In this document: piece after piece, positions 1 through 60,664 of the stretch
How the letters are laid out: the number at the start of each line of letters is the position of its first letter
Position numbering within the stretch: position 1 is the stretch's first letter
Source of the DNA: Planctomycetota bacterium
Lineage (GTDB): Bacteria > Planctomycetota > Phycisphaerae > WQYP01
Assembly (NCBI GenBank): GCA_021810145.1
Contig: JAJZJL010000008.1
Coordinates: 1-60,664, forward strand
Reading direction: 5' to 3'
DNA length: 60,664 bases
Made by a program: the position numbers and the translations under genes
The notes under the pieces: model-generated
What the model was told of the DNA's origin: nothing
The model's database searches: none
What the model saw: only the letters and a program-made list of their open reading frames with translations

Positions 1-180
1 ACGCCGTGGTGACGACCCGGTGGTTGATCGTGGCATTGGACGAACCACCGGATTAGTCATCCGGTGTTCGCTGTGGCGGTGTGTGGCGGCACGCCGTGGT
101 GGCAACCCGGTGGTTGATCGCGGCACTGGACAAACCACCGGATTAGTCATCCGGTGTTCGCGGCGGCGGTGCGTGGCGGC
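1..180. repeat. Tandem 90-base direct repeat, two units
   Basis: Two adjacent 90-base units (1-90 and 91-180) differ at about 8 positions. Each unit carries a perfect 7-base inverted pair, ACCGGAT-N5-ATCCGGT (47-65 in the first unit), so each could form a small hairpin. The array starts at the window edge and may continue to the left. The open frame that crosses it is very arginine-rich and has no family features, so I treat the stretch as non-coding. Bases 181-259 are GC-rich and carry nothing I recognise. Confidence 0.8.
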
Positions 181-259
181 GGCGCGGATGGTGTGTGGCC
201 ATGCGGCGCGCGCGGCGTCCTGCGTGCGGAATAATGCAGGACGATGGATAGTCAGGATA

Positions 260-1150
260 TTACCGGCGTAAAGCCACATCGGCATCGCTGGATGAAATCA
301 GAGCGAGGCGGCCCATGAGGTAGGGAGCAAACGCCTGTGCTTCAAGCGGCACGGGGAACAGGCTGTATTGGGTGAGCGTACGGTGGCCATCAGCGTTGGC
401 TTGCCAGACATATCGCAACACATTAATGCGAAACCGCCCGCCGATTTTGCCGACAAATCGCAAGGGCCGCGGCAGGCTGCCGATCGGGATTTTGACCACG
501 GTTGTCACCGCAGGGTGTCCCCGCCAGGTGCCGGAGCCGGTTTTTACGACCAGGCCCTTGATGTTCCATGGAATCAGGCCATACGGATGATCCAAATCCG
601 GTGTGCCGGCTGATGTTGGCGTGGGGGGGGTTGAGGATCGGTGCCACACGCCGTGCGTGCGGCCAGTTGGCGACACCACGAGTTCAAAAAAATTGGTGCC
701 ATTTTGTTTGCGTGAGGTATCCAGCCAAATTTCTGAACAATCATGCCGCCAGAGATCATCGGCGGCTGCGGCCGGGTCTGCTTTGGATGGGCCGGTTGCG
801 ACAATGGCAATGTAGAGGTTGGCAGGGGTAAAAGCTGCGGCAATTTTGGTGCGCGCGTTGGTGGTAGTGGAGGACTGGGTTTTTGCCAATTTGAACCATT
901 GCGCACTTTTCCAGACATCAGCCAGCAGTGGATTGGTCATGGCGTGCTGCGCCGGTTTAAGCGGCTGAGCTTCCAATGCGAGCGGTCGAACCGTACCATC
1001 GCGGCCGGGCGTGGAGGCTGAATCGGTGGAGCCATCCTTGCAGCCGGGCCAAACCGACAGCAGCGATCCGGCGAGCAGTACCACGCCGATGAGTTTAAAG
1101 GTTGTAAGGCCTTTGAAGTTCAAACTTTGCGCTGTCCTTTTGTTCATCAT
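260..1150 (-). CDS. CBM9-like carbohydrate-binding lipoprotein
   Basis: This 296-residue protein begins with a basic N-terminus and a hydrophobic stretch ending in VWPGCKDG around residue 37, probably a lipoprotein signal with an imperfect lipobox. From about residue 75 it has the pattern of the family 9-like carbohydrate-binding fold: an unknown substrate-side strand region, the NLYIAI strand, then DDLWRHDCSEIWLD, the characteristic acidic metal-binding segment, and NFFELVVSPTG. In that family such domains bind sugars or sit in extracellular sensor and hydrolase proteins. No catalytic domain is fused here. The start is the first of two ATG codons with AGGA six bases upstream. The gene is the last of a minus-strand series and ends next to the tandem repeat. 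Fold assignment is fairly sure; the ligand is unknown. Confidence 0.75.
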   Translation of the reverse strand: MMNKRTAQSLNFKGLTTFKLIGVVLLAGSLLSVWPGCKDGSTDSASTPGRDGTVRPLALEAQPLKPAQHAMTNPLLADVWKSAQWFKLAKTQSSTTTNARTKIAAAFTPANLYIAIVATGPSKADPAAAADDLWRHDCSEIWLDTSRKQNGTNFFELVVSPTGRTHGVWHRSSTPPTPTSAGTPDLDHPYGLIPWNIKGLVVKTGSGTWRGHPAVTTVVKIPIGSLPRPLRFVGKIGGRFRINVLRYVWQANADGHRTLTQYSLFPVPLEAQAFAPYLMGRLALISSSDADVALRR

Positions 1151-1192
1151 CGCTCGTCCTGAGCTTGCTGACCGTTATGCCAAACGATCAAC

Positions 1193-2239
1193 TTATTCCA
1201 CAGTTACAGATTGCACCGGATCAGCAATCGTGGTCATGGCTTGCGGTCCCATTTCGCTGCTGTGTCCGGGGAAAGCTTTCGCCTTGGGATCAAGATGGAT
1301 TTTCGCATAATTCACAGCGGTGGCCGCCTCGCCAAAGCCGGTCGCGATGAGCTTGAGCTTTCCGGAAAATCCCGCAACATCACCGGCTGCAAAAATGCCT
1401 TTCATATTGGTCTCCATCTGCTGGTTGACCAGAATGGATTGGCCTTCCTGTTGAACGGGCCAATTTTTTATAGCACCCAGGGAGCTGATAAAACCGAGCT
1501 GCGGAAGTATCGCATCGACCTGTATGGTCCGCTGCTCCTGCGTCTGGTTATTGACCAGAACGGCACCCTTTAAAACATTATCGGCTATTACGAGGTCTTT
1601 TAATTCCCAAAATGTTAAAATTGGCACGCCGAGGGACAAAACCTTGGAAACACTGTCTTCATGCGCGCGGAACTGATTCCGGCGGTGAATAATGGAAATA
1701 TGGGCCGCAGTGCCATGCAGGTTCATCGCCCAATCCAGCGCCGAATCGCCTCCGCCTATGATGAGCAATCGCTTGCCTTCAAAGGCCGCCTTGGAGGAAA
1801 CAGAATAGTAAATGCCTCTGTTTTCCCATGCCGAAGCATTCGGAATCGGGACTTTTCGGGGTTGAAAAGCGCCGGCACCGGCGCAGATCAGCAGCGTTCT
1901 GGTGTAATGTTCGGCACGTTCTGAGCCAACGACATAGCAATCCATGGCTTCATGGCGTTTGAGGGTTTTGACGGTTTCAGACAAATGCACAGAGGGGTTG
2001 TATTGCAGACCCTGTTCCATGAGGTTTTTGACCAGATCCCGGGCCACGACTCTGGGGAAACCGGCCACGTCGAAAATGTATTTTTCCGGATAGAGTGTGG
2101 CCAACTGGCCGCCAAGCTGGTCCAGCGAATCGATGATTTTGGTTTTCATCTGTCGCAGGCCGGCATAATAGGCGGCATACAAGCCCACGGGCCCACCGCC
2201 GATAATAGTTAAATCAAATATTTCCGGTGTGCCGGTCAT
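1193..2239 (-). CDS. Type 2 ferredoxin--NADP reductase (thioredoxin reductase-like flavoprotein)
   Basis: A 348-residue FAD/NADP(H) oxidoreductase. The FAD-binding GGGPVG motif sits at residues 14-19, followed by AGLR and the LGGQLATLYPEK segment typical of YumC/type 2 ferredoxin-NADP reductases. The NADP site is IIGGGDSALDWA near residue 155, and the C-terminal FAD motif is FAAGDVAGFSGK near residue 300. The redox CxxC of true thioredoxin reductase is missing, which separates it from TrxB. It should pass electrons between NADPH and ferredoxin or flavodoxin in the cytoplasm. I chose the ATG at 2239 because AAGGA lies nine bases upstream and the protein then begins like its family; in-frame starts at 2272 and 2287 would add up to 16 residues. 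No partner ferredoxin is next to it. Confidence 0.88.
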   Translation of the reverse strand: MTGTPEIFDLTIIGGGPVGLYAAYYAGLRQMKTKIIDSLDQLGGQLATLYPEKYIFDVAGFPRVVARDLVKNLMEQGLQYNPSVHLSETVKTLKRHEAMDCYVVGSERAEHYTRTLLICAGAGAFQPRKVPIPNASAWENRGIYYSVSSKAAFEGKRLLIIGGGDSALDWAMNLHGTAAHISIIHRRNQFRAHEDSVSKVLSLGVPILTFWELKDLVIADNVLKGAVLVNNQTQEQRTIQVDAILPQLGFISSLGAIKNWPVQQEGQSILVNQQMETNMKGIFAAGDVAGFSGKLKLIATGFGEAATAVNYAKIHLDPKAKAFPGHSSEMGPQAMTTIADPVQSVTVE

Positions 2240-2408
2240 TCCACCAGTTCCTTTCGCGTTGCAACCAGCCATTCGCCAGTTCTCCAACGCATTATTGTAT
2301 CCAATTCCGACAAAGTTAAAAGCGTATTTGAATTTAAATATTCACAAAAATGATATGTTGATCATTTTCCGATGTTTTTTGGAATTCCTTCTGCTTTAAA
2401 GCCGTGAT

Positions 2409-2879
2409 TTAATCCGGGGATTCCGGGTGGGTGCGGCATTTTTCGATGTGGGCCAGCGGATATTTCGGCGCATCGAGATCGCACATGCCGGGGCAGCGTG
2501 ATGCGGCATGGGTCCAGGCCGCGGGAGTCTGGAGGTTCATTTCCCAGAACGGCCAGGTTCGGCACTGCATCGGGCGTACGGGGTAGATGCCGCAGGTAGC
2601 TTTCCCATCGGCGCGCTGCAGAAAAATGCAGTCAAAGTTGGCGCGTTCGACCAGGCTATAGGCACCTTTGACCTTCCGCACAAATTTGCGCGTGAAATCA
2701 TCGAACGGCATTTTGAGAAATCCGGCGATTCGCGTCATATCTTCCAGCGTCAGCCAGACATATCCCGGCCCACCGCCGCAGCAGTTGCCGCACTGCGTGC
2801 ATTTGAAACGCAATCCATCGGAATACCACAGATCTGAGGCCGGCGCTTCCGGATGAATGGGTAAATGTGTATCAGCCAT
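2409..2879 (-). CDS. YkgJ-family Fe-S/zinc cysteine-cluster protein
   Basis: A 156-residue protein of the YkgJ family. It has the diagnostic cysteine pattern: FKCTQCGNCCGG near residues 25-36, then FDCIF, ATCGIYPVRPMQCRTWPFW and a late RCPGMC. In this family the conserved cysteines form a metal (usually Fe-S or Zn) cluster; the biochemical role is not established, though some members lie near flagellar or modification genes. It starts at ATG 2879 and ends 170 bases before the reductase gene on the same strand. It could be co-transcribed with the lipoprotein upstream (21-base gap). Family assignment is firm and function is unknown. Confidence 0.85.
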   Translation of the reverse strand: MADTHLPIHPEAPASDLWYSDGLRFKCTQCGNCCGGGPGYVWLTLEDMTRIAGFLKMPFDDFTRKFVRKVKGAYSLVERANFDCIFLQRADGKATCGIYPVRPMQCRTWPFWEMNLQTPAAWTHAASRCPGMCDLDAPKYPLAHIEKCRTHPESPD

Positions 2880-2900
2880 CGATGCCCCAATATTGCCTGA

Positions 2901-3347
2901 TCAGGGCTGCGTAGAGGGTTTCGCCGGCGCAGCATGCGAAAGTTGCGGCGTAACGGATATATAGCAATGGGTATTGAACCAACCTCTTTTAATGGTAATG
3001 ACGCATTCTTCCTGATTTTTAATAAAATCAAGGATTATGCCGCTGGGCCCTTGCCGCTCTTCCTGCATTTTCCACTTGTAAGCAGGCATGTAATGGAGAA
3101 AAAACCGGGCCACACTTAAGCGCGGATCCGATCCGACGTACAGCTCATTGACCAGACGGATATTCGAACCCGGTGCGTAGGTGCTTTGCGACCGGCTTAA
3201 GTCGATATGCATTCCCATGGGGATGGGAATATCGGCTACCGGCGGATTGGGAGTCGGGATTAAGAGGCTTTCTGAATTTTGACTGCAGCCTGCGAGGCCG
3301 AGGGCCAGTATCAAGGTGAAAAATCCTAAAATATGCATCCTGCGCAC
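2901..3347 (-). CDS. Lipoprotein of unknown function
   Basis: A 148-residue predicted lipoprotein. Residues 1-21 form a signal peptide with a clean lipobox, LAGC, so the mature protein is lipid-anchored. The rest shows mixed alpha/beta character with a conserved-looking YMPAYKWKMQEE segment near the middle followed by strands (IILDFIKNQEECVITIK). Similar small planctomycete lipoproteins have no known role. The start is GTG 3347, preceded by AAGGAG at eight bases; the nearby ATG 3338 is too far from that site. The gene lies between the ABC operon and the YkgJ gene on the same strand. I do not recognise a functional family. Confidence 0.7.
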   Translation of the reverse strand: MRRMHILGFFTLILALGLAGCSQNSESLLIPTPNPPVADIPIPMGMHIDLSRSQSTYAPGSNIRLVNELYVGSDPRLSVARFFLHYMPAYKWKMQEERQGPSGIILDFIKNQEECVITIKRGWFNTHCYISVTPQLSHAAPAKPSTQP

Positions 3348-3374
3348 GATACACGCTCCTTCACAAAGACCGCA

Positions 3375-3944
3375 TCAAGTTGTTTCATTGTTCGCTTGCG
3401 CTCCCGCGTTGTCAACCGGTTCGACCAAGTGGAATGTATCGGTATCGCGGCTGTAGGAAAAAATTTCAGCGTATCGGCCCCAGTTCAGCAGGGCATCATA
3501 TTGTGGCTTGGGGCGTTCCGTCGGCAGCACGCGGCCGATTTCCTCCAGCATGTGCTTGCGCGAAGTGGAATGTTCCGCCTGCTGCAGGAGAAAATTCCGA
3601 AAATGAACAAACAGGGGCAACTTGGCAATTTGCCCGGCAATAAGCTTCTTCTTCTGATTCACCGGCAGTTCGATAATCTGTTTGCCCAGCGGCTGCATGA
3701 CCAGATCACCACCGGGGGTATCGACAAAGCCCAGTACTTCCGCCGCTTTAATAATCAACAGCAGTTCACCGAAGCTGTCTCGCAATTCGCGGGCGAGTTT
3801 GTAAATATCTTCTTTGCCGCCATGGTCATCAAGAATTTCAAGCAATCCCAGCACTTTGCTTAAACCGGTGGGAGGCACGGGAACAACGGGAGCCTCGCCG
3901 CTTTGCGGGGGATCAACGGGTTGGGGATTTTCTGAATTTGACAT
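3375..3944 (-). CDS. AAA-associated domain protein, split-off C-terminal part of an ABC ATPase
   Basis: A 189-residue protein matching the AAA-associated C-terminal domain found at the end of nitrate/sulfonate-type ABC ATPases. After a proline-rich N-terminus (residues 1-30) comes the helical core: VLGLLEILDDHGGKEDIYKLARELR, read in pieces as GLLEILDDHGGKEDI and LGFVDTPGGDLVMQPLG, then KKKLIAGQIAKLPLF and a WGRYAEIFSY tail. In many bacteria this domain is fused to the ATPase in one protein of about 440 residues; here it is a separate gene starting 31 bases after the ATPase stop. It probably binds the ATPase and senses substrate or regulates it (inference). ATG 3944 has GGAG nine bases upstream; a GTG at 3959 is the alternative. 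Confidence 0.8.
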   Translation of the reverse strand: MSNSENPQPVDPPQSGEAPVVPVPPTGLSKVLGLLEILDDHGGKEDIYKLARELRDSFGELLLIIKAAEVLGFVDTPGGDLVMQPLGKQIIELPVNQKKKLIAGQIAKLPLFVHFRNFLLQQAEHSTSRKHMLEEIGRVLPTERPKPQYDALLNWGRYAEIFSYSRDTDTFHLVEPVDNAGAQANNETT

Positions 3945-3975
3945 ACGGTTATTCTCCACAGAATCTTCGGACGGG

Positions 3976-4728
3976 TCAAATTTCCGCCATCATGCTGAAT
4001 ATTGAGTCCACGTAACGGGTAAAGTCTTCAGAGTTTTTCTGCCGGGGTCGCGGCAAGGCTATGTCGAGATCCATCACCACATGTCCGGGCCGGCCGCCAA
4101 TAAGCACCACGCGATCAGCCAATTCCACCGCTTCTTCAATATTATGCGTAACCATGATGACGGTGCTGACCGCCAGGTTCGGATCGGCCCAGATATCAAG
4201 CAATTCCTCACGCAGGTTAATACTGGTTAACGGGTCCAGAGCACTGAATGGTTCGTCCATCAGCAGCAGTTCCGGTTCTACAGCCATGGCCCTGGCGAGG
4301 CCCACGCGCTGTTTCATGCCGCCGGAGAGTTCCCGCGGATAGGCTCCTTCAAAACCGTCGAGGCCCACCTTGTCAATATAAAACGCCGCGCGCTTTTCCG
4401 CGGTATTCCGATCAATGCGTCGTGCCTCCAGCGCCAGAAGAATATTCTGAGTAACGGTCATCCAGGGCAGAAGCGCAAAATTCTGAAAAACCATGCCGCA
4501 CTGTAAATTAATACCCGTCAGAGGCTTATCCTTAAAATAGACTTTACCCCTGCTGGGCGGCATTAATCCGTTAATCAGTCGCAATGTGGTTGATTTTCCG
4601 CATCCGGACTGCCCGACGAGGCAGATAAACTGCCCGGAATCAACGCTTAAATTGACGTCTTCCAGAATGGTGGCGGCGGGGCCATCGGTCTGGTACACCT
4701 TGGTGACGTTATCGAGTTTCAGTAACAT
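3976..4728 (-). CDS. ABC transporter ATP-binding protein, nitrate/sulfonate/taurine type
   Basis: A 250-residue ABC ATPase. It has Walker A GQSGCGKSTT (about residues 39-48), the Q-loop in MVFQNFALLPWM, the ABC signature LSGGMKQRVGLARA, Walker B LLLMDEPFSALDP and the H-loop VTHNIEEAVELADR. The sequence is of the SsuB/TauB/NrtD class that powers importers of sulfonates, nitrate or related anions. Its permease partner is 4.95 kb away at 9680-11470, displaced by the inserted islet; a 40-codon relic of the permease end lies 68 bases upstream of this start. It would normally be translated after the permease in one operon. The substrate cannot be read from the sequence because no binding-protein gene is seen. 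Confidence 0.92.
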   Translation of the reverse strand: MLLKLDNVTKVYQTDGPAATILEDVNLSVDSGQFICLVGQSGCGKSTTLRLINGLMPPSRGKVYFKDKPLTGINLQCGMVFQNFALLPWMTVTQNILLALEARRIDRNTAEKRAAFYIDKVGLDGFEGAYPRELSGGMKQRVGLARAMAVEPELLLMDEPFSALDPLTSINLREELLDIWADPNLAVSTVIMVTHNIEEAVELADRVVLIGGRPGHVVMDLDIALPRPRQKNSEDFTRYVDSIFSMMAEI

Positions 4729-4769
4729 ACATTCGATCTCTTATGCGGTGTTTCTGTGCCGGTTTATAT

Positions 4770-4916
4770 CGTGCGGCACCGACGGTATCCCATCGTTAAT
4801 AATCCAGACGGAATCGGTCCGCCGCCCAGGCCTGCAACGGCTTCCACAGCAGCCGATTCAATACCACGATCAGGACAATCAAACAACTTACCCCGGCAAA
4901 AAGCAATGCCTGCGCC
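4770..4916. repeat. Left copy of 147-base direct repeat (permease 3' end)
   Basis: Bases 4770-4916 match 9654-9800 with a single mismatch over 147 bases. The copy includes the last 40 codons and the stop of the two-domain ABC permease plus 26 bases after it, all on the minus strand. The intact copy is the right one. The duplication brackets a 4737-base insertion that splits the ABC operon. In the left copy the permease reading frame has no start, so the codons at 4796-4916 are a pseudogene fragment. Confidence 0.93.
4796..4916 (-). pseudogene. 3' fragment of the ABC permease gene
   Basis: Forty codons identical or nearly so to the C-terminus of the permease at 9680-11470, ending LQAWAADRFRLDY and the same stop codon. 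The fragment keeps the ancestral junction to the downstream ATPase gene (68 bases between stop and the ATG at 4728), which shows the original order permease-ATPase-AAA-associated protein. It is cut off on its 5' side by the inserted DNA. Confidence 0.88.
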
Positions 4917-5034
4917 GCCGAAAGCAGCCACGTATAGACCGGGATGCCGTGCCCGGCGTGCCTTTCTCATGGGATCCCTTTCTGTAAGGCCTCAACCAAT
5001 GCAACCATGTTAGTGCTTAATTGTATAAAGAAAT

Positions 5035-5057
5035 ATTGTCAAATGTTGTGGATTGCC
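5035..5057. repeat. Partial copy of a dispersed repeat also found near 38.5 and 39.0 kb
   Basis: The 23 bases here differ at two positions from the start of the 94-base repeats at 38486 and 38987. The match ends a few bases before the IS-like element at 5062, which suggests the IS inserted into or next to a repeat copy. Confidence 0.5.
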
Positions 5058-5061
5058 ATAG

Positions 5062-5911
5062 GAGCCTGTTTGAAAAGTTTATAGAAGATCTTGAAGAACG
5101 CCGATAACGATAAGACGAAAAGGAATTCACAACCTACGGACCTCGGGAATGATCAGTGGCTAATAATCGCGTCGCGGATTCCACCGCAGAAGCACGGCGG
5201 CCGCCCGCGCAGGGCGGACATGCGGCGGGTGGTCAACGGCCTGTTGTACTAAGGCCGCACCGGCTGCCAGTGGCGGGCGTTGCCCGACGACTTTCCACCG
5301 TGGAGCGCCGTGGCCTACTACTTTTACCGCTTTCGTGACGATGGAACTTGGCAGTTGCTTCATGACCGGCTGCGAGAGCGGGTTCGGGTGGCTGCTGACA
5401 TGGCGTCCCCGCCCTCGGCGGCGATCACGGACAGTCAGTCGGCCAAGACGACGGAAAAAAGGGGGCCTGCTGCGGGTACGGTGCGGGTAAAAAGATCAAC
5501 GGGCGTAAGCGTCATCTGGTTGTCGAGACGTTGGGAATGATCCTGGCGGTGGTGGTGCATGCGGGCAGCGTGCACGATCGCGACGGAGCCAAAGGGACGC
5601 TGCGCAGGCTCATGGGGCGGTTTTCCCATCTGAGCTTGATCTGGGCCGACGGACAACTGGTTGTCTGGGCCGCGTGGCTGGCAAACTGGACGCTGAAGAT
5701 TGGCAGGCGTTCGGATGATGCCAAAGGCTTTAAGGTGTTGCCCAAGTGTTGGATGGTGGAACGCACCTTCGGCTGGCTGGGACGTTACCGTCGACTCTGC
5801 AAAGGTTACGAGGAGCAAACCACCGGCAGCGAAACTTGGATTTATCCGGCAATGATTAATTTGATGCCCCGTCGATTGGCACCAGGGTGACGATTCCTCT
5901 CACACAGGCTC
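5062..5911 (+). mobile_element. Decayed IS5-family element (IS427-like) of about 850 bases
   Basis: The left end GAGCCTGTTTGAAAAG (5062-5077) and the right end CCTCTCACACAGGCTC (5896-5911) are imperfect terminal inverted repeats, 13 of 16 positions. Between them lies a broken DDE transposase gene. The size fits the IS427 group of the IS5 family. The right end falls inside another transposase remnant, so this element seems to have inserted into an older one. No clear target duplication is visible. The same terminal sequence occurs on the MITE-like repeat at 27374-27535. Confidence 0.75.
5149..5890 (+). pseudogene. IS5-family transposase, broken by a stop and a frameshift
   Basis: Read across frames this matches an IS427-type transposase. 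The N-terminal domain gives HGGRPRRADMRRVVNGLLY, an in-frame TAA, then GRTGCQWRALPDDFPPWSAV and YYFYRFRDDGTW. The catalytic part gives ITDSQSAKTTEK, a frame change near 5460, then GYGAGKKINGRKRHLVVETL, ILAVVVHAG, HDRDGAKG, the IWADGQ strand and the C-terminal ERTFGWLGRYRRLCKGYE. The first half carries a stop codon and the two halves are in different frames, so no active enzyme can be made. No upstream start with a good ribosome site was found. Confidence 0.82.
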
Positions 5912-6327
5912 TGAGGCATGAAGAGTCGCCCGCCCTATGAAGCCCCAGGTCCGCCACCACCGATCCCAGCTTCTTGAGCAACTGTTCAAACATCCCCCGT
6001 AGAAGCGCCAGCTGGGTCGGCTCGCCCAGAACTTCCTCAAAGCGACTGATATTCCAAGGCTTGGGAACATCCGCCACATTGGCAATGAAAGCCAATTCCC
6101 GCAGGGCCGCATTACGCCGCATCTCCGCCAGACAGCTTTCCATCGTGGCATGCCGCAGGAAATGACGCAGCAGATTCCCGCATCGGGTGCATGCTGGTGT
6201 AGAATTCCGAAAAGATTTTTTTCAAGGGTGCTTGTTGCAGTGCCATGGCCCATACCCCCCGCGGAATGTGGGGTAACGCTGCTTTCCGCATCCACCGCTT
6301 GTATGCTTCCATTCGCAACGACATCAA
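5912..6327 (-). pseudogene. Remnant of a second transposase, frameshifted and truncated by the IS5-like element
   Basis: On the minus strand one frame gives an N-terminal piece (MEAYKRWMRKAALPHIPRG onward from about 6327), and a second frame from about 6190 gives LLRHFLRHATMESCLAEMRR, NAALRELAFIANVADVPKPW, NISRFEEVLG and LGSVVADLGLHRAGDSS. This is the N-terminal region seen in transposases of the IS4/IS1182-like sort, ending just before the catalytic AGDS segment. A frameshift lies near a run of T at 6213-6220, and the reading is cut off at 5911 where the IS5-like element begins. Family placement is approximate. Confidence 0.6.
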
Positions 6328-6360
6328 TAACGCAACCGGCTCGTTATAAGGTGACCAGAA

Positions 6361-6389
6361 TTGGCAACTGTCCCGGGCCGTGGTATACT
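6361..6389 (+). promoter_or_regulatory. Sigma-70-type promoter for the NRAMP operon
   Basis: TTGGCA (6361-6366) and TATACT (6384-6389) are separated by exactly 17 bases, a near-consensus housekeeping promoter. Transcription would start near 6396, leaving an untranslated leader of about 205 bases before the transporter start at 6603. Confidence 0.65.
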
Positions 6390-6471
6390 CTTTTTTCGGC
6401 CAGGCTCGTCGCGTGCCTACCCGATTGAAGGGCCGTAAGTGGTTGCTTTTTTGGAGCCAGATCTGAAAATA

Positions 6472-6503
6472 AGCTCGTCCATTTATTTCTCGGACGGGCT
6501 TTT
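6472..6503 (+). terminator. Hairpin plus T-run in the NRAMP leader (possible attenuator)
   Basis: AGCTCGTCC (6472-6480) pairs with GGACGGGCT (6492-6500), a nine-pair stem with one G-U pair and an 11-base loop, followed by TTTT. It lies between the promoter at 6361 and the transporter gene, so it would stop transcription early unless an alternative fold forms. I could not match the leader to a known metal riboswitch. Confidence 0.5.
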
Positions 6504-6602
6504 AGAGATGGTAGACGGGTTATCAGAGCGCTGTGCCCGCGGCTCTACGGCATCGCGGTACAAGCGGTGTGGCGGCCGCGGCAGGACTAGTACAGGTGGT
6601 CT

Positions 6603-8012
6603 ATGTATTTGGTGAACAAGGCGATCCACAGGAGCGGCCGAATTCGCCGTGCCGTGTTTCTGTTCCTCGCCGTTCTGGGACCCGGGATCATCACCATGGT
6701 CGCGGACAATGACGCCGGCGGCATTTCCACCTACGTTCAGACGGGGGCGAAGACCGGCTTCAACCTGCTCTGGGCCTTCATCATTCTGCTGCCCATGGCC
6801 TATTACGTCCAGGAAATGACGGTACGGCTCGGGGCGGTGACCAAGCGGGGCCACGCGGAGGCGATTTTCGACTCGTTCGGCCGATTTTGGGGATGTTTCT
6901 CCATTTTTGATCTCATGGTCGTCAACTGGCTCACGCTCGTCACCGAGTACATCGGCATGACCCAGGCGATGCAACTATTCGACATCCCCAATTGGATCAC
7001 CTACGCTGGGGTGACACTGCTGTTGCTGGGAATCGTCATCACTGGAAAATACTGGACCTTTGAGAAACTCACTCTTTTCTTTTGCGTTTTCAATCTCGTT
7101 TACATTCCTGCGGCCGTCTGGGCCATGGAAACCGGGAACGTAAAGGCTGGGTGGCTGGCGGTTGGGCGGGGGTTCTGGAGCCCGCACCTTATCGGGGTCG
7201 TGCCGCCCTTGGCGATGGTCACCCTGATCATGGCAAATATCGGCACGACCATTACGCCGTGGCAGATTTTTTTCCAGCAGTCGGCCGTAGTGGACAAAGG
7301 CATGGACCTCCGCGACATCAGGATGGGCAAGCTGGACACGTTTATGGGGTCGCTGGTGACCTGCGTGGTGGCGGCGTTCATCATCGTGGCGACGGCGGCG
7401 GTCTTTTATTTCAATCCGGACACCACTAGCCAAGCGTGGAAGCACGTTGATCCGAGCTACGCCAGTTGGCGCGACGTCGATTCTGCCGCCCACGCCGCGC
7501 AGGCAATGCCGCTGGTGATGCACGGTACGGCTTGGGGGCGTTCGTCGGAGGTGCTTTTTGCCATCGGCCTGTTCGACGCGGGCCTGCTCGGCGCGCTGTG
7601 CATCAGCCTCTCCACGAGTTGGGCCATGGGCGAGGTGTTTGGCTGGGCTCACTCGCTTAACAAAACCGTCCGCGAAGCGCCGTGGTTTTACCTGTTTTAT
7701 TTCGCGGTCTTGGCCTCCGCCGGTGCCGTCTGCCTGATCTCAAGCGATGCCGTACAGAATGCGATCACCATCTTCGTGCAAGTGGTCGCGGTGACCCTTT
7801 TACCTTCGTCGTTGTTTTTCCTGATCCTGATCCTCAACGATCCACAAGTGATGGGAGAGCACGTCAACACCCGCTGGCAGAATATCGCCAATTGGTCGAT
7901 CGCGATTTTCGTGGTGTTCATATCCTCAGTTTACGGTGCGACGGAGCTTTTTCCAGAGGTGCTGACGCCGGGTTTCTGGCGGCATGCTAACGCCTGGTTG
8001 CACATACCCTGA
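6603..8012 (+). CDS. NRAMP-family divalent metal transporter, divergent (possibly Mg2+ type)
   Basis: A 469-residue membrane protein with about eleven hydrophobic helices. The family TM1 region reads GPGIITMVADNDAGG (about residues 26-40), where classical MntH has DPGN, and the TM6 region reads NIGTTITPWQIFFQQSA (about residues 213-229), where classical members have an MPH motif. The metal-binding methionine of TM6 is therefore a threonine. Known: loss of this methionine marks NRAMP-related Mg2+ transporters. Inferred: this protein may carry Mg2+ or another hard ion rather than Mn2+ or Fe2+. It is followed 14 bases later by an MgtE_N/CBS protein, which fits magnesium sensing. The ATG at 6603 has AGG six bases upstream. 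The islet looks more GC-rich at third codon positions than its surroundings. Confidence 0.85.
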   Translation: MYLVNKAIHRSGRIRRAVFLFLAVLGPGIITMVADNDAGGISTYVQTGAKTGFNLLWAFIILLPMAYYVQEMTVRLGAVTKRGHAEAIFDSFGRFWGCFSIFDLMVVNWLTLVTEYIGMTQAMQLFDIPNWITYAGVTLLLLGIVITGKYWTFEKLTLFFCVFNLVYIPAAVWAMETGNVKAGWLAVGRGFWSPHLIGVVPPLAMVTLIMANIGTTITPWQIFFQQSAVVDKGMDLRDIRMGKLDTFMGSLVTCVVAAFIIVATAAVFYFNPDTTSQAWKHVDPSYASWRDVDSAAHAAQAMPLVMHGTAWGRSSEVLFAIGLFDAGLLGALCISLSTSWAMGEVFGWAHSLNKTVREAPWFYLFYFAVLASAGAVCLISSDAVQNAITIFVQVVAVTLLPSSLFFLILILNDPQVMGEHVNTRWQNIANWSIAIFVVFISSVYGATELFPEVLTPGFWRHANAWLHIP

Positions 8013-8026
8013 ATGCGAGACGTCCG

Positions 8027-9367
8027 ATGCCCACCGAATCCTCTCATCCCAGCCCCAATCGTGTCGCCGCGGCCAACCTGCCCGGCGGAAATGCGCCAAG
8101 CAAAGATTACCAGGTCTACTTCTTTTCCGAGCTTAAGGATCGCCCGATCTGCGCCGGTAAGATCAAGGATCGCATCGGCCGACTGTCCGACCTCATCTTC
8201 AAAATGAGCGACCCGTACCCCGAGGCCGTCGGGCTGCTTATCGATCATGGCTGGGGCCGGCCGGCGGAATTGGTGCCATGGTCGCACCTCCTCCGAATCG
8301 AGGACGACGCCATATTCGTCCGCACGCCGGAAAATTCCGCCCCCGCCACCCCGCGTGGCGGAGGGGGCTTTCCTCGCTATGAATATCAGACAGGCTGGAT
8401 CCTTTTGGATCAGCACCTGATGGGCCAGACCATCCTAGACATGGATGGCCGCCGCACCGAAGTGGTCAACGATGTGCACCTGCTGTTTTCCCATGCCCGT
8501 ATGATCCTGCTGCATGTGGACCTTTCCTTCAACGGGTTCCTGCGGCGGTGGGGGCTGTACCGGTTTTTCCGCCAGCGGGACCAGTTCGTCAACTGGAAGT
8601 ACGTCCAGCCACTTTCCGTGGCCGACACCAGCACGGAAACCGTAACACTCTCGATCACCCGAAAGCAGATCCGCGAGGTTCCGCCCGAGGATTTGGCCGA
8701 TGCCCTGGAGGCCCTCACGGGCGAAGAGCAGAAGGCCCTTTTCTCGGCCTTGGAGCCGCAGACTGCGGCTGGGGCGCTCGTTGAGGCCGAACCTCGAACC
8801 CAGCGGCAGATAATCGCCGAGCTACGACAGGAACGTGCCCGCAAGGTGCTGTCGGAAATGTCGGTTCCACAAATCGCAGAACTTTTTTCCGCCCTGCCGC
8901 ACGAAGATAGTTCCAAGATGCTCCGACTCTTGGAGCCAGACGAAGCGTCGCGCATTCGCACGGTGCTTAGGGAGCGGAAAACCCTAGCCCGGATGTTGAT
9001 AGGCGGTGAGTACTTGGCGTGGCCGCCCGAGTCTCGCGTCGGTGAAGTACTTGCGGCCATCCGCGCCTCGGGCAAAACGCACGGCGCGATTTCCTACATT
9101 TACGTGATCAATCCCGCCGACGGCGTCCTGCAGGGGGTGGTCGACCTGCGCGAGCTGGTCCTGGCGCCGGACGACAAATCCTTGACGGATTGCATGACTT
9201 CTCCGGTTGTCACAGCCGACGGTGACGATACCCGCGAGGACTTGGCCGAGTTGTTCGCTAAATACCATTTCCGTATGGTGCCGGTGGTAGACCGCCAGAA
9301 CCGTATGCTCGGCGTGATTCGTTACAACGACATCATGAAGGGATTTATCACTCGCGCTCGCACCTAG
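8027..9367 (+). CDS. MgtE N-terminal/CBS domain protein without the channel domain
   Basis: A 446-residue soluble protein. The N-terminal ~180 residues hold a PRC-barrel-like segment (KDRIGRLSDLIFKMSD, EAVGLLIDHGWGRP) that appears twice. The middle region (about 215-320) is the MgtE intracellular N domain, a helical superhelix with PPEDLADALEAL, EEQKALFSAL and PQIAELFSALPHEDSSKML. The C-terminal ~120 residues carry paired CBS domains, ending ELFAKYHFRMVPVVDRQNRM and LGVIRYNDIM. MgtE's five-helix Mg2+ pore is absent. In MgtE these cytosolic domains sense Mg2+, so here they probably gate or regulate the adjacent NRAMP transporter (inference). It lies 14 bases downstream of the transporter and is surely co-transcribed. 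Confidence 0.85.
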   Translation: MPTESSHPSPNRVAAANLPGGNAPSKDYQVYFFSELKDRPICAGKIKDRIGRLSDLIFKMSDPYPEAVGLLIDHGWGRPAELVPWSHLLRIEDDAIFVRTPENSAPATPRGGGGFPRYEYQTGWILLDQHLMGQTILDMDGRRTEVVNDVHLLFSHARMILLHVDLSFNGFLRRWGLYRFFRQRDQFVNWKYVQPLSVADTSTETVTLSITRKQIREVPPEDLADALEALTGEEQKALFSALEPQTAAGALVEAEPRTQRQIIAELRQERARKVLSEMSVPQIAELFSALPHEDSSKMLRLLEPDEASRIRTVLRERKTLARMLIGGEYLAWPPESRVGEVLAAIRASGKTHGAISYIYVINPADGVLQGVVDLRELVLAPDDKSLTDCMTSPVVTADGDDTREDLAELFAKYHFRMVPVVDRQNRMLGVIRYNDIMKGFITRART

Positions 9368-9426
9368 AATTCGCCGGGAGGGCCCGCGTTTCTTCGCTGC
9401 TGGCCACATAACTGGGAGTATACCTT

Positions 9427-9633
9427 ATGCCCCGCATGAAAATGACCCCCATGGTGAAAATCGCCCTCGTGGTGCTGAGGGTCTATCTCTTGGTACTGCT
9501 GACGCTCATTCTTATCAGCTTCGTGCGAATGCTGCGCACCGGCGGTACCTCGCCCACGGCCAATGCCCCGGCGGCGGTGAAACCGCAGCCCTCTACCCGG
9601 CTCCACGCCGGTTCCTCGGTATCGGATCCGTAA
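9427..9633 (+). CDS. Small single-pass membrane protein
   Basis: A 68-residue protein with a basic N-terminus, one strong hydrophobic helix (about residues 10-30, VKIALVVLRVYLLVLLTLIL) and a polar proline/alanine-rich tail. GGGAG lies eight bases before the ATG, a good ribosome site, and it starts 60 bases after the MgtE_N/CBS gene on the same strand. It may be an accessory subunit of the transporter. The gene ends 21 bases before the right 147-base repeat, so it belongs to the inserted islet. No family recognised. Confidence 0.55.
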   Translation: MPRMKMTPMVKIALVVLRVYLLVLLTLILISFVRMLRTGGTSPTANAPAAVKPQPSTRLHAGSSVSDP

Positions 9634-9653
9634 TGCTCGCTGATGATTAATTC

Positions 9654-9800
9654 CGTGCGGCACCGACGGTATCCCATCGTTAATAATCCAGACGGAATCG
9701 GTCCGCCGCCCAGGCTTGCAACGGCTTCCACAGCAGCCGATTCAATACCACGATCAGGACAATCAAACAACTTACCCCGGCAAAAAGCAATGCCTGCGCC
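9654..9800. repeat. Right copy of 147-base direct repeat (intact permease 3' end)
   Basis: This is the original copy, continuous with the permease gene. It pairs with 4770-4916 and differs at one base (CAGGCTTGC here, CAGGCCTGC on the left). The islet 4917-9653 lies between the two copies. Confidence 0.93.
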
Positions 9801-11470
9801 TGTGCCGTCGGCAGCGGCTTGCCGGAAGGCGGCAGGGCGGAACCGGACGCGACATTCAGCAGCCAGCCAATTCCCGGCAGCCTGTAGGCGTGTCCGGCGT
9901 AGGTGATGCATTCGCTGAAAATAAGCGTATTCCAACCGCCGCCAAAGGCCGTGATCGTTCCGGTAAACAGGGAAGGAAGAATTGCCGGGATTACCAGATT
10001 TCTCCATTGCTGCCAGCGGGATAATCCCATGGCATTGCACACTTCCTTAAGGTCTCCGGGAATTTTAGCGATGCCGCCAAGCATGTTAAACAGCACGTAC
10101 CATTGCACACCGTTCATCAGCAGCACCATTCCGGCGGCTTCCACTCCCCAATAACCCAATTGCAGATGTTGCACAAAAATACTGATAACAATAAAAGTCA
10201 GGGCAATGGGTGGCATGCTGGCCATGGTCTGCGAAATGGAGGATAAAAACCGAAACGTTCGCGGCCGGGTTCTGGCCCATAATACCGCCGGTACAACCCA
10301 CAGCATGGAAAGCAGATAGGCAATGAGAATCCGAAGCAATGAAAAGCCGATGTAAGCGGGGATTCTTTCGGCCAGCGGCGGCAGGAGGTGATTGTGAAAA
10401 ATATTAAACGTATAAAAACCGCCGCCGATGGCAATGGCGAAAATCAGCAGCCAGCCGGCAAGCCGCTGGGTATTGGACCATAAGCGGGTAATCAGGGCGG
10501 GTACTTCAATGCGCGGCAGCACGAGCTTTTTAGCCGATCCGCGGGTGTATCGGATCACCAGATTAACACCGTTATTAAGTGGAAAAACAATGTGGTTGAC
10601 AAACATCCGCGGCAGCCAGCCGCGCTGATACCAGCCCAATATTCCGGTATTGCCCCGGGTAATGGAAGATACCGCCACCTCATACCGGAATCGCTCCGCC
10701 CACACGGCCAGGGGCCGCCAGACGAAAAATTCCATCATCAGAATAATGGCCAGCAGCACCGCCACACCGCAGAGATTTAATTCCAGCGGATGCGTTCTGG
10801 AATTGGCCGCCTGCTGCAGAAAACTGCCGATCCCCGGCAGCGTTACATTTTGATTGTTAACGGAAAGAATTTCGCATGCGGTCAGGGCGAACCAGCCTGC
10901 CGCCCAACTGACAATACTGTTATAAAGCAGCCCCGGCACGCACACCGGCAATGTGATGGTGAAAAAACGCTGCGAGCCGCGAATGCCGAAACTCTCGGCA
11001 CATTCGATGGTTTCCCGCGGCATCATGATCAGGCTTTCATAAACGCTGAAGGCCATGTTCCACGACATGCCGGTAAATATCAGCACGACGGCGGCAATTT
11101 CAAAGCCCAGCCGACCGCCGCCAAAAAGCCATACCGCCACCGCCAGAGCCGCGGGGAAAAAACTCACAATGGGAATCGACTGCAAAATATCCAGTATCGG
11201 CAGGATCAGGCGGCGGGCGCGAAGGTTGTTGTATGCATAAACGCCCAGACTCATGGCAAAAATCAGCGACAGGGTATATGCCTCAACCATGCGCGAAAAC
11301 GACCATGCGGCATCTGCCGGCAACTGCCACACCCGGGCCGCCAGATGTGACTTGGCTTGTGTGAAAGGGTGCAGCATTCCCGCGAGAATGGCGGCGGCAA
11401 GCAGCACCAGGGTGGAGCCAATCCAGTAACCGGCGGCAAATTTGCGTGGTTGTGCTATTTCATCCGCCAT
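9680..11470 (-). CDS. Two-domain ABC transporter permease (nitrate/sulfonate type)
   Basis: A 596-residue membrane protein made of two binding-protein-dependent permease domains in tandem. The first spans about residues 70-270 with its cytoplasmic loop at ECAESFGIRGSQRFFTITLP, and the second about 360-570 with EVCNAMGLSRWQQWRNLVIP. Both are the EAA-type loops that dock on the ATPase. Each half has about six helices, so one polypeptide provides both halves of the pore. Such fused permeases pair with ATPases that carry an AAA-associated domain, as found at 3375-4728. The operon order permease-ATPase-AAA protein is broken after this gene by the islet at 4917-9653. It starts at ATG 11470. No substrate-binding protein is nearby, so the substrate is open. 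Confidence 0.9.
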   Translation of the reverse strand: MADEIAQPRKFAAGYWIGSTLVLLAAAILAGMLHPFTQAKSHLAARVWQLPADAAWSFSRMVEAYTLSLIFAMSLGVYAYNNLRARRLILPILDILQSIPIVSFFPAALAVAVWLFGGGRLGFEIAAVVLIFTGMSWNMAFSVYESLIMMPRETIECAESFGIRGSQRFFTITLPVCVPGLLYNSIVSWAAGWFALTACEILSVNNQNVTLPGIGSFLQQAANSRTHPLELNLCGVAVLLAIILMMEFFVWRPLAVWAERFRYEVAVSSITRGNTGILGWYQRGWLPRMFVNHIVFPLNNGVNLVIRYTRGSAKKLVLPRIEVPALITRLWSNTQRLAGWLLIFAIAIGGGFYTFNIFHNHLLPPLAERIPAYIGFSLLRILIAYLLSMLWVVPAVLWARTRPRTFRFLSSISQTMASMPPIALTFIVISIFVQHLQLGYWGVEAAGMVLLMNGVQWYVLFNMLGGIAKIPGDLKEVCNAMGLSRWQQWRNLVIPAILPSLFTGTITAFGGGWNTLIFSECITYAGHAYRLPGIGWLLNVASGSALPPSGKPLPTAQAQALLFAGVSCLIVLIVVLNRLLWKPLQAWAADRFRLDY

Positions 11471-11820
11471 GGGTGCTCAAAACCGTTACGCTGTCAACGC
11501 TCTCATCGCGGCGCATCGGCACCGCGCCAGGTGATTATGCCCGCATCCGGCCATTGTGTCATGCCGTGATGTTAAAATGGCGCTAGATTCCGTCCCCCCT
11601 CTGATCAAGCTGATGGGGCTGAAAAAGTTATTCTGTCAGCCGATGCGTCAAAGTTATCGCGCATTGTACCGAGGTCCCGGGGTAATTCCAGTTCGGTTTG
11701 CAGTGCGGCACCTTGGATTGCCGGCCGGTGCTGTACGGCTGCTGGTTGGGCGTGTTGTTTACCGGTGTTGCGGCGGGTAATGTGATTAAACGGGTCGGGC
11801 GGTGCCGGCGGAATTGTTGA
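11471..11820. other. Intergenic region between divergent permease and tadA genes
   Basis: About 350 bases without a convincing gene. It must hold the promoters of the permease (minus) and tadA (plus), but I saw no strong -35/-10 pair. I looked for the signal-recognition-particle RNA core, which often lies near tadA, and did not find it. Confidence 0.5.
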
Positions 11821-12327
11821 ATGGAGTTGTCGGAAATCGCCTTTGGTGGCACGATGATGTTTATGACAGCGGATGATACACATTTTATGCGGGCGGCCAT
11901 TGATCTGGCGAAAGCGGCGGCGGAACGCGGCGAAATTCCGGTTGGCGCTGTGGTTGTCCAGGAATTTGATGGGCAACAAATCATCGTTGGCACGGGCGGC
12001 AATCAGCGGCAGGCGGACAGCGATCCAACGGCGCACGCGGAAATCATTGCCCTGCGGCAGGCCGGTGCGGCGTTAAAGCGATGGCAACTGACGGATTGTG
12101 ATGTTTATGTCACGCTGGAACCGTGCCCCATGTGCGCCGGTGCCATGGTCAATGCCCGTGTTCGCCGGGTGATATTCGGCTGCCGCGATCCCAAGGCCGG
12201 TGCCGTCAGGACGCTTTTCCAAATTGCCGATGATCCACGATTGAATCATCGGCTGGAGATCACGGCGGATGTTCTTTCCGAGCCTTGCGCCGACTTGTTG
12301 AAAACGTTCTTCAAATCGCGCCGGTAA
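11821..12327 (+). CDS. tadA: tRNA-specific adenosine deaminase TadA
   Basis: A 168-residue CMP/dCMP deaminase-fold enzyme that converts the wobble adenosine of tRNA-Arg(ACG) to inosine. The zinc and catalytic motifs are present: HAEIIAL with the proton-shuttling glutamate, and PCPMCAGAMVNARVRRVIFG. The segment after it, DPKAGAVRTLFQI with LNHRLEI, is typical of TadA rather than of cytidine or guanine deaminases. ATG 11821 has no good ribosome site; the ATG at 11863 (protein beginning MTADDTHFMRAA) fits the family N-terminus better and may be the true start. The gene stands alone, convergent with the kinase gene at 12354. Confidence 0.9.
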   Translation: MELSEIAFGGTMMFMTADDTHFMRAAIDLAKAAAERGEIPVGAVVVQEFDGQQIIVGTGGNQRQADSDPTAHAEIIALRQAGAALKRWQLTDCDVYVTLEPCPMCAGAMVNARVRRVIFGCRDPKAGAVRTLFQIADDPRLNHRLEITADVLSEPCADLLKTFFKSRR

Positions 12328-12353
12328 GGATGCTGCGGCCAACACGTTTCGGC

Positions 12354-13757
12354 CTATCCCACCGCCCGTACGGCACGTTGCTGCGTATGGTGCGGTCGAT
12401 CTTCAACGGGTTCCTCCGCCACTTCCTGGGCTGATGGCGGAAGCGGTGGCGGTTCATGGCCGGCCGCGATTTCTTCAGCCACCCGATCAAGTCCGTTGAG
12501 AATATCGCGTGCGGTTCGATATTTAACATTTTGTTCATCGGGCGGGCGCAGAATTTCATCGGTCAGCCGTTTAAGATGCCGGGCTTCAAGGCTCTTGGGA
12601 TTAAAGTGAATCAATCCTTTGAAGTCCGGATTGGAGTGCGGCTTATTCATCTGAACGGCCAGGTAGAACAAATCGACAGCTTTATCCACTTTGTGCAACC
12701 CCCCGCGCAGTACATCGGAGGTTACCAGGCCGTTTTCGCTCATGTGATAGAGCATGCGCTGAATCTGGGAGGTTTTCATCATCTCTTCAAAAAGCGTATG
12801 CAGCAGCGAATTATCCGAGAATGTCTCCCCCACGCGCACCGCCGAGCCAAAGTCAATAAAGCCGACGCCGTTTTCGGTAACCACAAAATTATCCAGGCGC
12901 AAGTCCAGATGGATCACGCCGATTTTTTCATGCAGCACCGCGAGAAGTTCACAGGACTGTCTGGCAAAATCGATCTGCGAGAGGCCTTCGCCGCCATTGC
13001 GCATCCAGTTCATATACAGCGTGCGGACGAAGCCTTTGGAATCATGCTCCACGCCCAGACAGCGTGGCACGCGGTCGCAGAATGGTTTGGGCAGGTCGCG
13101 ATGGAGAATTTTGAGCATCGCGGCTTCACGCGTGAGAAAAACGGGAAATATCTTTTCGGTAAATTTCATGGCGCGGCGGCGGATGTCATCCAGTGAAGCA
13201 TCCGGGAATTTCGACCGCAGTCGCGAAACCACCCGATCCACCGTGGGCACTTGTTTAACCACAACATATTTTTCCTGCTCCATGTCTTTGCGGCCCAGGT
13301 GAACATGGTAGGTGAAGCGTTCCGTGGATTCACCGGGTTTTAACAGATGCACCTTGCGGGCTACAAGATAATAAACCGGCTTTCCCATGCCCGGAATGGA
13401 CAAGCCGAGAATGGGCGTGCGAATGCTCTGCGGCTGACCTTCCAGAATGAAGCCTTCCCAGCGGGTAAATCGCTGGGCGATTTCATCGATCAGCAGTTGG
13501 TTGGGGGAAATCATAATCGCTCGACCGCCCCAACGCAGATTGGGAAACACATCTTCCGGAGAAAGGGCGGTTTCCGCCGGCAGAAACAGATGGTAGGGCA
13601 AACCGCGGGCCGTGTTTTCCATTCCATGCGCCAGGCTTCCACGGTATTCCGTATCGCGCGCAAAGACCTTGTTCTGGATGAGCTTCACGGCTGATGATTT
13701 ATCCGCCAGAGCCTGCAGGCGGGCCAGCGAAGCTTTTCGGTCATTTTTCAAAGCCAT
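12354..13757 (-). CDS. Protein kinase-like protein (eukaryotic-type fold)
   Basis: A 467-residue protein with a C-terminal kinase-like domain. Visible elements are the nucleotide-binding lysine region YVVVKQVPTVDRVV (about residue 170), the catalytic loop GVIHLDLRLDNFVV (about 285) with Asp and Asn in place, and the metal-binding IDFGSA. The N-terminal ~160 residues are not a known domain to me; the C-terminus is a proline/glutamate-rich tail. It may be a Ser/Thr kinase or a relative of lipopolysaccharide/RIO-type kinases, since the glycine-rich loop is not obvious. No membrane segment is seen. It starts at ATG 13757 and overlaps a possible small gene upstream. Confidence 0.75.
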   Translation of the reverse strand: MALKNDRKASLARLQALADKSSAVKLIQNKVFARDTEYRGSLAHGMENTARGLPYHLFLPAETALSPEDVFPNLRWGGRAIMISPNQLLIDEIAQRFTRWEGFILEGQPQSIRTPILGLSIPGMGKPVYYLVARKVHLLKPGESTERFTYHVHLGRKDMEQEKYVVVKQVPTVDRVVSRLRSKFPDASLDDIRRRAMKFTEKIFPVFLTREAAMLKILHRDLPKPFCDRVPRCLGVEHDSKGFVRTLYMNWMRNGGEGLSQIDFARQSCELLAVLHEKIGVIHLDLRLDNFVVTENGVGFIDFGSAVRVGETFSDNSLLHTLFEEMMKTSQIQRMLYHMSENGLVTSDVLRGGLHKVDKAVDLFYLAVQMNKPHSNPDFKGLIHFNPKSLEARHLKRLTDEILRPPDEQNVKYRTARDILNGLDRVAEEIAAGHEPPPLPPSAQEVAEEPVEDRPHHTQQRAVRAVG

Positions 13758-13936
13758 GAGTTCACCAACTTTCTCTGTGTCCCGGCGTGCCGGGATCCGC
13801 GCACCGCGGCAATTGTCAATCCGGTCTGCACGACATCTCCGCCCGGAGTAAGCCGTTCTACGGCGCAGGCCACCATTCCTTTATCGGAGGCAAACGCATC
13901 GGCCATGAGATTTTTAATCGGGGATTTCTCCACCAC
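13748..13936 (-). CDS. Possible small protein upstream of the kinase
   Basis: A 62-codon frame starting at GTG 13936 (or ATG 13906, MADAFASDKGMVACAVERL) that overlaps the kinase start by ten bases, an arrangement that would couple translation. The composition looks protein-like, with no family recognised. The upstream DNA is AT-rich and lacks a clear ribosome site for the GTG. Real coding status is uncertain. Confidence 0.35.
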   Translation of the reverse strand: MVEKSPIKNLMADAFASDKGMVACAVERLTPGGDVVQTGLTIAAVRGSRHAGTQRKLVNSWL

Positions 13937-14138
13937 GTCCGAATAATTATTTTATCGTTGTTATCGGAATAATTTGTGTATTTTTTTTTGTCACCGAGAA
14001 GAATTCGGACATGCCGGCAGGCCGGTATCACCATCCGGCGTCGCCGTTCCCAAATCGCCGGATTTTTTCCGAAACCGGTTGCCGCGGAGTTGGAAGAAAC
14101 GCACAACCGCGATGCCGGCAATGAGCCTGTGAAGATTG
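13937..14138. other. AT-rich spacer between the kinase and peptidase genes
   Basis: The spacer has an AT-rich run with nine consecutive T at about 13981-13989. It probably carries the promoter of the kinase unit on the minus strand. I saw no terminator with a clear stem and T-run for the neighbouring genes. Confidence 0.35.
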
Positions 14139-15707
14139 CTATTTGCTGGCGGCGATAAATGCCCGGACTTCCATCGCCAATTTTTTCCGCATCGGGGCCG
14201 GATGATAAACCATGTGGCCGCCGCGGAAAAATACTTCGTGAATGTTGGATTGCAGCTTGCGGCTCAAATCCAGATGATCCATGGTGTAAATGGTTCCGAA
14301 AAAGGGAGTGGCTAAATCAAAATAACCGCTGCATACCAGCACTTTCATAAACGGATTGCGAATCATCGCCCGTTGAAGGTTATCCGTAACATAAAGAAAT
14401 CCCATCCCGTTGCCGCCAAAGTGCCATGGATAGACATCATTGGAGAGTGTTTTGTACGGCAGGTTGTTGCGGTATTTCAGGTCTTCGCGCACATACTGAT
14501 CAAAAGCGCTGGTAAACGGTGCAATGAAACGTGACATCGCCGGATCATACGGCGCTGAGCCGCCGGTAGGCTTCGGATTGTAGCCGGTTAGTCGCGTATC
14601 CATGCGGCCGATGACTTTTCGTTCATTACGCAGCAGTGACTGTTCAAAGAGTCCGGGGCCTATGCGTAAATCAGCCAGCAGACATTCCTGTTTGGATAAG
14701 CCCGTATATTCCGCCAGTCTGGCGGCGACGGCGTCACGTTGTGCGGTGGTTAGGCTGCTGCCCCGCGCGAGGGCGGAAATGTAATCTGTAATGGCCCAGT
14801 GTTCCACCGTTTTGAGCGTGCGGTGAAAGTGCTTTTCCAGTTCCGGCGAAAGTTTATGGTGGTACCACGCCGCCGCGGTATATGATGGCAGATACAGCGG
14901 GTACGGTGTGTCGTTGCCGAAGTTGGGTTCCAGTATCTGAAAATTCAAAGCACAGGAAATCAGTATGACGCCGTTGAGGGTCATGCCGTCATGCTCGGAA
15001 AGATAATCCGCCAGGCCGCAGGCACGGGTGGTGCCATAGCTTTCGCCAGCCAGGAATTTCGGCGAACCCCAGCGTTGATACATAGTGGTATAAAGCCGGA
15101 TGAATGACGCCACGGAGGCGATATCCTGCTGAACACCATAAAACCTTCCGCCCGGTACGCCCGGTTCCGGATGGCTGAAACCGGTACCGACGGGATCCAC
15201 AAACACCAGATCGGACGCATCGAGCCAGGTTTGATGATTGGCGACAAGCTTGTAAGGCGGCGGCGTGACATTGCCTTTCGGAGTAAGTTGTACACGCACA
15301 GGCCCGGCACAGCCGAGATTCAGCCACACCGAAGCCGCCCCGGGGCCTCCGTTAAATAAAAATGTAATCGGTCGCCGATCGCGTTGCACGGCGGCACTGA
15401 TACCGGGTTTGGGGTCTTTGGTGTAGGCGATAAAAAAAATCTTGGCTTGAACTTTGCCGTTGGATTTCATGGGCAGATAACCGGTGGTGACGGTATAGTG
15501 CAGAACCTTTTTATTGATCGTTATCCCGGCGTGCACAACCGATATGGCATTGGGATTGGATTTGGGTAATTGGCTCTGCGCGGCGACCGGTTTGGCGTGT
15601 TGGGGTGGCGCTTTACCGGCAGTCGGGGCGGCCATGGCCATGTTTCCTGCCGTTGCCATACCGGCCAAAATAATAACTCCACCTGCCGCTGCCGCCATCC
15701 GCATCAT
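14139..15707 (-). CDS. Secreted S10 family serine carboxypeptidase-like peptidase
   Basis: A 522-residue exported peptidase. A signal peptide covers roughly residues 1-27 (hydrophobic core GGVIILAGMATAG). The oxyanion region is FLFNGGPGAASVWLNLG near residue 120, the nucleophile serine lies in FLAGESYGTTRA (about 223), the aspartate in VCSGYFDLATPF (about 468) and the histidine in GGHMVYH (about 500), giving the full carboxypeptidase Y/cathepsin A triad. It would trim peptides from the C-terminus in the periplasm or outside. ATG 15707 has AGGAG six bases upstream; a TTG at 15713 sits on that site and is unlikely. No operon partner is seen. Confidence 0.9.
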   Translation of the reverse strand: MMRMAAAAGGVIILAGMATAGNMAMAAPTAGKAPPQHAKPVAAQSQLPKSNPNAISVVHAGITINKKVLHYTVTTGYLPMKSNGKVQAKIFFIAYTKDPKPGISAAVQRDRRPITFLFNGGPGAASVWLNLGCAGPVRVQLTPKGNVTPPPYKLVANHQTWLDASDLVFVDPVGTGFSHPEPGVPGGRFYGVQQDIASVASFIRLYTTMYQRWGSPKFLAGESYGTTRACGLADYLSEHDGMTLNGVILISCALNFQILEPNFGNDTPYPLYLPSYTAAAWYHHKLSPELEKHFHRTLKTVEHWAITDYISALARGSSLTTAQRDAVAARLAEYTGLSKQECLLADLRIGPGLFEQSLLRNERKVIGRMDTRLTGYNPKPTGGSAPYDPAMSRFIAPFTSAFDQYVREDLKYRNNLPYKTLSNDVYPWHFGGNGMGFLYVTDNLQRAMIRNPFMKVLVCSGYFDLATPFFGTIYTMDHLDLSRKLQSNIHEVFFRGGHMVYHPAPMRKKLAMEVRAFIAASK

Positions 15708-15887
15708 TATCAACTCCTGTTAAATAATGGTTCAAAATACCGCCTGAATGCCCACATATAAGGCCGATGCCCCGCCTACGCAAGCCGACGGGACCCAAGC
15801 GGGGTGATTTTTCGCTTCCATTTCCAGCCCGGCTAGCATATCATCTCTACGTACGGCGGAGTATTAAGGTTTTGTGAGAACTTCATA

Positions 15888-17849
15888 ATGAAACGACTTC
15901 TCGACGGCATTGAATCACCAGCAGACATCAAACGCCTGACGGTGGACCAGTTAACCCAACTGGCCGGGGAAATTCGCGAAACGATCGTCACAACCGTGGG
16001 TGCTAACGGCGGCCACCTTGCGCCTAATTTAGGCACGGTCGAAATTATTCTGGCCCTGCACGCCATTTTTGATATGCCGCGCGACCGGTTGCTGTGGGAT
16101 GTGGGTCACCAATGTTATCCGCATAAACTGATTACCGGGCGCTACAAGAATTTTTCTTCGTTGCGGAAAATGGGAGGCGTGTGCGGCTTCCCCGATCCCA
16201 GCGAAAGCCAATATGATCTTTTCAGTGTCGGCCATGCCGGAACGGCCGTGAGCACGGCGGTGGGCATGGCGCGTGGTGATGCGCTGTTAAACCATGATAC
16301 GCGCGTGGTGGCATTCGTCGGTGATGCGTCGATTGTCAATGGCGTGGCATTTGAGGGGCTGAACAATGCCGGTACACTCAAACGCCAGTTGTTGATTATT
16401 CTCAATGACAACTCCATGAGCATCAGCGAACCGCAGGGGGCCTTCGCCGGATACCTCGAACATCTGCGTGTTACAACCACCTATGATGAAGTGAAACGTC
16501 GGGTGCAGGAACTGTTGGACCGTATACCTTATGGCCAGCAGATTTGCGATATCGGCGTGCATGTCAAGCAGGGCATTAAAAACGCCATTGCGCCGGGCCA
16601 TATTTTTGAAGATCTCGGGCTGAAATATTTCGGCCCGGTGGATGGCCATGACCTGCCGGGATTGATGGAAAAACTCAACGAATTGAAAACGCTCAATGCC
16701 CCGGCGGTGTTGCACATCAAAACCATCAAGGGCAAGGGTTATGAATGGGCTTGCGAAGATCCCACAACCTTCCACAGCCCCAAGCCCTTCCGTGTGGAAG
16801 GCTGCCGGGTGGTGATGAACCAGGGGTCCGGCCGCTCGTGGACGGCGGCTTTTGCCGACGCCATGACGAATTTGTGCCGCAAACATGCCAATGTCGTTGG
16901 CATTACCGCCGCCATGCCGGATGGCACCGGCATGATTAAGCTCAAACCACTGTTTCCCGACCGGTATTTTGATACCGGCATCTGTGAAAGCCATGCCGCC
17001 GCGATGGCTGCGGGCATGACCAAAGCGGGTCTGCGCCCGGTCGTGGCCGTATACAGCACCTTTTTGCAGCGGGCGTTTGATCAGGTATTTCAGGAAGTCT
17101 GCCTGCAGGGGCTGCCGGTGATATTCTGTTGTGATCGGGCCGGTCTGGTGGGAGATGACGGTGCGGTGCATCATGGCTTTTGTGATCTATCGTTTTTGCG
17201 CAGTCAACCCGGTATCGTGCTGATGGCACCCTCGGATGAGCGCGATCTGATTGCAGCCCTGGATTTTGCCGTTTCCCAGGAGTCCCCGGTACAGATTCGT
17301 TATCCGCGGGATAATTGTCCGGCCGAGCCGCTGGGCGAAAGCGTTCCATGGTCCATTGGCAAGCAGGGCGGTAAATCACGCGTACTGAAAGCCGGTGAAG
17401 ATGCCACGCTTATTGCTTATGGTTCCGTGGCATTACAGGCGCTTTCCGCGGCGAGACTGCTGGAGAATGAAGGCTTAAACGTCGGCGTCATTGACGCCCG
17501 GTTCTGCAAGCCCCTAGATGGTGCGATGCTCCAGCAGGTGTTCGCTTCAGATAAGCCTATTATCACGCTGGAAGATCATTCGGTGGTGGGGGGCTTTGGT
17601 TCCGCGGTTCTGGAATTCGCTCAGGCCAATGGCCTGGATGGCCGGCTTGTAACGCGCACCGGTTTGCCGGACCGCTTTATTCGCCACGCCAGCCGATCCG
17701 AGCAATTCAAGGAAGTCGGCCTTGATCCGGTTGGTCTGGCAGCCACGGTTCGGGATGCCATCAGCCGCCATGTGGCCGGCAATGGCGATGAACTGAAAGA
17801 ACCTGCCATTCCGGCACGTCGGGATCGGCCCGCCCGTTTGCGGGATTAA
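15888..17849 (+). CDS. dxs: 1-deoxy-D-xylulose-5-phosphate synthase
   Basis: A 653-residue thiamine diphosphate enzyme that joins pyruvate and glyceraldehyde 3-phosphate, the first step of the non-mevalonate isoprenoid pathway. The N-terminal half has GGHLAPNLGTVEI, the WDVGHQCYPHKLITGR loop, and the diphosphate/metal site GDASIVNGVAFEGLNN. The central transketolase domain has ITAAMPDGTGM with FDTGICESHAA, then GDDGAVHHG, and the C-terminal domain ends with KPIITLEDHSVVGGFGSAV. Length is normal for Dxs (about 620-640). It leads a plus-strand series with the waaF-like gene 45 bases downstream. The ribosome site before ATG 15888 is weak. Confidence 0.95.
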   Translation: MKRLLDGIESPADIKRLTVDQLTQLAGEIRETIVTTVGANGGHLAPNLGTVEIILALHAIFDMPRDRLLWDVGHQCYPHKLITGRYKNFSSLRKMGGVCGFPDPSESQYDLFSVGHAGTAVSTAVGMARGDALLNHDTRVVAFVGDASIVNGVAFEGLNNAGTLKRQLLIILNDNSMSISEPQGAFAGYLEHLRVTTTYDEVKRRVQELLDRIPYGQQICDIGVHVKQGIKNAIAPGHIFEDLGLKYFGPVDGHDLPGLMEKLNELKTLNAPAVLHIKTIKGKGYEWACEDPTTFHSPKPFRVEGCRVVMNQGSGRSWTAAFADAMTNLCRKHANVVGITAAMPDGTGMIKLKPLFPDRYFDTGICESHAAAMAAGMTKAGLRPVVAVYSTFLQRAFDQVFQEVCLQGLPVIFCCDRAGLVGDDGAVHHGFCDLSFLRSQPGIVLMAPSDERDLIAALDFAVSQESPVQIRYPRDNCPAEPLGESVPWSIGKQGGKSRVLKAGEDATLIAYGSVALQALSAARLLENEGLNVGVIDARFCKPLDGAMLQQVFASDKPIITLEDHSVVGGFGSAVLEFAQANGLDGRLVTRTGLPDRFIRHASRSEQFKEVGLDPVGLAATVRDAISRHVAGNGDELKEPAIPARRDRPARLRD

Positions 17850-17894
17850 TGGGCCATCATTGCATCGGATGACACTCCCGATGAAAATAGTACC

Positions 17895-19115
17895 GTGAAT
17901 GTGAACCGCGACCCACAGCAGATTCTTGTCATTATGCCGACCTGGCTGGGCGATGCTGTTATGGCTACGCCTTTCCTCCGGGAGCTGAGAAAATTATTTC
18001 CCGCTGCCCGCATCACCTGCCTGGGTAAATCACTGGTGCAACCGGTGCTTGCGGGCCTGCCTGTTATTGATGCGGCATTACCTTACGTGACCAATAAAGC
18101 CGGTCGCATCAGTTATGCGCGAACCGCGGCCGAGTTGCGGAGGCGGCATTTTGATCTTGCGGTCATTCTCCCCAACAGTTTTCGATCCGCATTTCTGGCA
18201 TGGCGAGCCAGGATTCCCCGCCGCCTGGGTTATAACCGTGATGGCCGCCGGAGGTTGCTGACGGATTATATTTATCCCAAGCGGCGCGATGATTACGAAG
18301 TTCGTCTGATGATTCAACGCCGCGCGGTGCGAGAATCCATCGCCGCGGACCGCTGGCCCCGCCCCGCCCCGGTATTAAAAGATCTTCAACATATTCCCGG
18401 TTGGTATGTGAAGTTTTGCTCCTGGAACAGCTTTCAGCCTTTGCCCACGATTAACTATTACCTGGTATTGGCCGGCTACCTCGGTGCAATGCAAACGGAT
18501 CGCACCATGATACTGGGAATTACCGATGCTGAACGTGCGGAAGCCGAAGCTGCGATGGCTCAGGCCGGAATTTCCCCGGCGGTACCATTCATGATGCTCT
18601 TTCCCGGGGCGCACTTTGGCGCATCAAAATGCTGGCCCCCGGAGCGGTTTGCCGCGGTTGCCGCCGCGGTGGCGGAAGGTCGGACCCGCCGGCCTGCTCA
18701 TGTGCTGATTGGTGGAGCGGCGAGTGAACAACCGCTGATGGATGCGATTGTCGAAGCGCTGCCGCCATCCGTGACCGATCGTGTGATTCCCCTGTATAAG
18801 CTCAATGACGGTCGCGGTGTGAGCCTGGGAGCCATAAAGGAACTCGTGCGCCGCGCCGGGCTGGTATTATGCAATGACACCGGCCCCCGTCATTTTGCCG
18901 CCGCGCTGGGTACCCCTCTGGTGACGCTTTTCGGTCCCACGGATCCGCGCTGGGCGGAGATATTTTACGACCGCGAACAGCAGATTGGCGTGCCTGTCCC
19001 CTGCGGGCCATGCCAGTTGAAATACTGCCCCATTGATCATCGCTGCATGACCGGTATTACCACAGAGATGGTTCTGCACGCCGTGGATCAGCAGTGGCGT
19101 AAGGATGCTCCATGA
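17895..19115 (+). CDS. GT9 family heptosyltransferase-like glycosyltransferase (WaaF-like)
   Basis: A 406-residue glycosyltransferase of family 9, which adds heptose to the LPS inner core. It begins with ILVIMPTWLGDAVMATPFLR, the GT9 signature, and has FMMLFPGAHFGASKCWP near residue 240 and the donor-binding CNDTGPRHFAAALGTPLVTL, FGPTDPR segment near 335. The C-terminus carries a cysteine-rich CGPCQLKYCPIDHRCM motif common in WaaF-type enzymes. Start is GTG 17895. Its stop overlaps the next glycosyltransferase start by four bases (ATGA), so the two are co-translated. This gene and the next point to an LPS-bearing outer membrane. Confidence 0.88.
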   Translation: MNVNRDPQQILVIMPTWLGDAVMATPFLRELRKLFPAARITCLGKSLVQPVLAGLPVIDAALPYVTNKAGRISYARTAAELRRRHFDLAVILPNSFRSAFLAWRARIPRRLGYNRDGRRRLLTDYIYPKRRDDYEVRLMIQRRAVRESIAADRWPRPAPVLKDLQHIPGWYVKFCSWNSFQPLPTINYYLVLAGYLGAMQTDRTMILGITDAERAEAEAAMAQAGISPAVPFMMLFPGAHFGASKCWPPERFAAVAAAVAEGRTRRPAHVLIGGAASEQPLMDAIVEALPPSVTDRVIPLYKLNDGRGVSLGAIKELVRRAGLVLCNDTGPRHFAAALGTPLVTLFGPTDPRWAEIFYDREQQIGVPVPCGPCQLKYCPIDHRCMTGITTEMVLHAVDQQWRKDAP

Positions 19116-20374
19116 AAATCGCGCTGATCATCGAGCACTTTGATCCATCCCGCGGCGGGGCGGAGAATTATACATTCTGGCTTGCCGAGCATTTGGCCCG
19201 GCGCGGACATGACGTTCATGCCGTCTGCCATGACAGCGCGCGTATGCGGCACAAATATCAGGCCGCCCATCACGGCGCATCGCATGATGTGCAGCGCTCG
19301 GCCAATGCCGGAAAATCTCCGGAAGTGGCCGCTCCGGATGGCGTGCATGTGCATCGTCTGCCGGCGATCAAACTAAGCACGGGAATTGGATTCCGGCAGT
19401 TTGGCATTGCCGCGAAAAACTGGTGCCGGGCGTTCAAGCCGGATATTGCGCATTCCATGACCTTGGCGTGGCCGGGAGATTTATACCATCCTCATGCCGG
19501 CGTTTATGCGCGCATTCAGCAGCAGTCCGTATCTTCCCGGGAAAGTCCGCAGTCCGCGAACTTCAAACGGCTGATGCTGCAATTCTCCGGCAAGCAGCGC
19601 ACACTTTTGACACTTGAACGCCGCTGCGCACAGGCCGCGGCTGATCAGCAACCCTGGAAAATTCTGTGTATCAGCCCCGCAATGGAAGCGGATTTCCGAT
19701 CCATTTACTCAACCGCGGAAAACAAAATGACCCTGCTGGAAAATCCCATTATGATTCCGCCGCCACAGGCGCAGCAGATTCATAAAGACCGCCAGTGGTT
19801 TCGCGAGTTGTACGCACTGGCTCCAGATGATCGCGTGGCGGTCTTTGTCGGCCACGATTTTCGCCGCAAGGGTTTATCCTGGGCCATCCGTGCCGTGGCC
19901 CAATCCAGAACCTCATGGAAACTCGTGGTGGCGGGCTTGGGCAAAGTAAAAAATTACATTGCATTGGCCCAGGAGCTTGGTATCTCGGACCGGATTAAAT
20001 TCATCGGACCGACCCGCGCTACCGGCGCTGTTTACAGCGCCGGCGATGCACTGTTGCTGCCGACATTTTATGACAGCTTCGGATTGGTGGCATTGGAGGC
20101 GCTGGCGTATGGCCTGCCGGTGATCAGCACCCGCTTTCTGGGGTGTTGGACGTACATCGAAAATCACAAACTGGGTACCATTGTGGATTCACCGCGCGAT
20201 TGCGCGGCTATGGCCGCTGCGCTGGATGCTGTGAAATTATCCTTTGCGGATCGCACGGATCTTGCCAGGCGGGCCACCGTCGCCGGTCAGACACTTCTGC
20301 CGGCAGCGCACCTTGACCAGCTCGAAGCCCTTTATGCGCAATGCCGCAGTGCGAAAGTGAAATCGCGCAGTTGA
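19112..20374 (+). CDS. GT4 family glycosyltransferase (WaaG-like)
   Basis: A 420-residue GT-B glycosyltransferase. The N-terminal acceptor domain opens with IALIIEHFDPSRGGAENYTF, typical of WaaG-like LPS glycosyltransferases. The C-terminal donor domain has VAVFVGHDFRRKGLSWAIRA (about residue 235), VVAGLGKVKNY, and the nucleotide-sugar E-x7-E region in LLLPTFYDSFGLVALEALAY. Residues 45-75 contain a short histidine/alanine-rich insert (HKYQAAHHGASHDVQRS) not usual in the family. ATG 19112 overlaps the stop of the GT9 gene. It likely adds a hexose to the lipid A-core. Confidence 0.88.
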   Translation: MKIALIIEHFDPSRGGAENYTFWLAEHLARRGHDVHAVCHDSARMRHKYQAAHHGASHDVQRSANAGKSPEVAAPDGVHVHRLPAIKLSTGIGFRQFGIAAKNWCRAFKPDIAHSMTLAWPGDLYHPHAGVYARIQQQSVSSRESPQSANFKRLMLQFSGKQRTLLTLERRCAQAAADQQPWKILCISPAMEADFRSIYSTAENKMTLLENPIMIPPPQAQQIHKDRQWFRELYALAPDDRVAVFVGHDFRRKGLSWAIRAVAQSRTSWKLVVAGLGKVKNYIALAQELGISDRIKFIGPTRATGAVYSAGDALLLPTFYDSFGLVALEALAYGLPVISTRFLGCWTYIENHKLGTIVDSPRDCAAMAAALDAVKLSFADRTDLARRATVAGQTLLPAAHLDQLEALYAQCRSAKVKSRS

Positions 20375-20402
20375 AAAATATCTGTGTTTTTACGGGAACT
20401 CC

Positions 20403-21083
20403 ATGAGCGGTCTACAGATACAATACACAACACTGTTAAGTGTTATCGCGGCATATCTGATCGGCGGTATTCCATTTGGTTTATTGCTGGGATTCATGCG
20501 GGGAGTGGATATTCGCACGCAAGGCAGCGGCAATATCGGTGCCACCAACGCCGGTCGCGTGCTTGGAATGCGTTATTTCTGGTATGCGTTTCTATTGGAT
20601 TTTCTCAAGGGCTTTGCGCCGGTGCTTGCGGTAGATTTGATTGTCCGGCATTGGCATGGTCCCGTGTGGTTGCCGCTGGTTACCGCCGCCGCGGCAATAT
20701 GCGGGCATGTGTTTCCATGTTATCTGCGGTTCAAGGGCGGGAAAGGCGTGGCCACAACTTTTGGCGTGGTTATGGGAGTATGGCCCGTGTTTACCCTTGC
20801 CGGCCTCGGTGCGGCGCTGGTTTTTCTTATGGTATTTCTTGTCTATCGTATCATTTCCCTTTCCTCGCTGGCGGGAGTGGTCGCGTTCATGATTCTTATT
20901 CCCATTATTGGTCATGAAATCGGCCCAATTGACGGATTTTTATATCCGCAGCCCTGGAACAAACTTATGCCGCTGATTATTACCGGCTGCCTGATTGGAC
21001 TGCTGATTATCATCAAACATCGCAGCAATATCCGGCGACTGCTCAACGGCACCGAACCGCGCATGGGCGAAAAACATAAATAA
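20403..21083 (+). CDS. plsY: Acyl-phosphate:glycerol-3-phosphate acyltransferase PlsY
   Basis: A 226-residue inner-membrane protein that acylates glycerol 3-phosphate from acyl-phosphate, the first step of phospholipid synthesis. All three PlsY cytoplasmic-loop motifs are present: IRTQGSGNIGATNAGRVLG (about residues 39-57), CGHVFPCYLRFKGGKGVAT (about 100-118) and a later, looser GPIDGFLYP-type loop. It has about six hydrophobic helices. It follows the WaaG-like gene after 28 bases and likely shares its transcript, linking LPS and phospholipid synthesis. Length is slightly above the family norm. Confidence 0.95.
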   Translation: MSGLQIQYTTLLSVIAAYLIGGIPFGLLLGFMRGVDIRTQGSGNIGATNAGRVLGMRYFWYAFLLDFLKGFAPVLAVDLIVRHWHGPVWLPLVTAAAAICGHVFPCYLRFKGGKGVATTFGVVMGVWPVFTLAGLGAALVFLMVFLVYRIISLSSLAGVVAFMILIPIIGHEIGPIDGFLYPQPWNKLMPLIITGCLIGLLIIIKHRSNIRRLLNGTEPRMGEKHK

Positions 21084-21313
21084 AATGCAGCATAAAGCCG
21101 CCGCGGTGCATCCGCACTGTGAATCTTTATTGCGGTATCATATCGCGGTCAATGGTGTACTTCTGCAGGCGACCGTTCTCCGGATTGGTAAAGCTTGATG
21201 GAGGCCGCACCAAGCCAATTGGGAATTTATTGACGTACCCTGACCGCCCGCAGATCAAATGTGACCGGCTGTTTCAATCCGAATGCGATGGGGGATCAGG
21301 CGGCGGCAAGCGC
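21084..21313. other. Spacer with a possible decayed C-terminal extension of the GDSL gene
   Basis: A 230-base convergent spacer. Read on the minus strand beyond the stop of the GDSL hydrolase, one frame gives LKQPVTFDLRAVRVRQ, a stop, then IPNWLGAASIKLYQSGERSP, which looks protein-like. This may be the remains of a longer C-terminal domain. No terminator was recognised. Confidence 0.35.
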
Positions 21314-22714
21314 TCAACGGCTGATCGGTACAAGCTGGTAATGATGCGGAATCGGCTGCGCGGTTTGGCGCTCGGCTCTCATTACCACATGCTCCAGGCC
21401 GGAAAAGGCGTGCAGAATGTTATGCACAGCCTTCCTTGCGGCGGGGCTGGAATTGGTGTTGACCAGAAATTTGGATCGCAGACGAATGTTGGCCATGGGT
21501 AGTTGCACCTCCCGCCACGCGGTGAACCGTGTTTCGGTTCGTTGCCAGGCCAGAGCCATCACTTTGTATGCCTGGGCCATCATGGGTGTGGCCAGGCGGG
21601 CGAGGTTGATTCCATGGGCAAGTTGTGTGGAACTGAAGGTTCCGATGCTTTTTCCATCTATGCGCAATTGATAGTTCCGTGCCGTCAGATGGGTTACCCG
21701 CAGCGGTTCACGATCCAGCGCATGGTAAAATCCGGAAAGCTTGATAACCAGCGCGGTCACCGGGTTGGTGTCGTTCATGCGTGGTTGTGGTGCGGGCCAG
21801 AGTGCCTTGGGGGCGAACTGCGGCCATCGGTCATGCAGTGACATGACCGGCATGGGAAGGGATTGATCCATTTGTTTCCATGCCAGCACGCCATGCGATT
21901 GCGTCACCGCGGAAACAGCGGTGTTTTCCGCGCGGATAACAGACCCGTTGGACGCATTGATTGCAACGCTGGTTACCAGCGACGGCGCGTGCCATGCCCG
22001 CAGCAAGCTTTGGGCCATGACCATGTGGCCCGCAGCCATGGGGTGAATGCTGCCGGGGATAATTTGCCGGGCCAGCGACGGATTTATTTTCTCAGCTTGC
22101 TTGAGTACGGCAACCAGCGGCGCATTAAAATCGGTGAAAAACAGATGATCGCGGGCGGCCAGTTTCCGGGTGTACCGCGCGTAGCGAATCAGCACATCAT
22201 TAAAACTGCCTTTTGCTCCACGGTCAGCAAGAAATTTCGGCTTGCACGTGAATTCATCCCACGGTGTTGACCCGATCAGTACAATCTGCACATGCGGCAG
22301 GTGTGACTGCAGAGAGTGGATAATGTGCTTCAAGCCGTGCCGGTAAATATTGAAAATTTTCGTGTTGAACGGCCGATAGGCGGGATCATTCATACCCAGG
22401 AGATACACGACCACATTGGGCTTGAACGGAAATACATCCCGCTTGAGACGCAAGTTAATAGGCCCGGCCCAGCCGCCGGTAACACGGTCTCCACCGACAC
22501 CGGAATTAATAAAACGAACTTTCAAATTCGGAAACCGGGTCAGCACGTAGGTTTCAATGTCCGTGGTGTAATAGCGCTGGGCTGTAATGCTGTAGCCGTA
22601 AAAGCAGACCCGGTCGCCGTTTTTTAGAAAAAACGGTTGAGTGGAAGTATTCGCCGCCCGTGCTGCACCGGCAAGAAGAAGCACAGCCAATCCAAATGAC
22701 AGCACATGTCGCAT
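21314..22714 (-). CDS. Secreted SGNH/GDSL hydrolase
   Basis: A 466-residue exported esterase-like protein. Residues 1-20 are a signal peptide (LSFGLAVLLLAGAARA). The SGNH blocks are present: block I DRVCFYGYSITAQ, where the usual GDS is GYS but the serine remains; block II in INSGVGGDRV; block III LLGMND; and block V GSIHPMAAGHMVMA, with the histidine but a serine in place of the usual aspartate. The C-terminal ~200 residues form a second, beta-rich domain that may bind carbohydrate. ATG 22714 has AGGA eight bases upstream; ATG 22732 is the alternative. Substrates could be acetylated polysaccharides (inference). Confidence 0.82.
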   Translation of the reverse strand: MRHVLSFGLAVLLLAGAARAANTSTQPFFLKNGDRVCFYGYSITAQRYYTTDIETYVLTRFPNLKVRFINSGVGGDRVTGGWAGPINLRLKRDVFPFKPNVVVYLLGMNDPAYRPFNTKIFNIYRHGLKHIIHSLQSHLPHVQIVLIGSTPWDEFTCKPKFLADRGAKGSFNDVLIRYARYTRKLAARDHLFFTDFNAPLVAVLKQAEKINPSLARQIIPGSIHPMAAGHMVMAQSLLRAWHAPSLVTSVAINASNGSVIRAENTAVSAVTQSHGVLAWKQMDQSLPMPVMSLHDRWPQFAPKALWPAPQPRMNDTNPVTALVIKLSGFYHALDREPLRVTHLTARNYQLRIDGKSIGTFSSTQLAHGINLARLATPMMAQAYKVMALAWQRTETRFTAWREVQLPMANIRLRSKFLVNTNSSPAARKAVHNILHAFSGLEHVVMRAERQTAQPIPHHYQLVPISR

Positions 22715-23285
22715 ATAACACTTCCTGTTCATGAAAAAAATCAACTTCAATGGTATTGCAGCTTAAAATGTATCAGGCTCAGTTGCGGGCTTTTACTTGA
22801 GCTGCGCTCCACCGTGCGCACCATTATTGGAGAAATCGGATACCACACAACTGCGCTGTCATGATACAAACTGTGTTCCTCGTTCGGGAGGTAACTCGGG
22901 CGTCTGCATGTTAGTGAAATCGGTGGGATCGTGCAACCCGCGTGCCGTCGCGGTTTGTTGTCGGGAAGTAGATATGTCACGTTTGGGTGTTGATGTTTTA
23001 ACCGTGTGAATCGAAGAATCAATAATCTCGGTTACCGATCAGGTTCGTATGGATGCAAGGACGCAGATCCGAAGCGTATTCCGGAATATGTTGAAAATCC
23101 AGGACGCCGCAGGCGGCCCTTTGCCGCCCCAAGGCACCCCCGTTGGAGGTTCCAAACAGGCTTTTTGCGTCGCCTCCGCTGATTCCGCCTGCCGTCCGCA
23201 AAGCTGTGGTCGCAGGGTGACATTTCTAATTTCGATTGGTCGGGCGGCATTTTTGATGGTCACAACGCTCCGTGAAACCGGTGCT
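22715..23285. other. Spacer with a MITE-like fragment
   Basis: About 570 bases without a convincing gene. It should contain the promoter of the minus-strand hydrolase. The repeat at 23049-23161 is the only structure I recognise here. Confidence 0.4.
23049..23161 (+). repeat. Left-truncated copy of the MITE-like repeat
   Basis: These 113 bases align with 27421-27533 of the MITE-like element downstream of uvrA (ATGGATGCAAGGACGCAGAT start, TTCCAAACAGGC end), with scattered differences and one base of length difference. The right terminal repeat CCAAACAGGC is present but the left one is missing, so this is a truncated copy. Open frames across it are an artefact of the repeat. Confidence 0.72.
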
Positions 23286-23315
23286 TTGACTTAAGACCGG
23301 TGGTTAGCTAAGCTA
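23286..23315 (+). promoter_or_regulatory. Candidate promoter and operator of the VapBC-type operon
   Basis: TTGACT (23286-23291) is followed after 17 bases by TAAGCT (23309-23314), a weak -10. The inverted repeat TAGCT-A-AGCTA (23305-23315) overlaps it, as expected for an operator bound by the antitoxin in an autoregulated toxin-antitoxin operon. The distance to the antitoxin start is 75 bases. Confidence 0.45.
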
Positions 23316-23389
23316 CATTAGTCAATAACTTCCCGGGATATGCGGTTGCCCCGCTGCTTCAGTGCCTGCGAATTATTGGGAGTGTCACA

Positions 23390-23626
23390 GTGGAATTTGT
23401 CACGGTTCATCAGGCGAAAACGCATCTCTCGGAGCTTATCGCCCGGGTGGAGCGAGGGGAAGAAATCACAATCAAACGCGGACGCGATCCAGTGGTGCAA
23501 CTGGTGGCGATTAAAGATCGCAACCGGCGCCGTCCGGGAGCTTTTAAGGGACAGATTGTAATCAAGCCCGGCGCGTTTAATCCGCTGTCGCGGAAGGAAC
23601 TGGATTTGTGGGAGCGGGAATCTTGA
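23390..23626 (+). CDS. Phd/YefM-type antitoxin (VapB partner)
   Basis: A 78-residue antitoxin. The N-terminus MEFVTVHQAKTHLSELIARV is the DNA-binding dimer fold of the Phd/YefM family, with VERGEEITIKRGRDPVVQL typical of antitoxins paired with PIN toxins. The C-terminal ~25 residues (RRPGAFKGQIVIKPGAFNPL onward) would wrap the toxin. GTG 23390 has GGGAG seven bases upstream. The toxin gene overlaps its end. It should neutralise the toxin and repress the operon. Confidence 0.88.
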   Translation: MEFVTVHQAKTHLSELIARVERGEEITIKRGRDPVVQLVAIKDRNRRRPGAFKGQIVIKPGAFNPLSRKELDLWERES

Positions 23627-24009
23627 AGGCTCTTCTGGATACGCATGCCCTGATTTGGTGGCTTATGGACCACCCCTCGCTGTCGCAACGGGCTTCCCAT
23701 GCCATCGGTTTGCCCAAAACCGAGGTGTTCGTCAGCGCCGCTTCCGCGTGGGAAATTGCAATCAAAGTCCGTGCCCGCAAATTGACGGTGCCGGAATCGC
23801 TCTTGTCCGATTTTTCCGGAGTTCTCGTGCAAGCGGGGTTTGATCCGCTGCCAATCAACATTGCACATGCAATCTGCGCAGGCAAACTTCCCGGCGACCA
23901 TCGCGATCCATTCGACCGCATGTTGATTGCTCAGGCGCAACTCGAGTCGATGACCATCATCGGGAAAGACATCATTTTTGATGACTACGGAATTAACCGT
24001 GTCTGGTAG
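23608..24009 (+). CDS. PIN-domain toxin (VapC family ribonuclease)
   Basis: A 133-residue PIN-domain endoribonuclease toxin. The four acidic residues expected in the metal site are visible: LLDTHALIWWL (Asp), SAASAWEIAIK (Glu), GDHRDPFDRMLIAQA (Asp pair) and IGKDIIFDDYG (Asp). GTG 23608 has AAGGA nine bases upstream; TTG 23623, overlapping the antitoxin stop by four bases, gives the commoner start MKALLDTHALIWW and is equally possible. Its targets, often tRNA or rRNA in this family, are unknown. Confidence 0.9.
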   Translation: MGAGILKALLDTHALIWWLMDHPSLSQRASHAIGLPKTEVFVSAASAWEIAIKVRARKLTVPESLLSDFSGVLVQAGFDPLPINIAHAICAGKLPGDHRDPFDRMLIAQAQLESMTIIGKDIIFDDYGINRVW

Positions 24010-24491
24010 CCCAGGCGCTGTTCTCAATGGGATTTCCGCATCTTCACGCCGGTATGCCTTGTCCGCCCGGTGCGGTGCCTGTTAGAGCATTGAACAGATG
24101 GCATGCTGCCACCCGGCCGATGTTTGTTTGCGATGGCGTTGCGCAGAGGCGGATTAACCGCAATGCAAGGCCCATTTCACCGCGAACGCCGCGGCGTGCT
24201 CAACCGTATGGCATTGCGAGCCGGCCCACTGCGCGCAAGACCTCGCTGAACGCAAAAGCGACACATTTGCGTTCCGGCCGTAGCGCCTGCCGGGACGGTG
24301 GCGCTTCTTCAAAATTCCCGATTGCCCATTGGGGAGACAGACATATTGCCACTCTCCCGCAACGTTTGCCGCACGCAGCCGCGGCTGGAAATCCGCGGCC
24401 GTTTGCGCACCGCATAAAGCGTTGCGCACCCTTGTTTGCAACGCATTTTCACCAGGTTTGGAAACCGGCCATCGGGTGGGGTAAAATGAGG
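24010..24491. other. Gene-poor spacer before uvrA
   Basis: About 480 bases rich in short GC-rich direct and inverted words. A long open frame crosses it (24027-24587) but runs into uvrA in another frame, is rich in Arg/Pro/Ala/His and has no family features, so I treat it as non-coding. I found no LexA-like box with confidence. Confidence 0.45.
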
Positions 24492-24532
24492 GGCTTGCCG
24501 ATGCAGCGGATTACCGCTCCGGCAAGCCGGAG
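24492..24532 (+). promoter_or_regulatory. Strong hairpin abutting the uvrA ribosome-binding site
   Basis: GGCTTGCCG (24492-24500) pairs perfectly with CGGCAAGCC (24520-24528), and inside it AGCGG (24505-24509) pairs with CCGCT (24514-24518) around an ATTA loop. The Shine-Dalgarno GGAG (24529-24532) begins right at the foot of the stem, ten bases before ATG 24539. The placement suggests control of uvrA translation or mRNA stability. It lacks a T-run, so it is not a terminator. Confidence 0.6.
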
Positions 24533-24538
24533 AAAGTC

Positions 24539-27373
24539 ATGGCCATTAAAAGCATTCGTATCCGCGGCGCACGCGAGCATAATCTGAAAGATGTCAGTCT
24601 GGAAATTCCACGCGATCAGTTGGTGGTTATCACCGGTCTTTCCGGTTCCGGTAAAAGTTCCCTGGCATTTGATACCATCTTCGCGGAAGGCCAGAGAAAA
24701 TACGTGGAATCGCTTTCCGCTTACGCCCGGCAATTTTTGCAGCAGATGCAGAAGCCTGATTGCGATGAAATAGAAGGTCTGCCGCCGACGATTGCCATTG
24801 AACAGCGCGGCGGCGGGAGTAATCCGCGTTCAACGGTGGCCACAACAACGGAAATATACGATTACATGCGCGTGCTCTTTGCCCGCACCGGCAAACCGCA
24901 TTGCTGGATCTGCAATGAACCCATCGCGGCCCAGTCCGCATCGCAGATTGTGCAGAATATCATGCAATGGCCGGAAGGGCAGCGCGTCATGATTATCTCC
25001 CCGCTGGTGCGCGGGCAAAAAGGTGCGCAGGTGGAGGCGCTGGACGCCATGACGCGGCAGGGCTTTGTCCGTGCCCGCGTGAACGGACAGGTTATGGAAA
25101 TTAAATCCGTTCCCCCGCTGGATAAGAAACTCAAACATACCGTCGAGGCGGTGGTGGATCGCCTGGTCATTAAACCGGAAATTCGCACCCGTCTGGCGGA
25201 TTCCGTTGAACTGGCATTAAAACTCTCGGACGGTCTGGTGATTATAGCTCGCGAAGAATCAGGCAAGTGGATTGATCACATCTTTTCTTCCCGCTACGCC
25301 TGTCCGAACCATCCCGAAAGCTCGCTGGAAGAACTTTCTCCGCGCCTGTTTTCCTTTAACAGCCCCTACGGCGCGTGCAGTGAATGTGACGGTCTGGGAA
25401 CCATTCTGGAATTCGATGAAGAGTTAATTACGCCTGACAAAACTCTCGGACTGCTGGATGGGGCCATCGAACCCTTCAGCCGCAATGGCAAACGGATGAA
25501 CATCTACTATAACCGTCTGCTGCGGAGATTCTGTGAAACCTTTGGCGTCGATGGCGCAACACCCTTTGAGGATATCCCGGTAAAAATCCGGCAGATACTG
25601 ATTCATGGCACCACCGCCAAGGATGAAAAACTTTATGGCGCGGAATTTGAAGGGGTTTTACCCCATCTGCAGCGCCGCTGGGAAAACACCGACAGTGAAT
25701 TCGTCAAAGCCCGGCTCCATGAGTATTTAAGCGAACAACCCTGTGAAAAATGCCGCGGCGACCGGCTTAAGCCCCAGGCGCTGGCGGTAAAAATCGGAAA
25801 ATATAACATCCGGGAGATAACAGCGCTGACCATTGGCGGAGCCATTGAACTTTTTGACAGCATGAAATTTTCCGGTGAGTACGATGTTATCGCAGCTCCG
25901 ATGCTAAAGGAAATTCGGGCACGCCTGGGTTTTATGAACAACGTCGGTCTGGGATATCTGACGCTGGATCGCCAGACCGGCACACTTTCCGGCGGCGAGG
26001 CCCAGCGAATTCGTCTGGCCACGCAGGTGGGTTCCGGGCTGGTGGGTGTGTGTTATGTGCTGGATGAACCCACCATCGGCCTGCATCAGCGGGACAATGA
26101 CCGGTTGATCCGCACACTGCGGCATCTCACGGATATCGGGAATACCACCATTGTCGTCGAACATGATGAAGATACCATTCGTGCCGCCGATTGGCTTATT
26201 GATGTAGGCCCCGGTGCCGGATCGCATGGTGGCCGCATCATTGCCCAGGGAACCGTGCCGGAGGTTATGGCCTCACGCGAGAGTATTACCGCTAAATATC
26301 TCTCCGGCGAATATCAGATTCCCGTGCCAACGCAGCGGCGCAAGCCGGATTTCAAGCGGGTGCTGGAAATAACCGGTGCGGCGGAAAATAATCTGTGCGG
26401 GATCGATGTTAAATTCCCGCTGGGTGTGATGACCTGCGTTACCGGCGTTTCCGGATCGGGTAAATCATCTCTGGTTAACCACATTCTTCTCAAGGGGCTT
26501 AAAAGACAGCTTTACGGCTCCAAGGAACATCCGGGGCGGCATAAGAAAATTCTGGGCGTGGCCAATATAGATAAAGTTATTGAGATAGATCAATCTCCCA
26601 TTGGCCGCACACCCCGCAGCAATCCGGCCACTTATACCGGCGTATTTGACCTGATCCGGCAGCTATACGCCAAAACGCGGGAAGCCCGCATGCGCGGTTA
26701 TCAGATCGGGCGATTCAGTTTCAATGTCAAGGGCGGACGGTGTGAAAGCTGCCAGGGGCAGGGCACCAAACGCATTGAAATGCACTTTCTGCCGGATGTG
26801 TTTGTCACCTGTGAAGAGTGCCGCGGAACCCGCTACAACCGGGAAACGCTGGAAATAAAATATCGCGGCAAGTCCATTGCCGATGTGCTTGAAATGCGCA
26901 TTGAGGAGGCGCTGCAATTTTTTGACAGCTTCTCCCACATTCGCGCCATTTTGCAGTCCCTTAACGATGTCGGATTGTCATACGTGCAACTCGGGCAATC
27001 CAGCACCACGCTTTCCGGCGGTGAAGCCCAACGCGTCAAACTCGCCACTGAATTGTCCAAAACGGCTACCGGCCACACGTTGTATGTATTGGATGAACCG
27101 ACAACCGGCCTGCATTTCGCGGATATTCACAATCTGCTGCATGTGTTAAATCGCCTGGCGGATGCGGGTAATTCGGTGGTGATTATTGAGCACAATCTGG
27201 ATGTGATCAAATGTGCCGACTGGATTATTGACATGGGGCCTGAAGGCGGCAGCGGTGGAGGGCGGGTTGTGGCCACCGGTACACCCGAAGATGTCGCAAG
27301 TCATCCCACCAGCCACACCGGCAGATATTTGCAGCATAAACTTCAGCCGCAGGAATTTGCCGCTGCGGGCTAA
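24539..27373 (+). CDS. uvrA: Excinuclease ABC subunit A
   Basis: A 944-residue UvrA, the damage-recognition ATPase of nucleotide excision repair. The first Walker A is GLSGSGKSSLAFDT (about residues 32-45), the first zinc-finger module includes CPNHPESS and YGACSECDGLG, and the first signature is TLSGGEAQRIRLATQ. The second half has GVSGSGKSSLVNH, a complete C4 zinc finger CESCQGQG and CEECRGTRYNRETL, the second signature TLSGGEAQRVKLATEL and Walker B LYVLDEPTTGLH. Length and domain order are normal. Translation is preceded by the hairpin at 24492. The stop codon abuts the MITE-like element exactly. uvrB and uvrC are not in the window. Confidence 0.98.
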   Translation: MAIKSIRIRGAREHNLKDVSLEIPRDQLVVITGLSGSGKSSLAFDTIFAEGQRKYVESLSAYARQFLQQMQKPDCDEIEGLPPTIAIEQRGGGSNPRSTVATTTEIYDYMRVLFARTGKPHCWICNEPIAAQSASQIVQNIMQWPEGQRVMIISPLVRGQKGAQVEALDAMTRQGFVRARVNGQVMEIKSVPPLDKKLKHTVEAVVDRLVIKPEIRTRLADSVELALKLSDGLVIIAREESGKWIDHIFSSRYACPNHPESSLEELSPRLFSFNSPYGACSECDGLGTILEFDEELITPDKTLGLLDGAIEPFSRNGKRMNIYYNRLLRRFCETFGVDGATPFEDIPVKIRQILIHGTTAKDEKLYGAEFEGVLPHLQRRWENTDSEFVKARLHEYLSEQPCEKCRGDRLKPQALAVKIGKYNIREITALTIGGAIELFDSMKFSGEYDVIAAPMLKEIRARLGFMNNVGLGYLTLDRQTGTLSGGEAQRIRLATQVGSGLVGVCYVLDEPTIGLHQRDNDRLIRTLRHLTDIGNTTIVVEHDEDTIRAADWLIDVGPGAGSHGGRIIAQGTVPEVMASRESITAKYLSGEYQIPVPTQRRKPDFKRVLEITGAAENNLCGIDVKFPLGVMTCVTGVSGSGKSSLVNHILLKGLKRQLYGSKEHPGRHKKILGVANIDKVIEIDQSPIGRTPRSNPATYTGVFDLIRQLYAKTREARMRGYQIGRFSFNVKGGRCESCQGQGTKRIEMHFLPDVFVTCEECRGTRYNRETLEIKYRGKSIADVLEMRIEEALQFFDSFSHIRAILQSLNDVGLSYVQLGQSSTTLSGGEAQRVKLATELSKTATGHTLYVLDEPTTGLHFADIHNLLHVLNRLADAGNSVVIIEHNLDVIKCADWIIDMGPEGGSGGGRVVATGTPEDVASHPTSHTGRYLQHKLQPQEFAAAG

Positions 27374-27535
27374 GAGCCTGTTTGAAAAGTCCGATGCGGG
27401 TGCATTGGCTTGGCAAATGGATGGATGCAAGAACGCAGATCCGAAGCATATTCTGGAATATGTTGAGGATCCATCACGCCACAGACGGCCGTTTGCCGCC
27501 CCAAGGCGCTCCCGGCGGAGTTTCCAAACAGGCGC
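27374..27535 (+). mobile_element. MITE-like element with IS5-type terminal repeats
   Basis: A 162-base element starting GAGCCTGTTTGAAAAG (27374-27389) and ending GTTTCCAAACAGGCGC (27520-27535), whose ends are inverted repeats at 13 of 16 positions. The left end is identical over 16 bases to that of the IS5-like element at 5062, so that transposase may have moved it. It begins one base after the uvrA stop. A truncated relative lies at 23049-23161. No transposase is encoded. It ends 60 bases before the direct repeat of the next island. Confidence 0.72.
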
Positions 27536-27595
27536 TGAGGCATATTCCCGTGGCCAAACTCCACAACAGCAAATCATCCATCCGCTGGCGATGAC

Positions 27596-27613
27596 GCGTT
27601 AAAGTTTGCGGGA
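27596..27613. repeat. Left 18-base direct repeat flanking the ATPase/DUF4276 module
   Basis: GCGTTAAAGTTTGCGGGA occurs here and again at 29861-29878, 2265 bases away, with no mismatch. The right copy contains the last codons and stop of the membrane-protein gene at 29864. The pair brackets exactly two genes and looks like an integration or duplication footprint. Confidence 0.8.
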
Positions 27614-27621
27614 GCGACTTG

Positions 27622-28392
27622 TTACGCGAAAATTCGCGCCACACTGGCCAATTGCCGGCCCGTCGTGGCACAATATATTCCGTCGCTCAGGCAGAAACGA
27701 TCCTCATGGATTTCAGCCATTGCCGTGCAGCACCACGCAAACAGTGTGCGGAGCGAGGCACATGTGTTCGTTCTGCCCAGTACCTTTTCCATGTTCAGGA
27801 ACCCCGCGATTTTCTCACCATCCGTTACTTCGTTAAAAGACCGGTATATTTTAGAAAGCTCATTTTTGGGGTGGGAAATTAACTCCACGTCGTCAGGCCA
27901 ATCTTGCAGTGGCACCTGAGGCGGGCCAAGAGCCTTAATTACGGCCACGGTATCTGCGAAGTAATAGGCCTCCAGCATGTTCACAAGAAAGAACACGCCC
28001 GCGCGCCACTGGCCCTCGCCGAGGATGTTATCAAGGGCACCGCGGTAGCGCGCGAATACCTCTTGCCTCTGGTTGCCTCGGCTCCGTTCAAGATCATCGA
28101 CAAGCAGGATAAAGTGCAATTCTGATTCCCTCAAAAACCTGCGGGCGGGATAGCCAATTTCCGTAGCGTCACGATCTGGAATCAGCTTGCCGCTGCCTAC
28201 CATGCGAAGCTCGCGCTTTTGCGAAGTTATCGGCGACCTTTGTTCAATTTTCCGGATAACCTGAAATGTACCGTGCCCCGAAGCGCACAGCGACCGCAGC
28301 AGCAATGGCAGAATTTTCAGCTCTCCTTCACCAGTTACGAATAACCCAAATTTTACAAAACGCCAATTTTCAGGCTCCCCGGGCTTGCTCAT
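27622..28392 (-). CDS. DUF4276/Toprim-like protein, partner of an AAA ATPase
   Basis: A 256-residue protein. Its N-terminus, KFGLFVTGEGELKILPLLLR, has the glutamate-containing start of the DUF4276/RloB-like Toprim-related families. A central FILLVDDLERSRG supplies the acidic strand, and FFLVNMLEAYYFAD a further conserved glutamate. Known: such proteins sit next to AAA ATPases in phage-defence or stress modules and may act as nucleases. ATG 28392 overlaps the ATPase stop by four bases (ATGA), so the pair is co-translated; an upstream in-frame start at 28506 would lie inside the ATPase gene and is rejected. Nuclease activity is an inference. Confidence 0.75.
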   Translation of the reverse strand: MSKPGEPENWRFVKFGLFVTGEGELKILPLLLRSLCASGHGTFQVIRKIEQRSPITSQKRELRMVGSGKLIPDRDATEIGYPARRFLRESELHFILLVDDLERSRGNQRQEVFARYRGALDNILGEGQWRAGVFFLVNMLEAYYFADTVAVIKALGPPQVPLQDWPDDVELISHPKNELSKIYRSFNEVTDGEKIAGFLNMEKVLGRTNTCASLRTLFAWCCTAMAEIHEDRFCLSDGIYCATTGRQLASVARIFA

Positions 28393-29582
28393 TGCGCCAA
28401 CTCCGCGGATGGCGCGGCGACTGACTGCTTGCCGACCTCCTCCGCCATGTACAGCGCGCCTGCGGCGTATTTCTCCAAAAGGTCTTGAACTTCGGAAATT
28501 TGACACAATCGCTGAAACACGGCTTGGCCGTTGCAGGACTCAGCAACCAAAATATCTTTTGGCTCGAATTGGCTGATGAGTACGGGCGAATGGGTGGCAA
28601 GCAAAATCTGCTTCTTCCATGACGTCGCGGCGGTTTTCATGGCTTCCGCGAGCACTGATATTGCCCATGGATGCAGGGAAATCTCCGGCTCGTCAAAGAT
28701 CAGGACGGCGTCGCGGTCTTTTCCCTCGGCGAACAAAGCCGTGAGCATGCAAAGCAATTGGAGGTGCCCGTCGGAAACGCCGGACGCGCGTATCGGCTTC
28801 CGGCGGCCCTTTTCCAGGAAACTTCCATAAACACTGGAAGCCCCTGTCGCTTCCATTACTACGCCGTCGAAGGTAGGGAAGGCTTGCTGCATATAGTTAA
28901 GAATCGTCGTGTAGCGCTCGTCGATTTGTCGCTTGCCGTCCAAATTTCGCAACACCGACCAGAGATTATCGCCCCGGTCCCATAGCCATGTTTCGTAGCT
29001 CGCTTCCGAACCCCGATTTTTTAGCGACCATAGGTTAAGATGCCTGCAGTGGTAAAAGTGCACGAAATGGAGGATTCGGTCCAAGCTGGCCGCCGCGTTA
29101 ATGCGGGAATCAAAGTCTAAGTAGCGGCCCAGGCTGAGTTTATGCGGTTCGCGCAGAGCAACATTCACCGGATCGTGGATTCCCGCGTTGTAAAAGTCCG
29201 CCTTATCACTTCCGGCAGCGCGACTGATGAGATGTAATCCATCGCTGAAACGCCGCAATACCTCCCCGGCAAAGGGGTCGATTCGGCCGGAGGAAAGACC
29301 AAGAGTCAACTGGTATTCAAGCTCACCGGTGGATACTGCAACCGTAATCTGTTCGCCCTCGCCCGCCCCGTCAAACAACAGGCCAATACCGTGGCTGCGG
29401 GCCGCCGAAGCTAACTCCACGCTACGAATCGCGCAATCTCTTACAAACCAGACCGTATCCAAAAATGTGCTTTTTCCCGCACCGTTCGGCCCAAAAAATA
29501 CATTGAGATCGCGGAGATCAACGGAAACGTCAGCCAGTGCCCGGTAGTTTTTGATGTGCACTTTGGTGATTAATTGTGACAT
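28389..29582 (-). CDS. AAA family ATPase (OLD/RloA-like SMC-type fold)
   Basis: A 397-residue ATPase of the AAA_21/OLD-like class. The N-terminus ITKVHIKNYRALADVSVDLR, Walker A FFGPNGAGKSTFLD (about residues 31-44), a signature-like RASGVSDGHLQLLCML near 275, Walker B AVLIFDEPEISLHP and the switch histidine in LLATHSPVLISQF are all present. ATP-driven sensors of this kind team with Toprim or other effectors in Gabija-, PARIS- and OLD-like anti-phage systems. ATG 29582 has AGAGG six bases upstream; an upstream in-frame start adds 56 unrelated residues. The effector gene follows with a four-base overlap. The specific system type is not established. Confidence 0.85.
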   Translation of the reverse strand: MSQLITKVHIKNYRALADVSVDLRDLNVFFGPNGAGKSTFLDTVWFVRDCAIRSVELASAARSHGIGLLFDGAGEGEQITVAVSTGELEYQLTLGLSSGRIDPFAGEVLRRFSDGLHLISRAAGSDKADFYNAGIHDPVNVALREPHKLSLGRYLDFDSRINAAASLDRILHFVHFYHCRHLNLWSLKNRGSEASYETWLWDRGDNLWSVLRNLDGKRQIDERYTTILNYMQQAFPTFDGVVMEATGASSVYGSFLEKGRRKPIRASGVSDGHLQLLCMLTALFAEGKDRDAVLIFDEPEISLHPWAISVLAEAMKTAATSWKKQILLATHSPVLISQFEPKDILVAESCNGQAVFQRLCQISEVQDLLEKYAAGALYMAEEVGKQSVAAPSAELAQ

Positions 29583-29860
29583 CGCCATCCTCTTGCAATC
29601 CGGGGGCACCACGACCCAATCCTGATGATAATCCTTCGCGTCCAATACGCCAAGCCGCCGTGATATGTGTTTGACTGGTATAACACTGCGGGCTGGAGGA
29701 CCACCGCCAACGAAACAATCCCGGAACGGCCAGTGCGCAAATTCGGCCAATCCCGAAGCACCCCATTTGATTCGATGCTCTCATTCGCCTCCGCTCCGGT
29801 CATCGCAGTTTCCTCGGGCGTAATCACCGCCGAGTTCCCCCGCGACCTTGTAACACAACG
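29583..29860. other. Leader of the ATPase/DUF4276 module
   Basis: A 278-base stretch upstream of the minus-strand ATPase gene and inside the direct-repeat boundaries. It should hold the module promoter, but I could not pick a convincing one. Nothing else recognised. Confidence 0.35.
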
Positions 29861-29878
29861 GCGTTAAAGTTTGCGGGA
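29861..29878. repeat. Right 18-base direct repeat, 3' end of the membrane-protein gene
   Basis: The second perfect copy of GCGTTAAAGTTTGCGGGA. Read on the minus strand it encodes the end of the neighbouring gene (SRKL and stop). Its partner is at 27596-27613. Confidence 0.8.
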
Positions 29879-30859
29879 TTGCCCGCCGGGGGGCTTGCTG
29901 AATATACGATTGGCGAGTATCGCGGCCCAAAGCGCCAGACCAATGGGGGCCATGTAAAGGATCTGATCCGTCATCGGCGATTGATTAATTGCGGGAACAA
30001 TACCAAAAACGGCTAATAATCCGCGCAGAATCAGCAGCGGAATCATCACCGCCATGGAAATCCGCCAGGCGACTTTCAGCGGCATGCCAATGTTCCGGTT
30101 GATCGACATGACCAGAAAGCCGGTCAAAAAAACCATCAGCAGTGTCCAAGCCACATAAACTGCGGCAAAAAACAAACTTGCCACCAGACCCAGCACCACC
30201 ACCACCACCGGTGCCACGGCTGAAAAAAAGTTCTGCAGACTCTGTGCGTTGATCTGCACCGGCGGGAGTTTGTCCACCGGAGTGGATTTAACCGCGGCGG
30301 GCGTTATGGTTCCGTTCGCCAGCAGCATTTCCTGCTGCAGTTGGGCCAGCGGCATGACCATCATCGGCTGGCGCAATTTTGTTCCGGTTAATATCAGATC
30401 GGTGCGGTTAAACAATGCAATCAGCGGATAGGTGTTCAGCGCCGATGATCCGCTTAGGCTGGTATCCACCAGAACGGTTTCGTAAGGACTTTGCACCTTC
30501 AGGGGTACAAGTTTGGTTTTCCCCTTCGGCTTGATGATTGACAATTGGCCCTTGTCCAACACCATCGGAAGATAGTGCCGGTCATACGATGCCGCAAATG
30601 TCTGAAGCGGCTTAATGGCATGAGCCGACATGGAAAAGCCCACGCATATTGCCCCGATGATAATCGCCCAGACCAGTGGCCAGAATGTCGCGGATGTTGG
30701 ATACATTGCGGCCTGGGCCCATTTTTCCGGCTCCACCAGCAGCAGTAAAAACCGCTTCGGCAGCGGAGGGGGCTTGGGTTTGGAAAACCGCACGGGCGGT
30801 TTGTATCGCGAATCCTGTGGCGGCGTTTGCGAAGGAGGCGTTGGAGGATTTTCGGTCAT
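29864..30859 (-). CDS. Multi-pass membrane protein, DUF1189-like
   Basis: A 331-residue membrane protein. Residues 1-40 are proline-rich (TPPSQTPPQDSRYKPP). A first helix lies at about 65-85 (FWPLVWAIIIGAICVGF), followed by a ~150-residue extracytoplasmic domain with IALFNRTDLILTG, and then a bundle of four or five helices (VVVVVLGLVASLFFAAVYVA and onward). The layout, one helix, soluble domain, helical bundle, resembles DUF1189 proteins, a loose match. ATG 30859 is chosen because it opens the soluble N-terminus; 30946 is an alternative. It sits 119 bases downstream of efp on the same strand and its 3' end is duplicated at 27596. Confidence 0.55.
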   Translation of the reverse strand: MTENPPTPPSQTPPQDSRYKPPVRFSKPKPPPLPKRFLLLLVEPEKWAQAAMYPTSATFWPLVWAIIIGAICVGFSMSAHAIKPLQTFAASYDRHYLPMVLDKGQLSIIKPKGKTKLVPLKVQSPYETVLVDTSLSGSSALNTYPLIALFNRTDLILTGTKLRQPMMVMPLAQLQQEMLLANGTITPAAVKSTPVDKLPPVQINAQSLQNFFSAVAPVVVVVLGLVASLFFAAVYVAWTLLMVFLTGFLVMSINRNIGMPLKVAWRISMAVMIPLLILRGLLAVFGIVPAINQSPMTDQILYMAPIGLALWAAILANRIFSKPPGGQSRKL

Positions 30860-30978
30860 TGCGGTGGTCTCAATTCTGCGCCGCCGTGCCAGCGTAACCA
30901 GGGGCCGGTGGAAGGTCCCATCCCACGAAACTTCCGCATTCAGCACAGGATATCGCTGCCTGCCGCAGCGGGTTGGAG

Positions 30979-31545
30979 TTAATCGTTTACCCGGCCAAGA
31001 TATTCCCCGGTACGGGTGTCCACACGTACCACCGTCCCCTGGGCGATAAAGTCCGGCACGTTAATAATCAGGCCGGTTTCCAGCGTTGCATCTTTGCCGA
31101 CATTGCTGACGGTGGCACCCTTGATGCTTGGCGGGCAATCGGTGATTTCCAGTTCCACGGTATTGGGCAGTTCCACCGAAAAGGGCTTGCCCTGATACAT
31201 GGTGATCTGCACCTGCGTATTGGGTTTCAAATATTTGACCGCTTCACCCACCACATCGCCGGAAAGCTCAAGCTGCTCAAAGTCATTGAGGTCCATGAAA
31301 TAATGTGTTGTGGCATCCGAGTACAGATATTCCATGGGCTTTTGATCTAAAAAAGCCTGCTCAAGTGTATCATCCACACGGAATCGCTGTTCAATGATGC
31401 TGCCGGTCTGCGTGTCCTTAAGCTTCACCTGCATGAACGAACGCCAATTCCCTTTTGATACTTTTGCAAAATCATGCACAACGTACAGTTTATTGTTGTA
31501 TTCAACGGCAACACCGCGACGCAAATCAATAGCTTTAATCGACAT
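30979..31545 (-). CDS. efp: Elongation factor P
   Basis: A 188-residue EF-P, which binds the ribosome between the P and E sites and relieves stalling at proline stretches. It begins MSIKAIDLRRGVAVEYNNKL; the tip loop reads AKVSKGNWRSFMQVKL, with the lysine that is modified in many species at about residue 31. The middle OB domain has DTLEQAFLDQKPMEYLYSD, and the C-terminal signature is GTVVRVDTRTGEYLGRV. The loop KVSKGNW departs from the common PGKGQAF form. GAGG lies before ATG 31545. No EpmA, EarP or YmfI modification gene is in the window. tRNA-Glu lies upstream on the same strand. Confidence 0.95.
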   Translation of the reverse strand: MSIKAIDLRRGVAVEYNNKLYVVHDFAKVSKGNWRSFMQVKLKDTQTGSIIEQRFRVDDTLEQAFLDQKPMEYLYSDATTHYFMDLNDFEQLELSGDVVGEAVKYLKPNTQVQITMYQGKPFSVELPNTVELEITDCPPSIKGATVSNVGKDATLETGLIINVPDFIAQGTVVRVDTRTGEYLGRVND

Positions 31546-31568
31546 TTATTTCCTCTAATTCCTCTAAA

Positions 31569-31601
31569 GCCGCCGCTGCATGCCTCTCTGGCGGCGGCGG
31601 C
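31569..31601 (-). terminator. GC-rich hairpin after tRNA-Glu
   Basis: GCCGCCGC (31569-31576) pairs with GCGGCGGC (31591-31598), an eight-pair stem. On the minus strand it lies 12 bases after the tRNA 3' end and is followed by only three T, so it is a processing or weak termination signal rather than a strong terminator. Confidence 0.45.
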
Positions 31602-31612
31602 TCGGCCAAAAC

Positions 31613-31685
31613 TGCCCTCATGGGGATTCGAACCCCAGTTACAGGCGTGAAAAGCCCGTGTCCTAGGCCTCTAGACGATGAGGGC
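31613..31685 (-). tRNA. tRNA-Glu (anticodon UUC)
   Basis: A 73-base tRNA on the minus strand. The acceptor stem GCCCTCA pairs with TGAGGGC, the anticodon stem CGGGC pairs with GCCTG (one G-U) around the loop TTTTCAC, giving anticodon TTC, and the T arm is CTGGGGTTCGAATCCCCA. CCA is not encoded; the discriminator base is A. It lies 68 bases upstream of efp. Confidence 0.93.
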
Positions 31686-32069
31686 CAGAGAGCACCGTAT
31701 TATATCCAAAGCTTTCATTTTGACAATTGACCTGGTTTATTTGCGCTAAATGCCCAATTCAGACGCGCATCGCATTTCATCCCCAACCCACCGCATGCGC
31801 AACCGCAATGCATTTCGAGCGGCAGGCATCACCCTCTTTCTATTATCGCCACGGCTGGTTAGAATCCACGCATCAAGCGGGTTGGCATCTTTCGAGATCA
31901 CTGATGGTCGCGATAGCTGAATCAATTTCGAATTTCAAGTCCCGCGGCAGCCCGCAGCTCCGAAGGCACCGCGTGTGCTCCGCAGAAAATCCAAGGTTTT
32001 GCAGTTTCTCCCGGTTGATCGTTGATCGTTGCTCGTTGACTGTTGACGATGGTCAGGACCCGGCAGGCT

Positions 32070-32460
32070 ATCCCGGCGCTGCGGCGCACCCTCGGCCTGG
32101 TGCCTCGGCGGGATTTCGCGGGGCTGATGCGGAGCATAACTGCGGCGAACTGCGCTCGCCCCCGCTCAATCCCGGCGCTGCGGCGCACTGCCGAGGTGTC
32201 GGCACGGGATTTCGCGGGGCTGATGAGGAGCGTAAGTGCATCGAGCATCGCTCGCTCCCGCTCAATCCCGGCGCTGCGGCGCACTGCCGAGGTGTCGGCA
32301 CGGGATTTCTCGGGGCTGATGCGGAGCATAACTGCGGCGAGCTGCGCTCGCTCCCGCTCAACCCCGGCGCTGCGGCGCTCAGCCGCGCTGGGCGCGGCAC
32401 GGGATTTCGCGGGGTCGATGCGAAGCATAACTGCGGCGAGCTGCGCTCGCCCCCGTTCAA
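32070..32460. repeat. Four-unit minisatellite of about 96 bases, in frame
   Basis: Four units of 96-99 bases, each starting CCCGGCGCTGCGGCGC and containing GGGATTTCGCGGGGCTGATG and GGAGCATAACTGCGGCGA-type words. Because the unit is a multiple of three, several frames on both strands stay open across the whole array; one plus frame reads NPGAAAHCRGVGTGFRGAD repeatedly and joins directly to the RHS tip at 32461. The sequence upstream (31690-32069) is non-coding in character. It is a tandem repeat, not a CRISPR array: there are no unique spacers. Confidence 0.85.
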
Positions 32461-33031
32461 TATCAACGGTGCCAACACGTATCAGTTTGTGATGAGCAAC
32501 CCGGTGGGGAGTGTGGATCCGTGGGGAACGCAGGTGTACGGCGTGCACCCGTACATCTCAAGCCCGCTTGAGCCGCTGGCCGGGCCTGGGACAAACGGCG
32601 GGGAGATCGCCGCTGGACTTTGGAATTTCGGGTTGGGGCTGGGTGAGGCGGCTGTCGGCTTTACCGATGCGGAGACAGGTGTGGGCTTCGTGGTGGGCGT
32701 GGACGGGGTGCTCCGGGGCAGCAACGGCCTGCGCGAGATGTGGAATGGCCTCGGTTTCGGTGGCCACTTGAGCAACCCGTTGCCGCATTCAGTGCTCGCT
32801 GCCACCGGGCTTCCGCCGTGGGCACGAGATTTGGTCGGCGCGTGGGACGATTGGAACCCGGACACCGCGATGAAGGCCATGAAGGAGGCTGACGATCTCA
32901 GTAAACTGCTGGCCCGTGATCTTGCCGCATTTTTGGCGCATGCCCGGAACCTTTTTCCATCCTTTACCTGCCCGGGGCCCTACGAAATTCGCAAGCCCGC
33001 GCCAGGCGAGATAGTTACTCTCTACGCCTAG
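32461..33031 (+). pseudogene. Orphan RHS tip with a C-terminal domain (CT1)
   Basis: The first 67 bases match 37039-37105 with two differences and encode the conserved end of an RHS core, ANTYQFVMSNPVGSVDPWG. Everything before it is minisatellite, so the RHS core is missing. After the tip comes a ~165-residue region: glycine-rich LWNFGLGLGEAAVGFTDAET, then LPPWARDLVGAWDDWNPDTA and a helical tail. This resembles pre-toxin/toxin C-termini of polymorphic RHS proteins, but I do not recognise an active site. No start codon or signal peptide belongs to it; the frame is open back to 31727 through the repeats. It may be a reserve cassette for recombination. Confidence 0.6.
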
Positions 33032-33069
33032 CGGGCGACCATTGAAAGAAAAAGGGGTTTGTCTTGCAG

Positions 33070-33258
33070 ATGAAGGATTTAGTGTTCGTTTTTCTTGCGG
33101 GACTCTTTTTTCTGTCGCGCGGCTACAACATCTGGCCGAAAAGAACGGTCCTCGCCTGCGGGCCAGACAGGAAAGCGCGGCTGTTGAGGTTCGGCGGATA
33201 CTGGCTCCTGGCTATGTCTATCCTGGGTATGTTCCTCCGTATTCTTGGGGTTAGATAA
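33070..33258 (+). CDS. Small membrane protein, candidate immunity protein of CT1
   Basis: A 62-residue protein with two hydrophobic helices (MKDLVFVFLAGLFFLSR and LLRFGGYWLLAMSILGMFLR) joined by a basic loop (WPKRTVLACGPDRKAR). It begins 38 bases after the RHS tip stop, the usual place of an immunity gene. AAGGGG lies upstream of ATG 33070 at 12 bases, or at six bases from a TTG at 33064. Immunity function is inferred only from position; a two-helix protein would fit a membrane-acting toxin. Confidence 0.5.
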   Translation: MKDLVFVFLAGLFFLSRGYNIWPKRTVLACGPDRKARLLRFGGYWLLAMSILGMFLRILGVR

Positions 33259-33501
33259 CGTGGGCCCCGGGGTAGGGAGGTGGCCAGGTAAAGCGTGCGG
33301 TGTTCAAGTAAAGTGGCCCAGTAGATTTCGGGAGGACAGCAGTTGTAGTAGCGGCGCTTCGCCGAGCGAAACCGGGTCGTGGTTAGTTAGTGGAAATGGA
33401 AACGCCTTTAATGGTCGTTGCACCGTGGTTGATGTGGCGTAATACGGGTGGTGCCCTGAAGCCGGGGAAGTTACAATCACAACTGCCCAGGAAACACAGC
33501 T
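33259..33501. other. Spacer between RHS cassettes
   Basis: A 243-base stretch with no gene that I can support. It separates the CT1 cassette from the next RHS module. Confidence 0.35.
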
Positions 33502-34806
33502 GTGGATTATGGCATGGTCGCAACAGATGAAAAAATTTGGCAAACCAGGCTCGGCGGAAAACACCGCCGGGCGGGTGCCGCCGCATGCAGCGCACTGGAA
33601 AAATCCGTGGGCTCGTTTTCGCGAGCCTTCACCCGTGACCAGCCTATTGGCATACGCGGAAGCAACCTCGGCGACGTAGCCGATCAAAGCCTGAGCCTCG
33701 ACATTGGTTATGCACTGTTGAGGCAGGAGCCGAAATCCCGATTGTCCGAAGGAGCGGCGTTTCGGGAGACGCGCTATACCTCGAACGGTTCAACCCAAAC
33801 CGAAACGGCCAATGCGCAGAACCAGATTACTTCCATCAGTGGCAGCACGGCACCCACCTACGACGCCAATGGAAATATGACCACCGACCAAGCCGGCAAC
33901 ACGTATACCTACAACGCGTGGAACCAGTTGGTGGAGGTCAAGAATGCCGGCGGGGCGGTGATTGTTCAATATTCCTACAATGCTCTGGGGCAGCGAACCA
34001 GCGAAAGCTACCCCGTTGCGGCCGCCGGCATCCCGGCCGGGACGGTCAAATACCTTTATTACAGCGCTTCATCCATTCCGCAGGTCATTGAAGAACGCTG
34101 GAACGGCACGGCCTCAAACGATGTGCAATACCAGTATGTCTGGTCGGCAAGCTATGTCAATGCGATGATCCTGCGCGACACATACAGCGGCGGCACGCTG
34201 CAGGGCAACGATCGCATCTACACCGCATACGATGTGAACTACAACGTCACGTCACTCGTCGGCTACAACAGCACCACTCAGTCATGGGGCGTGGTCGAAC
34301 GGTTCGCGTATTCACCATACGGCACGGTTACCGATCTTGCTCCGGGGTGGTTCTCCCAATCCGACCAGCTCTATTGGCAATACATGTACCAAGGCGGAAG
34401 ACATGACCCCGTCACGGGCTTGTACCATTTTGATCACCGGGAATACAGTGCAAGTCTAGGCACATGGACCTCGCAGGATCCCCTCGGGTATACTTATGGT
34501 CCGGATGTATACGAATTCGAAGGCGGTAGCCCCATTGATAACCTCGATTGGCTGGGCGAGGGCCACAGAAAAAAGGGCGATCTGAATAAGCACCAGCACG
34601 GACAGAACCACGGTAGAGGCAAGGCCGAAAATTTTAAGAGGCGCAATAAGCGGGGACGGGATGCGCAGGCAGGTGCCGACGGAAGAAGGCTGGGCGTAGC
34701 TAAGCAGATATGCAAATCGGCGGCAGAGGGGGCTGCGGCCGGTGCTACAACTGCAGTGATTGTAGAAGGTCTTATAATCATTATCGGCCTTCCAGTAGGC
34801 TTTTAG
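33502..34806 (+). CDS. Truncated YD-repeat/RHS protein with C-terminal domain CT2
   Basis: A 434-residue RHS module. From about residue 66 it carries YD-type repeats (TYDANGNMTTD, YTYNAWNQLVEV, YSYNALGQR) and the conserved core end HDPVTGLYHFDHREYSASLG, TWTSQDPLGY with SPIDNLDWLG near residue 350. The first ~65 residues come from unrelated DNA, so the RHS shell is far shorter than a full one and has no signal peptide. The ~80-residue C-terminus is strongly basic (HRKKGDLNKHQHGQNHGRGK) and ends in a hydrophobic segment (TTAVIVEGLIIIIGLPVGF). The toxin type is not recognised. A Sel1-repeat gene follows after 39 bases. Confidence 0.72.
   Translation: MDYGMVATDEKIWQTRLGGKHRRAGAAACSALEKSVGSFSRAFTRDQPIGIRGSNLGDVADQSLSLDIGYALLRQEPKSRLSEGAAFRETRYTSNGSTQTETANAQNQITSISGSTAPTYDANGNMTTDQAGNTYTYNAWNQLVEVKNAGGAVIVQYSYNALGQRTSESYPVAAAGIPAGTVKYLYYSASSIPQVIEERWNGTASNDVQYQYVWSASYVNAMILRDTYSGGTLQGNDRIYTAYDVNYNVTSLVGYNSTTQSWGVVERFAYSPYGTVTDLAPGWFSQSDQLYWQYMYQGGRHDPVTGLYHFDHREYSASLGTWTSQDPLGYTYGPDVYEFEGGSPIDNLDWLGEGHRKKGDLNKHQHGQNHGRGKAENFKRRNKRGRDAQAGADGRRLGVAKQICKSAAEGAAAGATTAVIVEGLIIIIGLPVGF
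33696..33879. repeat. 184-base block shared by two RHS modules (copy 1)
   Basis: Matches 36238-36421 with about three differences over 184 bases, far closer than the flanking RHS sequence. It encodes LDIGYALLRQEPKSRLSEGA and onward to the YDANGNM repeat. The stretch GYALLRQEPKSRLSEGAAFR does not look like YD-repeat sequence and may be an in-frame insertion. Confidence 0.85.
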
Positions 34807-34845
34807 CGGGGGCAGCAAAGATAAGCCCTCTTTAAGACAGTCGAA

Positions 34846-35742
34846 ATGCCGGACAATATGAAAAACACAGGGAACCGTCGAGTCGCCGAAGCTAAGGCCC
34901 ATAAAAAGAGAATGGGCTCATCTCTTCTTTTTAGGGACGCAGAAAACTTGTACTTCGGTACTGGTCGTAGGCGAAATCTGAATAAAGCGTTATCCCTGTA
35001 CCTGGCCGCTGCGAAACTTGGACATATTGCCGCGGCCCGCAACGCCGCCTGGATGCTCAGCACGGGCGACGGTGCATGCAGGTCCCCGAAGATATCCGCT
35101 GAACTTTTCCGGTTTGCGGCTGAACGCGGCGATTCATATTCCCAATATCGGTTAGGAATGGTTCTTCGCGACGGATGGGGGGTGCGGCGCAACCTGGCAG
35201 AGGCAGTTTCTTGGTTCCGGAAAGCCGCCGGTGGTAATGATCGCGACGCCATGCACGAATTGGGGTGGGCATATCTGCGCGGAAGGGGGATCGGACGTGA
35301 TATCCGAAAGGCATTTCATTGGTTCAGAGAGTCAGCCATAAATGGCGATCCGATTTCAATGTGCAACGTGGCCGACATGTATCTGTGGGGCGATGGCGTG
35401 CCCCGGAACCTCTCGAAAGCGTTTTATTGGTTCCGCGAAGGTGCGCGGAGTGGCGAGGTTCGCTCAATGTACGAACTTGGCGTGTGTTACGAGCATGGCG
35501 AGAGCGTGCCCGCAAACCCGCGCCGGGCGGTGTATTGGTACCGCAAGGCCGCGCAGGCGGGGCACCGGCGAGCACAATACAATTTGGGCCTGTGCCTGCT
35601 CCGCGGGGAAGGGGTGAAACGGAATTTCGATGAAGCGGTTGCGTGGTTGCGAAAAGCCCGCTCGCAGGGCCACAAAGGGGCGGCCAAGGTGTTAAACCAC
35701 CTGCGTACGAGAGACGGGCGGAAACTCGAAATGAGCCGGTGA
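34846..35742 (+). CDS. Sel1-repeat protein next to an RHS C-terminus
   Basis: A 298-residue soluble protein built from about six or seven Sel1-like repeats of ~36 residues. Clear units include AAARNAAWMLSTGDG, SQYRLGMVLRDGWGVRRNLA, AMHELGWAYLRGRGIGRDI, SMYELGVCYEHGESVPANP and AQYNLGLCLLRGEGVKRNFD, each followed by an AxxWxRKAA-type helix. The fold is an alpha solenoid used for protein binding. No signal peptide is present. It follows the RHS-CT2 gene by 39 bases, so it could be the immunity or accessory protein (inference). Two possible ATG starts (34846, 34858) lack a clear ribosome site. Confidence 0.85.
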   Translation: MPDNMKNTGNRRVAEAKAHKKRMGSSLLFRDAENLYFGTGRRRNLNKALSLYLAAAKLGHIAAARNAAWMLSTGDGACRSPKISAELFRFAAERGDSYSQYRLGMVLRDGWGVRRNLAEAVSWFRKAAGGNDRDAMHELGWAYLRGRGIGRDIRKAFHWFRESAINGDPISMCNVADMYLWGDGVPRNLSKAFYWFREGARSGEVRSMYELGVCYEHGESVPANPRRAVYWYRKAAQAGHRRAQYNLGLCLLRGEGVKRNFDEAVAWLRKARSQGHKGAAKVLNHLRTRDGRKLEMSR

Positions 35743-35857
35743 CGGCCGTATCTGCGTGAGCCGTCTAATTGGGTGAAGGAACTGGAAAAATTGAGCGAGT
35801 GGCCACGGCAGGGTAAAATAGCGGACGACCAAATTTGAAAGACTGGACAGGCAGATA

Positions 35858-37414
35858 ATGGTAGCGGCGACGGAAAAAAATAGAAGTTCAAAACGCTTAT
35901 GCAAACACAGACACTTTGCCGGTTCTCCGCTATCCTCGGATTCCCCGGTGGTGGATCACTTCGTGTCTTTGAGCCTTCGTGGTGAAACCGGTTCCATTGG
36001 TTCCGGCGGGGATCAGTATATTGGCCTCGATCAGTTTGGCCGGATTGTGGATCAGAATTGGATTAACTCCGCCGCCGGCGTCAGCACCAACAATTTGACG
36101 TATTCTTACGATGCCAATTCCAATGTTACCGCCGAGAACAATTTGCTGGATACGGCCTATTCGCAAACGTTTACCTACGATCAGCTTAACCGCCTGGCAA
36201 GCAGCACACAGGGCGGGTCGGCCTACCAATCCTGGAACCTCGACATTGGTTATGCACTGTTGAGGCAGGAGCCGAAATCCCGATTGTCCGAAGGAGCGGC
36301 GTTTCGGGAGACGCGCTATACCTCGAACGGTTCAACCCAAACCGAAACGGCCAATGCGCAGAACCAGATTACATCCATCAGTGGCAGCACGGCACCCACC
36401 TACGATGCCAATGGCAATATGGCCTCCGGAAGTTTAACGTCGCAGCCTGCTGCGAGTGTCACCATGGTCTACAATGCGTGGAATCAACTCGTATCCGTGT
36501 CCAACGCCGCCGGGCAGGTCATCGCCCAATACACGTACAATGCGATGGGCTACCGTATCACGGAAACCTATCCGCAGGGTGGGAACGGCATCGCGGCGGG
36601 AACCGCGCTCAATATTTATTACGATTCGTCGTGGCAGGCTATTGAGACTCGCACCGATGGCACAGCCAGCAGCAACGTGACATCGCAAACAGTATGGTCC
36701 GCGGCGTATATCAACGCCGTTGTGCTCCAGGATACATATTCCGCCGGCGTGATTCAGCCGAACAGCCGGCTGTATTTCCTGCAGGACGCCAATTGGAATA
36801 CCACTGCAATTGCTGGCCTCAGCCGCAGCAGTTGGCAGGTGATACAAAGATATGTATATAGTCCCTACGGCACGGTTACCACTTTGGACGCCGGTTGGAT
36901 GCCACAGGGAACCCCACCCGGTATCAGCAATCTCTATCAAGGCATGACGCTCGACCCGGTGACCGGATTATATTATGCCCGCAACAGAAACTATTCACCG
37001 TCACTTGGCAGATTTATCTCCCAAGATCCCTTGCGATATATCAACGGTGCCAACACGTATCAGTTTGTGATGAGCAACCCGGTGGGAAATGTGGATCCGT
37101 GGGGATACAAATCGATTGGCCCGCTGCCGCCTGGCATTACCCCAGTTCCTAACCCGGCACCACCGGGAGGCCACACACCAACCCTCCCTGGCGGCCCCCC
37201 GAAGGGGAAGCCAGGCGGCAAAATCACGGGCACCGTTAATCCAACGAACGGGGCGTGGGGCCTCGGTGGAACGCTCTGGATACAGGTATGCCCGCTGCCG
37301 CCCTGGTTCCCGGCGCCGCCGGGCTCGGGGATCTGGGTCGGCGGGGCGGTATCAGGTGGCCCCCATGGCAAGCCCCATACGGGCGGCTTCATCGGGATTG
37401 GAGGTACGTTCTGA
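35858..37414 (+). CDS. YD-repeat/RHS protein with Gly/Pro-rich C-terminus (CT3)
   Basis: A 518-residue RHS module. The first ~50 residues look like read-through of repeat-type spacer. From about residue 55 YD repeats follow: GLDQFGRIVDQNWINSAAG, YSYDANSNVTAENN, FTYDQLNRLASS, TYDANGNMASG, MVYNAWNQLVSV and YTYNAMGYRITE. The core end is NLYQGMTLDPVTGLYYARNR with SLGRFISQDPLRY and NPVGNVDPWGY (near residue 415). The last ~100 residues are glycine/proline-rich (LPPGITPVPNPAPPGGHTP and onward to GGFIGIGGTF) with no recognised toxin motif. The stop overlaps the next start (TGATG). It may be a fragment of a larger ancestral RHS gene. Confidence 0.75.
   Translation: MVAATEKNRSSKRLCKHRHFAGSPLSSDSPVVDHFVSLSLRGETGSIGSGGDQYIGLDQFGRIVDQNWINSAAGVSTNNLTYSYDANSNVTAENNLLDTAYSQTFTYDQLNRLASSTQGGSAYQSWNLDIGYALLRQEPKSRLSEGAAFRETRYTSNGSTQTETANAQNQITSISGSTAPTYDANGNMASGSLTSQPAASVTMVYNAWNQLVSVSNAAGQVIAQYTYNAMGYRITETYPQGGNGIAAGTALNIYYDSSWQAIETRTDGTASSNVTSQTVWSAAYINAVVLQDTYSAGVIQPNSRLYFLQDANWNTTAIAGLSRSSWQVIQRYVYSPYGTVTTLDAGWMPQGTPPGISNLYQGMTLDPVTGLYYARNRNYSPSLGRFISQDPLRYINGANTYQFVMSNPVGNVDPWGYKSIGPLPPGITPVPNPAPPGGHTPTLPGGPPKGKPGGKITGTVNPTNGAWGLGGTLWIQVCPLPPWFPAPPGSGIWVGGAVSGGPHGKPHTGGFIGIGGTF
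36238..36421. repeat. 184-base block shared by two RHS modules (copy 2)
   Basis: Second copy of the block at 33696-33879. Here the block follows natural RHS sequence (SAYQSWN), while in copy 1 the DNA just upstream is unrelated. The near-identity suggests recent gene conversion or duplication. Confidence 0.85.
37039..37105. repeat. 67-base RHS tip repeat shared with 32461-32527
   Basis: Two differences over 67 bases. The identity stops just after the codons for VDPWG, the point where C-terminal domains change in RHS proteins. This is the sort of short homology that allows tip exchange. Confidence 0.82.
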
Positions 37415-38475
37415 TGGCCAGAGTGATCCGTGCCAGCGCCGAGACTACCAAGATCATCGGATGGGCCGCGCTAATTTCGGCACAGATGAGTGCCGTGATC
37501 TGCACTGCAGCCTGTCCGGCAGCGGTTCCACAAACGGCATCGCTTTCACACCGGACCGGTATGGCCGCAGATTCTGGCTTCGGAAAGGTGCTAGGGCTGC
37601 TCAATGGGAGGCACCCCTTCCTCGACCTGACCCGCAAATCAGCGCTCAAGAGCTTCCACTTTACGTTTGGCCTGTCAGGGGCGCCGGCCGGGGGTAGGAC
37701 GGGCCGGGCGGCCCCTCGGCCGTCTGTCGAGATTCGCTTCGTTCGTGACCACAGGGCTTACGCTGCGATACTTTTCTTCGCTGGCGGCCCATGTTTGTAC
37801 GGTACCACGGACGGAACACGTAGCTTCCTAGCAATGGTAGACCCCGCCACGCCTTCCTCCGTTTTAGCCGCGCACGCTGGCTTCGTATACTTCGCCGCTA
37901 TGTTGGCGGGGAAATCTGCCGTTGACATGAGAACACTTGCCGCGGGCCTGACGTACCAGTTTGGCGTCACGACGCGTGCCCACGAGCCAACAGTGTGTCT
38001 TCGGGCGTTTGGCTTTATTCGGGAAAAGCTGCGTGCTGCAGATGCGGTGCAGTTTAATTTATCGCCTTCCCCGACGCTAGTGCTCGGGTGGCCCAATGCA
38101 CGGCAAGCTGCAGAAGAAAGCATGAGGGCAAGGTTTGAGTTGCGCAGAACTGCCCTATTTCCGCTGAGGAGTCTGGTCATCACCCTCCGTCGCGGTGGCC
38201 GCATTTTGGGAACCGGCTGGATTTCGCATATCGGCCCCGGAGTTGGGCGCAGCGGGCCAGCCACACACCAGATCGCGGGCCTGGAGTCGCGTGCAGGGCT
38301 ACCTTGGCGTGCCTGTAAGTCAACGACGTTGTACCGGCGCTTCGAGCGTTTTCTACTCCGGAGGGAGAAGCCGCCACCATTGAGTCGGGGATTCATCGCT
38401 CTCCGTAGGCGATTCCTTAAGTGGGCAATTACTCCCGATGCGGTTAGGGCCCACGCAGCCAAGCCAAAGAGGTAG
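37414..38475 (+). CDS. Unknown protein coupled to RHS-CT3
   Basis: A 353-residue protein starting at ATG 37414, which overlaps the RHS stop (TGATG) and has GGAGG nine bases upstream, so translation is coupled. Residues 13-38 are moderately hydrophobic (IIGWAALISAQMSAVICTAA). The rest is rich in Arg/Ala with strands such as YAAILFFAGGPCLYG and LVITLRRGGRILGTGWISHI. I recognise no family. By position it is a candidate immunity or effector-accessory gene of the CT3 cassette. Confidence 0.55.
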   Translation: MARVIRASAETTKIIGWAALISAQMSAVICTAACPAAVPQTASLSHRTGMAADSGFGKVLGLLNGRHPFLDLTRKSALKSFHFTFGLSGAPAGGRTGRAAPRPSVEIRFVRDHRAYAAILFFAGGPCLYGTTDGTRSFLAMVDPATPSSVLAAHAGFVYFAAMLAGKSAVDMRTLAAGLTYQFGVTTRAHEPTVCLRAFGFIREKLRAADAVQFNLSPSPTLVLGWPNARQAAEESMRARFELRRTALFPLRSLVITLRRGGRILGTGWISHIGPGVGRSGPATHQIAGLESRAGLPWRACKSTTLYRRFERFLLRREKPPPLSRGFIALRRRFLKWAITPDAVRAHAAKPKR

Positions 38476-38485
38476 AAAACGGGTT

Positions 38486-38579
38486 ATTGTCAAACATTGT
38501 GGATTGCCTGAACCAGGCGGTTGATTCTCTGCCTCCATTTTCGAATTCTATTCCTGCCAATACATCCGCAATTAATTCC
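38486..38579. repeat. 94-base dispersed repeat, copy 1
   Basis: Ungapped match to 38987-39080, about 80 of 94 positions. It starts ATTGTCAAACATTGTGGATT and ends ATTCC. A 23-base piece of the same repeat is at 5035-5057. No gene is associated with it. Confidence 0.72.
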
Positions 38580-38986
38580 GGGCTTGGCCGGCCCCGCAAG
38601 CGGTGGCCTTGGCGTAGGCGCTGATCAGACTGGCCGCGAACGCTCCCCGGTCACACGTTCAGCGTGTATTCCGGGCGATATAAAACCTCGGCAGCGGAAA
38701 CCACCACAGACCCCAGAACTTCAACTGATTTGGAATGGGTCGCGAAAGCAGGCGCGGTGGCACAATTTGCTTAGCACGTTCGGGAGGCACTTTTTGGAAT
38801 ACGAACATGGTTGCATTGGCAATTGCAAAATTTCAAAATGGCACGTGAAGCTGGCGAAACCCTGCGTTCTTTCCCACCTCAACATACCTCCGTTTCCTCC
38901 TTGTAAATAACCGTAAATAAAAAGGATCAGAGAGGAGCGTTTTTCTTACAAAGAGGTACAGGAGGTGGGGGAGGAAGCTCAGAGAT
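38580..38986. other. Spacer between the two 94-base repeats
   Basis: About 400 bases with scattered short open frames and no support for a gene. Nothing recognised. Confidence 0.35.
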
Positions 38987-39080
38987 ATTGCCAAACATTG
39001 TGGATTGGCTGAGTCAGGCGGCTGATTGTTTGACTCCATTTTCGAATCTGATTCCTGCCAATACATTCGGAATTCATTCC
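38987..39080. repeat. 94-base dispersed repeat, copy 2
   Basis: Second copy of the repeat at 38486-38579. The two copies lie in the same orientation 501 bases apart. Confidence 0.72.
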
Positions 39081-39383
39081 AAGCCATTAAGCTTCTGAAT
39101 GCCCCTTTTGGCACACCGTCCCGGCGCGGATACGGGGGGGGCGTCAACGAGTCCCGGCGCGCCGGGAAACAACGATTCTCGGCACATGGGACAGGTACCG
39201 AATCTACTGACCAGCCACTGTAATCGTGCCTTCGTGGCGACAAACCTTTTTATTCACAAAGATGCCGAAAGAAATTACCAACCGCAAAGAATTGGTTAGG
39301 TAATCAAATGCTCTTCGTGTCTTTGTGTCGTTGTGGTGAGAAAACGTTCTAATTCACAAGGGGGAAGCCGAGGGCGACTCGGC

Positions 39384-39458
39384 GAGCAACGACCAACGAC
39401 CAACGACCAACGACCAACGACCAACGACCAACGAGTAACGAGCAACGAGCAACGAGCA
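39384..39458. repeat. Heptamer microsatellite
   Basis: About ten tandem seven-base units, six of them ACGACCA, followed by ACGAGTA and three ACGAGCA variants. The unit length of seven shifts the reading frame at each copy, so it is not coding. It lies in the same spacer as the next microsatellite. Confidence 0.9.
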
Positions 39459-39482
39459 GTTATTCCCGGCACGCGGGGACAG

Positions 39483-39612
39483 GTACTGAATTTACTGATT
39501 AATACTGAATATACTGACCAATACTGCCAATACTGACCAATACTGCCAATACTGACCAATACTGCCAATACTGACCAATACTGCCAATACTGACCATTAC
39601 TGCCCATGCTGT
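39483..39612. repeat. 19-base microsatellite (TGACCAATAC-TGCCAATAC)
   Basis: A tandem of about four to five 19-base units made of TGACCAATAC plus TGCCAATAC, with degenerate edges. It is AT-richer than its surroundings. No gene or spacer structure is associated with it. Confidence 0.88.
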
Positions 39613-39860
39613 TAACACTGATAATACTGTCTCCGTGGAATTCGTGGTTTAGAATTCTGAACCTGTCCTGGCGCACCGGGACTTCCCGTGGGGGCTCATG
39701 TTGCCGGATTGGTTCTGGTGGCTGGAGCTTTCGGGCCAATCTTTGGGGGCGATTGTCGGCGTTTTGCACTCAGATGTGCGATGTGATTGTGGAACACAAT
39801 CATGAAATAATACCGTGGTTGTTCAGCGGTGGTTAAGGCGACAAGATTCTCCGCGCGGCA

Positions 39861-41591
39861 CTAATATCGCCAACTGGTGATGTCGGCCCCTTTTGGCGCA
39901 GTTGCCAGCATGTGTTTGACCATTGCCGGAATTTCGCGCAATGGCGCGGTCATGGCGCTGTGTGCCGCCGACATGTTCGGCCCGCCTCCCCACCAACCGT
40001 GCGGCTGGCCGGGGCCGTATTCAAACGTGCCGCTGACATGCGGGTGGCGGGTTCCGGCCAGAAAGTTCTGGAGCATCCGGACCGCATTGTTGAGGTAAAA
40101 CGTATCCATGGTTCCGACAGTCAGGTGGAGTTTACCCTTCAATTCCGGGCCGATGGTCCGCCAGTGTGTTTTGAGATAATGGCACAGATCATAATGCTTG
40201 CGCCAATACATTGCGGTTTTTCGATTGATTTGGCCGGTCAGTGGATTCCAGATCGGCGCGGGGTATCCATTTGGCCCCACCGGACCGAACACGGCCTGCC
40301 ATGCGTCAAACTGGCGAGATGAACGCCCCTTGGATCCCAGAACGCGTTCCCGGAGCATTTCGCGAGCCATGGTTGTAATAATGGATCCGTCGGTAAGCCG
40401 GGCGGCCGGGCGGGGAACGCGTGAAAATGGGCCGAGATTCCAGAAGGCATTGCGGTCGCGGTAAAGATCGACAGCCATAAAGGCATGAAAATTCACCGGA
40501 TCCGGGCATGCCACCCACGCTCCGTTGAATTCGCGCGGATAAAATATCTGCGAAGCCAGCGCTTCCCATCCGCCGGTGGAATATCCGTAAAGTGCCCTGG
40601 CCCAGCTCTGTCCGATTCCGCGATACTTTTGTTCCACAAACGGGATCAGTTCATGTACGATCGCATCGCCGTAGGGGCCCACGTTGGCCGAGTTCACGGC
40701 ATAGGAATCGTCATAATATGGATTGGGGCTTTGAATAATGAGAATCAGAACATGCGGCAACGTGCCCGATTTCCAGGCCTTATAGAATTGATACTCATAT
40801 TGCGCCAGCAAATCGGTATGGCCGGTTGAATCTGCCGCCGGCGGTGTGGAGGTCATGGAAATCGGAACGGCGAACTGGCGCTGAAAATGCCCCTCATAGA
40901 CAATCAACGGATAATGCGCATTGGGATGCGAGTACCAGCCGGCCGGCAGTTGCACCATCGCTCCCAGATACATCGGCCGGCCCCAGAAACGGCTGAGTAC
41001 CGGACTTTCCATGCGGAAGCGCTTGAGATAGCGGGTGCTGTGCAGCACCGGCAGCGGTTTAATGATGTGATTCAATGTCAGGTGAATCGTACCCGGCCGG
41101 TCCGGATTGAAATAGACGCGTTGCGGGGTGCTGTATAAATTTCCGGGTTTTCGGTTCCATTGCTGGCCCTCGCCCTCATCATTGGGCAGCTTGACTACCG
41201 CACCATCGGATAGATGGAAGGTTGTATAGACGTTAAATAATGCCTGCACTTCGTAATGCCCCGCAGGCACGTTCCTCATGCTTTTAATTGGATAACCCAG
41301 TGAATGGCCGCCGATTATTTCCGGTTCCCCCGCTTTCCATTGATTGCACTGATGTCCGAATATTTCGGCGGTTTCTATGCTGTCATTGACCTCAAAGCGC
41401 GGTTGCCGGCCGCCATTGGCCGCGAGTATGACATACAGCCGCCCCTGTAACGGCCTTCTGCGCACGGCGTGCGGAAAAGTCACGCTGAACCGCAATCCTG
41501 GGGCGGCGCGTACATGGGCCGGCCCAGGCAGCAGGGCGATAGCGCACATGGTTAAAATGAAACTTCCGCCGTAAAGTCGAGGCAATCGCAT
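39861..41591 (-). CDS. Secreted esterase-family alpha/beta hydrolase
   Basis: A 576-residue exported hydrolase. A signal peptide covers about residues 1-29 (FILTMCAIALLPGPAHVRA). The first ~190 residues form a beta-rich domain; the hydrolase part resembles the enterochelin esterase/putative esterase family, with GDAIVHELIPFVEQKYRGIG followed by the nucleophile motif LYGYSTGGWEALA (near residue 340), a mid-domain DxxN-type loop, and a late GQPHGWWGG that may hold the histidine (near 540). Likely targets are acyl or feruloyl esters on polysaccharides (inference). ATG 41591 has AAGGA seven bases upstream. It lies downstream of the sulfosugar operon on the same strand, 408 bases from the aldolase. 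Confidence 0.82.
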   Translation of the reverse strand: MRLPRLYGGSFILTMCAIALLPGPAHVRAAPGLRFSVTFPHAVRRRPLQGRLYVILAANGGRQPRFEVNDSIETAEIFGHQCNQWKAGEPEIIGGHSLGYPIKSMRNVPAGHYEVQALFNVYTTFHLSDGAVVKLPNDEGEGQQWNRKPGNLYSTPQRVYFNPDRPGTIHLTLNHIIKPLPVLHSTRYLKRFRMESPVLSRFWGRPMYLGAMVQLPAGWYSHPNAHYPLIVYEGHFQRQFAVPISMTSTPPAADSTGHTDLLAQYEYQFYKAWKSGTLPHVLILIIQSPNPYYDDSYAVNSANVGPYGDAIVHELIPFVEQKYRGIGQSWARALYGYSTGGWEALASQIFYPREFNGAWVACPDPVNFHAFMAVDLYRDRNAFWNLGPFSRVPRPAARLTDGSIITTMAREMLRERVLGSKGRSSRQFDAWQAVFGPVGPNGYPAPIWNPLTGQINRKTAMYWRKHYDLCHYLKTHWRTIGPELKGKLHLTVGTMDTFYLNNAVRMLQNFLAGTRHPHVSGTFEYGPGQPHGWWGGGPNMSAAHSAMTAPLREIPAMVKHMLATAPKGADITSWRY

Positions 41592-41999
41592 GCGTTGATC
41601 CTTCTGCTTTTATGGCACATGATGTTGCATGAATCAGATTCCAGCGAGGTTATACAGCCCGCCGCGCAAAATGCCGCCGGCCCGCGACCAATGGGCGGCT
41701 TCCGCCATAATAAGGGACGCCCAACATCGCACCGGCCGTGTTGGCACATTCAGTATGATGTCGCCGAACCCAATCCGGTAAGAGGATATGTTCCACGGGC
41801 GGATTGCCGCTGTCAACGCAACGGCGGGCACCACTTGGCGCATTTGCGGGGCAATGAATCCGCCCGGTGCGATTGCGCATGGGCCTCGCATGAAAAAAGC
41901 GCAGGCCCCGCTGCGTACTGATGCTGCGCGTGTGCGGATCAACCAGCTGCGCATGAAACGGATTTCAAACCCTGAAGAAGCACCAGACTCTGCGGGGTG
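41592..41999. other. Spacer between the aldolase and esterase genes
   Basis: About 408 bases without a convincing gene. It separates the end of the sulfosugar operon from the esterase. I saw no clear terminator hairpin with a T-run for the operon. Confidence 0.4.
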
Positions 42000-42875
42000 T
42001 TACGATTCCGGATACTGAATCAAAGCCGCTTTTCCATCGGAACCGACCGCACGAATGATTTCCTTGACATCCTGCTTTGTTTTCTCCATGGCCCCGCGCA
42101 TGACTCGCCATGCGTGATGCTCATGATCCATGGTGCGGCTGCAGTCGTTGAAATACCGGATATAGTTCATCCGCAGGCCTTCACCAAAATTGATCTTGGT
42201 CATACCCGCCTTGACCGTGCGGCTGATATCTTCCATCGAAACACCGCAGGTGCCATGCAACACCAGCGGCACGTTCGTGGCGGCCCGGAGTTTGGCGATC
42301 AGATCGTAATCAATTCCCTTCTGCTCTTTGAAAATGCCGTGCGTGGTGCCAACCGCCACGGCCAGCAGGTCCACATCCACCTTGGACAGGAACTCGCGCG
42401 CTTCCTGAACGCTGACGGTGGGAGCCTTGCGGCCTTCGGCATCCGAGCTTTTGATGATGTGGCCAATTTCAGCTTCGACACTGATACCCAGCGGACGCAC
42501 CATGTTGATAATTTCCTTTGTGCCGCGGACGTTGGCCTCCATCGGCTGATCCGCGTAATCAATCATCACATGGGTAAATCCGGCTTTGACCGCCCGCGCT
42601 ACAGAGGCCGGGCTTTTTCCATGATCCAGGGCAATGGCGACGGGAATGGTGCAGTTCTGGGCGAGAAACCGGATCAGCATGCCGGCGTAATCGTAACCGC
42701 GGTACTCCAGATTCGGCTCATAGCACTGAATAATCAATGGCGATTGCAGTTCCTCCGCGGCCTCAATAATGGCCCGGGTGATGTCATACGTTCCGCCGTT
42801 GGTATTCAACGCGGGAACGGCAAACCCCTTGGCGACAGCCTGATCACAGAGCATTTTGGCATTGACAAACTTCAT
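42000..42875 (-). CDS. Class II ketose aldolase (FbaA/GatY/KbaY family), last gene of the sulfosugar operon
   Basis: A 291-residue class II aldolase. Zinc and catalytic features are visible: VAIALDHGKSP with Asp and His (about residues 80-90), VEAEIGHI (about 133), AVAVGTTHGIF (about 175) and PLVLHGTCGVS (about 205), with a later INFGEGLRM. This family splits phosphorylated ketoses such as fructose bisphosphate or tagatose bisphosphate. Standard sulfo-TAL pathways do not need it, so its role in this operon is open: it may recycle the sugar phosphate made by the transaldolase or act on another sugar. ATG 42875 has GGAG eight bases upstream. It starts 39 bases after the symporter stop. Confidence 0.88.
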   Translation of the reverse strand: MKFVNAKMLCDQAVAKGFAVPALNTNGGTYDITRAIIEAAEELQSPLIIQCYEPNLEYRGYDYAGMLIRFLAQNCTIPVAIALDHGKSPASVARAVKAGFTHVMIDYADQPMEANVRGTKEIINMVRPLGISVEAEIGHIIKSSDAEGRKAPTVSVQEAREFLSKVDVDLLAVAVGTTHGIFKEQKGIDYDLIAKLRAATNVPLVLHGTCGVSMEDISRTVKAGMTKINFGEGLRMNYIRYFNDCSRTMDHEHHAWRVMRGAMEKTKQDVKEIIRAVGSDGKAALIQYPES

Positions 42876-42914
42876 GGAAGGTCTCCTTATTAAATCCAAC
42901 AAAACGGAACGATC

Positions 42915-44414
42915 TTAACACTTGCGAGCGGCCTGCCCGGCAGGTATTTCCAATTGCGCATCGGGCAGAACCTCGCCTTCAACCGCCTGGCGCTGCTGCT
43001 GCATGACCGCCACGACATCTTCGAGACTGCGTTTGGTCGGCGGCGTAACGGCGCTGACAATCACATGTGCCAAAATCCCGGCAAGCGTGGGGATCACGGC
43101 ATTGTTCAGCCACGCGGCCGACGGCGGCGCAAACATTCCCAGTAACGAAACCGACGGGGTAATAACCAATGCGGCAATGGCACCCTGCCAGGTTGCCCGC
43201 TTCCAGAATCTGCCAAGCAGAATGATAATGGCCAGACCGCTCATTGTTACGGGCAGAAACTTCACCACAAAACCCACAATGGATCCGGCGTGCATCGCCA
43301 CTGTAATGGCCGCGGCGAACGCTCCGATCAGCGCCAGCCGGACGGTCAGAAGCGGTCGCTGAGGCAGGCGGCCGGTGGCCAGGGGGTAAATATGTCTTAC
43401 AAAAAAGGTGCTGGAGGTCATGGCCATCCAACTGGCGCAGGATACAATTCCCGAAGCCACCGAAATAACGACCAGGGCCGCCAGCCACGCGGGTAAAACG
43501 TGCATAACCAGCCAGAGCAACGCTTCGTCGGGATCCTTCAGGTGAGGCATGAGTTTGAAGGCATACATCCCGGTTATGGCGATCACCACGGAAAAGACAA
43601 TCACAATCAGTCCGGCCGTAACCATCGCCCAGCGCGCAACCGATTCGCTTTTGGCGCTGTACATGCTCAGCCGCCGGCCCGGATCGGCGACAACGGCCAG
43701 AACCAGCGACACCAGAAGTCCGGCGACCTTCCACCGGCCATAGGAGGCAACGCCTAAAAATGAAAAATAGGCCGGCGGCATGGAATCTCTGAGTCCCGTC
43801 AGTCCTCCGCTGTGGGACAAAGCCGAATAGGTCAGAACGCCGAAGCCGCAAAGGAGAATCAGCGCCTGGACGAAATCGGTATAGACCACACTTTTGATTC
43901 CCCCGGGAATGGCGATGCCCGCGGCGATTAATCCCGCCAGCACCACGCTCCAGTGCAGGGACAGGTGCGTAACCGCGGCCAGAACAGCCGCGGCACCCAT
44001 GATCTGCACGGTCAGCCAGCAAAGCTGAGAAAGAAACAGGCTGATATTGGAGAACTCGGCGACAATCCGATTATCCCCGTAATAGGACGTGATTTCCTCG
44101 CTGAGGGTCATGAATCGATAGCGGCGCATGACGGCAAAACCCAAGCCGGTTAATGCCGTGCCCAATCCCAATCCAATGGGGTACGCACTGCCGGTCCAGC
44201 CGTGTTGATAGGCCAGGCCCGAAGCTCCCACGATCACGCCGGTACCGATACATCCGGCGGTAATGGTTCCGGTGAGCACCCAGAATGGAAAATTGCGGCC
44301 ACCGATGACGTAGTCGGATGATTTTTTTATTTTCAGCATCCAGAAGGAAGAAAACAGCAGCATGCCAACGGCATAAAGCGTCAGGCCCAGTGCAATAGCG
44401 GCATGTGTTCCCAT
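42915..44414 (-). CDS. Sodium:solute symporter (SSS family), candidate sulfosugar importer
   Basis: A 499-residue membrane protein with about 13 helices. The family start is SSDYVIGGRNFPFWVLTGTI (about residues 32-51), followed by the sodium-binding helix CIGTGVIVGASGLAYQHG and IPGGIKSVVYTDFVQALILL, the SSS core signature. The late helix SVASGIVSCASWMAMTSSTF has the second sodium-site pattern. Sugars, amino acids and carboxylates are typical substrates. Its place inside the operon, after the isomerase (99-base gap), suggests sulfoquinovose or a related sulfonate as cargo (inference). ATG 44414. Confidence 0.88.
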   Translation of the reverse strand: MGTHAAIALGLTLYAVGMLLFSSFWMLKIKKSSDYVIGGRNFPFWVLTGTITAGCIGTGVIVGASGLAYQHGWTGSAYPIGLGLGTALTGLGFAVMRRYRFMTLSEEITSYYGDNRIVAEFSNISLFLSQLCWLTVQIMGAAAVLAAVTHLSLHWSVVLAGLIAAGIAIPGGIKSVVYTDFVQALILLCGFGVLTYSALSHSGGLTGLRDSMPPAYFSFLGVASYGRWKVAGLLVSLVLAVVADPGRRLSMYSAKSESVARWAMVTAGLIVIVFSVVIAITGMYAFKLMPHLKDPDEALLWLVMHVLPAWLAALVVISVASGIVSCASWMAMTSSTFFVRHIYPLATGRLPQRPLLTVRLALIGAFAAAITVAMHAGSIVGFVVKFLPVTMSGLAIIILLGRFWKRATWQGAIAALVITPSVSLLGMFAPPSAAWLNNAVIPTLAGILAHVIVSAVTPPTKRSLEDVVAVMQQQRQAVEGEVLPDAQLEIPAGQAARKC

Positions 44415-44513
44415 AGGTTATGCCCTTCCCATTCTAAACCGCCCGTTAAGACCTTGGCCGTTGCGCACTGCTGCTGCAACCTGTTTGGCTGTCAAACGCA
44501 ACTGCCGGCCGAG

Positions 44514-45920
44514 TCACACAAACTGGATATGCATGGCCCGCGCCAAACGCCGCAGCATATCCATGTGGTGCCCCTCAAAGAGAACCACATGATGCGGCAT
44601 GCCTTGATGGCAAAGCTCCTCAAACCATTCCCGCGGGTCCTGCCCGTTGAGTTGCGCCAGAGCGTTGGTGGCCATCAGATGGCGTCGGGGCTTGATGGTG
44701 CGCCCTTCCCGGGCGGTAAGCCAATATTTTCCGTCCGTGCGCCAGAATCGCAGAATGGTTACCGGCATGTTTATTCGCAGCGAAGCCTCAAGCACCGCCG
44801 GTTTTTTAATGTTGAAATGGCGCGCTATGGCCGGAGCGCCGGGTTCTCCCGGCGGCGGGCAAAGCGACATCGGCGCAGCGCCGCCATGCCACAGCGTAAT
44901 GGTGCTGTCGTCATGTTCCAGCCAATCCGAAAGATACGCTCTGCCCATCCCCAGGCTTTCGCCGATCCATGCGGTCAACGCGCCGTCGGCATCTCCTTCG
45001 CAGGCCACGGCCCGGCCTTCATCCACCAGCCGGGCAATTGCGAGGTAGGGCCACTGACCAAATTGATTCGGCATTTCCGGCCATTCACGAATCGTCAGCG
45101 CATCAAGCGATTCCTGATCCATAAATCTACGCATCGCCATATACAAGCGCGATGCCATCGGCAGATCCCCGTCAACGGTATCTTTGTGCTCCAATCCCAA
45201 GGTTCTGACTGCTTCCACATCGGCGGCAACCTTCTGGTCGCTGAAGCCGAGCACCACGTCGGCGAATTCCATGAGGCTGAATGTTTGCAACTGCGCCTGC
45301 AGCCCGTGATGAATCGAAAAGGGATCAACGCTCATGGCAAAATAACCGGGGGCCTGCCCGCCGATACTGCCCAGCCGCACCGACCGCAAACGCCGAACCG
45401 TGGCCGCCAGCCGCACCGCCTGCTTCAATCGCTGCTGTGTTTCAGGGTCATCCGGATCGCCATAGACCAGTTCAAACGCATGTCCCATCTGACGCAACGT
45501 GGACGCCCAGCAATGCGCGCCAACCAGCGAGCATGAACTGATCATATCGCCCTGCTGATTCTCGGGTGTCGCCCACAACAGCGGCGGATCGGGCCAGAGT
45601 TGCGCCAGCGTCGGAGCCAGGCGTCCATCGGCCATGGTTGTCTGCAGGAGCACAATGGCATCGACTCCTCTGGCCTGACATGCCGCCAGTGATTGCCGCA
45701 GTGATGCGTCATCAACCGCCTTTTCCGGCGGCTCGAATGCAACGAAATCCGTGCCGGTGAGCATGTTGCGCACGCGCTGCTCCATCTGCCGGCCCCATTC
45801 CATGTCAAAGCCCGGGCGGCGCCGGCCCAGAAAGATAATTCCCGCAACAATGGGTCTGTTTCCGGAAAGTGTATCTGTGGTGCGGGTCACACGTCCTGTT
45901 TCCAACGAATGACTGATCAT
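44514..45920 (-). CDS. L-fucose/L-arabinose isomerase-like protein, candidate sulfoquinovose isomerase
   Basis: A 468-residue aldose-ketose isomerase of the L-fucose isomerase-like class. The N-terminal half has IVAGIIFLGRRRPGFDMEWG and GVDAIVLLQTTMADGRLAPT; the middle, VACEGDADGALTAWIGESLG (about residues 300-320), supplies the metal-binding glutamate and aspartate, and TITLWHGGAAPMSL (about 340) a histidine. Known: the sulfo-TAL enzyme that turns sulfoquinovose into sulfofructose belongs to this superfamily. Here it overlaps the aldehyde dehydrogenase stop by four bases (ATGA), so it is made with SLA-pathway enzymes. A role on fucose or arabinose is less likely because no kinase or lactaldehyde genes follow. 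Confidence 0.82.
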   Translation of the reverse strand: MISHSLETGRVTRTTDTLSGNRPIVAGIIFLGRRRPGFDMEWGRQMEQRVRNMLTGTDFVAFEPPEKAVDDASLRQSLAACQARGVDAIVLLQTTMADGRLAPTLAQLWPDPPLLWATPENQQGDMISSCSLVGAHCWASTLRQMGHAFELVYGDPDDPETQQRLKQAVRLAATVRRLRSVRLGSIGGQAPGYFAMSVDPFSIHHGLQAQLQTFSLMEFADVVLGFSDQKVAADVEAVRTLGLEHKDTVDGDLPMASRLYMAMRRFMDQESLDALTIREWPEMPNQFGQWPYLAIARLVDEGRAVACEGDADGALTAWIGESLGMGRAYLSDWLEHDDSTITLWHGGAAPMSLCPPPGEPGAPAIARHFNIKKPAVLEASLRINMPVTILRFWRTDGKYWLTAREGRTIKPRRHLMATNALAQLNGQDPREWFEELCHQGMPHHVVLFEGHHMDMLRRLARAMHIQFV

Positions 45921-47344
45921 ACATGCACTCCTAAAGATACATGCTTGGTATCCACAAAGGCTTCAAGGCCCTCGATTCCCAGTTCACGGTTCCAGCCGCT
46001 TTGTTTAACGCCGCCGAACGGGCACTGGCTGGTGGACGGAACGCTGTCGTTCAGGCCGATGGTTCCAGCTTCCAGGGCTTCCATCAGCCGCATGGCCCGG
46101 TCCAGATCACGCGTAAAAGCGTAGGCGCTTAGACCGTAGGGTGAGGCATTGGCACGCTCAATGACTTCGGCTTCGGTATCAAACGGGCAGACCGGCGCCA
46201 CCGGAGCGAAGGTTTCCTCGCTCATGCACGCCGCGTGCGCCGGGACATCTGCCAGCACGGTTGGTTCCAGGAACCAGCCCTTGCGCGACAACTGCTTGCC
46301 GCCGCACATTAATCGGGCACCCTGCTTAACCGCGTCCTGGATGTGTTCAAGTGCTTTGAGCACGGCGTTCTGATTAATCAACGGACCGATCTGCACACCA
46401 TCTTCCAGACCGTCGCCCACTTTCATTGCGGCAGCCTGCCGGGTGAAGCGCTCCAGGAATGTATCGTATACGCGGCGCTGCACATAGATGCGATTGGCCG
46501 CAATACAGGATTGCCCGTTATTGCGGAACTTGGTGATAAGGGCGCCTTCCACCGCGGCGTCAAGATCGGCATCGTCGAATATCAGTACCGGAGCATGTCC
46601 GCCCAGTTCCAGCGACAGTGGTTTGATTCCTTCCGCGGCACCGCGAATCAGCGTTCTGCCGACCTCGGTGGAACCGGTAAACGTGATCTTGCGGCACAAC
46701 GGATTATCGAGAAACTCCTGAGCGATCTGGGCGGAATCTCCCAAGACAAGCTGGAACACACCGGGCGGAAGCTGGGCGGCGTGAACACATTCAGCCAGGG
46801 CGACAGCGCACAGAGGCGTGGCACTGGCGGGTTTGAGGATAACCGCACAACCCGCGGCCAGCGCCGGCGCCACTTTGCGCAGGGCCAGCACCAGCGGAAA
46901 ATTCCAGGGGCTGATGGCCGCAACCACCCCGACGGGGGTTTTCACAACCAGATGGCGCTTGCCGCGCACCTGATGTGGAATAATGCGGCCATAAATGCGC
47001 CGCGCTTCCTGGGCAAACCACCGGAGATGATCCACGGACATGGCCACTTCACCGCGGCTCTGGGCCAGCGGTTTGCCATTCTCCATGGTAATGGTGCGGG
47101 CAATTTCATCTCCCCGGCGTTCGAGTTCATCGGCGATTTTCTGCAGATATTCTCCGCGTTCCCGTCCGGGTACCTCCCGCCACAACCGAAACGCCGTTTG
47201 CGCATCGGTAAGGGCCTGCGCCACGGTTGATCGCGGCACCGTGCAGACCTCGGCAATGGTTTCATCGACCGATGGATTGACCACGCGCAACCGGGTTGCT
47301 GTTTGTACCCACCGACCATTGAGATACAGCGGAAGAACCTTCAT
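45917..47344 (-). CDS. Aldehyde dehydrogenase, candidate sulfolactaldehyde dehydrogenase
   Basis: A 475-residue NAD(P)-dependent aldehyde dehydrogenase close to succinate-semialdehyde dehydrogenase. The cofactor and active-site motifs are [20 protein letters not shown] (about residues 140-159), [11 protein letters not shown] (about 222), [18 protein letters not shown] with the general-base glutamate (about 247) and [16 protein letters not shown] with the catalytic cysteine (about 281). Known: sulfolactaldehyde dehydrogenases of sulfo-ED organisms are GabD relatives. Position between transaldolase and isomerase, with four-base overlaps at both ends, fits oxidation of 3-sulfolactaldehyde to sulfolactate. 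Confidence 0.88.
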
Positions 47345-47988
47345 TTTCCGGGCACCTTTTTCCAGTCATTCAGGAACATTTCAATGCCGATATCCGTTAA
47401 CGGATGCTGATACAGCTGCTGAAGAACGTCAAAACTCATCGTGCTGATATCCGCGCCGGCCAGTGCGGCATCCAGCACGTGCAGCGGATGACGGACCGCC
47501 GCGACGATAATTGCCGTCTTAAAGCCATAGTTGCCGTAAATGGTTTTGATCTGCCGAACCAGGTCCATACCGACATGGCCCACCGCATCGAGCCGCCCGA
47601 CAAACGGGCTGATGTAGGTGGCTCCGCATTTGGCGGCCAACAGGGCCTGCAAGGGCGAGAACGTCACGGTCACGTTGGTCTTAATGCCTTCGGAGGCAAG
47701 CGTTTTAACCGCCTTCAATCCTTCCTTCATCAGCGGCACTTTGACGACCACATTTTTGCTTAGCGCGGCAAGCGTTCGTCCTTCCGCAACGATTTCACCG
47801 GCGCTCAAACCGATGGTTTCCAGACTGATCGGCCCGTCCACCAGCGAGCAGATTTCCCGATACACATCCGCGGCGGGGCGGCCGGTTTTTGAAACATGTG
47901 TCGGGTTGGTTGTTACGCCGTCGAGTATGCCCCAGGAGCAGACCTCCCGGATTTGCGAGACATCGGCGGTATCAAGAAAAATTTTCAT
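47341..47988 (-). CDS. Transaldolase of the TalC/FSA type, candidate sulfofructose transaldolase
   Basis: A 215-residue short transaldolase. It starts [20 protein letters not shown] with the substrate loop [15 protein letters not shown]; the Schiff-base lysine is in [13 protein letters not shown] (about residue 85). Later motifs are [20 protein letters not shown] and [15 protein letters not shown]. Compared with ordinary TalC (TNPSLIAK) the loop reads TNPTHVSK, a change close to the substrate. Known: SftT of the sulfo-TAL pathway is a transaldolase that splits sulfofructose and passes a three-carbon unit to glyceraldehyde 3-phosphate, leaving sulfolactaldehyde. The context supports that role here. 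Its TGA overlaps the dehydrogenase ATG. Confidence 0.88.
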
Positions 47989-48024
47989 ATTCGGTGTCCT
48001 TTTATCTTCTCAAAACAATCCATC

Positions 48025-49002
48025 TCAGCTTTCCCGCCGACGCGGCCTGGGAAAATTGACAAAATTCTTCGCATTGCGCCCGGATAGAACGTTCTGCACA
48101 TCCCGGCAGATCGCCGTTACCACACGGTCCTGCGCTTCACGCGTAAATGCGGCAATATGGGGAGTTAAAATAACATTATTCATCGTGCACAGTGCATCCG
48201 AAGCCGGCGGTTCGGTCTGCCGCACATCCAGCGCGGCCCCGGCGATGCGCTTATCCTCCAAGGCCCGGATCAGGTCCTTTTCATCCACGACTTCACCGCG
48301 CGCCAGATTGAGAAAAAAGGCGGTGGGTTTCATTGCGGCGAAACGCTGATAATTAAACAGTCTTGCTGTTTGCGGAGTCAGAGGCAGATGGCATGACACA
48401 AAATCGCTGTTTTTCAGCAGATCTTCCAGTTCAACAAGTTCCGCATGGGTTTCCGTAACGGCTACGGAGTCGGGGCTGATACAGGTGTCGTGTGCGAGAA
48501 TATTCATGCCCATGGCCCGGGCACGCGATGCGGTCAGTACACCGATCCGCCCCAGGCCGACGATGCCCAGCGATTTGCCGTACAATTCCGTACCCACAAA
48601 GCGCTGCCTGTCCCAGCCGCCGCCGCGAACATGCGCATCCGCTTCGGGCAATTTGCGGGCCAGCGACAACATCATGCCAATCGCCAATTCCGCCACGGAA
48701 ATGGAATTCTGGTCGGGGGTGCTGGCCACCACAACTCCCGCCGCGGTTGCCGCCGCCACATCAACATTATCCAGCCCCGCGCCGGCGCGGCCGATGATCT
48801 CCAGCCGGGTTGCCGCGGAAATCAGTTCCGCCGTTACACGCGTCTGATTGCGAACGATCAAGGCCCGGCAATTCGCGACAGCCTTCTTGAGCTTGTCCGG
48901 TGCCTTCCAGAGGCCGGGGTCCAATGTCACGCCGCAGGACGATTGCAGTTCCTCCAGAGCCTTGCCGCTGATATTTTCCGATATGATCACATCCGAACTC
49001 AC
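48025..49002 (-). CDS. slcC: D-isomer 2-hydroxyacid dehydrogenase, SlcC-like (S)-sulfolactate dehydrogenase
   Basis: A 325-residue NAD-dependent 2-hydroxyacid dehydrogenase of the phosphoglycerate dehydrogenase type. The nucleotide site is LGIVGLGRIG (about residues 145-154), with catalytic Arg in LNLARGEVVDE (about 233), Glu in LDVRQTEPP (about 262) and His in LTPHIAAFT (about 281). Known: SlcC of Chromohalobacter, a member of this family, oxidises (S)-sulfolactate to sulfopyruvate. It starts at GTG 49002, overlapping the stop of the next dehydrogenase gene (GTGA). With the ComC-like enzyme beside it the pair would interconvert sulfolactate enantiomers. The precise substrate is inferred from context. 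Confidence 0.8.
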   Translation of the reverse strand: MSSDVIISENISGKALEELQSSCGVTLDPGLWKAPDKLKKAVANCRALIVRNQTRVTAELISAATRLEIIGRAGAGLDNVDVAAATAAGVVVASTPDQNSISVAELAIGMMLSLARKLPEADAHVRGGGWDRQRFVGTELYGKSLGIVGLGRIGVLTASRARAMGMNILAHDTCISPDSVAVTETHAELVELEDLLKNSDFVSCHLPLTPQTARLFNYQRFAAMKPTAFFLNLARGEVVDEKDLIRALEDKRIAGAALDVRQTEPPASDALCTMNNVILTPHIAAFTREAQDRVVTAICRDVQNVLSGRNAKNFVNFPRPRRRES

Positions 49003-50108
49003 GGGATCACCTCATTGCCCTTCAGCGCGTTGAGTGTAAATGGAACATTCAGATCGGAGCATAACTGTGCCAGCTCAGCTCTGGTGGCTTCATCAAGGCC
49101 AATTCCCCGGGCCATGTTTTCCGCCGCGCGCCGGGCCGAGCGCTCGCCCGGAACCAGTATCTGCTGAGTGTCAGGCCTTTTACGGCACGCCTTGATCTGA
49201 TTAATGGTTTCATCCATGCGGCTTATAAACTCATGCACATCCATAAAAGCTTCTATATCCAGCAGGCAGAAGAAGTGCCCCACATCCTGCTTGCGATCCA
49301 TGTTTTTATACATGGATCCGATTTGCGGCCCGACCGCCGAGCCGGACAATACGCCGGAGAGCACTTCCACCAGCACCGCCAGCGCGTAACCTTTATGACC
49401 TGCCATGGTCAGCACCGTGCCCAGAAGCGCCTGTGCCGCATCGGTTGTCGGTTCGCCTTCCGGCGTCAAAGCCCAGCCCAACGGAATTGATTTTCCACTT
49501 TTTTGTGCCGCTATGATGTTCCCGCGGGCAACAATCGACGTAGCCAGATCAATCTTTACCGGAAAGCCTTTTCCGGTCGGAAAAGAAGCCGCAATCGGGT
49601 TGGTTCCGAAAAAAGCCTGACAGCCGCCTTCCGGAGACATCGCCGGTTCGCAGTTGGTCATGGCCAGCAGGATCATATTTTCCCGCGCCGCCCGGTTGCA
49701 GTAATAGGACAGCGCCCCGAAGTGCTGCGAGTTGCGGATTGTCGCCACGGCCACGCCGCTGGCGCGTGCCATCGGCACCAGGAGTTGCAGCGCTTTTACC
49801 GCCTGCACCTGTCCCAGACCGTTGCCGGCATCGACAGCCAGGGTCGCGCCTCGCTGCCTCTGGACCGTCAGAACGGCCTTCGGGGCGATAAGCCCCTTTT
49901 GAATTCGGCGGATATAAATATTCAGCCGTGATACGCCGTGGCTCGATACGCCGTGTACGTCAGCATCCACCAGCGCATCGGCGAGAATATCGGCATCCGC
50001 AGGGCTGACACCGGCTGCAACCGCGATAGACGCCGCGAGATTGCGCACCGCATCCGGCGCATAACGCAGGCCCGGTCCGGCTTTTTGTGGTACTTGCATT
50101 GTCGGCAT
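48999..50108 (-). CDS. comC: Ldh2/malate dehydrogenase-family enzyme, ComC-like (R)-sulfolactate dehydrogenase
   Basis: A 369-residue NAD(P)-dependent dehydrogenase of the type 2 lactate/malate family. Typical segments are DADVHGVSSHGVSRLNIYIR (about residues 48-67), VAVATIRNSQHFGALSYYCN (about 115-134), GTNPIAASFP and LATSIVARGNI, plus the late MAGHKGYALAVLVEVLSGVL. Known: ComC, the (R)-sulfolactate dehydrogenase, is in this family and together with SlcC gives racemase-like conversion of sulfolactate. ATG 50108 has AAGGA seven bases upstream, inside the end of suyB; GTG 50126 is less likely. Ureidoglycolate or malate dehydrogenase is the alternative without context. Confidence 0.82.
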   Translation of the reverse strand: MPTMQVPQKAGPGLRYAPDAVRNLAASIAVAAGVSPADADILADALVDADVHGVSSHGVSRLNIYIRRIQKGLIAPKAVLTVQRQRGATLAVDAGNGLGQVQAVKALQLLVPMARASGVAVATIRNSQHFGALSYYCNRAARENMILLAMTNCEPAMSPEGGCQAFFGTNPIAASFPTGKGFPVKIDLATSIVARGNIIAAQKSGKSIPLGWALTPEGEPTTDAAQALLGTVLTMAGHKGYALAVLVEVLSGVLSGSAVGPQIGSMYKNMDRKQDVGHFFCLLDIEAFMDVHEFISRMDETINQIKACRKRPDTQQILVPGERSARRAAENMARGIGLDEATRAELAQLCSDLNVPFTLNALKGNEVIP

Positions 50109-50118
50109 ACTCTGATCC

Positions 50119-51282
50119 TTACGCACTGCGGTACAGTTTGGTCATGACAAACTCACGATGTCCCAGCACCTCCGCCGCCGTCAGCCGGCCGCCGCAGGTG
50201 CGCAACATGACATCCAATAGCCTGTCACCGGCCTGATCCACAGTCATTTCACCGCGCAGAATGGCTGAAACATCCAGATCAATATGTTCGCTCATGGTTG
50301 TACACGTTACCGGGTTCGCGGAGAGCTTAATGACCGGCTCAATCGGATTGCCGATCACATTGCCCTGGCCCGTGGGAAACAGGTGCACCACCGCGCCCGA
50401 GGCTGCCCATAACGTAACCGCCTCCGCCGCCGCCGAGGATGTATCCATAAACCACAATCCTTTGCCGGAGGGTGCTTCGGCAGGTTTCAGTACACCGACA
50501 AACTTGGTCTTTTTCCCAAGTTTTTCGATATTTCCCAGCGCTTTTTCCTCAATGGTTGTCAGACCGCCGCGGATATTGCCTTTCGTCGGCTGCGATTCCG
50601 AGAGATCATCGGTCTTTTCCTTGAAGATCATTTCATTGTAACTGGTCCAGACTTTCATGAACGCCTCGGCCACCTCGGGGGAGGCCGCCTTGGCGCGGAC
50701 AATGTGCTCGCCGCCGGTAAGTTCCGACGTTTCACCGAATGACGCGGTGGCTCCTTGAGCTACCGATTTATCAATGACATTGCCTACCGCCGGACACGAT
50801 CCAAGTCCCGTGGTGGTATCGGATTCACCACATTTAACCGAGATATACACCTCATCGAGCCGGCATTCCTCGCGTTGCAGTTCACTGGCCCAGTGCATAT
50901 ATTCCTTCGCCTGCACCGATGCCGCGGCAATGGTTTTGATGTCACCGAAGCGTTCGATGGAAAATCCTTTGACCGGCTTACCGGTTTTCGCTATTCCATC
51001 AACAATGCGCTGCGTCCAGCCCGGCTCAATTCCAATAACCACGCACGCCGCGACGTTCGGGTTCGATCCGGTGCCGATCATGGTGCGGAAAAACAGTTCC
51101 AGATCCTCGCCAAACTGCAGCCGGCCATAGGCATGCGGGAGCGCTAAGGTTCCCTTGATGTTATTGGCCACGGCCTCACAGGCCGCGTTGGAGATATCAT
51201 CCACCGGGAGAATCACCACATGATTACGAATCCCGACCCGGCCGTTTTCACGGCGATAACCTTTAAATGTTGGAATCCCCAT
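50119..51282 (-). CDS. suyB: (2R)-3-sulfolactate sulfo-lyase, large (beta) subunit
   Basis: A 387-residue UxaA-family lyase, the large subunit of the enzyme that splits (R)-sulfolactate into pyruvate and sulfite. It begins [20 protein letters not shown], and has [20 protein letters not shown] (near residue 70), [19 protein letters not shown] (near 150), [20 protein letters not shown] and the C-terminal [19 protein letters not shown]. These long matches with SuyB separate it from altronate dehydratase. The size, about 42 kDa, fits SuyB. ATG 51282 has GAGGTGG eight bases upstream; GTG 51294 overlaps suyA. A Fe-S or iron cofactor is expected. Confidence 0.92.
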
Positions 51283-51287
51283 AGTTT

Positions 51288-51566
51288 TCACCACCTCTTG
51301 GTTTTAAGATTGTGTACGTGAACATGTTCGCCGGTTTTAATCGCGGCAACCACTTTGCCAATGTCGCAACCGTATTTGGTCACCGTGTCGCCGGGTTTGA
51401 AATCCCGCAGGGCGATCTTGTGCCCCAGCGGAATGTCCATCAAAGCCGTGAGCTTTGGAGCGGCATTGCCGTGCAGAGCCTTACCCTGCACCGCCTGGCC
51501 GGCTTTGATATCGATGACCGCGACACCGACATCATCTTTTTCGTCATGCATCAGAAACTCCGTCAT
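51288..51566 (-). CDS. suyA: (2R)-3-sulfolactate sulfo-lyase, small (alpha) subunit
   Basis: A 92-residue SAF-domain protein, the small subunit that completes SuyAB. It starts [20 protein letters not shown], and carries [20 protein letters not shown] with [20 protein letters not shown] and the typical end HNLKTKRW. The split into a ~90-residue and a ~390-residue gene is the SuyA/SuyB arrangement. It is the first gene of the nine-gene operon, and its stop lies five bases before suyB. A Shine-Dalgarno GGAG lies 11 bases before ATG 51566. A perfect palindrome upstream at 51773 may be the operator. Confidence 0.92.
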
Positions 51567-51772
51567 ATTTTTTATATCTCCACAATGAACCAGCGATTTT
51601 TACAACAATTCAATCGCCTAGATAAAAGCATAAATGTCCGGACGAAACTTACAAGTCCCAAATTTAGTCAAAAGTTGTATCACTTTTCGTCATTTTTATT
51701 TGGCAAGCCCGCAATCAGGATATTCTTGCCCTATTTTGCCTCGATGACCGGTAAATCCATCGGAATCAGTGT

Positions 51773-51786
51773 ATTGTGCGCACAAT
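51773..51786. promoter_or_regulatory. Perfect 14-base palindrome upstream of suyA, candidate operator
   Basis: ATTGTGCGCACAAT is a perfect palindrome with a central CG, the form of LacI/GalR-type operators. It lies 206 bases before the suyA start, in the region that must hold the operon promoter. No regulator gene of a known family was found within the window. Confidence 0.5.
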
Positions 51787-51803
51787 TCTCTCAAGACTTC
51801 TGA

Positions 51804-52028
51804 TTATTCAGCACACGGGAAGCACCCGCGCGATATGTCTTTGCGGATTTGTTTAACATGACCCGGAGCTGGTATGAAAGCAGATATCTCTAAGCGTTCA
51901 TACAGCGGGATTTCGCGGTGGTTATCGTCTGCACCGGCAGGCATTGCATTGGCAATTGATGGGTATCCCATGGGCATAACCCACGTTATTTGACTCAATG
52001 CCTTGGCGCGCGTTGCTTCATGAATCAA
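51804..52028 (-). CDS. Small unclassified protein upstream of the sulfosugar operon
   Basis: A 74-codon frame on the same strand as the operon, containing SQITWVMPMGYPSIANAMPA and an end KDISRGCFPCAE. The middle looks protein-like (HREIPLYERLEI), with no family recognised. It could be a remnant of a regulator or a chance frame. The palindrome lies between it and suyA. Confidence 0.3.
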   Translation of the reverse strand: MIHEATRAKALSQITWVMPMGYPSIANAMPAGADDNHREIPLYERLEISAFIPAPGHVKQIRKDISRGCFPCAE

Positions 52029-52237
52029 TGCATCTGGAATATTAGAATCTGGCAGTAACGGAGCGTACTATTTTCAGTCGCGTGAGCGACATGTGTTTTG
52101 CGGGAGTATACTTCGATATAATTATTGGCATCATAAGTCTGGTTGGCGGAATGGCTGTTAACGGTTACGGGGCGCGTTATTGCGATGCATACGCGTTGAG
52201 GTAATCATCCATTTGGCGGGTCATCAGGAGGCTGAAA
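52029..52237. promoter_or_regulatory. Promoter region of the GH5-like gene
   Basis: A perfect TATAAT is present at 52117-52122 on the plus strand, 116 bases before the next gene, but the -35 17 bases upstream (TGTTTT) is poor. The gene itself has a strong ribosome site. Confidence 0.35.
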
Positions 52238-53425
52238 ATGTCAGTGCGGCAGAATCGCTTTTTTCTCCGTGTTCTAACATGTCTGGGGATTGCTTGTGTC
52301 GTGCCGCCTGGTGCTGGCAAGCCGGGCCCCGCATTGGCCGCAGCAGTTCCTGCATCGCACGCAAATGTGGCGTTGCAGCGCATCGGGGTGGCTCCAAACC
52401 ACCGGGGCTTCCTCCGGATCCCTTCCCGTCGGCCGTTCTATCCGTGGGGATTCAACTACGGCAACCATGGCCGTCTGATTGAAGATTTCTGGGACACGCA
52501 CTGGTCAACAGTGGCCCGAGATTTTCACAATATGCGGGAACTGGGAGCCAATGTCGTGCGCGTACATCTGCAATATGGAAAGTTCATGCTGGCTCCGGAT
52601 AAACCCAATCCGCTATCGTTCAAACTGCTGTCGCGACTGCTGCGCCTGGCGGAAAAGGACCGGCTTTATCTTGATCTTACCGGTTTGGCCTGCTACCGCG
52701 TTTCCGATACCCCCAAATGGTACAACGCGATGAACGATCGACAGCGCCGCACGGCCCAGGAAAACTTTTGGCGGGATATTGCCGCAACCTGCGCCGGCAG
52801 CCATGCCGTATTCTGTTACGATCTGATCAATGAGCCTGTTGTTCCCGGGTCACGCCGGAAGCCCGGGCAGTGGCAGCCGAAAAGCTCCTTTGGCGGATAC
52901 GATTTTCTGCAATTTATTACGTTGAGCCCCGGCCGCACCAGGCGCACGGAAGTCGCCGTTCAATGGATTAACGCCATGACCCGGGCCATTCGTTCGCGCG
53001 ACAAACAAACATTAATCACCGTGGGGCTTTTGCCGTGGATACCCAAATGGGGATGGCTCTCGGGCTTTGTGCCGCGAATCATCGGGCCGCATGTGAGTTT
53101 TATCAGTATTCATATTTACCCCCGGACTGGTAAGTTGAATCAGGCCATGGAAGTCTTGCGTCGATGCGCCGTCGGCAAACCTGTGGTTATTGAGGAAACA
53201 TTTCCACTTTCGTGCTCCGCCGCGGAGGAACAGAAATTTCTGCTGGCCTCCCGCACCACCGCCTGCGGGTGGCTGGGCCATTATGACGGTCTGACCCTTC
53301 AGGATTATCGCAAGCTCTCCCGTGAACACCGCCTGACAATCGGCGAGGCCATCTACCGCTCATTCGAACAGATGTTTGTAAAACTCAAGCCCGATTTCGT
53401 CCGGCGGCAGCCCGCCAGGCACTAA
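52238..53425 (+). CDS. Secreted GH5-like (cellulase-fold) glycoside hydrolase
   Basis: A 395-residue exported protein with a TIM-barrel cellulase-like sequence. A signal peptide precedes about residue 35 (hydrophobic LTCLGIACVVPPGAG). Barrel features are FYPWGFNYGNHG, NMRELGANVVRVHLQYGKFM (about residues 100-120), the acid/base motif CYDLINEPVVPG (about 200, Asn-Glu-Pro) and GKPVVIEETFPL (about 312) for the nucleophile glutamate. Both catalytic glutamates seem in place. AGGAGG lies six bases before ATG 52238. It lies divergent from the sulfosugar operon; a link to sulfolipid or polysaccharide breakdown is only a possibility. Confidence 0.82.
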   Translation: MSVRQNRFFLRVLTCLGIACVVPPGAGKPGPALAAAVPASHANVALQRIGVAPNHRGFLRIPSRRPFYPWGFNYGNHGRLIEDFWDTHWSTVARDFHNMRELGANVVRVHLQYGKFMLAPDKPNPLSFKLLSRLLRLAEKDRLYLDLTGLACYRVSDTPKWYNAMNDRQRRTAQENFWRDIAATCAGSHAVFCYDLINEPVVPGSRRKPGQWQPKSSFGGYDFLQFITLSPGRTRRTEVAVQWINAMTRAIRSRDKQTLITVGLLPWIPKWGWLSGFVPRIIGPHVSFISIHIYPRTGKLNQAMEVLRRCAVGKPVVIEETFPLSCSAAEEQKFLLASRTTACGWLGHYDGLTLQDYRKLSREHRLTIGEAIYRSFEQMFVKLKPDFVRRQPARH

Positions 53426-53488
53426 GCCCGGCAGAAGCGCATTTGGTTGTCGGTCCGTTCTTGTTTCCTTCTGTTTTCGCCGGAGGCG

Positions 53489-54256
53489 TTACAGTTTCAT
53501 GCGGGCCAAGGCGCTGTTAACCGCCTGGATATCAAATGCTTCGGGGGCAATATTTCGCGCTCGGTACCATTCCGCATGCGCCGGATGCTTTTTGTCGGCA
53601 ATCGCTTTGAGCATTTCGTAATAACCGTGCATGCCGCCGCTGTCTTCCAGGGGGCAGCGCCTTTTGCCGGCGGTACAAAGTGTTTCGGGCCGGCCGGCAC
53701 GAGCTGGAATTATTTTTTCCACAGTGATGGTATGTTCCCAGGAATCACCGAAATCGTAGAGATAATAGAACTTCAATTTCTCGCGCAATACCTCGCTAAG
53801 CTGGAAGCAGGTTTCGTCTTCACAATCCATTTCTTCCAATTCGGTTTCGTCCGGCGCGGTGCCGCCAAAAGGTGTGCCGTCAATGGTAAATTCATGCAGA
53901 TGCGCGTTTTCCCACCCCATGGCAACCTGAATAACCCAATGCAGTTCATCCAGGGTGAGATCCGCTGGAACAATAACCCGCCGCCAGATCGGAGGTTTGC
54001 TTCCTTCAAGGACAATTTTGAGTTGAAAGCCTCCGGCTTGGCGCGATGTTTTTCCCGCTTTCGGCTTCTGGGCTCTAATGCCATCGATAAAGTGCAACGC
54101 TTTTTTCGATTCGCGCAGACATTGTTCCAAATCCTTTGCGGTAATACCCGGTATCGCATCCATGATCGCTTCAATCGAACCGAGTTTTTGAAAAGCCGCC
54201 AGGATCAGCAGCGATCGCTCGGATAACCCGCCAATAAGCTTTTTACTTTTCGCCAT
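53489..54256 (-). CDS. Plasmid pRiA4b ORF-3-like family protein
   Basis: A 255-residue protein of the pRiA4b ORF-3 family. The C-terminal ~170 residues carry the family core: FQLKIVLEGSKPPIWRRVIV, LTLDELHWVIQVAMGWENAH, LHEFTIDGTPFG, FYYLYDFGDSWEHTITVEKI and the end CPLEDSGGMHGYYEML. The family has no established function. The first ~90 residues are a basic helical region (AKSKKLIGGLSERSLLILAA). ATG 54256 has AGGAG six bases upstream; a longer frame from 54370 is rejected. It is convergent with the GH5-like gene. Confidence 0.88.
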   Translation of the reverse strand: MAKSKKLIGGLSERSLLILAAFQKLGSIEAIMDAIPGITAKDLEQCLRESKKALHFIDGIRAQKPKAGKTSRQAGGFQLKIVLEGSKPPIWRRVIVPADLTLDELHWVIQVAMGWENAHLHEFTIDGTPFGGTAPDETELEEMDCEDETCFQLSEVLREKLKFYYLYDFGDSWEHTITVEKIIPARAGRPETLCTAGKRRCPLEDSGGMHGYYEMLKAIADKKHPAHAEWYRARNIAPEAFDIQAVNSALARMKL

Positions 54257-55878
54257 CGTTTTCTCCTGAGGCAACGCAACACCAAGTACTTTAACTGGTT
54301 TTAAATCCAAAGTCATGGCACCGCATTTCCCCACGGAAGCGGTCCGGCCGCGGACAAACAATTCAAACATGTTCTATAACATTGAGATAATAGTGCCAGC
54401 GACATTTAAATAGTCCTGACAGGCGCATGGCTATGACGAAATCCCTCGTTTTACGCCACATCCGCGTACCTGAGTTAGATTGGTTCCCAATCCGTTAATC
54501 GCTCCGTCGCTTTGTGTGCTTGCGGCAATCAATGAATTCCGGCTCGCCGGGAAACGATAAGCCGTGACCCGTGACCAATGATTGTCCGCGGCCCGCCGCC
54601 ACGTTATTCTCACGTCAAATTCCAAATTTCCAGTTCCATGCTTCTGATTTCAGTTTTCCGCTACTGATTTCCGCATCTGCTGAGAGTGCTGGATGGATGT
54701 TTCAACAAGCAGACTGCTCAGCGATCAGTCGCGCTTGATCATGGAATATGTCGTCCGGCCCGTGCAGCCTGCAAGGCTGCAGTCAATCTTGTCGTCGTGA
54801 CTTTCTGGCAAATCCGCCAGCCCGGCTCAGGCAGCGTTTCGGCATTCCGCAGCAGCACCCGGTCACTGAGTATCTATCATCACGATCCGAGGCATTTCAT
54901 CCTTAAGATGCGGGATGATTCAATACTCACCTGAAGTGATGCGTAAGCTGCGGCAAACGGCCCGTTCGGTGAAATCCACCAACGACCGGTCTGTACAATG
55001 GCCTGCGTGGGCCTGCGGCTACAGGCTTGGCCTCTTTTCCCATCCATAGCTTCTGACAATAGCTCTTTCTTCGAAGATACCATCCCATGATATTCGCTCC
55101 TTCCATATGACCAATTACTTTGAATTATATTTCTCGCAAAGCTCATAATTCAATTAGAAAAGTATATGCGAACGGCCTGGTGGATTTCCAAAAATCGCAA
55201 CCCGGCAATAATTGGTTCCGAAAAGCAGCAATGACTGGATATACCTCGGCGAAGCAGGCATTGAAAAAATCAGAGGTAAAACCAACGGCCCGGAAATTGA
55301 ATTTGAGAAACTGCCGCATTCTGAAAATTTACAAAAGAGTTGATTAATTCTATGTTGATGTTTTAAACGGTCCGCGATGTGACAAACGTGATTGCTGAAA
55401 TGTTCGTCGCCGAGCGCTGATCGCCCTTCATTGCCCGCTGGTTTGGGCATAACACCAGACCGATTATGGCGATGTACGCCGGGCGAATCGGAAATTATTC
55501 ACCACCTCTTGGCAATGTGTTGGAGCTGGTCCTGACATCCTCCCGGCACCCGCGGACAAGATTGGAACATCGAGAGATTAATCAAGTCCCGCTTTTGCAT
55601 CCCGGTGCCATGGCGCTCGGGGGTGTTAAATTAACGAGTTGATCCACTACTACACGGTTGGCCGCAATGGAGACAATTGCCATTGGATGTCTAAATGGTG
55701 AAGGCCATGGTTCAAATAATTTAGCGAGCCACGATATACCGAAAGGATACCGGACGCGGGAGGTGCCATCCAAAGCACAGCCAAGAAGCGATCTTGACGC
55801 ACGAACAAAGGGCGGCCATAGAAGCCCTCAATCCGAATGGACGCGATAGCAATGATGTGTTTTAGTCCCAAAATCTGT
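54257..55878. other. Gene-poor, apparently decayed region
   Basis: About 1.6 kb without a gene I can support. Short open frames at 54686-54934 (plus), 54880-55146 (minus), 55120-55347 (plus) and 55650-55889 (minus) have no family features, and several overlap. The composition is mixed and some words recall the spacer repeats near 39 kb, for instance CTCGCCGGGAAACG. It may hold remnants of old genes. Confidence 0.5.
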
Positions 55879-58800
55879 TTAGTGGCCAAAGCTCCGGGTT
55901 AGTACCCATAGAGTCCTGCCTGTGGGCCGGCCGCCGATATGCCCGGTGTTACGTAGATAGCTCGTCCCGATTATCTTGTTCCCGCTTATAGCCAAGATGC
56001 CGCTGTCGTTACCCCATTCACGCATTGCACCAAAGAAATGCGCCAAGACTTCACAGCTCCCCGTGGCCCGGCTGATGTGGAAGATCGTTCCTCCGCCAAC
56101 GAGCTTACCATTGCGAAAGGTTTCGCCGAAGCTGCTGCCATAGAAATTGCCGTTTGCATCCATGAGAATCTTGGGACGGGTCTGGCAATCCGCGGAACGT
56201 GGGATTACTGCAACACACAGCCCCGCAAGGGTTTTGGAGAACTCATAGACATTGAAGTTATCACCGGTCCAAGGATGCAACGCATTTGGCATGGGGAAAT
56301 CCCCACCCCAATGGTCTGGCAAGCCGGCTCCATAGGCGCAATTTTGGCTGGCTACCAAATTCCCCAGGGCGTATGGCCAATGACGAAATTTCCCGGAAGC
56401 ACTAAGCATAAATACCATCGGCTCGTTCCCCTGCGTCCCCAAGCCAAACAAATTGCCCTTTTTAGCATCAATTGAATTTGGGGCGAGCCACCGCCCCGTG
56501 GATGCCGACCACAGTGTTACAAAATTCGGATGTAGAACCATTGTGGCTGATTTGGCAAACGGAAGTCCAAAAATCTGCCCCGGCGATTCGCCATACAGGG
56601 TTCCCGCCGAAGTGCTTATCCCATTGCATGGCGGCGCGTTGCGGAACACCTTTAACGCACCTGCGCGGTTAATATAGCAGACCACCTTTCCAATGTTGCT
56701 GTACGCGAAAGCCCCCGTGTCGGCCGGAATAATCGTTGTCAGATTCAGTGGATTCTTTAATTGTGTCAGCGCCTGCTTTACACCAGTGGAAATGTTGATG
56801 CGAAAAATCGTTCCGTTTCCATATTGGCCACCGTAATTGGTCGCTGCCAGGATGGAATTGCGCCCTCCGTGGCAAAAGGCTACCATTCCGTGAAGCTCCG
56901 TGGTGAATGCGAATTTTGCAACCACGTGTAGCTTCCAATTGAGGGCGGGCTTGGCTGGTTTAACTCCGGCAGACTCTGTCGGGGCCACCTGAATTTCGGA
57001 ATTTCGGATCGGGAGGACAGGCGGTGTATGGGCAAGAGCCTTCGGAAGCGGCGCTGACGGCTGGATATCAATTTGGGTAATATCGTCCACCTGGCGGGCA
57101 CCGCTCCACTGCGAAATCCCCCAAAGGGTGTCCCCGCCGGATTTTATGAACGGGTGCCAGCTCAATGCCGAAAACGCGGGCGGCAATGCCGCGATTCTCA
57201 CCGGGCTTCCGTTATATGGCACAAGGAAGCAGGTTGCTCGCCCGCCCGTCGTCCACCCAAAGATACCGTCTCGCAACGTAATGAGCTGATTCCTGGGAAA
57301 CACCCCGTAGCTCGGAGAAAAATGAAACAATACCCTGCGATTTCCATGCGGTCCAACGGCAAGCAGTTGCCCAAACCCGTACCGGCCGCCGCGATTCGTG
57401 AATACCATCGTCCCGTTTGGTTCTACGGCGAAAGCGGTGGGAATCGGACCATATCTGCCCCCGAAACGAGCGACAACTTTGAATTTTCGGTCTGCCGACG
57501 AAAATTCAAAAGCCCATGAGAGCAACCCTCTTTTCTTTGACCAAAGCTGCGTCAGGCCATACGCCCGGTCGGCTGTACCGTGGGAGGACTGTCTGATCAC
57601 AAGCCCTTGTGGCGAAAGCAGTCCGGGCAATGGGACCCACGCCGGAAGTACTCCAGGATTCGGGTAGCTCTTGCTGGTCCATCCATGGATGCGAAATGAC
57701 CTTAATACCACTGCGGGGCGGCGTCTCCCGATAACAAATATATATCCGTCGTTGAAATTGCCGCCTGAGGATGTTGTCACTACCTCATTTTTTCCAAAGT
57801 TGTGGAGGCGCACCGATGCGCCTATCTTGGATAATTCCGGCGGACGCCACAAAACGTACGGTACTCCGCTGTGGGGAATGGCAACTATCTTCCATTGATA
57901 CATCATACGGTTGAGCGGCCCCACCGACACTGGCCGCCTGTTCGTAACATATAAGGACTTGTCGCTTCGATTCTGGATAATGCGGCAGGATGGCGAGGCG
58001 AGGGGGCTCCGGGTGATTACGATTTGATTGTAATATCCCGTAGCGATGTTGACCCGAAGCAGAGATGTGACGAGGGGACCCTCCGGCTCTGGTCGGCCAA
58101 AGCCGAGGTGGTCACGAACAAAATGGCTGTCGAAGGCATAAACATACCTCGTTGTAGCTAAAAAGTGCGACCCCAAGGTGTGTCCCGGTCCCAAGGCGAG
58201 CAACGCGTGGGTACCGCCAGTGCGGATATTTCGTTTAACCAGTACTGAATCCGGGGCGTTTGCGGCACCCAGATTCCCCGCTTCGTAGTAAATGTGTCCT
58301 CCCGAATACTCCGCTGGTCTGGAGAGATCACAAGCGTAACCGCCGGTGCTTAAGCTTCCAACATTCTTGAGGTGGATTCCAAATACGGGAGGGGCACTGG
58401 CTGCAAATTTGTGCCCGGTGCCTTCGGGTACTGTCCGCAGCACCGACGGTGGTCCGGCCACTGCTGGTCGGGCTGGAGATGACCGCAGTGGAGTCGCAGC
58501 CTTTGGAGCTTGCATGTTAATCGCATATAACGAATCGCCGCCGGGATTGCCACCTTCGGCAGTCAGTAAGTAAAAGGTGCCAGTAGCACCGGCAACAAGC
58601 CCTGGAAAAGTTGCCGATGGGCGATAGATTATGCCCGCAGGTAAGGACTTTGCCGTTATTGCCCCAGAGTGCGATACGAAAAATATGGTTCCATGTCCGC
58701 CGGGCCCGCTTGCAATGGTAAATCCGGCTACACCGCCGTAAAGCGGCTCAAGCGGATATCGCGGGTACACTCCCGTTGGGCCCGAGAATCTAACCAGCAG

Positions 58801-60348
58801 CACCGCTTTATGTCCACGCGTGTATCGCCTTAGCTCGCCAAATCCGAACGGGCCACCGTTTGTGGCGACGACCACGTCACCGCTCGATTCGACGGCGAAT
58901 CCGCTGATGTTCCGCCCTACTCGGGTATCAAAGTGCATAACCACACGGACATGCCCAGTCTTCCGCGAAATCCGAAATATCCAGTGGGCGGAGCCGCGTG
59001 TATTTCTGTCTAAACTCGTCAGGCCATAAAGATATTGGCCAGGGCCTTTTTGGATAGGGAGCGAAAGGTATCCCGGTATTGCTTCGGCAGTTGGGAACCG
59101 GTTGAGTAAGGTATGACCGTGTTGAATCTGGTCGCTGGCTTTAAATCTCGCCAGCACATGCAGCGGAAAATGCGTTCCAACCTTAAAAATGGCGGCGTCC
59201 CCGAAGGAGCGACCGAAGAAATTGGATTGGCAAGTCACGCCAATTATGTCGCCGCCAGATTCGTAGAGACCGGCAATCTGGTGCGTTTTAAAACGAGCAA
59301 CAACAACAGAATTCCCATTGCGCGGTATGGCAAGAACCCTCCCCACGCTGCTCTGAAAAGGCGGATATCCGCGCGGCTTGTTGATCGCCACATAGAGTGT
59401 ACCGCGGGGGGTTTCAGCCATTCCGCCGCATGAAAAAATGAAAGGGGAGGGGTGGCTTGCCCTGATTTTGGCGACGACACGGTAGAGGTGTGTCTTTGGA
59501 GTAATTTCTACAACCTCATCCTGGCTCATCAAGTTCACTGACTGCAACCATAAATAAGTACCCCCATGCGCTCCGCAATAAACATACGACACACGGGCAT
59601 GGGCAAAATGGGCGAGCGGGCTTATCTTCCTCAAAATCGCATTTATTTTCAGCACCTCACCTGAGAGCGTGGGAATTACGATATCGTTACCTTCCCGTCC
59701 CCACATTAAGGGCATACCCCAAGGAGATAATGGACTGCCCCATACGGGCGCAGGTTCCCGGAAGTTCAGGATGCGCCTCAAGGTGATGCTCACGGAGTTG
59801 TCATGTAAGAAGCCGCGGTGACTCGGATTAACGGTTTTAGCAGCGGTAAGCTCTTTATTGGCAACGGTACCGCTTGCAGTTGGCTTGCCATTATTATTTG
59901 CAACGGGTGGTGTCGGCGGCTTCGTGCCATTGGATGCATGGAGAGGTGATCCGTTTTTGGCAACTGGCGGAACCAGTCGCATTGATCGTGGTTTCTTTGC
60001 TTGATGCCACGGTGCCTCCACAGTACCCGGTGCTCTTGCCGGATTCCGCACGGCAAGAGGTGCGATGTTCACGTGCTTAATTAGTGGTGGCTTCGACCGG
60101 CTGGTGGTTGGCTGGTTCACCATCAGATTGTGTGAAACCAATAGGCCGCCAGCCAATCCGACCGACAAGCCGCACACCGCGATAGCAGAGATAAGCCACC
60201 AGTTCTTCCTGGATTGCGTGCGAACCTCGTTGCGAAGGCGAATATGGCAATTGGCGCAGACAATCTTCTCGCCCCACACCATGGCCGTCTCCAGCCTGCC
60301 GATAACGTGGCCGCAATTCTCACAGACCTCGGTGGAGGGGGTTGTCAT
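55879..60348 (-). CDS. Giant membrane-anchored protein: zinc ribbon, one helix, beta-propeller-like repeats
   Basis: A 1489-residue protein. Residues 8-40 form a zinc ribbon (VCENCGHVIG, then VCANCHIRL). A single helix follows at about 50-72 (WWLISAIAVCGLSVGLAGGL), so the ribbon is cytoplasmic and the rest is exported. After a Pro/Ala/Asn-rich linker to about residue 175, the remainder is a long series of WD-like strands with GloVer-type repeats: SGDVVVATNGGPFGFGELRR, GTMVFTNRGGRYGFGQLLAV, SILAATNYGGQYGNGTIFRI and KLVGGGTIFHISRATG. Such repeats form beta-propellers. The function is unknown. ATG 60348 has GGAGG five bases upstream. No partner gene is seen. Confidence 0.75.
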   Translation of the reverse strand: MTTPSTEVCENCGHVIGRLETAMVWGEKIVCANCHIRLRNEVRTQSRKNWWLISAIAVCGLSVGLAGGLLVSHNLMVNQPTTSRSKPPLIKHVNIAPLAVRNPARAPGTVEAPWHQAKKPRSMRLVPPVAKNGSPLHASNGTKPPTPPVANNNGKPTASGTVANKELTAAKTVNPSHRGFLHDNSVSITLRRILNFREPAPVWGSPLSPWGMPLMWGREGNDIVIPTLSGEVLKINAILRKISPLAHFAHARVSYVYCGAHGGTYLWLQSVNLMSQDEVVEITPKTHLYRVVAKIRASHPSPFIFSCGGMAETPRGTLYVAINKPRGYPPFQSSVGRVLAIPRNGNSVVVARFKTHQIAGLYESGGDIIGVTCQSNFFGRSFGDAAIFKVGTHFPLHVLARFKASDQIQHGHTLLNRFPTAEAIPGYLSLPIQKGPGQYLYGLTSLDRNTRGSAHWIFRISRKTGHVRVVMHFDTRVGRNISGFAVESSGDVVVATNGGPFGFGELRRYTRGHKAVLLVRFSGPTGVYPRYPLEPLYGGVAGFTIASGPGGHGTIFFVSHSGAITAKSLPAGIIYRPSATFPGLVAGATGTFYLLTAEGGNPGGDSLYAINMQAPKAATPLRSSPARPAVAGPPSVLRTVPEGTGHKFAASAPPVFGIHLKNVGSLSTGGYACDLSRPAEYSGGHIYYEAGNLGAANAPDSVLVKRNIRTGGTHALLALGPGHTLGSHFLATTRYVYAFDSHFVRDHLGFGRPEPEGPLVTSLLRVNIATGYYNQIVITRSPLASPSCRIIQNRSDKSLYVTNRRPVSVGPLNRMMYQWKIVAIPHSGVPYVLWRPPELSKIGASVRLHNFGKNEVVTTSSGGNFNDGYIFVIGRRRPAVVLRSFRIHGWTSKSYPNPGVLPAWVPLPGLLSPQGLVIRQSSHGTADRAYGLTQLWSKKRGLLSWAFEFSSADRKFKVVARFGGRYGPIPTAFAVEPNGTMVFTNRGGRYGFGQLLAVGPHGNRRVLFHFSPSYGVFPRNQLITLRDGIFGWTTGGRATCFLVPYNGSPVRIAALPPAFSALSWHPFIKSGGDTLWGISQWSGARQVDDITQIDIQPSAPLPKALAHTPPVLPIRNSEIQVAPTESAGVKPAKPALNWKLHVVAKFAFTTELHGMVAFCHGGRNSILAATNYGGQYGNGTIFRINISTGVKQALTQLKNPLNLTTIIPADTGAFAYSNIGKVVCYINRAGALKVFRNAPPCNGISTSAGTLYGESPGQIFGLPFAKSATMVLHPNFVTLWSASTGRWLAPNSIDAKKGNLFGLGTQGNEPMVFMLSASGKFRHWPYALGNLVASQNCAYGAGLPDHWGGDFPMPNALHPWTGDNFNVYEFSKTLAGLCVAVIPRSADCQTRPKILMDANGNFYGSSFGETFRNGKLVGGGTIFHISRATGSCEVLAHFFGAMREWGNDSGILAISGNKIIGTSYLRNTGHIGGRPTGRTLWVLTRSFGH

Positions 60349-60664
60349 GATATCCTCCCTTATGTGATTTATCAGCACTATAATTGTGCCATTTCACGGC
60401 GTCAACCGGCAGATCGGACTGCTTGCGTTGTTGCATTCGTGCCGAATTGGAGCATATAAGCGGCTGGAGCGGAAAACGGCATTATCCCGCATTCTGCGGA
60501 GGCAGCGGCCTTTGACTTCTCTGCGAACGATGAACCGGGCGAGGGCATCTACAAATACCAGTGGCCAATGGCCAATAATCCACAATGGCGCGCCGGGCAG
60601 ACGGGACGCCTGCGTTACGGCTGTTGAATCCGTAATGCGGGCGCGAAGCATACCGGCGCTCGGT
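60349..60664. other. Window end, upstream of the giant protein gene
   Basis: About 315 bases that should hold the promoter of the minus-strand propeller gene. A short open frame at 60394-60651 has no family features and I do not support it. Nothing else recognised. Confidence 0.35.

Follow-up and report, generated by a model that had tools for sequence, protein, structure and literature searches.

An islet with a three-gene transporter cassette splits a planctomycete ABC operon between two 147-nt copies of native sequence

An ABC transporter operon of an uncultured planctomycete is split by an inserted islet of 4.7 kb, which is bracketed by two direct copies of native sequence differing at a single base and leaves the adjoining permease gene intact. 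The window analyzed here, a stretch of 60,664 nt on contig JAJZJL010000008.1 (assembly GCA_021810145.1), comes from a fragmented MAG of 200 contigs (4.47 Mb, 93.9% complete). In four MAGs of the same genus (L041, L043, L045 and L048), whose permeases match that of the window at 87–93% of amino acids, the permease and ATPase genes are contiguous, with a gap of 39–67 nt. This is the empty site that the initial annotation of the region had sought among related genomes, and it identifies the islet as an insertion accompanied by duplication of native sequence. Once joined, the two flanks of the islet align to L048, the closest congener, over 1.83 kb (86.5%, few gaps); the spacer of L048 is of identical length (67 nt). 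The ancestral order proposed earlier, permease–ATPase–AAA protein, agrees with the family assignments and with the contiguous relatives, except that the third gene encodes an AAA_assoc_C domain protein and not an AAA ATPase. Coordinates of all features are given in Table 1.

Table 1. Features of the split operon and the islet, in window coordinates
Feature	Positions	Strand	Basis or remark
AAA_assoc_C domain protein	3375–3959	-	family assignment
ABC ATPase, once next after the permease, now 4.9 kb away	3976–4728	-	family and congener order
Permease–ATPase spacer, native, retained, 67 nt	4729–4795	-	alignment; length equal to L048
Left repeat copy	4770–4916	-	3′ end of the permease gene as an orphan, with its stop and 26 nt of spacer
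Inserted islet, 4,737 nt	4917–9653		absent at the site in L041, L043, L045 and L048; GC 58.3% vs 53.8–55.5% in flanks
Start of dispersed genus repeat, cut off by IS5 remnant	5034–5057	+	sequence match
IS5-family transposase remnant, frameshifted, in two frames, N-terminal part unrecognizable	5062–5913	+	family matches below cut-off
Fragment like the N-terminal region of a DUF772-type transposase on contig C140 of the same genome	5903–6347	-	93% and 83% nucleotide identity
Hairpin and U run before the cassette, terminator-like	6472–6504	+	folding score, z = -3.8
NRAMP-fold transporter, 469 aa	6603–8012	+	best solved relative EleNRMT
PRC-MgtE_N-CBS protein, 446 aa, MgtE-type cytosolic sensor	8027–9367	+	domain matches
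Small ORF, 68 aa, third cassette gene	9427–9633	+	conserved in most relatives' cassettes
Right repeat copy	9654–9800	-	functional permease 3′ end and 26 nt
ABC permease, double-domain (BPD_transp_1), 596 aa, intact	9680–11470	-	family assignment

Base-by-base alignment of the borders recovered the direct repeat of 147 nt with one mismatch that had been noticed from the sequence alone. Its description as copies of the permease 3′ end holds for 121 nt, which include the stop codon, but the other 26 nt lie beyond the stop, in the native spacer; both copies are native sequence. The sole mismatch (C at 4832, T at 9716) separates exact runs of 62 and 84 nt; by chance alone, the exact repeats in 60 kb would be expected to reach only about 16 nt. 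Among the repeats listed from approximately 460 kb of DNA from this genome and its relatives, no other pair has at least 99% identity over more than 100 nt, and no further copy of the 147-nt sequence was found in the host genome.

On the coding strand, the left copy has the ancestral G at 4832, the base common to all aligned relatives, and the right copy, within the intact permease gene, has the derived state, a synonymous substitution of CAA for CAG at Gln585. This amounts to one difference in 147 positions between the copies, compared with 11–14 differences in 121 positions between the coding part and the four congeners. Barring gene conversion between the copies, the single difference, with its ancestral state on the left and its synonymous derived state on the right, indicates that the duplication is recent and far postdates the divergence of these species. 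The same base bears on whether the arrangement could be an assembly artefact, produced by a mixture of strains or a misjoined contig. A short-read MAG of 200 contigs is open to such errors, and 147 nt is near a common short-read length, yet the mismatch leaves an exact shared run of only 84 nt, and the left copy combines the state of the congeners with the correct native spacer. Because the copies differ and each lies in its proper native context, we regard assembly error as highly unlikely.

The interior of the islet is older in appearance than its borders. Its leftmost stretch is DNA without a match, and approximately 145 nt inside the left border begins an IS5 remnant that sits within a genus-specific repeat. 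The two decayed transposase remnants first reported here are both real, one an IS5-family gene in two frames and the other a fragment of a DUF772-type N-terminus. A 24-nt match near 5034, considered as a terminal repeat of the IS5 element, was rejected, as it is the start of the dispersed genus repeat. There is no IS at the right border, no second copy of the islet was found in the host genome, and a comparison with PHROGs gave no match. An Rfam search of positions 4600–9900, with E-values up to 0.5, likewise returned no match and thus no known riboswitch; promoter-like and terminator-like signals were about as numerous as expected from shuffled sequence, and we claim no promoter, including for the ATPase gene. 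The islet is a mosaic, and the presence of decayed, old content beside a young duplication implies that it was assembled before it entered this site.

The islet carries a cassette at 6603–9633, previously described as an NRAMP-MgtE_N pair. Both families were found, but the description was incomplete, since a conserved third gene, the small ORF, follows them. The NRAMP-fold protein has its best match in 7qia (E = 9e-52), the structure of EleNRMT, which is its closest solved structure by sequence and transports Mg2+ and Mn2+ (PMC8806188). When aligned to EleNRMT and scored at the residues given as NRMT criteria (PMC8806188), it shares Gly for Asn in helix 1 (NDAGG), Thr for Ala in helix 6 (GTTI), and the lack of the helix 6 binding-site methionine. 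At the column of that methionine, however, it has Thr (ITP) where NRMTs have Ala (IAP in EleNRMT), and for this reason we call the protein only NRMT-like. A further difference from NRMTs is its pairing with a stand-alone MgtE_N-CBS protein. The latter, whose best match is 2yvy, has the MgtE_N and CBS domains of MgtE channels, but no MgtE membrane domain was found in it, and its score with the mgtE equivalog model was 117, against a cut-off of 233. Judging from these sequence relationships, the cassette probably serves for the uptake of Mg2+, perhaps of Mn2+, with a detached MgtE-type sensor in control; Mg2+ is the presumptive substrate. An NRMT-like transporter next to a free-standing sensor of this type offers a testable arrangement for the control of Mg2+.

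A foreign origin of the cassette is well supported by composition and phylogeny. GC3 is 0.74–0.77 in the cassette vs 0.57–0.64 in the operon, and in trees of both proteins the window cassette appears as sister to that of G020, a genome of another genus (support 99/97 for NRAMP and 86/89 for the sensor), and outside a 100/100 clade that holds the copies of the congeners and in which members of two genera alternate. Within the family, 13 of 28 genomes have the cassette, compared with only 10 of the 369 other genomes sampled from the class. Further afield, the metal-resistance regions of conjugative plasmids (Citrobacter pPSV and Acidiphilium pACRY04) offer a parallel, in that pPSV carries an NRAMP-like gene (51% amino acid identity) followed by a homologous CBS protein (31%), although these regions are distant, have other neighbors and are plasmid-borne. 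Among viral contigs, a single NRAMP relative turned up, a distant one (56%), and a 26-nt probe taken from the repeat's spacer end matched nothing. L048 has a diverged cassette that interrupts the 3′ end of the AAA_assoc_C gene, without a long repeat. Derivation of the islet from a native cassette site at the operon's AAA_assoc_C gene was considered and discarded, as the islet cassette belongs to another lineage and is inverted.

The event is real and tidy, and for the most part it is ordinary gene acquisition via recombination. As to its course, we tentatively favor a single, recent insertion of the pre-assembled mosaic by recombination or break repair with target duplication, and not by a transposase or integrase. 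The mosaic, made up of the genus repeat, the dead IS5 element, the transposase fragment and the foreign cassette of NRMT-like transporter, MgtE-type sensor and small ORF, would have landed in the permease–ATPase spacer. Two breaks offset from each other, or a template that switched back by 147 nt, would account for the duplication of the native DNA lying between the break points. The permease gene is completed by one copy, the other remains with the ATPase leader, and no coding sequence has been lost; the repair route itself we infer. A duplication of 147 bases had been judged far too long for ordinary IS transposition, and the positions of the remnants, internal, decayed and off the borders, bear this out. 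The borders show this duplication in place of a short one beside terminal repeats, and there is no intact transposase, the IS5 remnant being spread over two frames with matches below cut-off and the second remnant being a fragment. With a long duplication, no IS at a border and no working transposase, IS transposition is unsupported. Classical end-joining is also unlikely, since a Ku gene (PF02735) was not detected in the host genome (93.9% complete), with a control genome testing positive.

What counts against break repair, besides the missing Ku gene, is that no donor copy of the islet was found and that homology-facilitated illegitimate insertions usually delete, and do not duplicate, recipient DNA (PMC3240628). 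Such recombination, which has also been proposed for Vibrio T6SS arrays (PMC5361080), resembles our case in the one-step capture of foreign genes and, in Vibrio, in the displaced remnants of native genes downstream; it differs in that the recipient normally suffers a deletion, whereas here there is duplication and no loss. We found no direct precedent in the literature on long target duplications in bacteria.

The duplication could instead have arisen by a Campbell-type single crossover with a circular DNA bearing the islet together with a 147-nt permease end, the mismatch then reflecting a donor polymorphism. We consider this course of events somewhat unlikely, though it is the chief alternative. 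Direct duplication of a homologous arm, as Campbell integration leaves it, is indeed what the borders show, and in E. coli conjugation assays foreign DNA from an integrated circle was flanked by duplications of 109–950 bp of the recipient gene (PMC3240628), although the circle in those assays was a plasmid whose homologous arm was known, and for the islet neither a circle nor a donor of the arm was found. The left part of the islet is genus sequence, so a conspecific or congeneric donor is plausible, but the circle must already have joined this species' permease end to the islet, which takes a prior event, and no such molecule was found in the host genome or, with the 26-nt probe, among viral contigs. 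Break repair is ranked slightly above the crossover because it needs no pre-existing joint molecule. A stepwise origin seems very unlikely, whether the permease end was first duplicated in tandem, over a short or a longer stretch, and the islet later entered between the copies, or a larger duplication was trimmed. In its favor, direct repeats are frequent in this genome, and tandem duplications arise often. Against it, the islet would have had to enter precisely where the duplicated copies join, or else two to three events would have to follow one another in a short time; in addition, the orientation of the cassette is opposite to that in L048 and L046.

Integrative elements of the e14/icd type target gene 3′ ends and restore the gene. 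The islet is like them in that the gene 3′ end is repeated at both borders and the target gene is intact, a pattern also typical of integrase islands, but it differs in that the duplicated gene end is the recipient's own, the ORFs scanned in the islet yielded no integrase, nor any tyrosine or serine recombinase, and other genes are used in relatives. Reuse of the attachment site was not seen among relatives, as the four congeners are empty there and related cassettes lie at other genes. Some of these other loci nevertheless carry repeats. In L046/L113, from another genus, the cassette follows the AAA_assoc_C gene, and beyond it the 3′ end of this gene, along with downstream DNA, is present a second time (158 nt at 83% and 62 nt at 81%); the right junction is common to L073 and L078, both of which have lost most of the ABC genes. 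In L072, it follows a cupredoxin gene and precedes a weak, 42-nt copy of that gene's 3′ end (93%). On contig C20 (L126), a 229-nt 3′-end repeat flanks another insert; its reading as a second islet was rejected, since a corresponding empty site did not turn up, although the repeat itself is genuine.

Duplicated 3′ ends at one clear and one weak locus in relatives lead us to keep open an undescribed insertion route, such as a site-specific or 3′-end-targeting mobile element of an undescribed type that leaves a long duplication, yet we consider such an element quite unlikely. Apart from the missing recombinase, the repeats differ in length, target and orientation, 17 of the 20 cassettes scanned lack them, and cassettes at different loci resemble each other in nucleotide sequence only within the coding region, so that no ends of an element can be made out. 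The null distribution for flanking repeats can be used only loosely, as 17 draws reached 45 bits and the 15 top draws listed all came from L081/L085, loci fetched for their repeats. It is similarly doubtful that the whole family shares a route that duplicates 40–280 nt of gene 3′ ends and keeps the target gene whole; under it, the window islet would be the youngest example and L046/L113 an old example, and L072 and the C20 insert might be further ones. If cassettes of this kind often turned out to be accompanied by 3′-end duplication, a route of insertion beyond known transposases and integrases would be indicated.

For the operon, the insertion has placed the permease and ATPase genes 4.9 kb apart, with an oppositely oriented cassette and its own hairpin leader between them. 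The ATPase and AAA_assoc_C genes would thus be separated from the permease transcript, and expression of the operon may be altered. The locus is a clean and young case of an operon split by foreign DNA, in which the host gene is intact, the sequence of events is dated, and the repeats themselves would offer a route of return. Repeats of such length are expected to allow RecA-mediated loss of the islet, restoring the operon, and excision by recombination between the two copies is plausible given their 84-nt exact run.

We found a cassette related to that of the islet (NRAMP-fold transporter, MgtE-type sensor and small ORF) after AAA_assoc_C, the third gene of the ABC operon, at two relatives' loci, L113 and L046, whose genus differs from that of the window, and a diverged second copy of the AAA_assoc_C 3′ end lies beyond the cassette. 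Its right junction is common to L073 and L078, in two genomes where most ABC genes are gone and the cassette is flanked only by a permease N-terminal fragment and the AAA_assoc_C tail; at these loci the operon has decayed around the cassette. In a congener (L072), two copies of a cupredoxin gene's end bracket a cassette.

Repeat-flanked segments also occur elsewhere in the window's own genome. On contig C20, the repeats of L126 lie on either side of a segment of approximately 5.4 kb that includes one GH2-family and one prepilin-like gene, and no empty site was found for it. On contig C30, the L127 repeats bracket approximately 4.6 kb; an RDD-family gene is found there together with a beta-propeller-like gene of 1,306 aa, and the stop of the latter falls inside the repeat.

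Repeats found in the islet and elsewhere (lengths and identities as available)
Feature	Locus	Coordinates	Length, identity
Repeat including a gene's 3′ end	L126, contig C20	768-996; 6351-6579	229 nt, 93%
Direct repeat	L127, contig C30	8310-8353; 12954-12997	44 nt, perfect
Last codons of cupredoxin gene	L072	2209-2250; 5769-5810	42 nt
AAA_assoc_C, then cassette	L113	8197-14689	
AAA_assoc_C, then cassette	L046	7001-13770	
Dispersed repeat present in the islet	Window	5034; 38485; 38986	
Dispersed repeat present in the islet	L085	2813; 6983	
Second dispersed repeat	Window	23049-23161; 27421-27533	113 nt, 87%
Several internal direct repeats	Window	32109-37105	including 68 nt, 97%; 194 nt, 97%

The dispersed repeat that begins inside the islet starts TATTGTCAAA..TTGTGGATTGCC and is carried by congeners too. 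Between the two 113-nt repeats lie a UvrA-like gene and a PIN-domain gene, and further copies of this repeat are present at other places in the genome. The segment with internal repeats looks like RHS-type repeat protein genes.

Follow-up and report, generated by a model that had tools for sequence, protein, structure and literature searches.

A conserved nine-gene operon in a planctomycete, proposed to convert a sulfosugar to pyruvate and sulfite

Organization and recurrence of the operon

The window, the whole stretch of 60,664 nucleotides of planctomycete DNA analysed here, contains nine intact open reading frames that run on the minus strand from position 51566 to 42000 (Table 1). Neighbouring genes overlap by 7 bp (suyA/suyB), 8 bp (suyB/ldh2) or 4 bp (ldh2/pgdh, talC/aldh and aldh/isomerase), and the remaining junctions are gaps of 36 bp (pgdh–talC), 12 bp (sss–fba) and 99 bp (isomerase–sss, the largest). 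A preliminary description, made from the sequence alone, had placed nine same-strand genes here with short overlaps or gaps, named their families and suggested a planctomycete host. The layout is as described (overlaps of 4–8 bp, gaps of at most 99 bp), and the family names agree with Pfam and NCBIfam. The nearest loci lie in Planctomycetota/Phycisphaerales MAGs, among them YP3.bin105 (locus L008, identical to G144), which belongs to the same genus as the window, in agreement with the suggested host.

Table 1. Features of the operon and its upstream region
Feature	Position	Strand	Family, model or motif
suyA, small subunit of (R)-sulfolactate sulfo-lyase	51288..51566	-	Pfam SAF domain
suyB, large subunit of (R)-sulfolactate sulfo-lyase	50119..51294	-	GD_AH domains
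ldh2, ComC-like (Ldh2 family) sulfolactate dehydrogenase, half of putative racemase	48999..50126	-	NF040650
pgdh, SlcC-like (PGDH/2-hydroxyacid dehydrogenase family) sulfolactate dehydrogenase, other half of putative racemase	48025..49002	-	2-Hacid_dh
talC, TalC-type transaldolase, proposed sulfofructose transaldolase	47341..47988	-	TIGR00875, 302.9 bits
aldh, ALDH, proposed sulfolactaldehyde dehydrogenase	45917..47344	-	SSADH/GabD group
AraA/FucI-fold isomerase, SftI-like, proposed sulfosugar aldose-ketose isomerase	44514..45920	-	NF048012
sss, SSS-family sodium symporter, proposed sulfosugar importer	42915..44414	-	Pfam SSF
fba, class II (metal-dependent) aldolase	42000..42902	-	F_bP_aldolase
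Conserved upstream block, possible promoter/operator	51640..51694	-	TGACGAAAA...TTGA..AAATT.GG.ACTT

A survey of gene order, which the preliminary description had proposed for other Phycisphaerae, finds the same nine-gene order in other Planctomycetota and also in Verrucomicrobiota. Specifically, all nine genes stand in identical order in three Planctomycetota loci from independent assemblies (L008, L009 and L010) and in two Verrucomicrobiota loci (L018 and L020). Two further Planctomycetota loci (L007 and L011) retain the order with sss or fba decayed or broken, and in two further Verrucomicrobiota loci (L015 and L017) the operon is cut by contig ends. Recurrence of this order across independent assemblies is more than chance. 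In addition, an alignment of six suyA upstream regions, from the window genome and sister MAGs, delimits a conserved block that is possibly a promoter or operator; in L009 and L010 this block holds the palindrome AATTTGATCAAATT. A second copy, partly decayed, was overlooked by the preliminary description.

SuyAB and the associated dehydrogenases

SuyB shares 64–72% identity with its counterparts in sulfolactate degraders, including the protein of Cupriavidus pinatubonensis, in which the C3-sulfonate genes hpsN/hpsO adjoin suyAB, versus at most 39.5% with the remaining UxaA-family superfamily. The SuyB clade has a support of 100/99 and is parted from other UxaA-family proteins by a long, fully supported branch. 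SuyB thus does not group with altronate dehydratases, whereas such a grouping would, according to the preliminary description, count against the pathway, and the identity gap and the tree together reject an altronate dehydratase mistaken for SuyAB. The separate small SAF subunit is a SuyA of 92 aa, 45–53% identical to the SuyA proteins that adjoin SuyB in C. pinatubonensis, P. versutus, S. mexicanum and R. koreensis.

The best model of all for the Ldh2-family product is NF040650, L-sulfolactate dehydrogenase, and since its score of 278 bits lies under the cut-off of 500 we classify the protein as ComC-like. Homologues of this gene adjoin suyAB in S. mexicanum and R. koreensis, as do homologues of the PGDH-like protein (41–44% identity). 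The pair of PGDH-family and Ldh2-family genes is linked to suyAB in the window operon, S. mexicanum, R. koreensis and two further genomes (G104 and G127), and the R. koreensis group also holds an ALDH gene. The combination of suyAB with PGDH-type and Ldh2-type dehydrogenases (SlcC/ComC) thereby recurs in Sinorhizobium and Rhodococcus. Taken from these comparisons, the assignment of SuyAB and a SlcC/ComC-type pair as the back half of a predicted sulfosugar pathway is well supported.

The ALDH is related to the sulfolactaldehyde (SLA) dehydrogenase RlGabD (8c54, 455 bits), and it recurs adjoining suyAB or talC in other loci. It keeps both proposed sulfonate-binding arginines (motifs ALRK and FRNNGQSC), equivalent to Arg171 and Arg289 of GabD (PMC10599462). 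We reject this pair as a sign of SLA specificity because E. coli SSADH carries both arginines too, which makes them non-discriminating.

Isomerase, transaldolase and aldolase

The best model for the isomerase is NF048012, SftI, which gives it 161 bits where the cut-off is 700; with the same model, paralogues of unknown function reach 75–135 bits. As the cut-off is missed and a long branch lies between the protein and SftI-like proteins that score higher (343 and 288 bits), we file it as SftI-like. In Foldseek searches with its AF2 model (pLDDT 90.7), the best PDB matches are L-arabinose isomerases (TM 0.82), and 1fui matches with a TM of 0.76. The FucI-type metal ligands are conserved: residues Glu308, Asp332 and His444 are invariant in 28 homologues and were matched by hand, by motif and spacing, to Glu337, Asp361 and His528 of E. 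coli FucI, with a Glu–Asp spacing of 24 in both; hhalign of the isomerase profile against the single E. coli FucI sequence gave no significant alignment. Profile, tree and predicted fold together mark the isomerase as a divergent member of the AraA/FucI fold, SftI-like but not SftI proper.

Among PDB entries, TalC scores higher with ordinary TalC transaldolases (T. maritima TAL, 269 bits) than with BmSF-TAL (161 bits). It carries the transaldolase-type residues Glu57, Lys83 and Phe129, of which Phe129 and Glu57 take the places of Tyr131 and Gln59 in the F6P aldolase FSA of E. coli. The TalC proteins of these operons form their own clade (support 100/100), with His31, Thr58 and Ala164 specific to the operon copies and located near the active site. 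By these residues the active site is of the transaldolase rather than the F6P-aldolase type, and by sequence the protein is no close relative of the characterised SF-transaldolase. The tight grouping of the isomerase with fucose isomerases, or of TalC with F6P aldolases, that the preliminary description had named as fatal to its reading is not seen. Its designation of the pair as SftI/SftT holds for a pathway role by analogy; the names denote functional analogies only, because the isomerase falls outside SftI proper and TalC is not close to the characterised SF-transaldolase. Both proteins probably act on a sulfosugar and make up the front half of the pathway.

The class II aldolase is a dedicated copy, a separate FBA being encoded on contig C173 of the same genome. 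Its relatives sit with the isomerase and a phosphofructokinase (PFK) at three loci (L069–L071), and the only PFK found in the window genome is a PPi-PFK on contig C180, 35–37% identical to the isomerase-linked PFKs. We propose that the aldolase splits FBP, regenerating the GAP acceptor, or acts as a sulfofructose-1-phosphate aldolase. This likely role and the modular variants of the operon were overlooked by the preliminary description.

Of 248 genomes of the class Phycisphaerae, 11 carry the isomerase, 10 carry SuyB and nine carry both (Fisher p = 6e-14; by genus, 5e-7). In three of the nine, the two genes lie on different contigs, and there the isomerase stands with PFK and class II aldolase in a sulfo-EMP2-like arrangement. 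Some Acidobacteria likewise couple the isomerase to PFK and an aldolase, following sulfo-EMP2 logic, and in Acidobacteria the SSS gene still adjoins the isomerase where other operon genes were not found. Against the pathway reading, isomerase and TalC occur without SuyAB in G014 and G120, and SuyAB and TalC without the window-type isomerase in G054.

Proposed pathway, alternatives and known systems

Sulfoquinovose (SQ), the sugar of plant sulfolipid, makes up one of the largest pools of organic sulfur, and most accounts of its breakdown divide the work between two cross-feeding bacteria, one for each step. We read the locus, with a probability of roughly 0.7, as a sulfo-transaldolase operon of an "extended" kind, in which no carbon of the 6-sulfohexose, most likely SQ, goes unused. 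The SSS symporter would import the sulfosugar, and the metal-dependent isomerase would convert it to the ketose (sulfofructose). From sulfofructose and glyceraldehyde 3-phosphate, TalC would then make fructose 6-phosphate and (S)-sulfolactaldehyde by transfer of the dihydroxyacetone unit, and the ALDH would oxidise the sulfolactaldehyde to (S)-sulfolactate. In the directions that we infer for both dehydrogenases, the PGDH-like (SlcC) and Ldh2-like (ComC) enzymes would convert (S)-sulfolactate through sulfopyruvate to (R)-sulfolactate, from which SuyAB would release pyruvate and sulfite. The PPi-dependent phosphofructokinase of the genome and the class II aldolase of the operon would split F6P and regenerate the GAP acceptor. 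The pathway put forward in the preliminary description thus stands in outline, with enzyme identities by analogy and SQ as the presumed substrate. If it is correct, uncultured Phycisphaerae and Verrucomicrobiota can release sulfite from a sulfosugar without a partner. A putative PF03601 exporter encoded on contig C45 favours the pathway; against it, no SorA-type (Oxidored_molyb) sulfite dehydrogenase was found.

The sulfosugar could meet the same overall fate if it were phosphorylated and then cleaved mainly by the class II aldolase, in sulfo-EMP2 style with the kinase elsewhere, and TalC merely fed or balanced the pentose phosphate pool. This scheme is favoured by L069–L071, where relatives of the aldolase are grouped with PFK and an isomerase of the family seen here, and a dedicated aldolase, next to the separate FBA, would be superfluous if housekeeping enzymes recycled F6P. 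We nevertheless consider it quite unlikely: none of the nine-gene operons contains a kinase, the sole PFK found is only distantly similar to the isomerase-linked ones, and every such operon keeps TalC with its clade-specific changes. Far more improbable is a locus unrelated to sulfonates, in which a two-subunit UxaA-type dehydratase and two hydroxyacid dehydrogenases degrade an ordinary sugar acid. SuyB does belong to the galactarate/altronate dehydratase superfamily, and two-subunit UxaA proteins adjoin Ldh and hydroxyacid dehydrogenases elsewhere (Variovorax), but the identity gap and the fully supported branch of SuyB argue against it.

A sulfonated hexose other than SQ, such as sulfofucose, sulforhamnose or another 6-sulfosugar, would leave the lower half unchanged. 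The isomerase is a separate subfamily, and neither an SqvB/SftX cupin nor a recognised SQase was found in the nine-gene operon or near it, where neighbours match GH5-like, esterase, RHS or Sel1 families or nothing. In L008–L011, the operon is followed by a Tat-signalled six-hairpin glycosidase-like protein that is not GH31/GH188, and Paracoccus employs SuyAB for sulfofucose (PMC12421959). On the other side, SQ has been described as ranking among nature's most abundant organosulfur compounds (PMC12890257), sulfofucose is documented in two reports only (PMC12421959), and no model matches the isomerase better than SftI, so that another substrate seems unlikely and we infer SQ. Among the genome's GH31 enzymes, considered as SQase candidates, none fits the YihQ-type model well, and xylosidase/glucosidase models fit better. 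The AF2 model of the six-hairpin protein (pLDDT 31.5) was not used. A broader and tentative reading is that the isomerase and TalC clades of PVC bacteria and Acidobacteria evolved independently as sulfosugar enzymes. One isomerase family would then serve three splitting modules (TalC; PFK with class II aldolase; PFK with Cgl0159-like class I aldolase), often with SuyAB in common, and possibly act on a non-SQ sulfosugar freed by a new glycosidase family (the six-hairpin protein in L008–L011, GH2 in Acidobacteria).

The preliminary description was right that the operon joins two halves, yet it is not the first to do so. Clusters of sulfo-TAL and SuyAB were predicted in Thermotogae and Chloroflexi in a 2022 review (PMC9594981), and Paracoccus was shown to possess a pathway that joins sulfofucose breakdown and SuyAB in tandem (PMC12421959). 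Because the combination was already predicted for other phyla, the operon adds no new principle. The predicted Thermotogae/Chloroflexi clusters likewise combine a FucI-superfamily isomerase, a transaldolase, SLA oxidation and SuyAB, using all SQ carbons, whereas the window operon belongs to another phylum, encodes an SSS symporter and its own class II aldolase, and has an isomerase and a TalC from other subfamilies than the characterised enzymes. It also holds the SlcC/ComC-type pair. Paracoccus wurundjeri takes a sulfosugar through SLA and SL, SlcC/ComC inversion and SuyAB to sulfite in one bacterium (PMC12421959); it differs in its Entner-Doudoroff-type front end, ABC transporter and lack of a recognised SLA dehydrogenase, in place of the isomerase/transaldolase front end with a GabD-like ALDH seen here.

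The sulfo-TAL (sulfo-SFT) systems of Bacillus megaterium, B. aryabhattai and E. rectale also pair a FucI-superfamily SQ isomerase with a TalC-family transaldolase, and aerobic Bacilli oxidise SLA to SL (PMC9594981, PMC11968277). In contrast to the window operon, these systems excrete their product without SuyAB and have the SqvB/SftX cupin and SQase, and the TalC of the window operon is closer to ordinary transaldolases than to BmSF-TAL. SlcC/ComC/SuyAB of Chromohalobacter and Paracoccus (PMC9594981) match in their four enzymes, families and clustering, but they are fed by an imported C3 sulfonate, whereas in the window operon the front end that supplies them splits a sugar and is encoded alongside. 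Surveys with query proteins from other phyla may miss such operons; one example (PMC13372026) used a BLAST filter of at least 30% identity, and its main text names neither Planctomycetota nor Verrucomicrobiota. The operon's divergent enzymes also offer ready material for experiments on how enzymes for phosphorylated sugars evolve into enzymes for sulfonated ones.

The operon and its conservation

Nine closely packed genes, all intact, run in the order suyA, suyB, Ldh2, PGDH-like dehydrogenase, talC, aldehyde dehydrogenase (ALDH), isomerase, SSS symporter and class II aldolase, and ORF calls together with Pfam and NCBIfam searches confirm the coordinates, gene order and family names assigned in the preliminary description. 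Upstream, ~670 bp without an obvious gene precede a divergent GH5-like gene, while a 408-bp gap separates the operon from an esterase-family gene downstream. Alignment of six suyA upstream regions, from the window's genome and sister MAGs, reveals a conserved block ~75–130 bp 5′ of suyA, and a perfect 14-bp palindrome, AATTTGATCAAATT, is present in two of the six. The block is a candidate shared operator; the alignment is compatible with this role but does not prove it.

A scan of genome contigs with the isomerase as query matched 32 loci. The complete nine-gene order is found in Planctomycetota (L008, L009, L010) and Verrucomicrobiota (L018, L020), and L007, L011, L015, L016, L017 and L019 retain it but show truncation, decay or one inserted gene. 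The order is maintained across two phyla at 56–92% protein identity. The window's genome contains a second, partly decayed copy (L038) with suyA, suyB, ALDH, isomerase and a broken talC, of which just about the last 70 codons are recognisable; Ldh2, PGDH, SSS and aldolase genes were not found at this locus. One paralogous line within the genus (L006, L007, L040, L072) keeps just a remnant of the symporter gene, ~30–35 codons long, between the isomerase and aldolase genes.

Coordinates of the operon, its surroundings and related features
Feature	Location	Strand	Remark
Nine-gene operon	window 51566–42000	minus	
GH5-like gene	window, from 52238	plus	
Esterase-family gene	window 39861–41591	minus	
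RHS-repeat and Sel1-repeat genes	window 33502–37414		downstream of operon region
ORF	window 55879–60378	minus	1499 aa, no Pfam match
Second operon copy	L038 (G000:C24) 11357–16162		
Protein between ALDH and isomerase	L017:3617–4600		320–370 aa, no Pfam match; also in relatives L016, L019, L026 (Verrucomicrobiota)
Six-hairpin glycosidase-like gene	L008:10000–12477		
Six-hairpin glycosidase-like gene	L009:13909–16386		
Six-hairpin glycosidase-like gene	L010:13625–16102		
Six-hairpin glycosidase-like gene	L011:12897–15383		

Proposed route from sulfolactaldehyde to sulfite

Among 314 records compared, SuyB of the window is 64–72% identical to 13 plasmid-borne proteins, carried by Paracoccus, Sinorhizobium mexicanum, Methylobacterium, Cupriavidus pinatubonensis, Caballeronia, Rhodococcus and others, and the best match outside these 13 is 39.5%. 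In the tree, it nests within the sulfolactate-lyase SuyB group, and a long branch (100/99 support) sets this group apart from UxaA-type proteins. In C. pinatubonensis, the sulfolactate lyase of which is SuyAB (PMC12890257, PMC9594981), the suyAB pair adjoins the C3-sulfonate genes hpsN and hpsO. S. mexicanum, a listed carrier of SlcC, ComC, SuyA and SuyB (PMC12421959), has suyAB followed by homologues of the window's PGDH and Ldh2, and Rhodococcus koreensis has contiguous genes for SuyA, SuyB, an ALDH, an MFS transporter, another oxidoreductase, PGDH and Ldh. The best NCBIfam model for the Ldh2 protein is L-sulfolactate dehydrogenase, with a score below the model's cut-off. Two dehydrogenases are chemically sensible, because sugar-derived sulfolactaldehyde (SLA) is (S) whereas the SuyAB substrate is (R), so that inversion via sulfopyruvate is required (PMC12421959).

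The ALDH falls in the succinate-semialdehyde dehydrogenase (SSADH) group, as does RlGabD, a structurally studied SLA dehydrogenase (PMC10599462), and keeps both proposed sulfonate-binding arginines. E. coli SSADH likewise has both, so the assignment of SLA oxidation to the ALDH rests on context. The window's genome has a single NIR_SIR gene and a single PF03601 protein; an Oxidored_molyb protein (SorA type) was not found in this MAG, which is 94% complete. With that caveat, export or assimilation of sulfite is more likely than SorA-type oxidation.

Isomerase, transaldolase and aldolase

The sole good curated match of the isomerase is SftI, at 161 bits against a model cut-off of 700 bits, followed by L-arabinose isomerase at 34 bits. 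On the SftI model, isomerase paralogues in the window's and related genomes score 75–135 bits, a Zymomonas protein 288 bits and a Chlorohelix protein 343 bits. A structure predicted with a mean pLDDT of 90.7 shows the fold of arabinose and fucose isomerases (TM scores of 0.82 and 0.76, respectively, at 15–18% identity). Three residues whose motif and spacing match the metal ligands of FucI do not vary among 28 homologues. The protein is best regarded as an aldose-ketose isomerase that belongs to a subfamily of its own. In Planctomycetaceae MAGs (L029–L033), ~40%-identical isomerases adjoin a Gfo/Idh/MocA gene and an MFS transporter, with no SuyAB seen at these loci, which probably belong to another pathway using the same superfamily.

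TalC has transaldolase-type Phe and Glu, not FSA-type Tyr and Gln, and among PDB entries ordinary TalC transaldolases are nearer than BmSF-TAL. A tree that also includes 29 further TalC proteins of Planctomycetota places the 11 operon or operon-like copies together on one side of a branch with 100/100 support. In these copies Trp19, His31, Thr58, Ala164 and Met184 are fixed; the residues of the remaining proteins at these positions are Leu, Leu, mostly Val/Ala, Ser and mostly Ile, respectively. Position 31 is near Asn28, position 58 directly follows catalytic Glu57, and position 164 is within the AxR/SxR motif, which presumably binds the substrate phosphate. These changes suggest an altered substrate, without indicating which one.

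The transaldolase would spend GAP and give F6P, and splitting of F6P by PFK and FBA would regenerate GAP. The window's genome has one PFK match, of the PPi-dependent subfamily, and a separate aldolase gene on contig C173, which makes the operon enzyme an additional, dedicated aldolase. In a less likely alternative, the sugar would be cleaved after phosphorylation, in sulfo-EMP2 style, with the operon enzyme acting as sulfofructose-1-phosphate aldolase, a role made conceivable by relatives of this aldolase that adjoin PFK and isomerase genes elsewhere.

Co-occurrence and modular variants

In a set of 248 genomes from the class, the isomerase occurs in 11, true SuyB in 10 (72–100% identity; an eleventh match is just 35%) and both in nine (p = 6e-14 by genome; p = 5e-7 with one count per genus, which removes kinship only partly). 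Three genomes from another family carry isomerase and SuyB on separate contigs, one with isomerase-PFK-class II aldolase and the other with suyA-suyB-Ldh2, plus ALDH in G163 or PGDH in G104 and G127. In one of the three, a putative exporter (PF03601) lies beside suyA-suyB-Ldh2, and in P. versutus a gene annotated as putative sulfate exporter likewise neighbours suyAB. In Acidobacteria, the same isomerase subfamily is paired with the SSS symporter, and some of the loci also contain PFK together with a Cgl0159-like class I aldolase, or a GH2 enzyme. In the window's family, one cluster (L104, G054:C61) contains talC, a TIM-barrel isomerase-like gene (PF01261), ALDH, suyA, suyB and Ldh2; the PF01261 gene is unrelated to the SftI-like gene in whose place it stands, possibly a non-homologous replacement. 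The picture is modular, with a common sulfolactate module, interchangeable isomerases and interchangeable C3-C3 splitting modules, a pattern hard to explain unless the isomerase product is a ketose yielding a C3 sulfonate.

A 2022 review (PMC9594981) had already predicted clusters combining sulfo-TAL and SuyAB in Thermotogae and Chloroflexi. Paracoccus has been shown to possess a tandem sulfofucose/SlcC-ComC-SuyAB pathway, and the authors of that study termed the presence of both parts within one bacterium unusual (PMC12421959). In the portions of the open-licence literature consulted, no report places either in Planctomycetota or Verrucomicrobiota. The pathway type is therefore already known, and the present operon is a variant with divergent front-end enzymes.

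At L022, L037, L034, L014, L025 and L013 (Acidobacteria and one unclassified MAG), the isomerase subfamily occurs with PFK and/or the Cgl0159-like aldolase, several loci adding a GH2 enzyme or SSS symporter, a possible sulfo-EMP variant. Ca. Chlorohelix allophototropha (Chloroflexota; L135) has a plasmid on which an SftI-like isomerase and PPi-PFK adjoin sulfite reductase and siroheme genes. The six-hairpin glycosidase-like gene, absent from the window, lies directly 3′ of the aldolase gene in sister genomes, overlapping it by 4 bp in L008–L010; its ~825-aa product, with a Tat signal, is a candidate new sulfosugar glycosidase.
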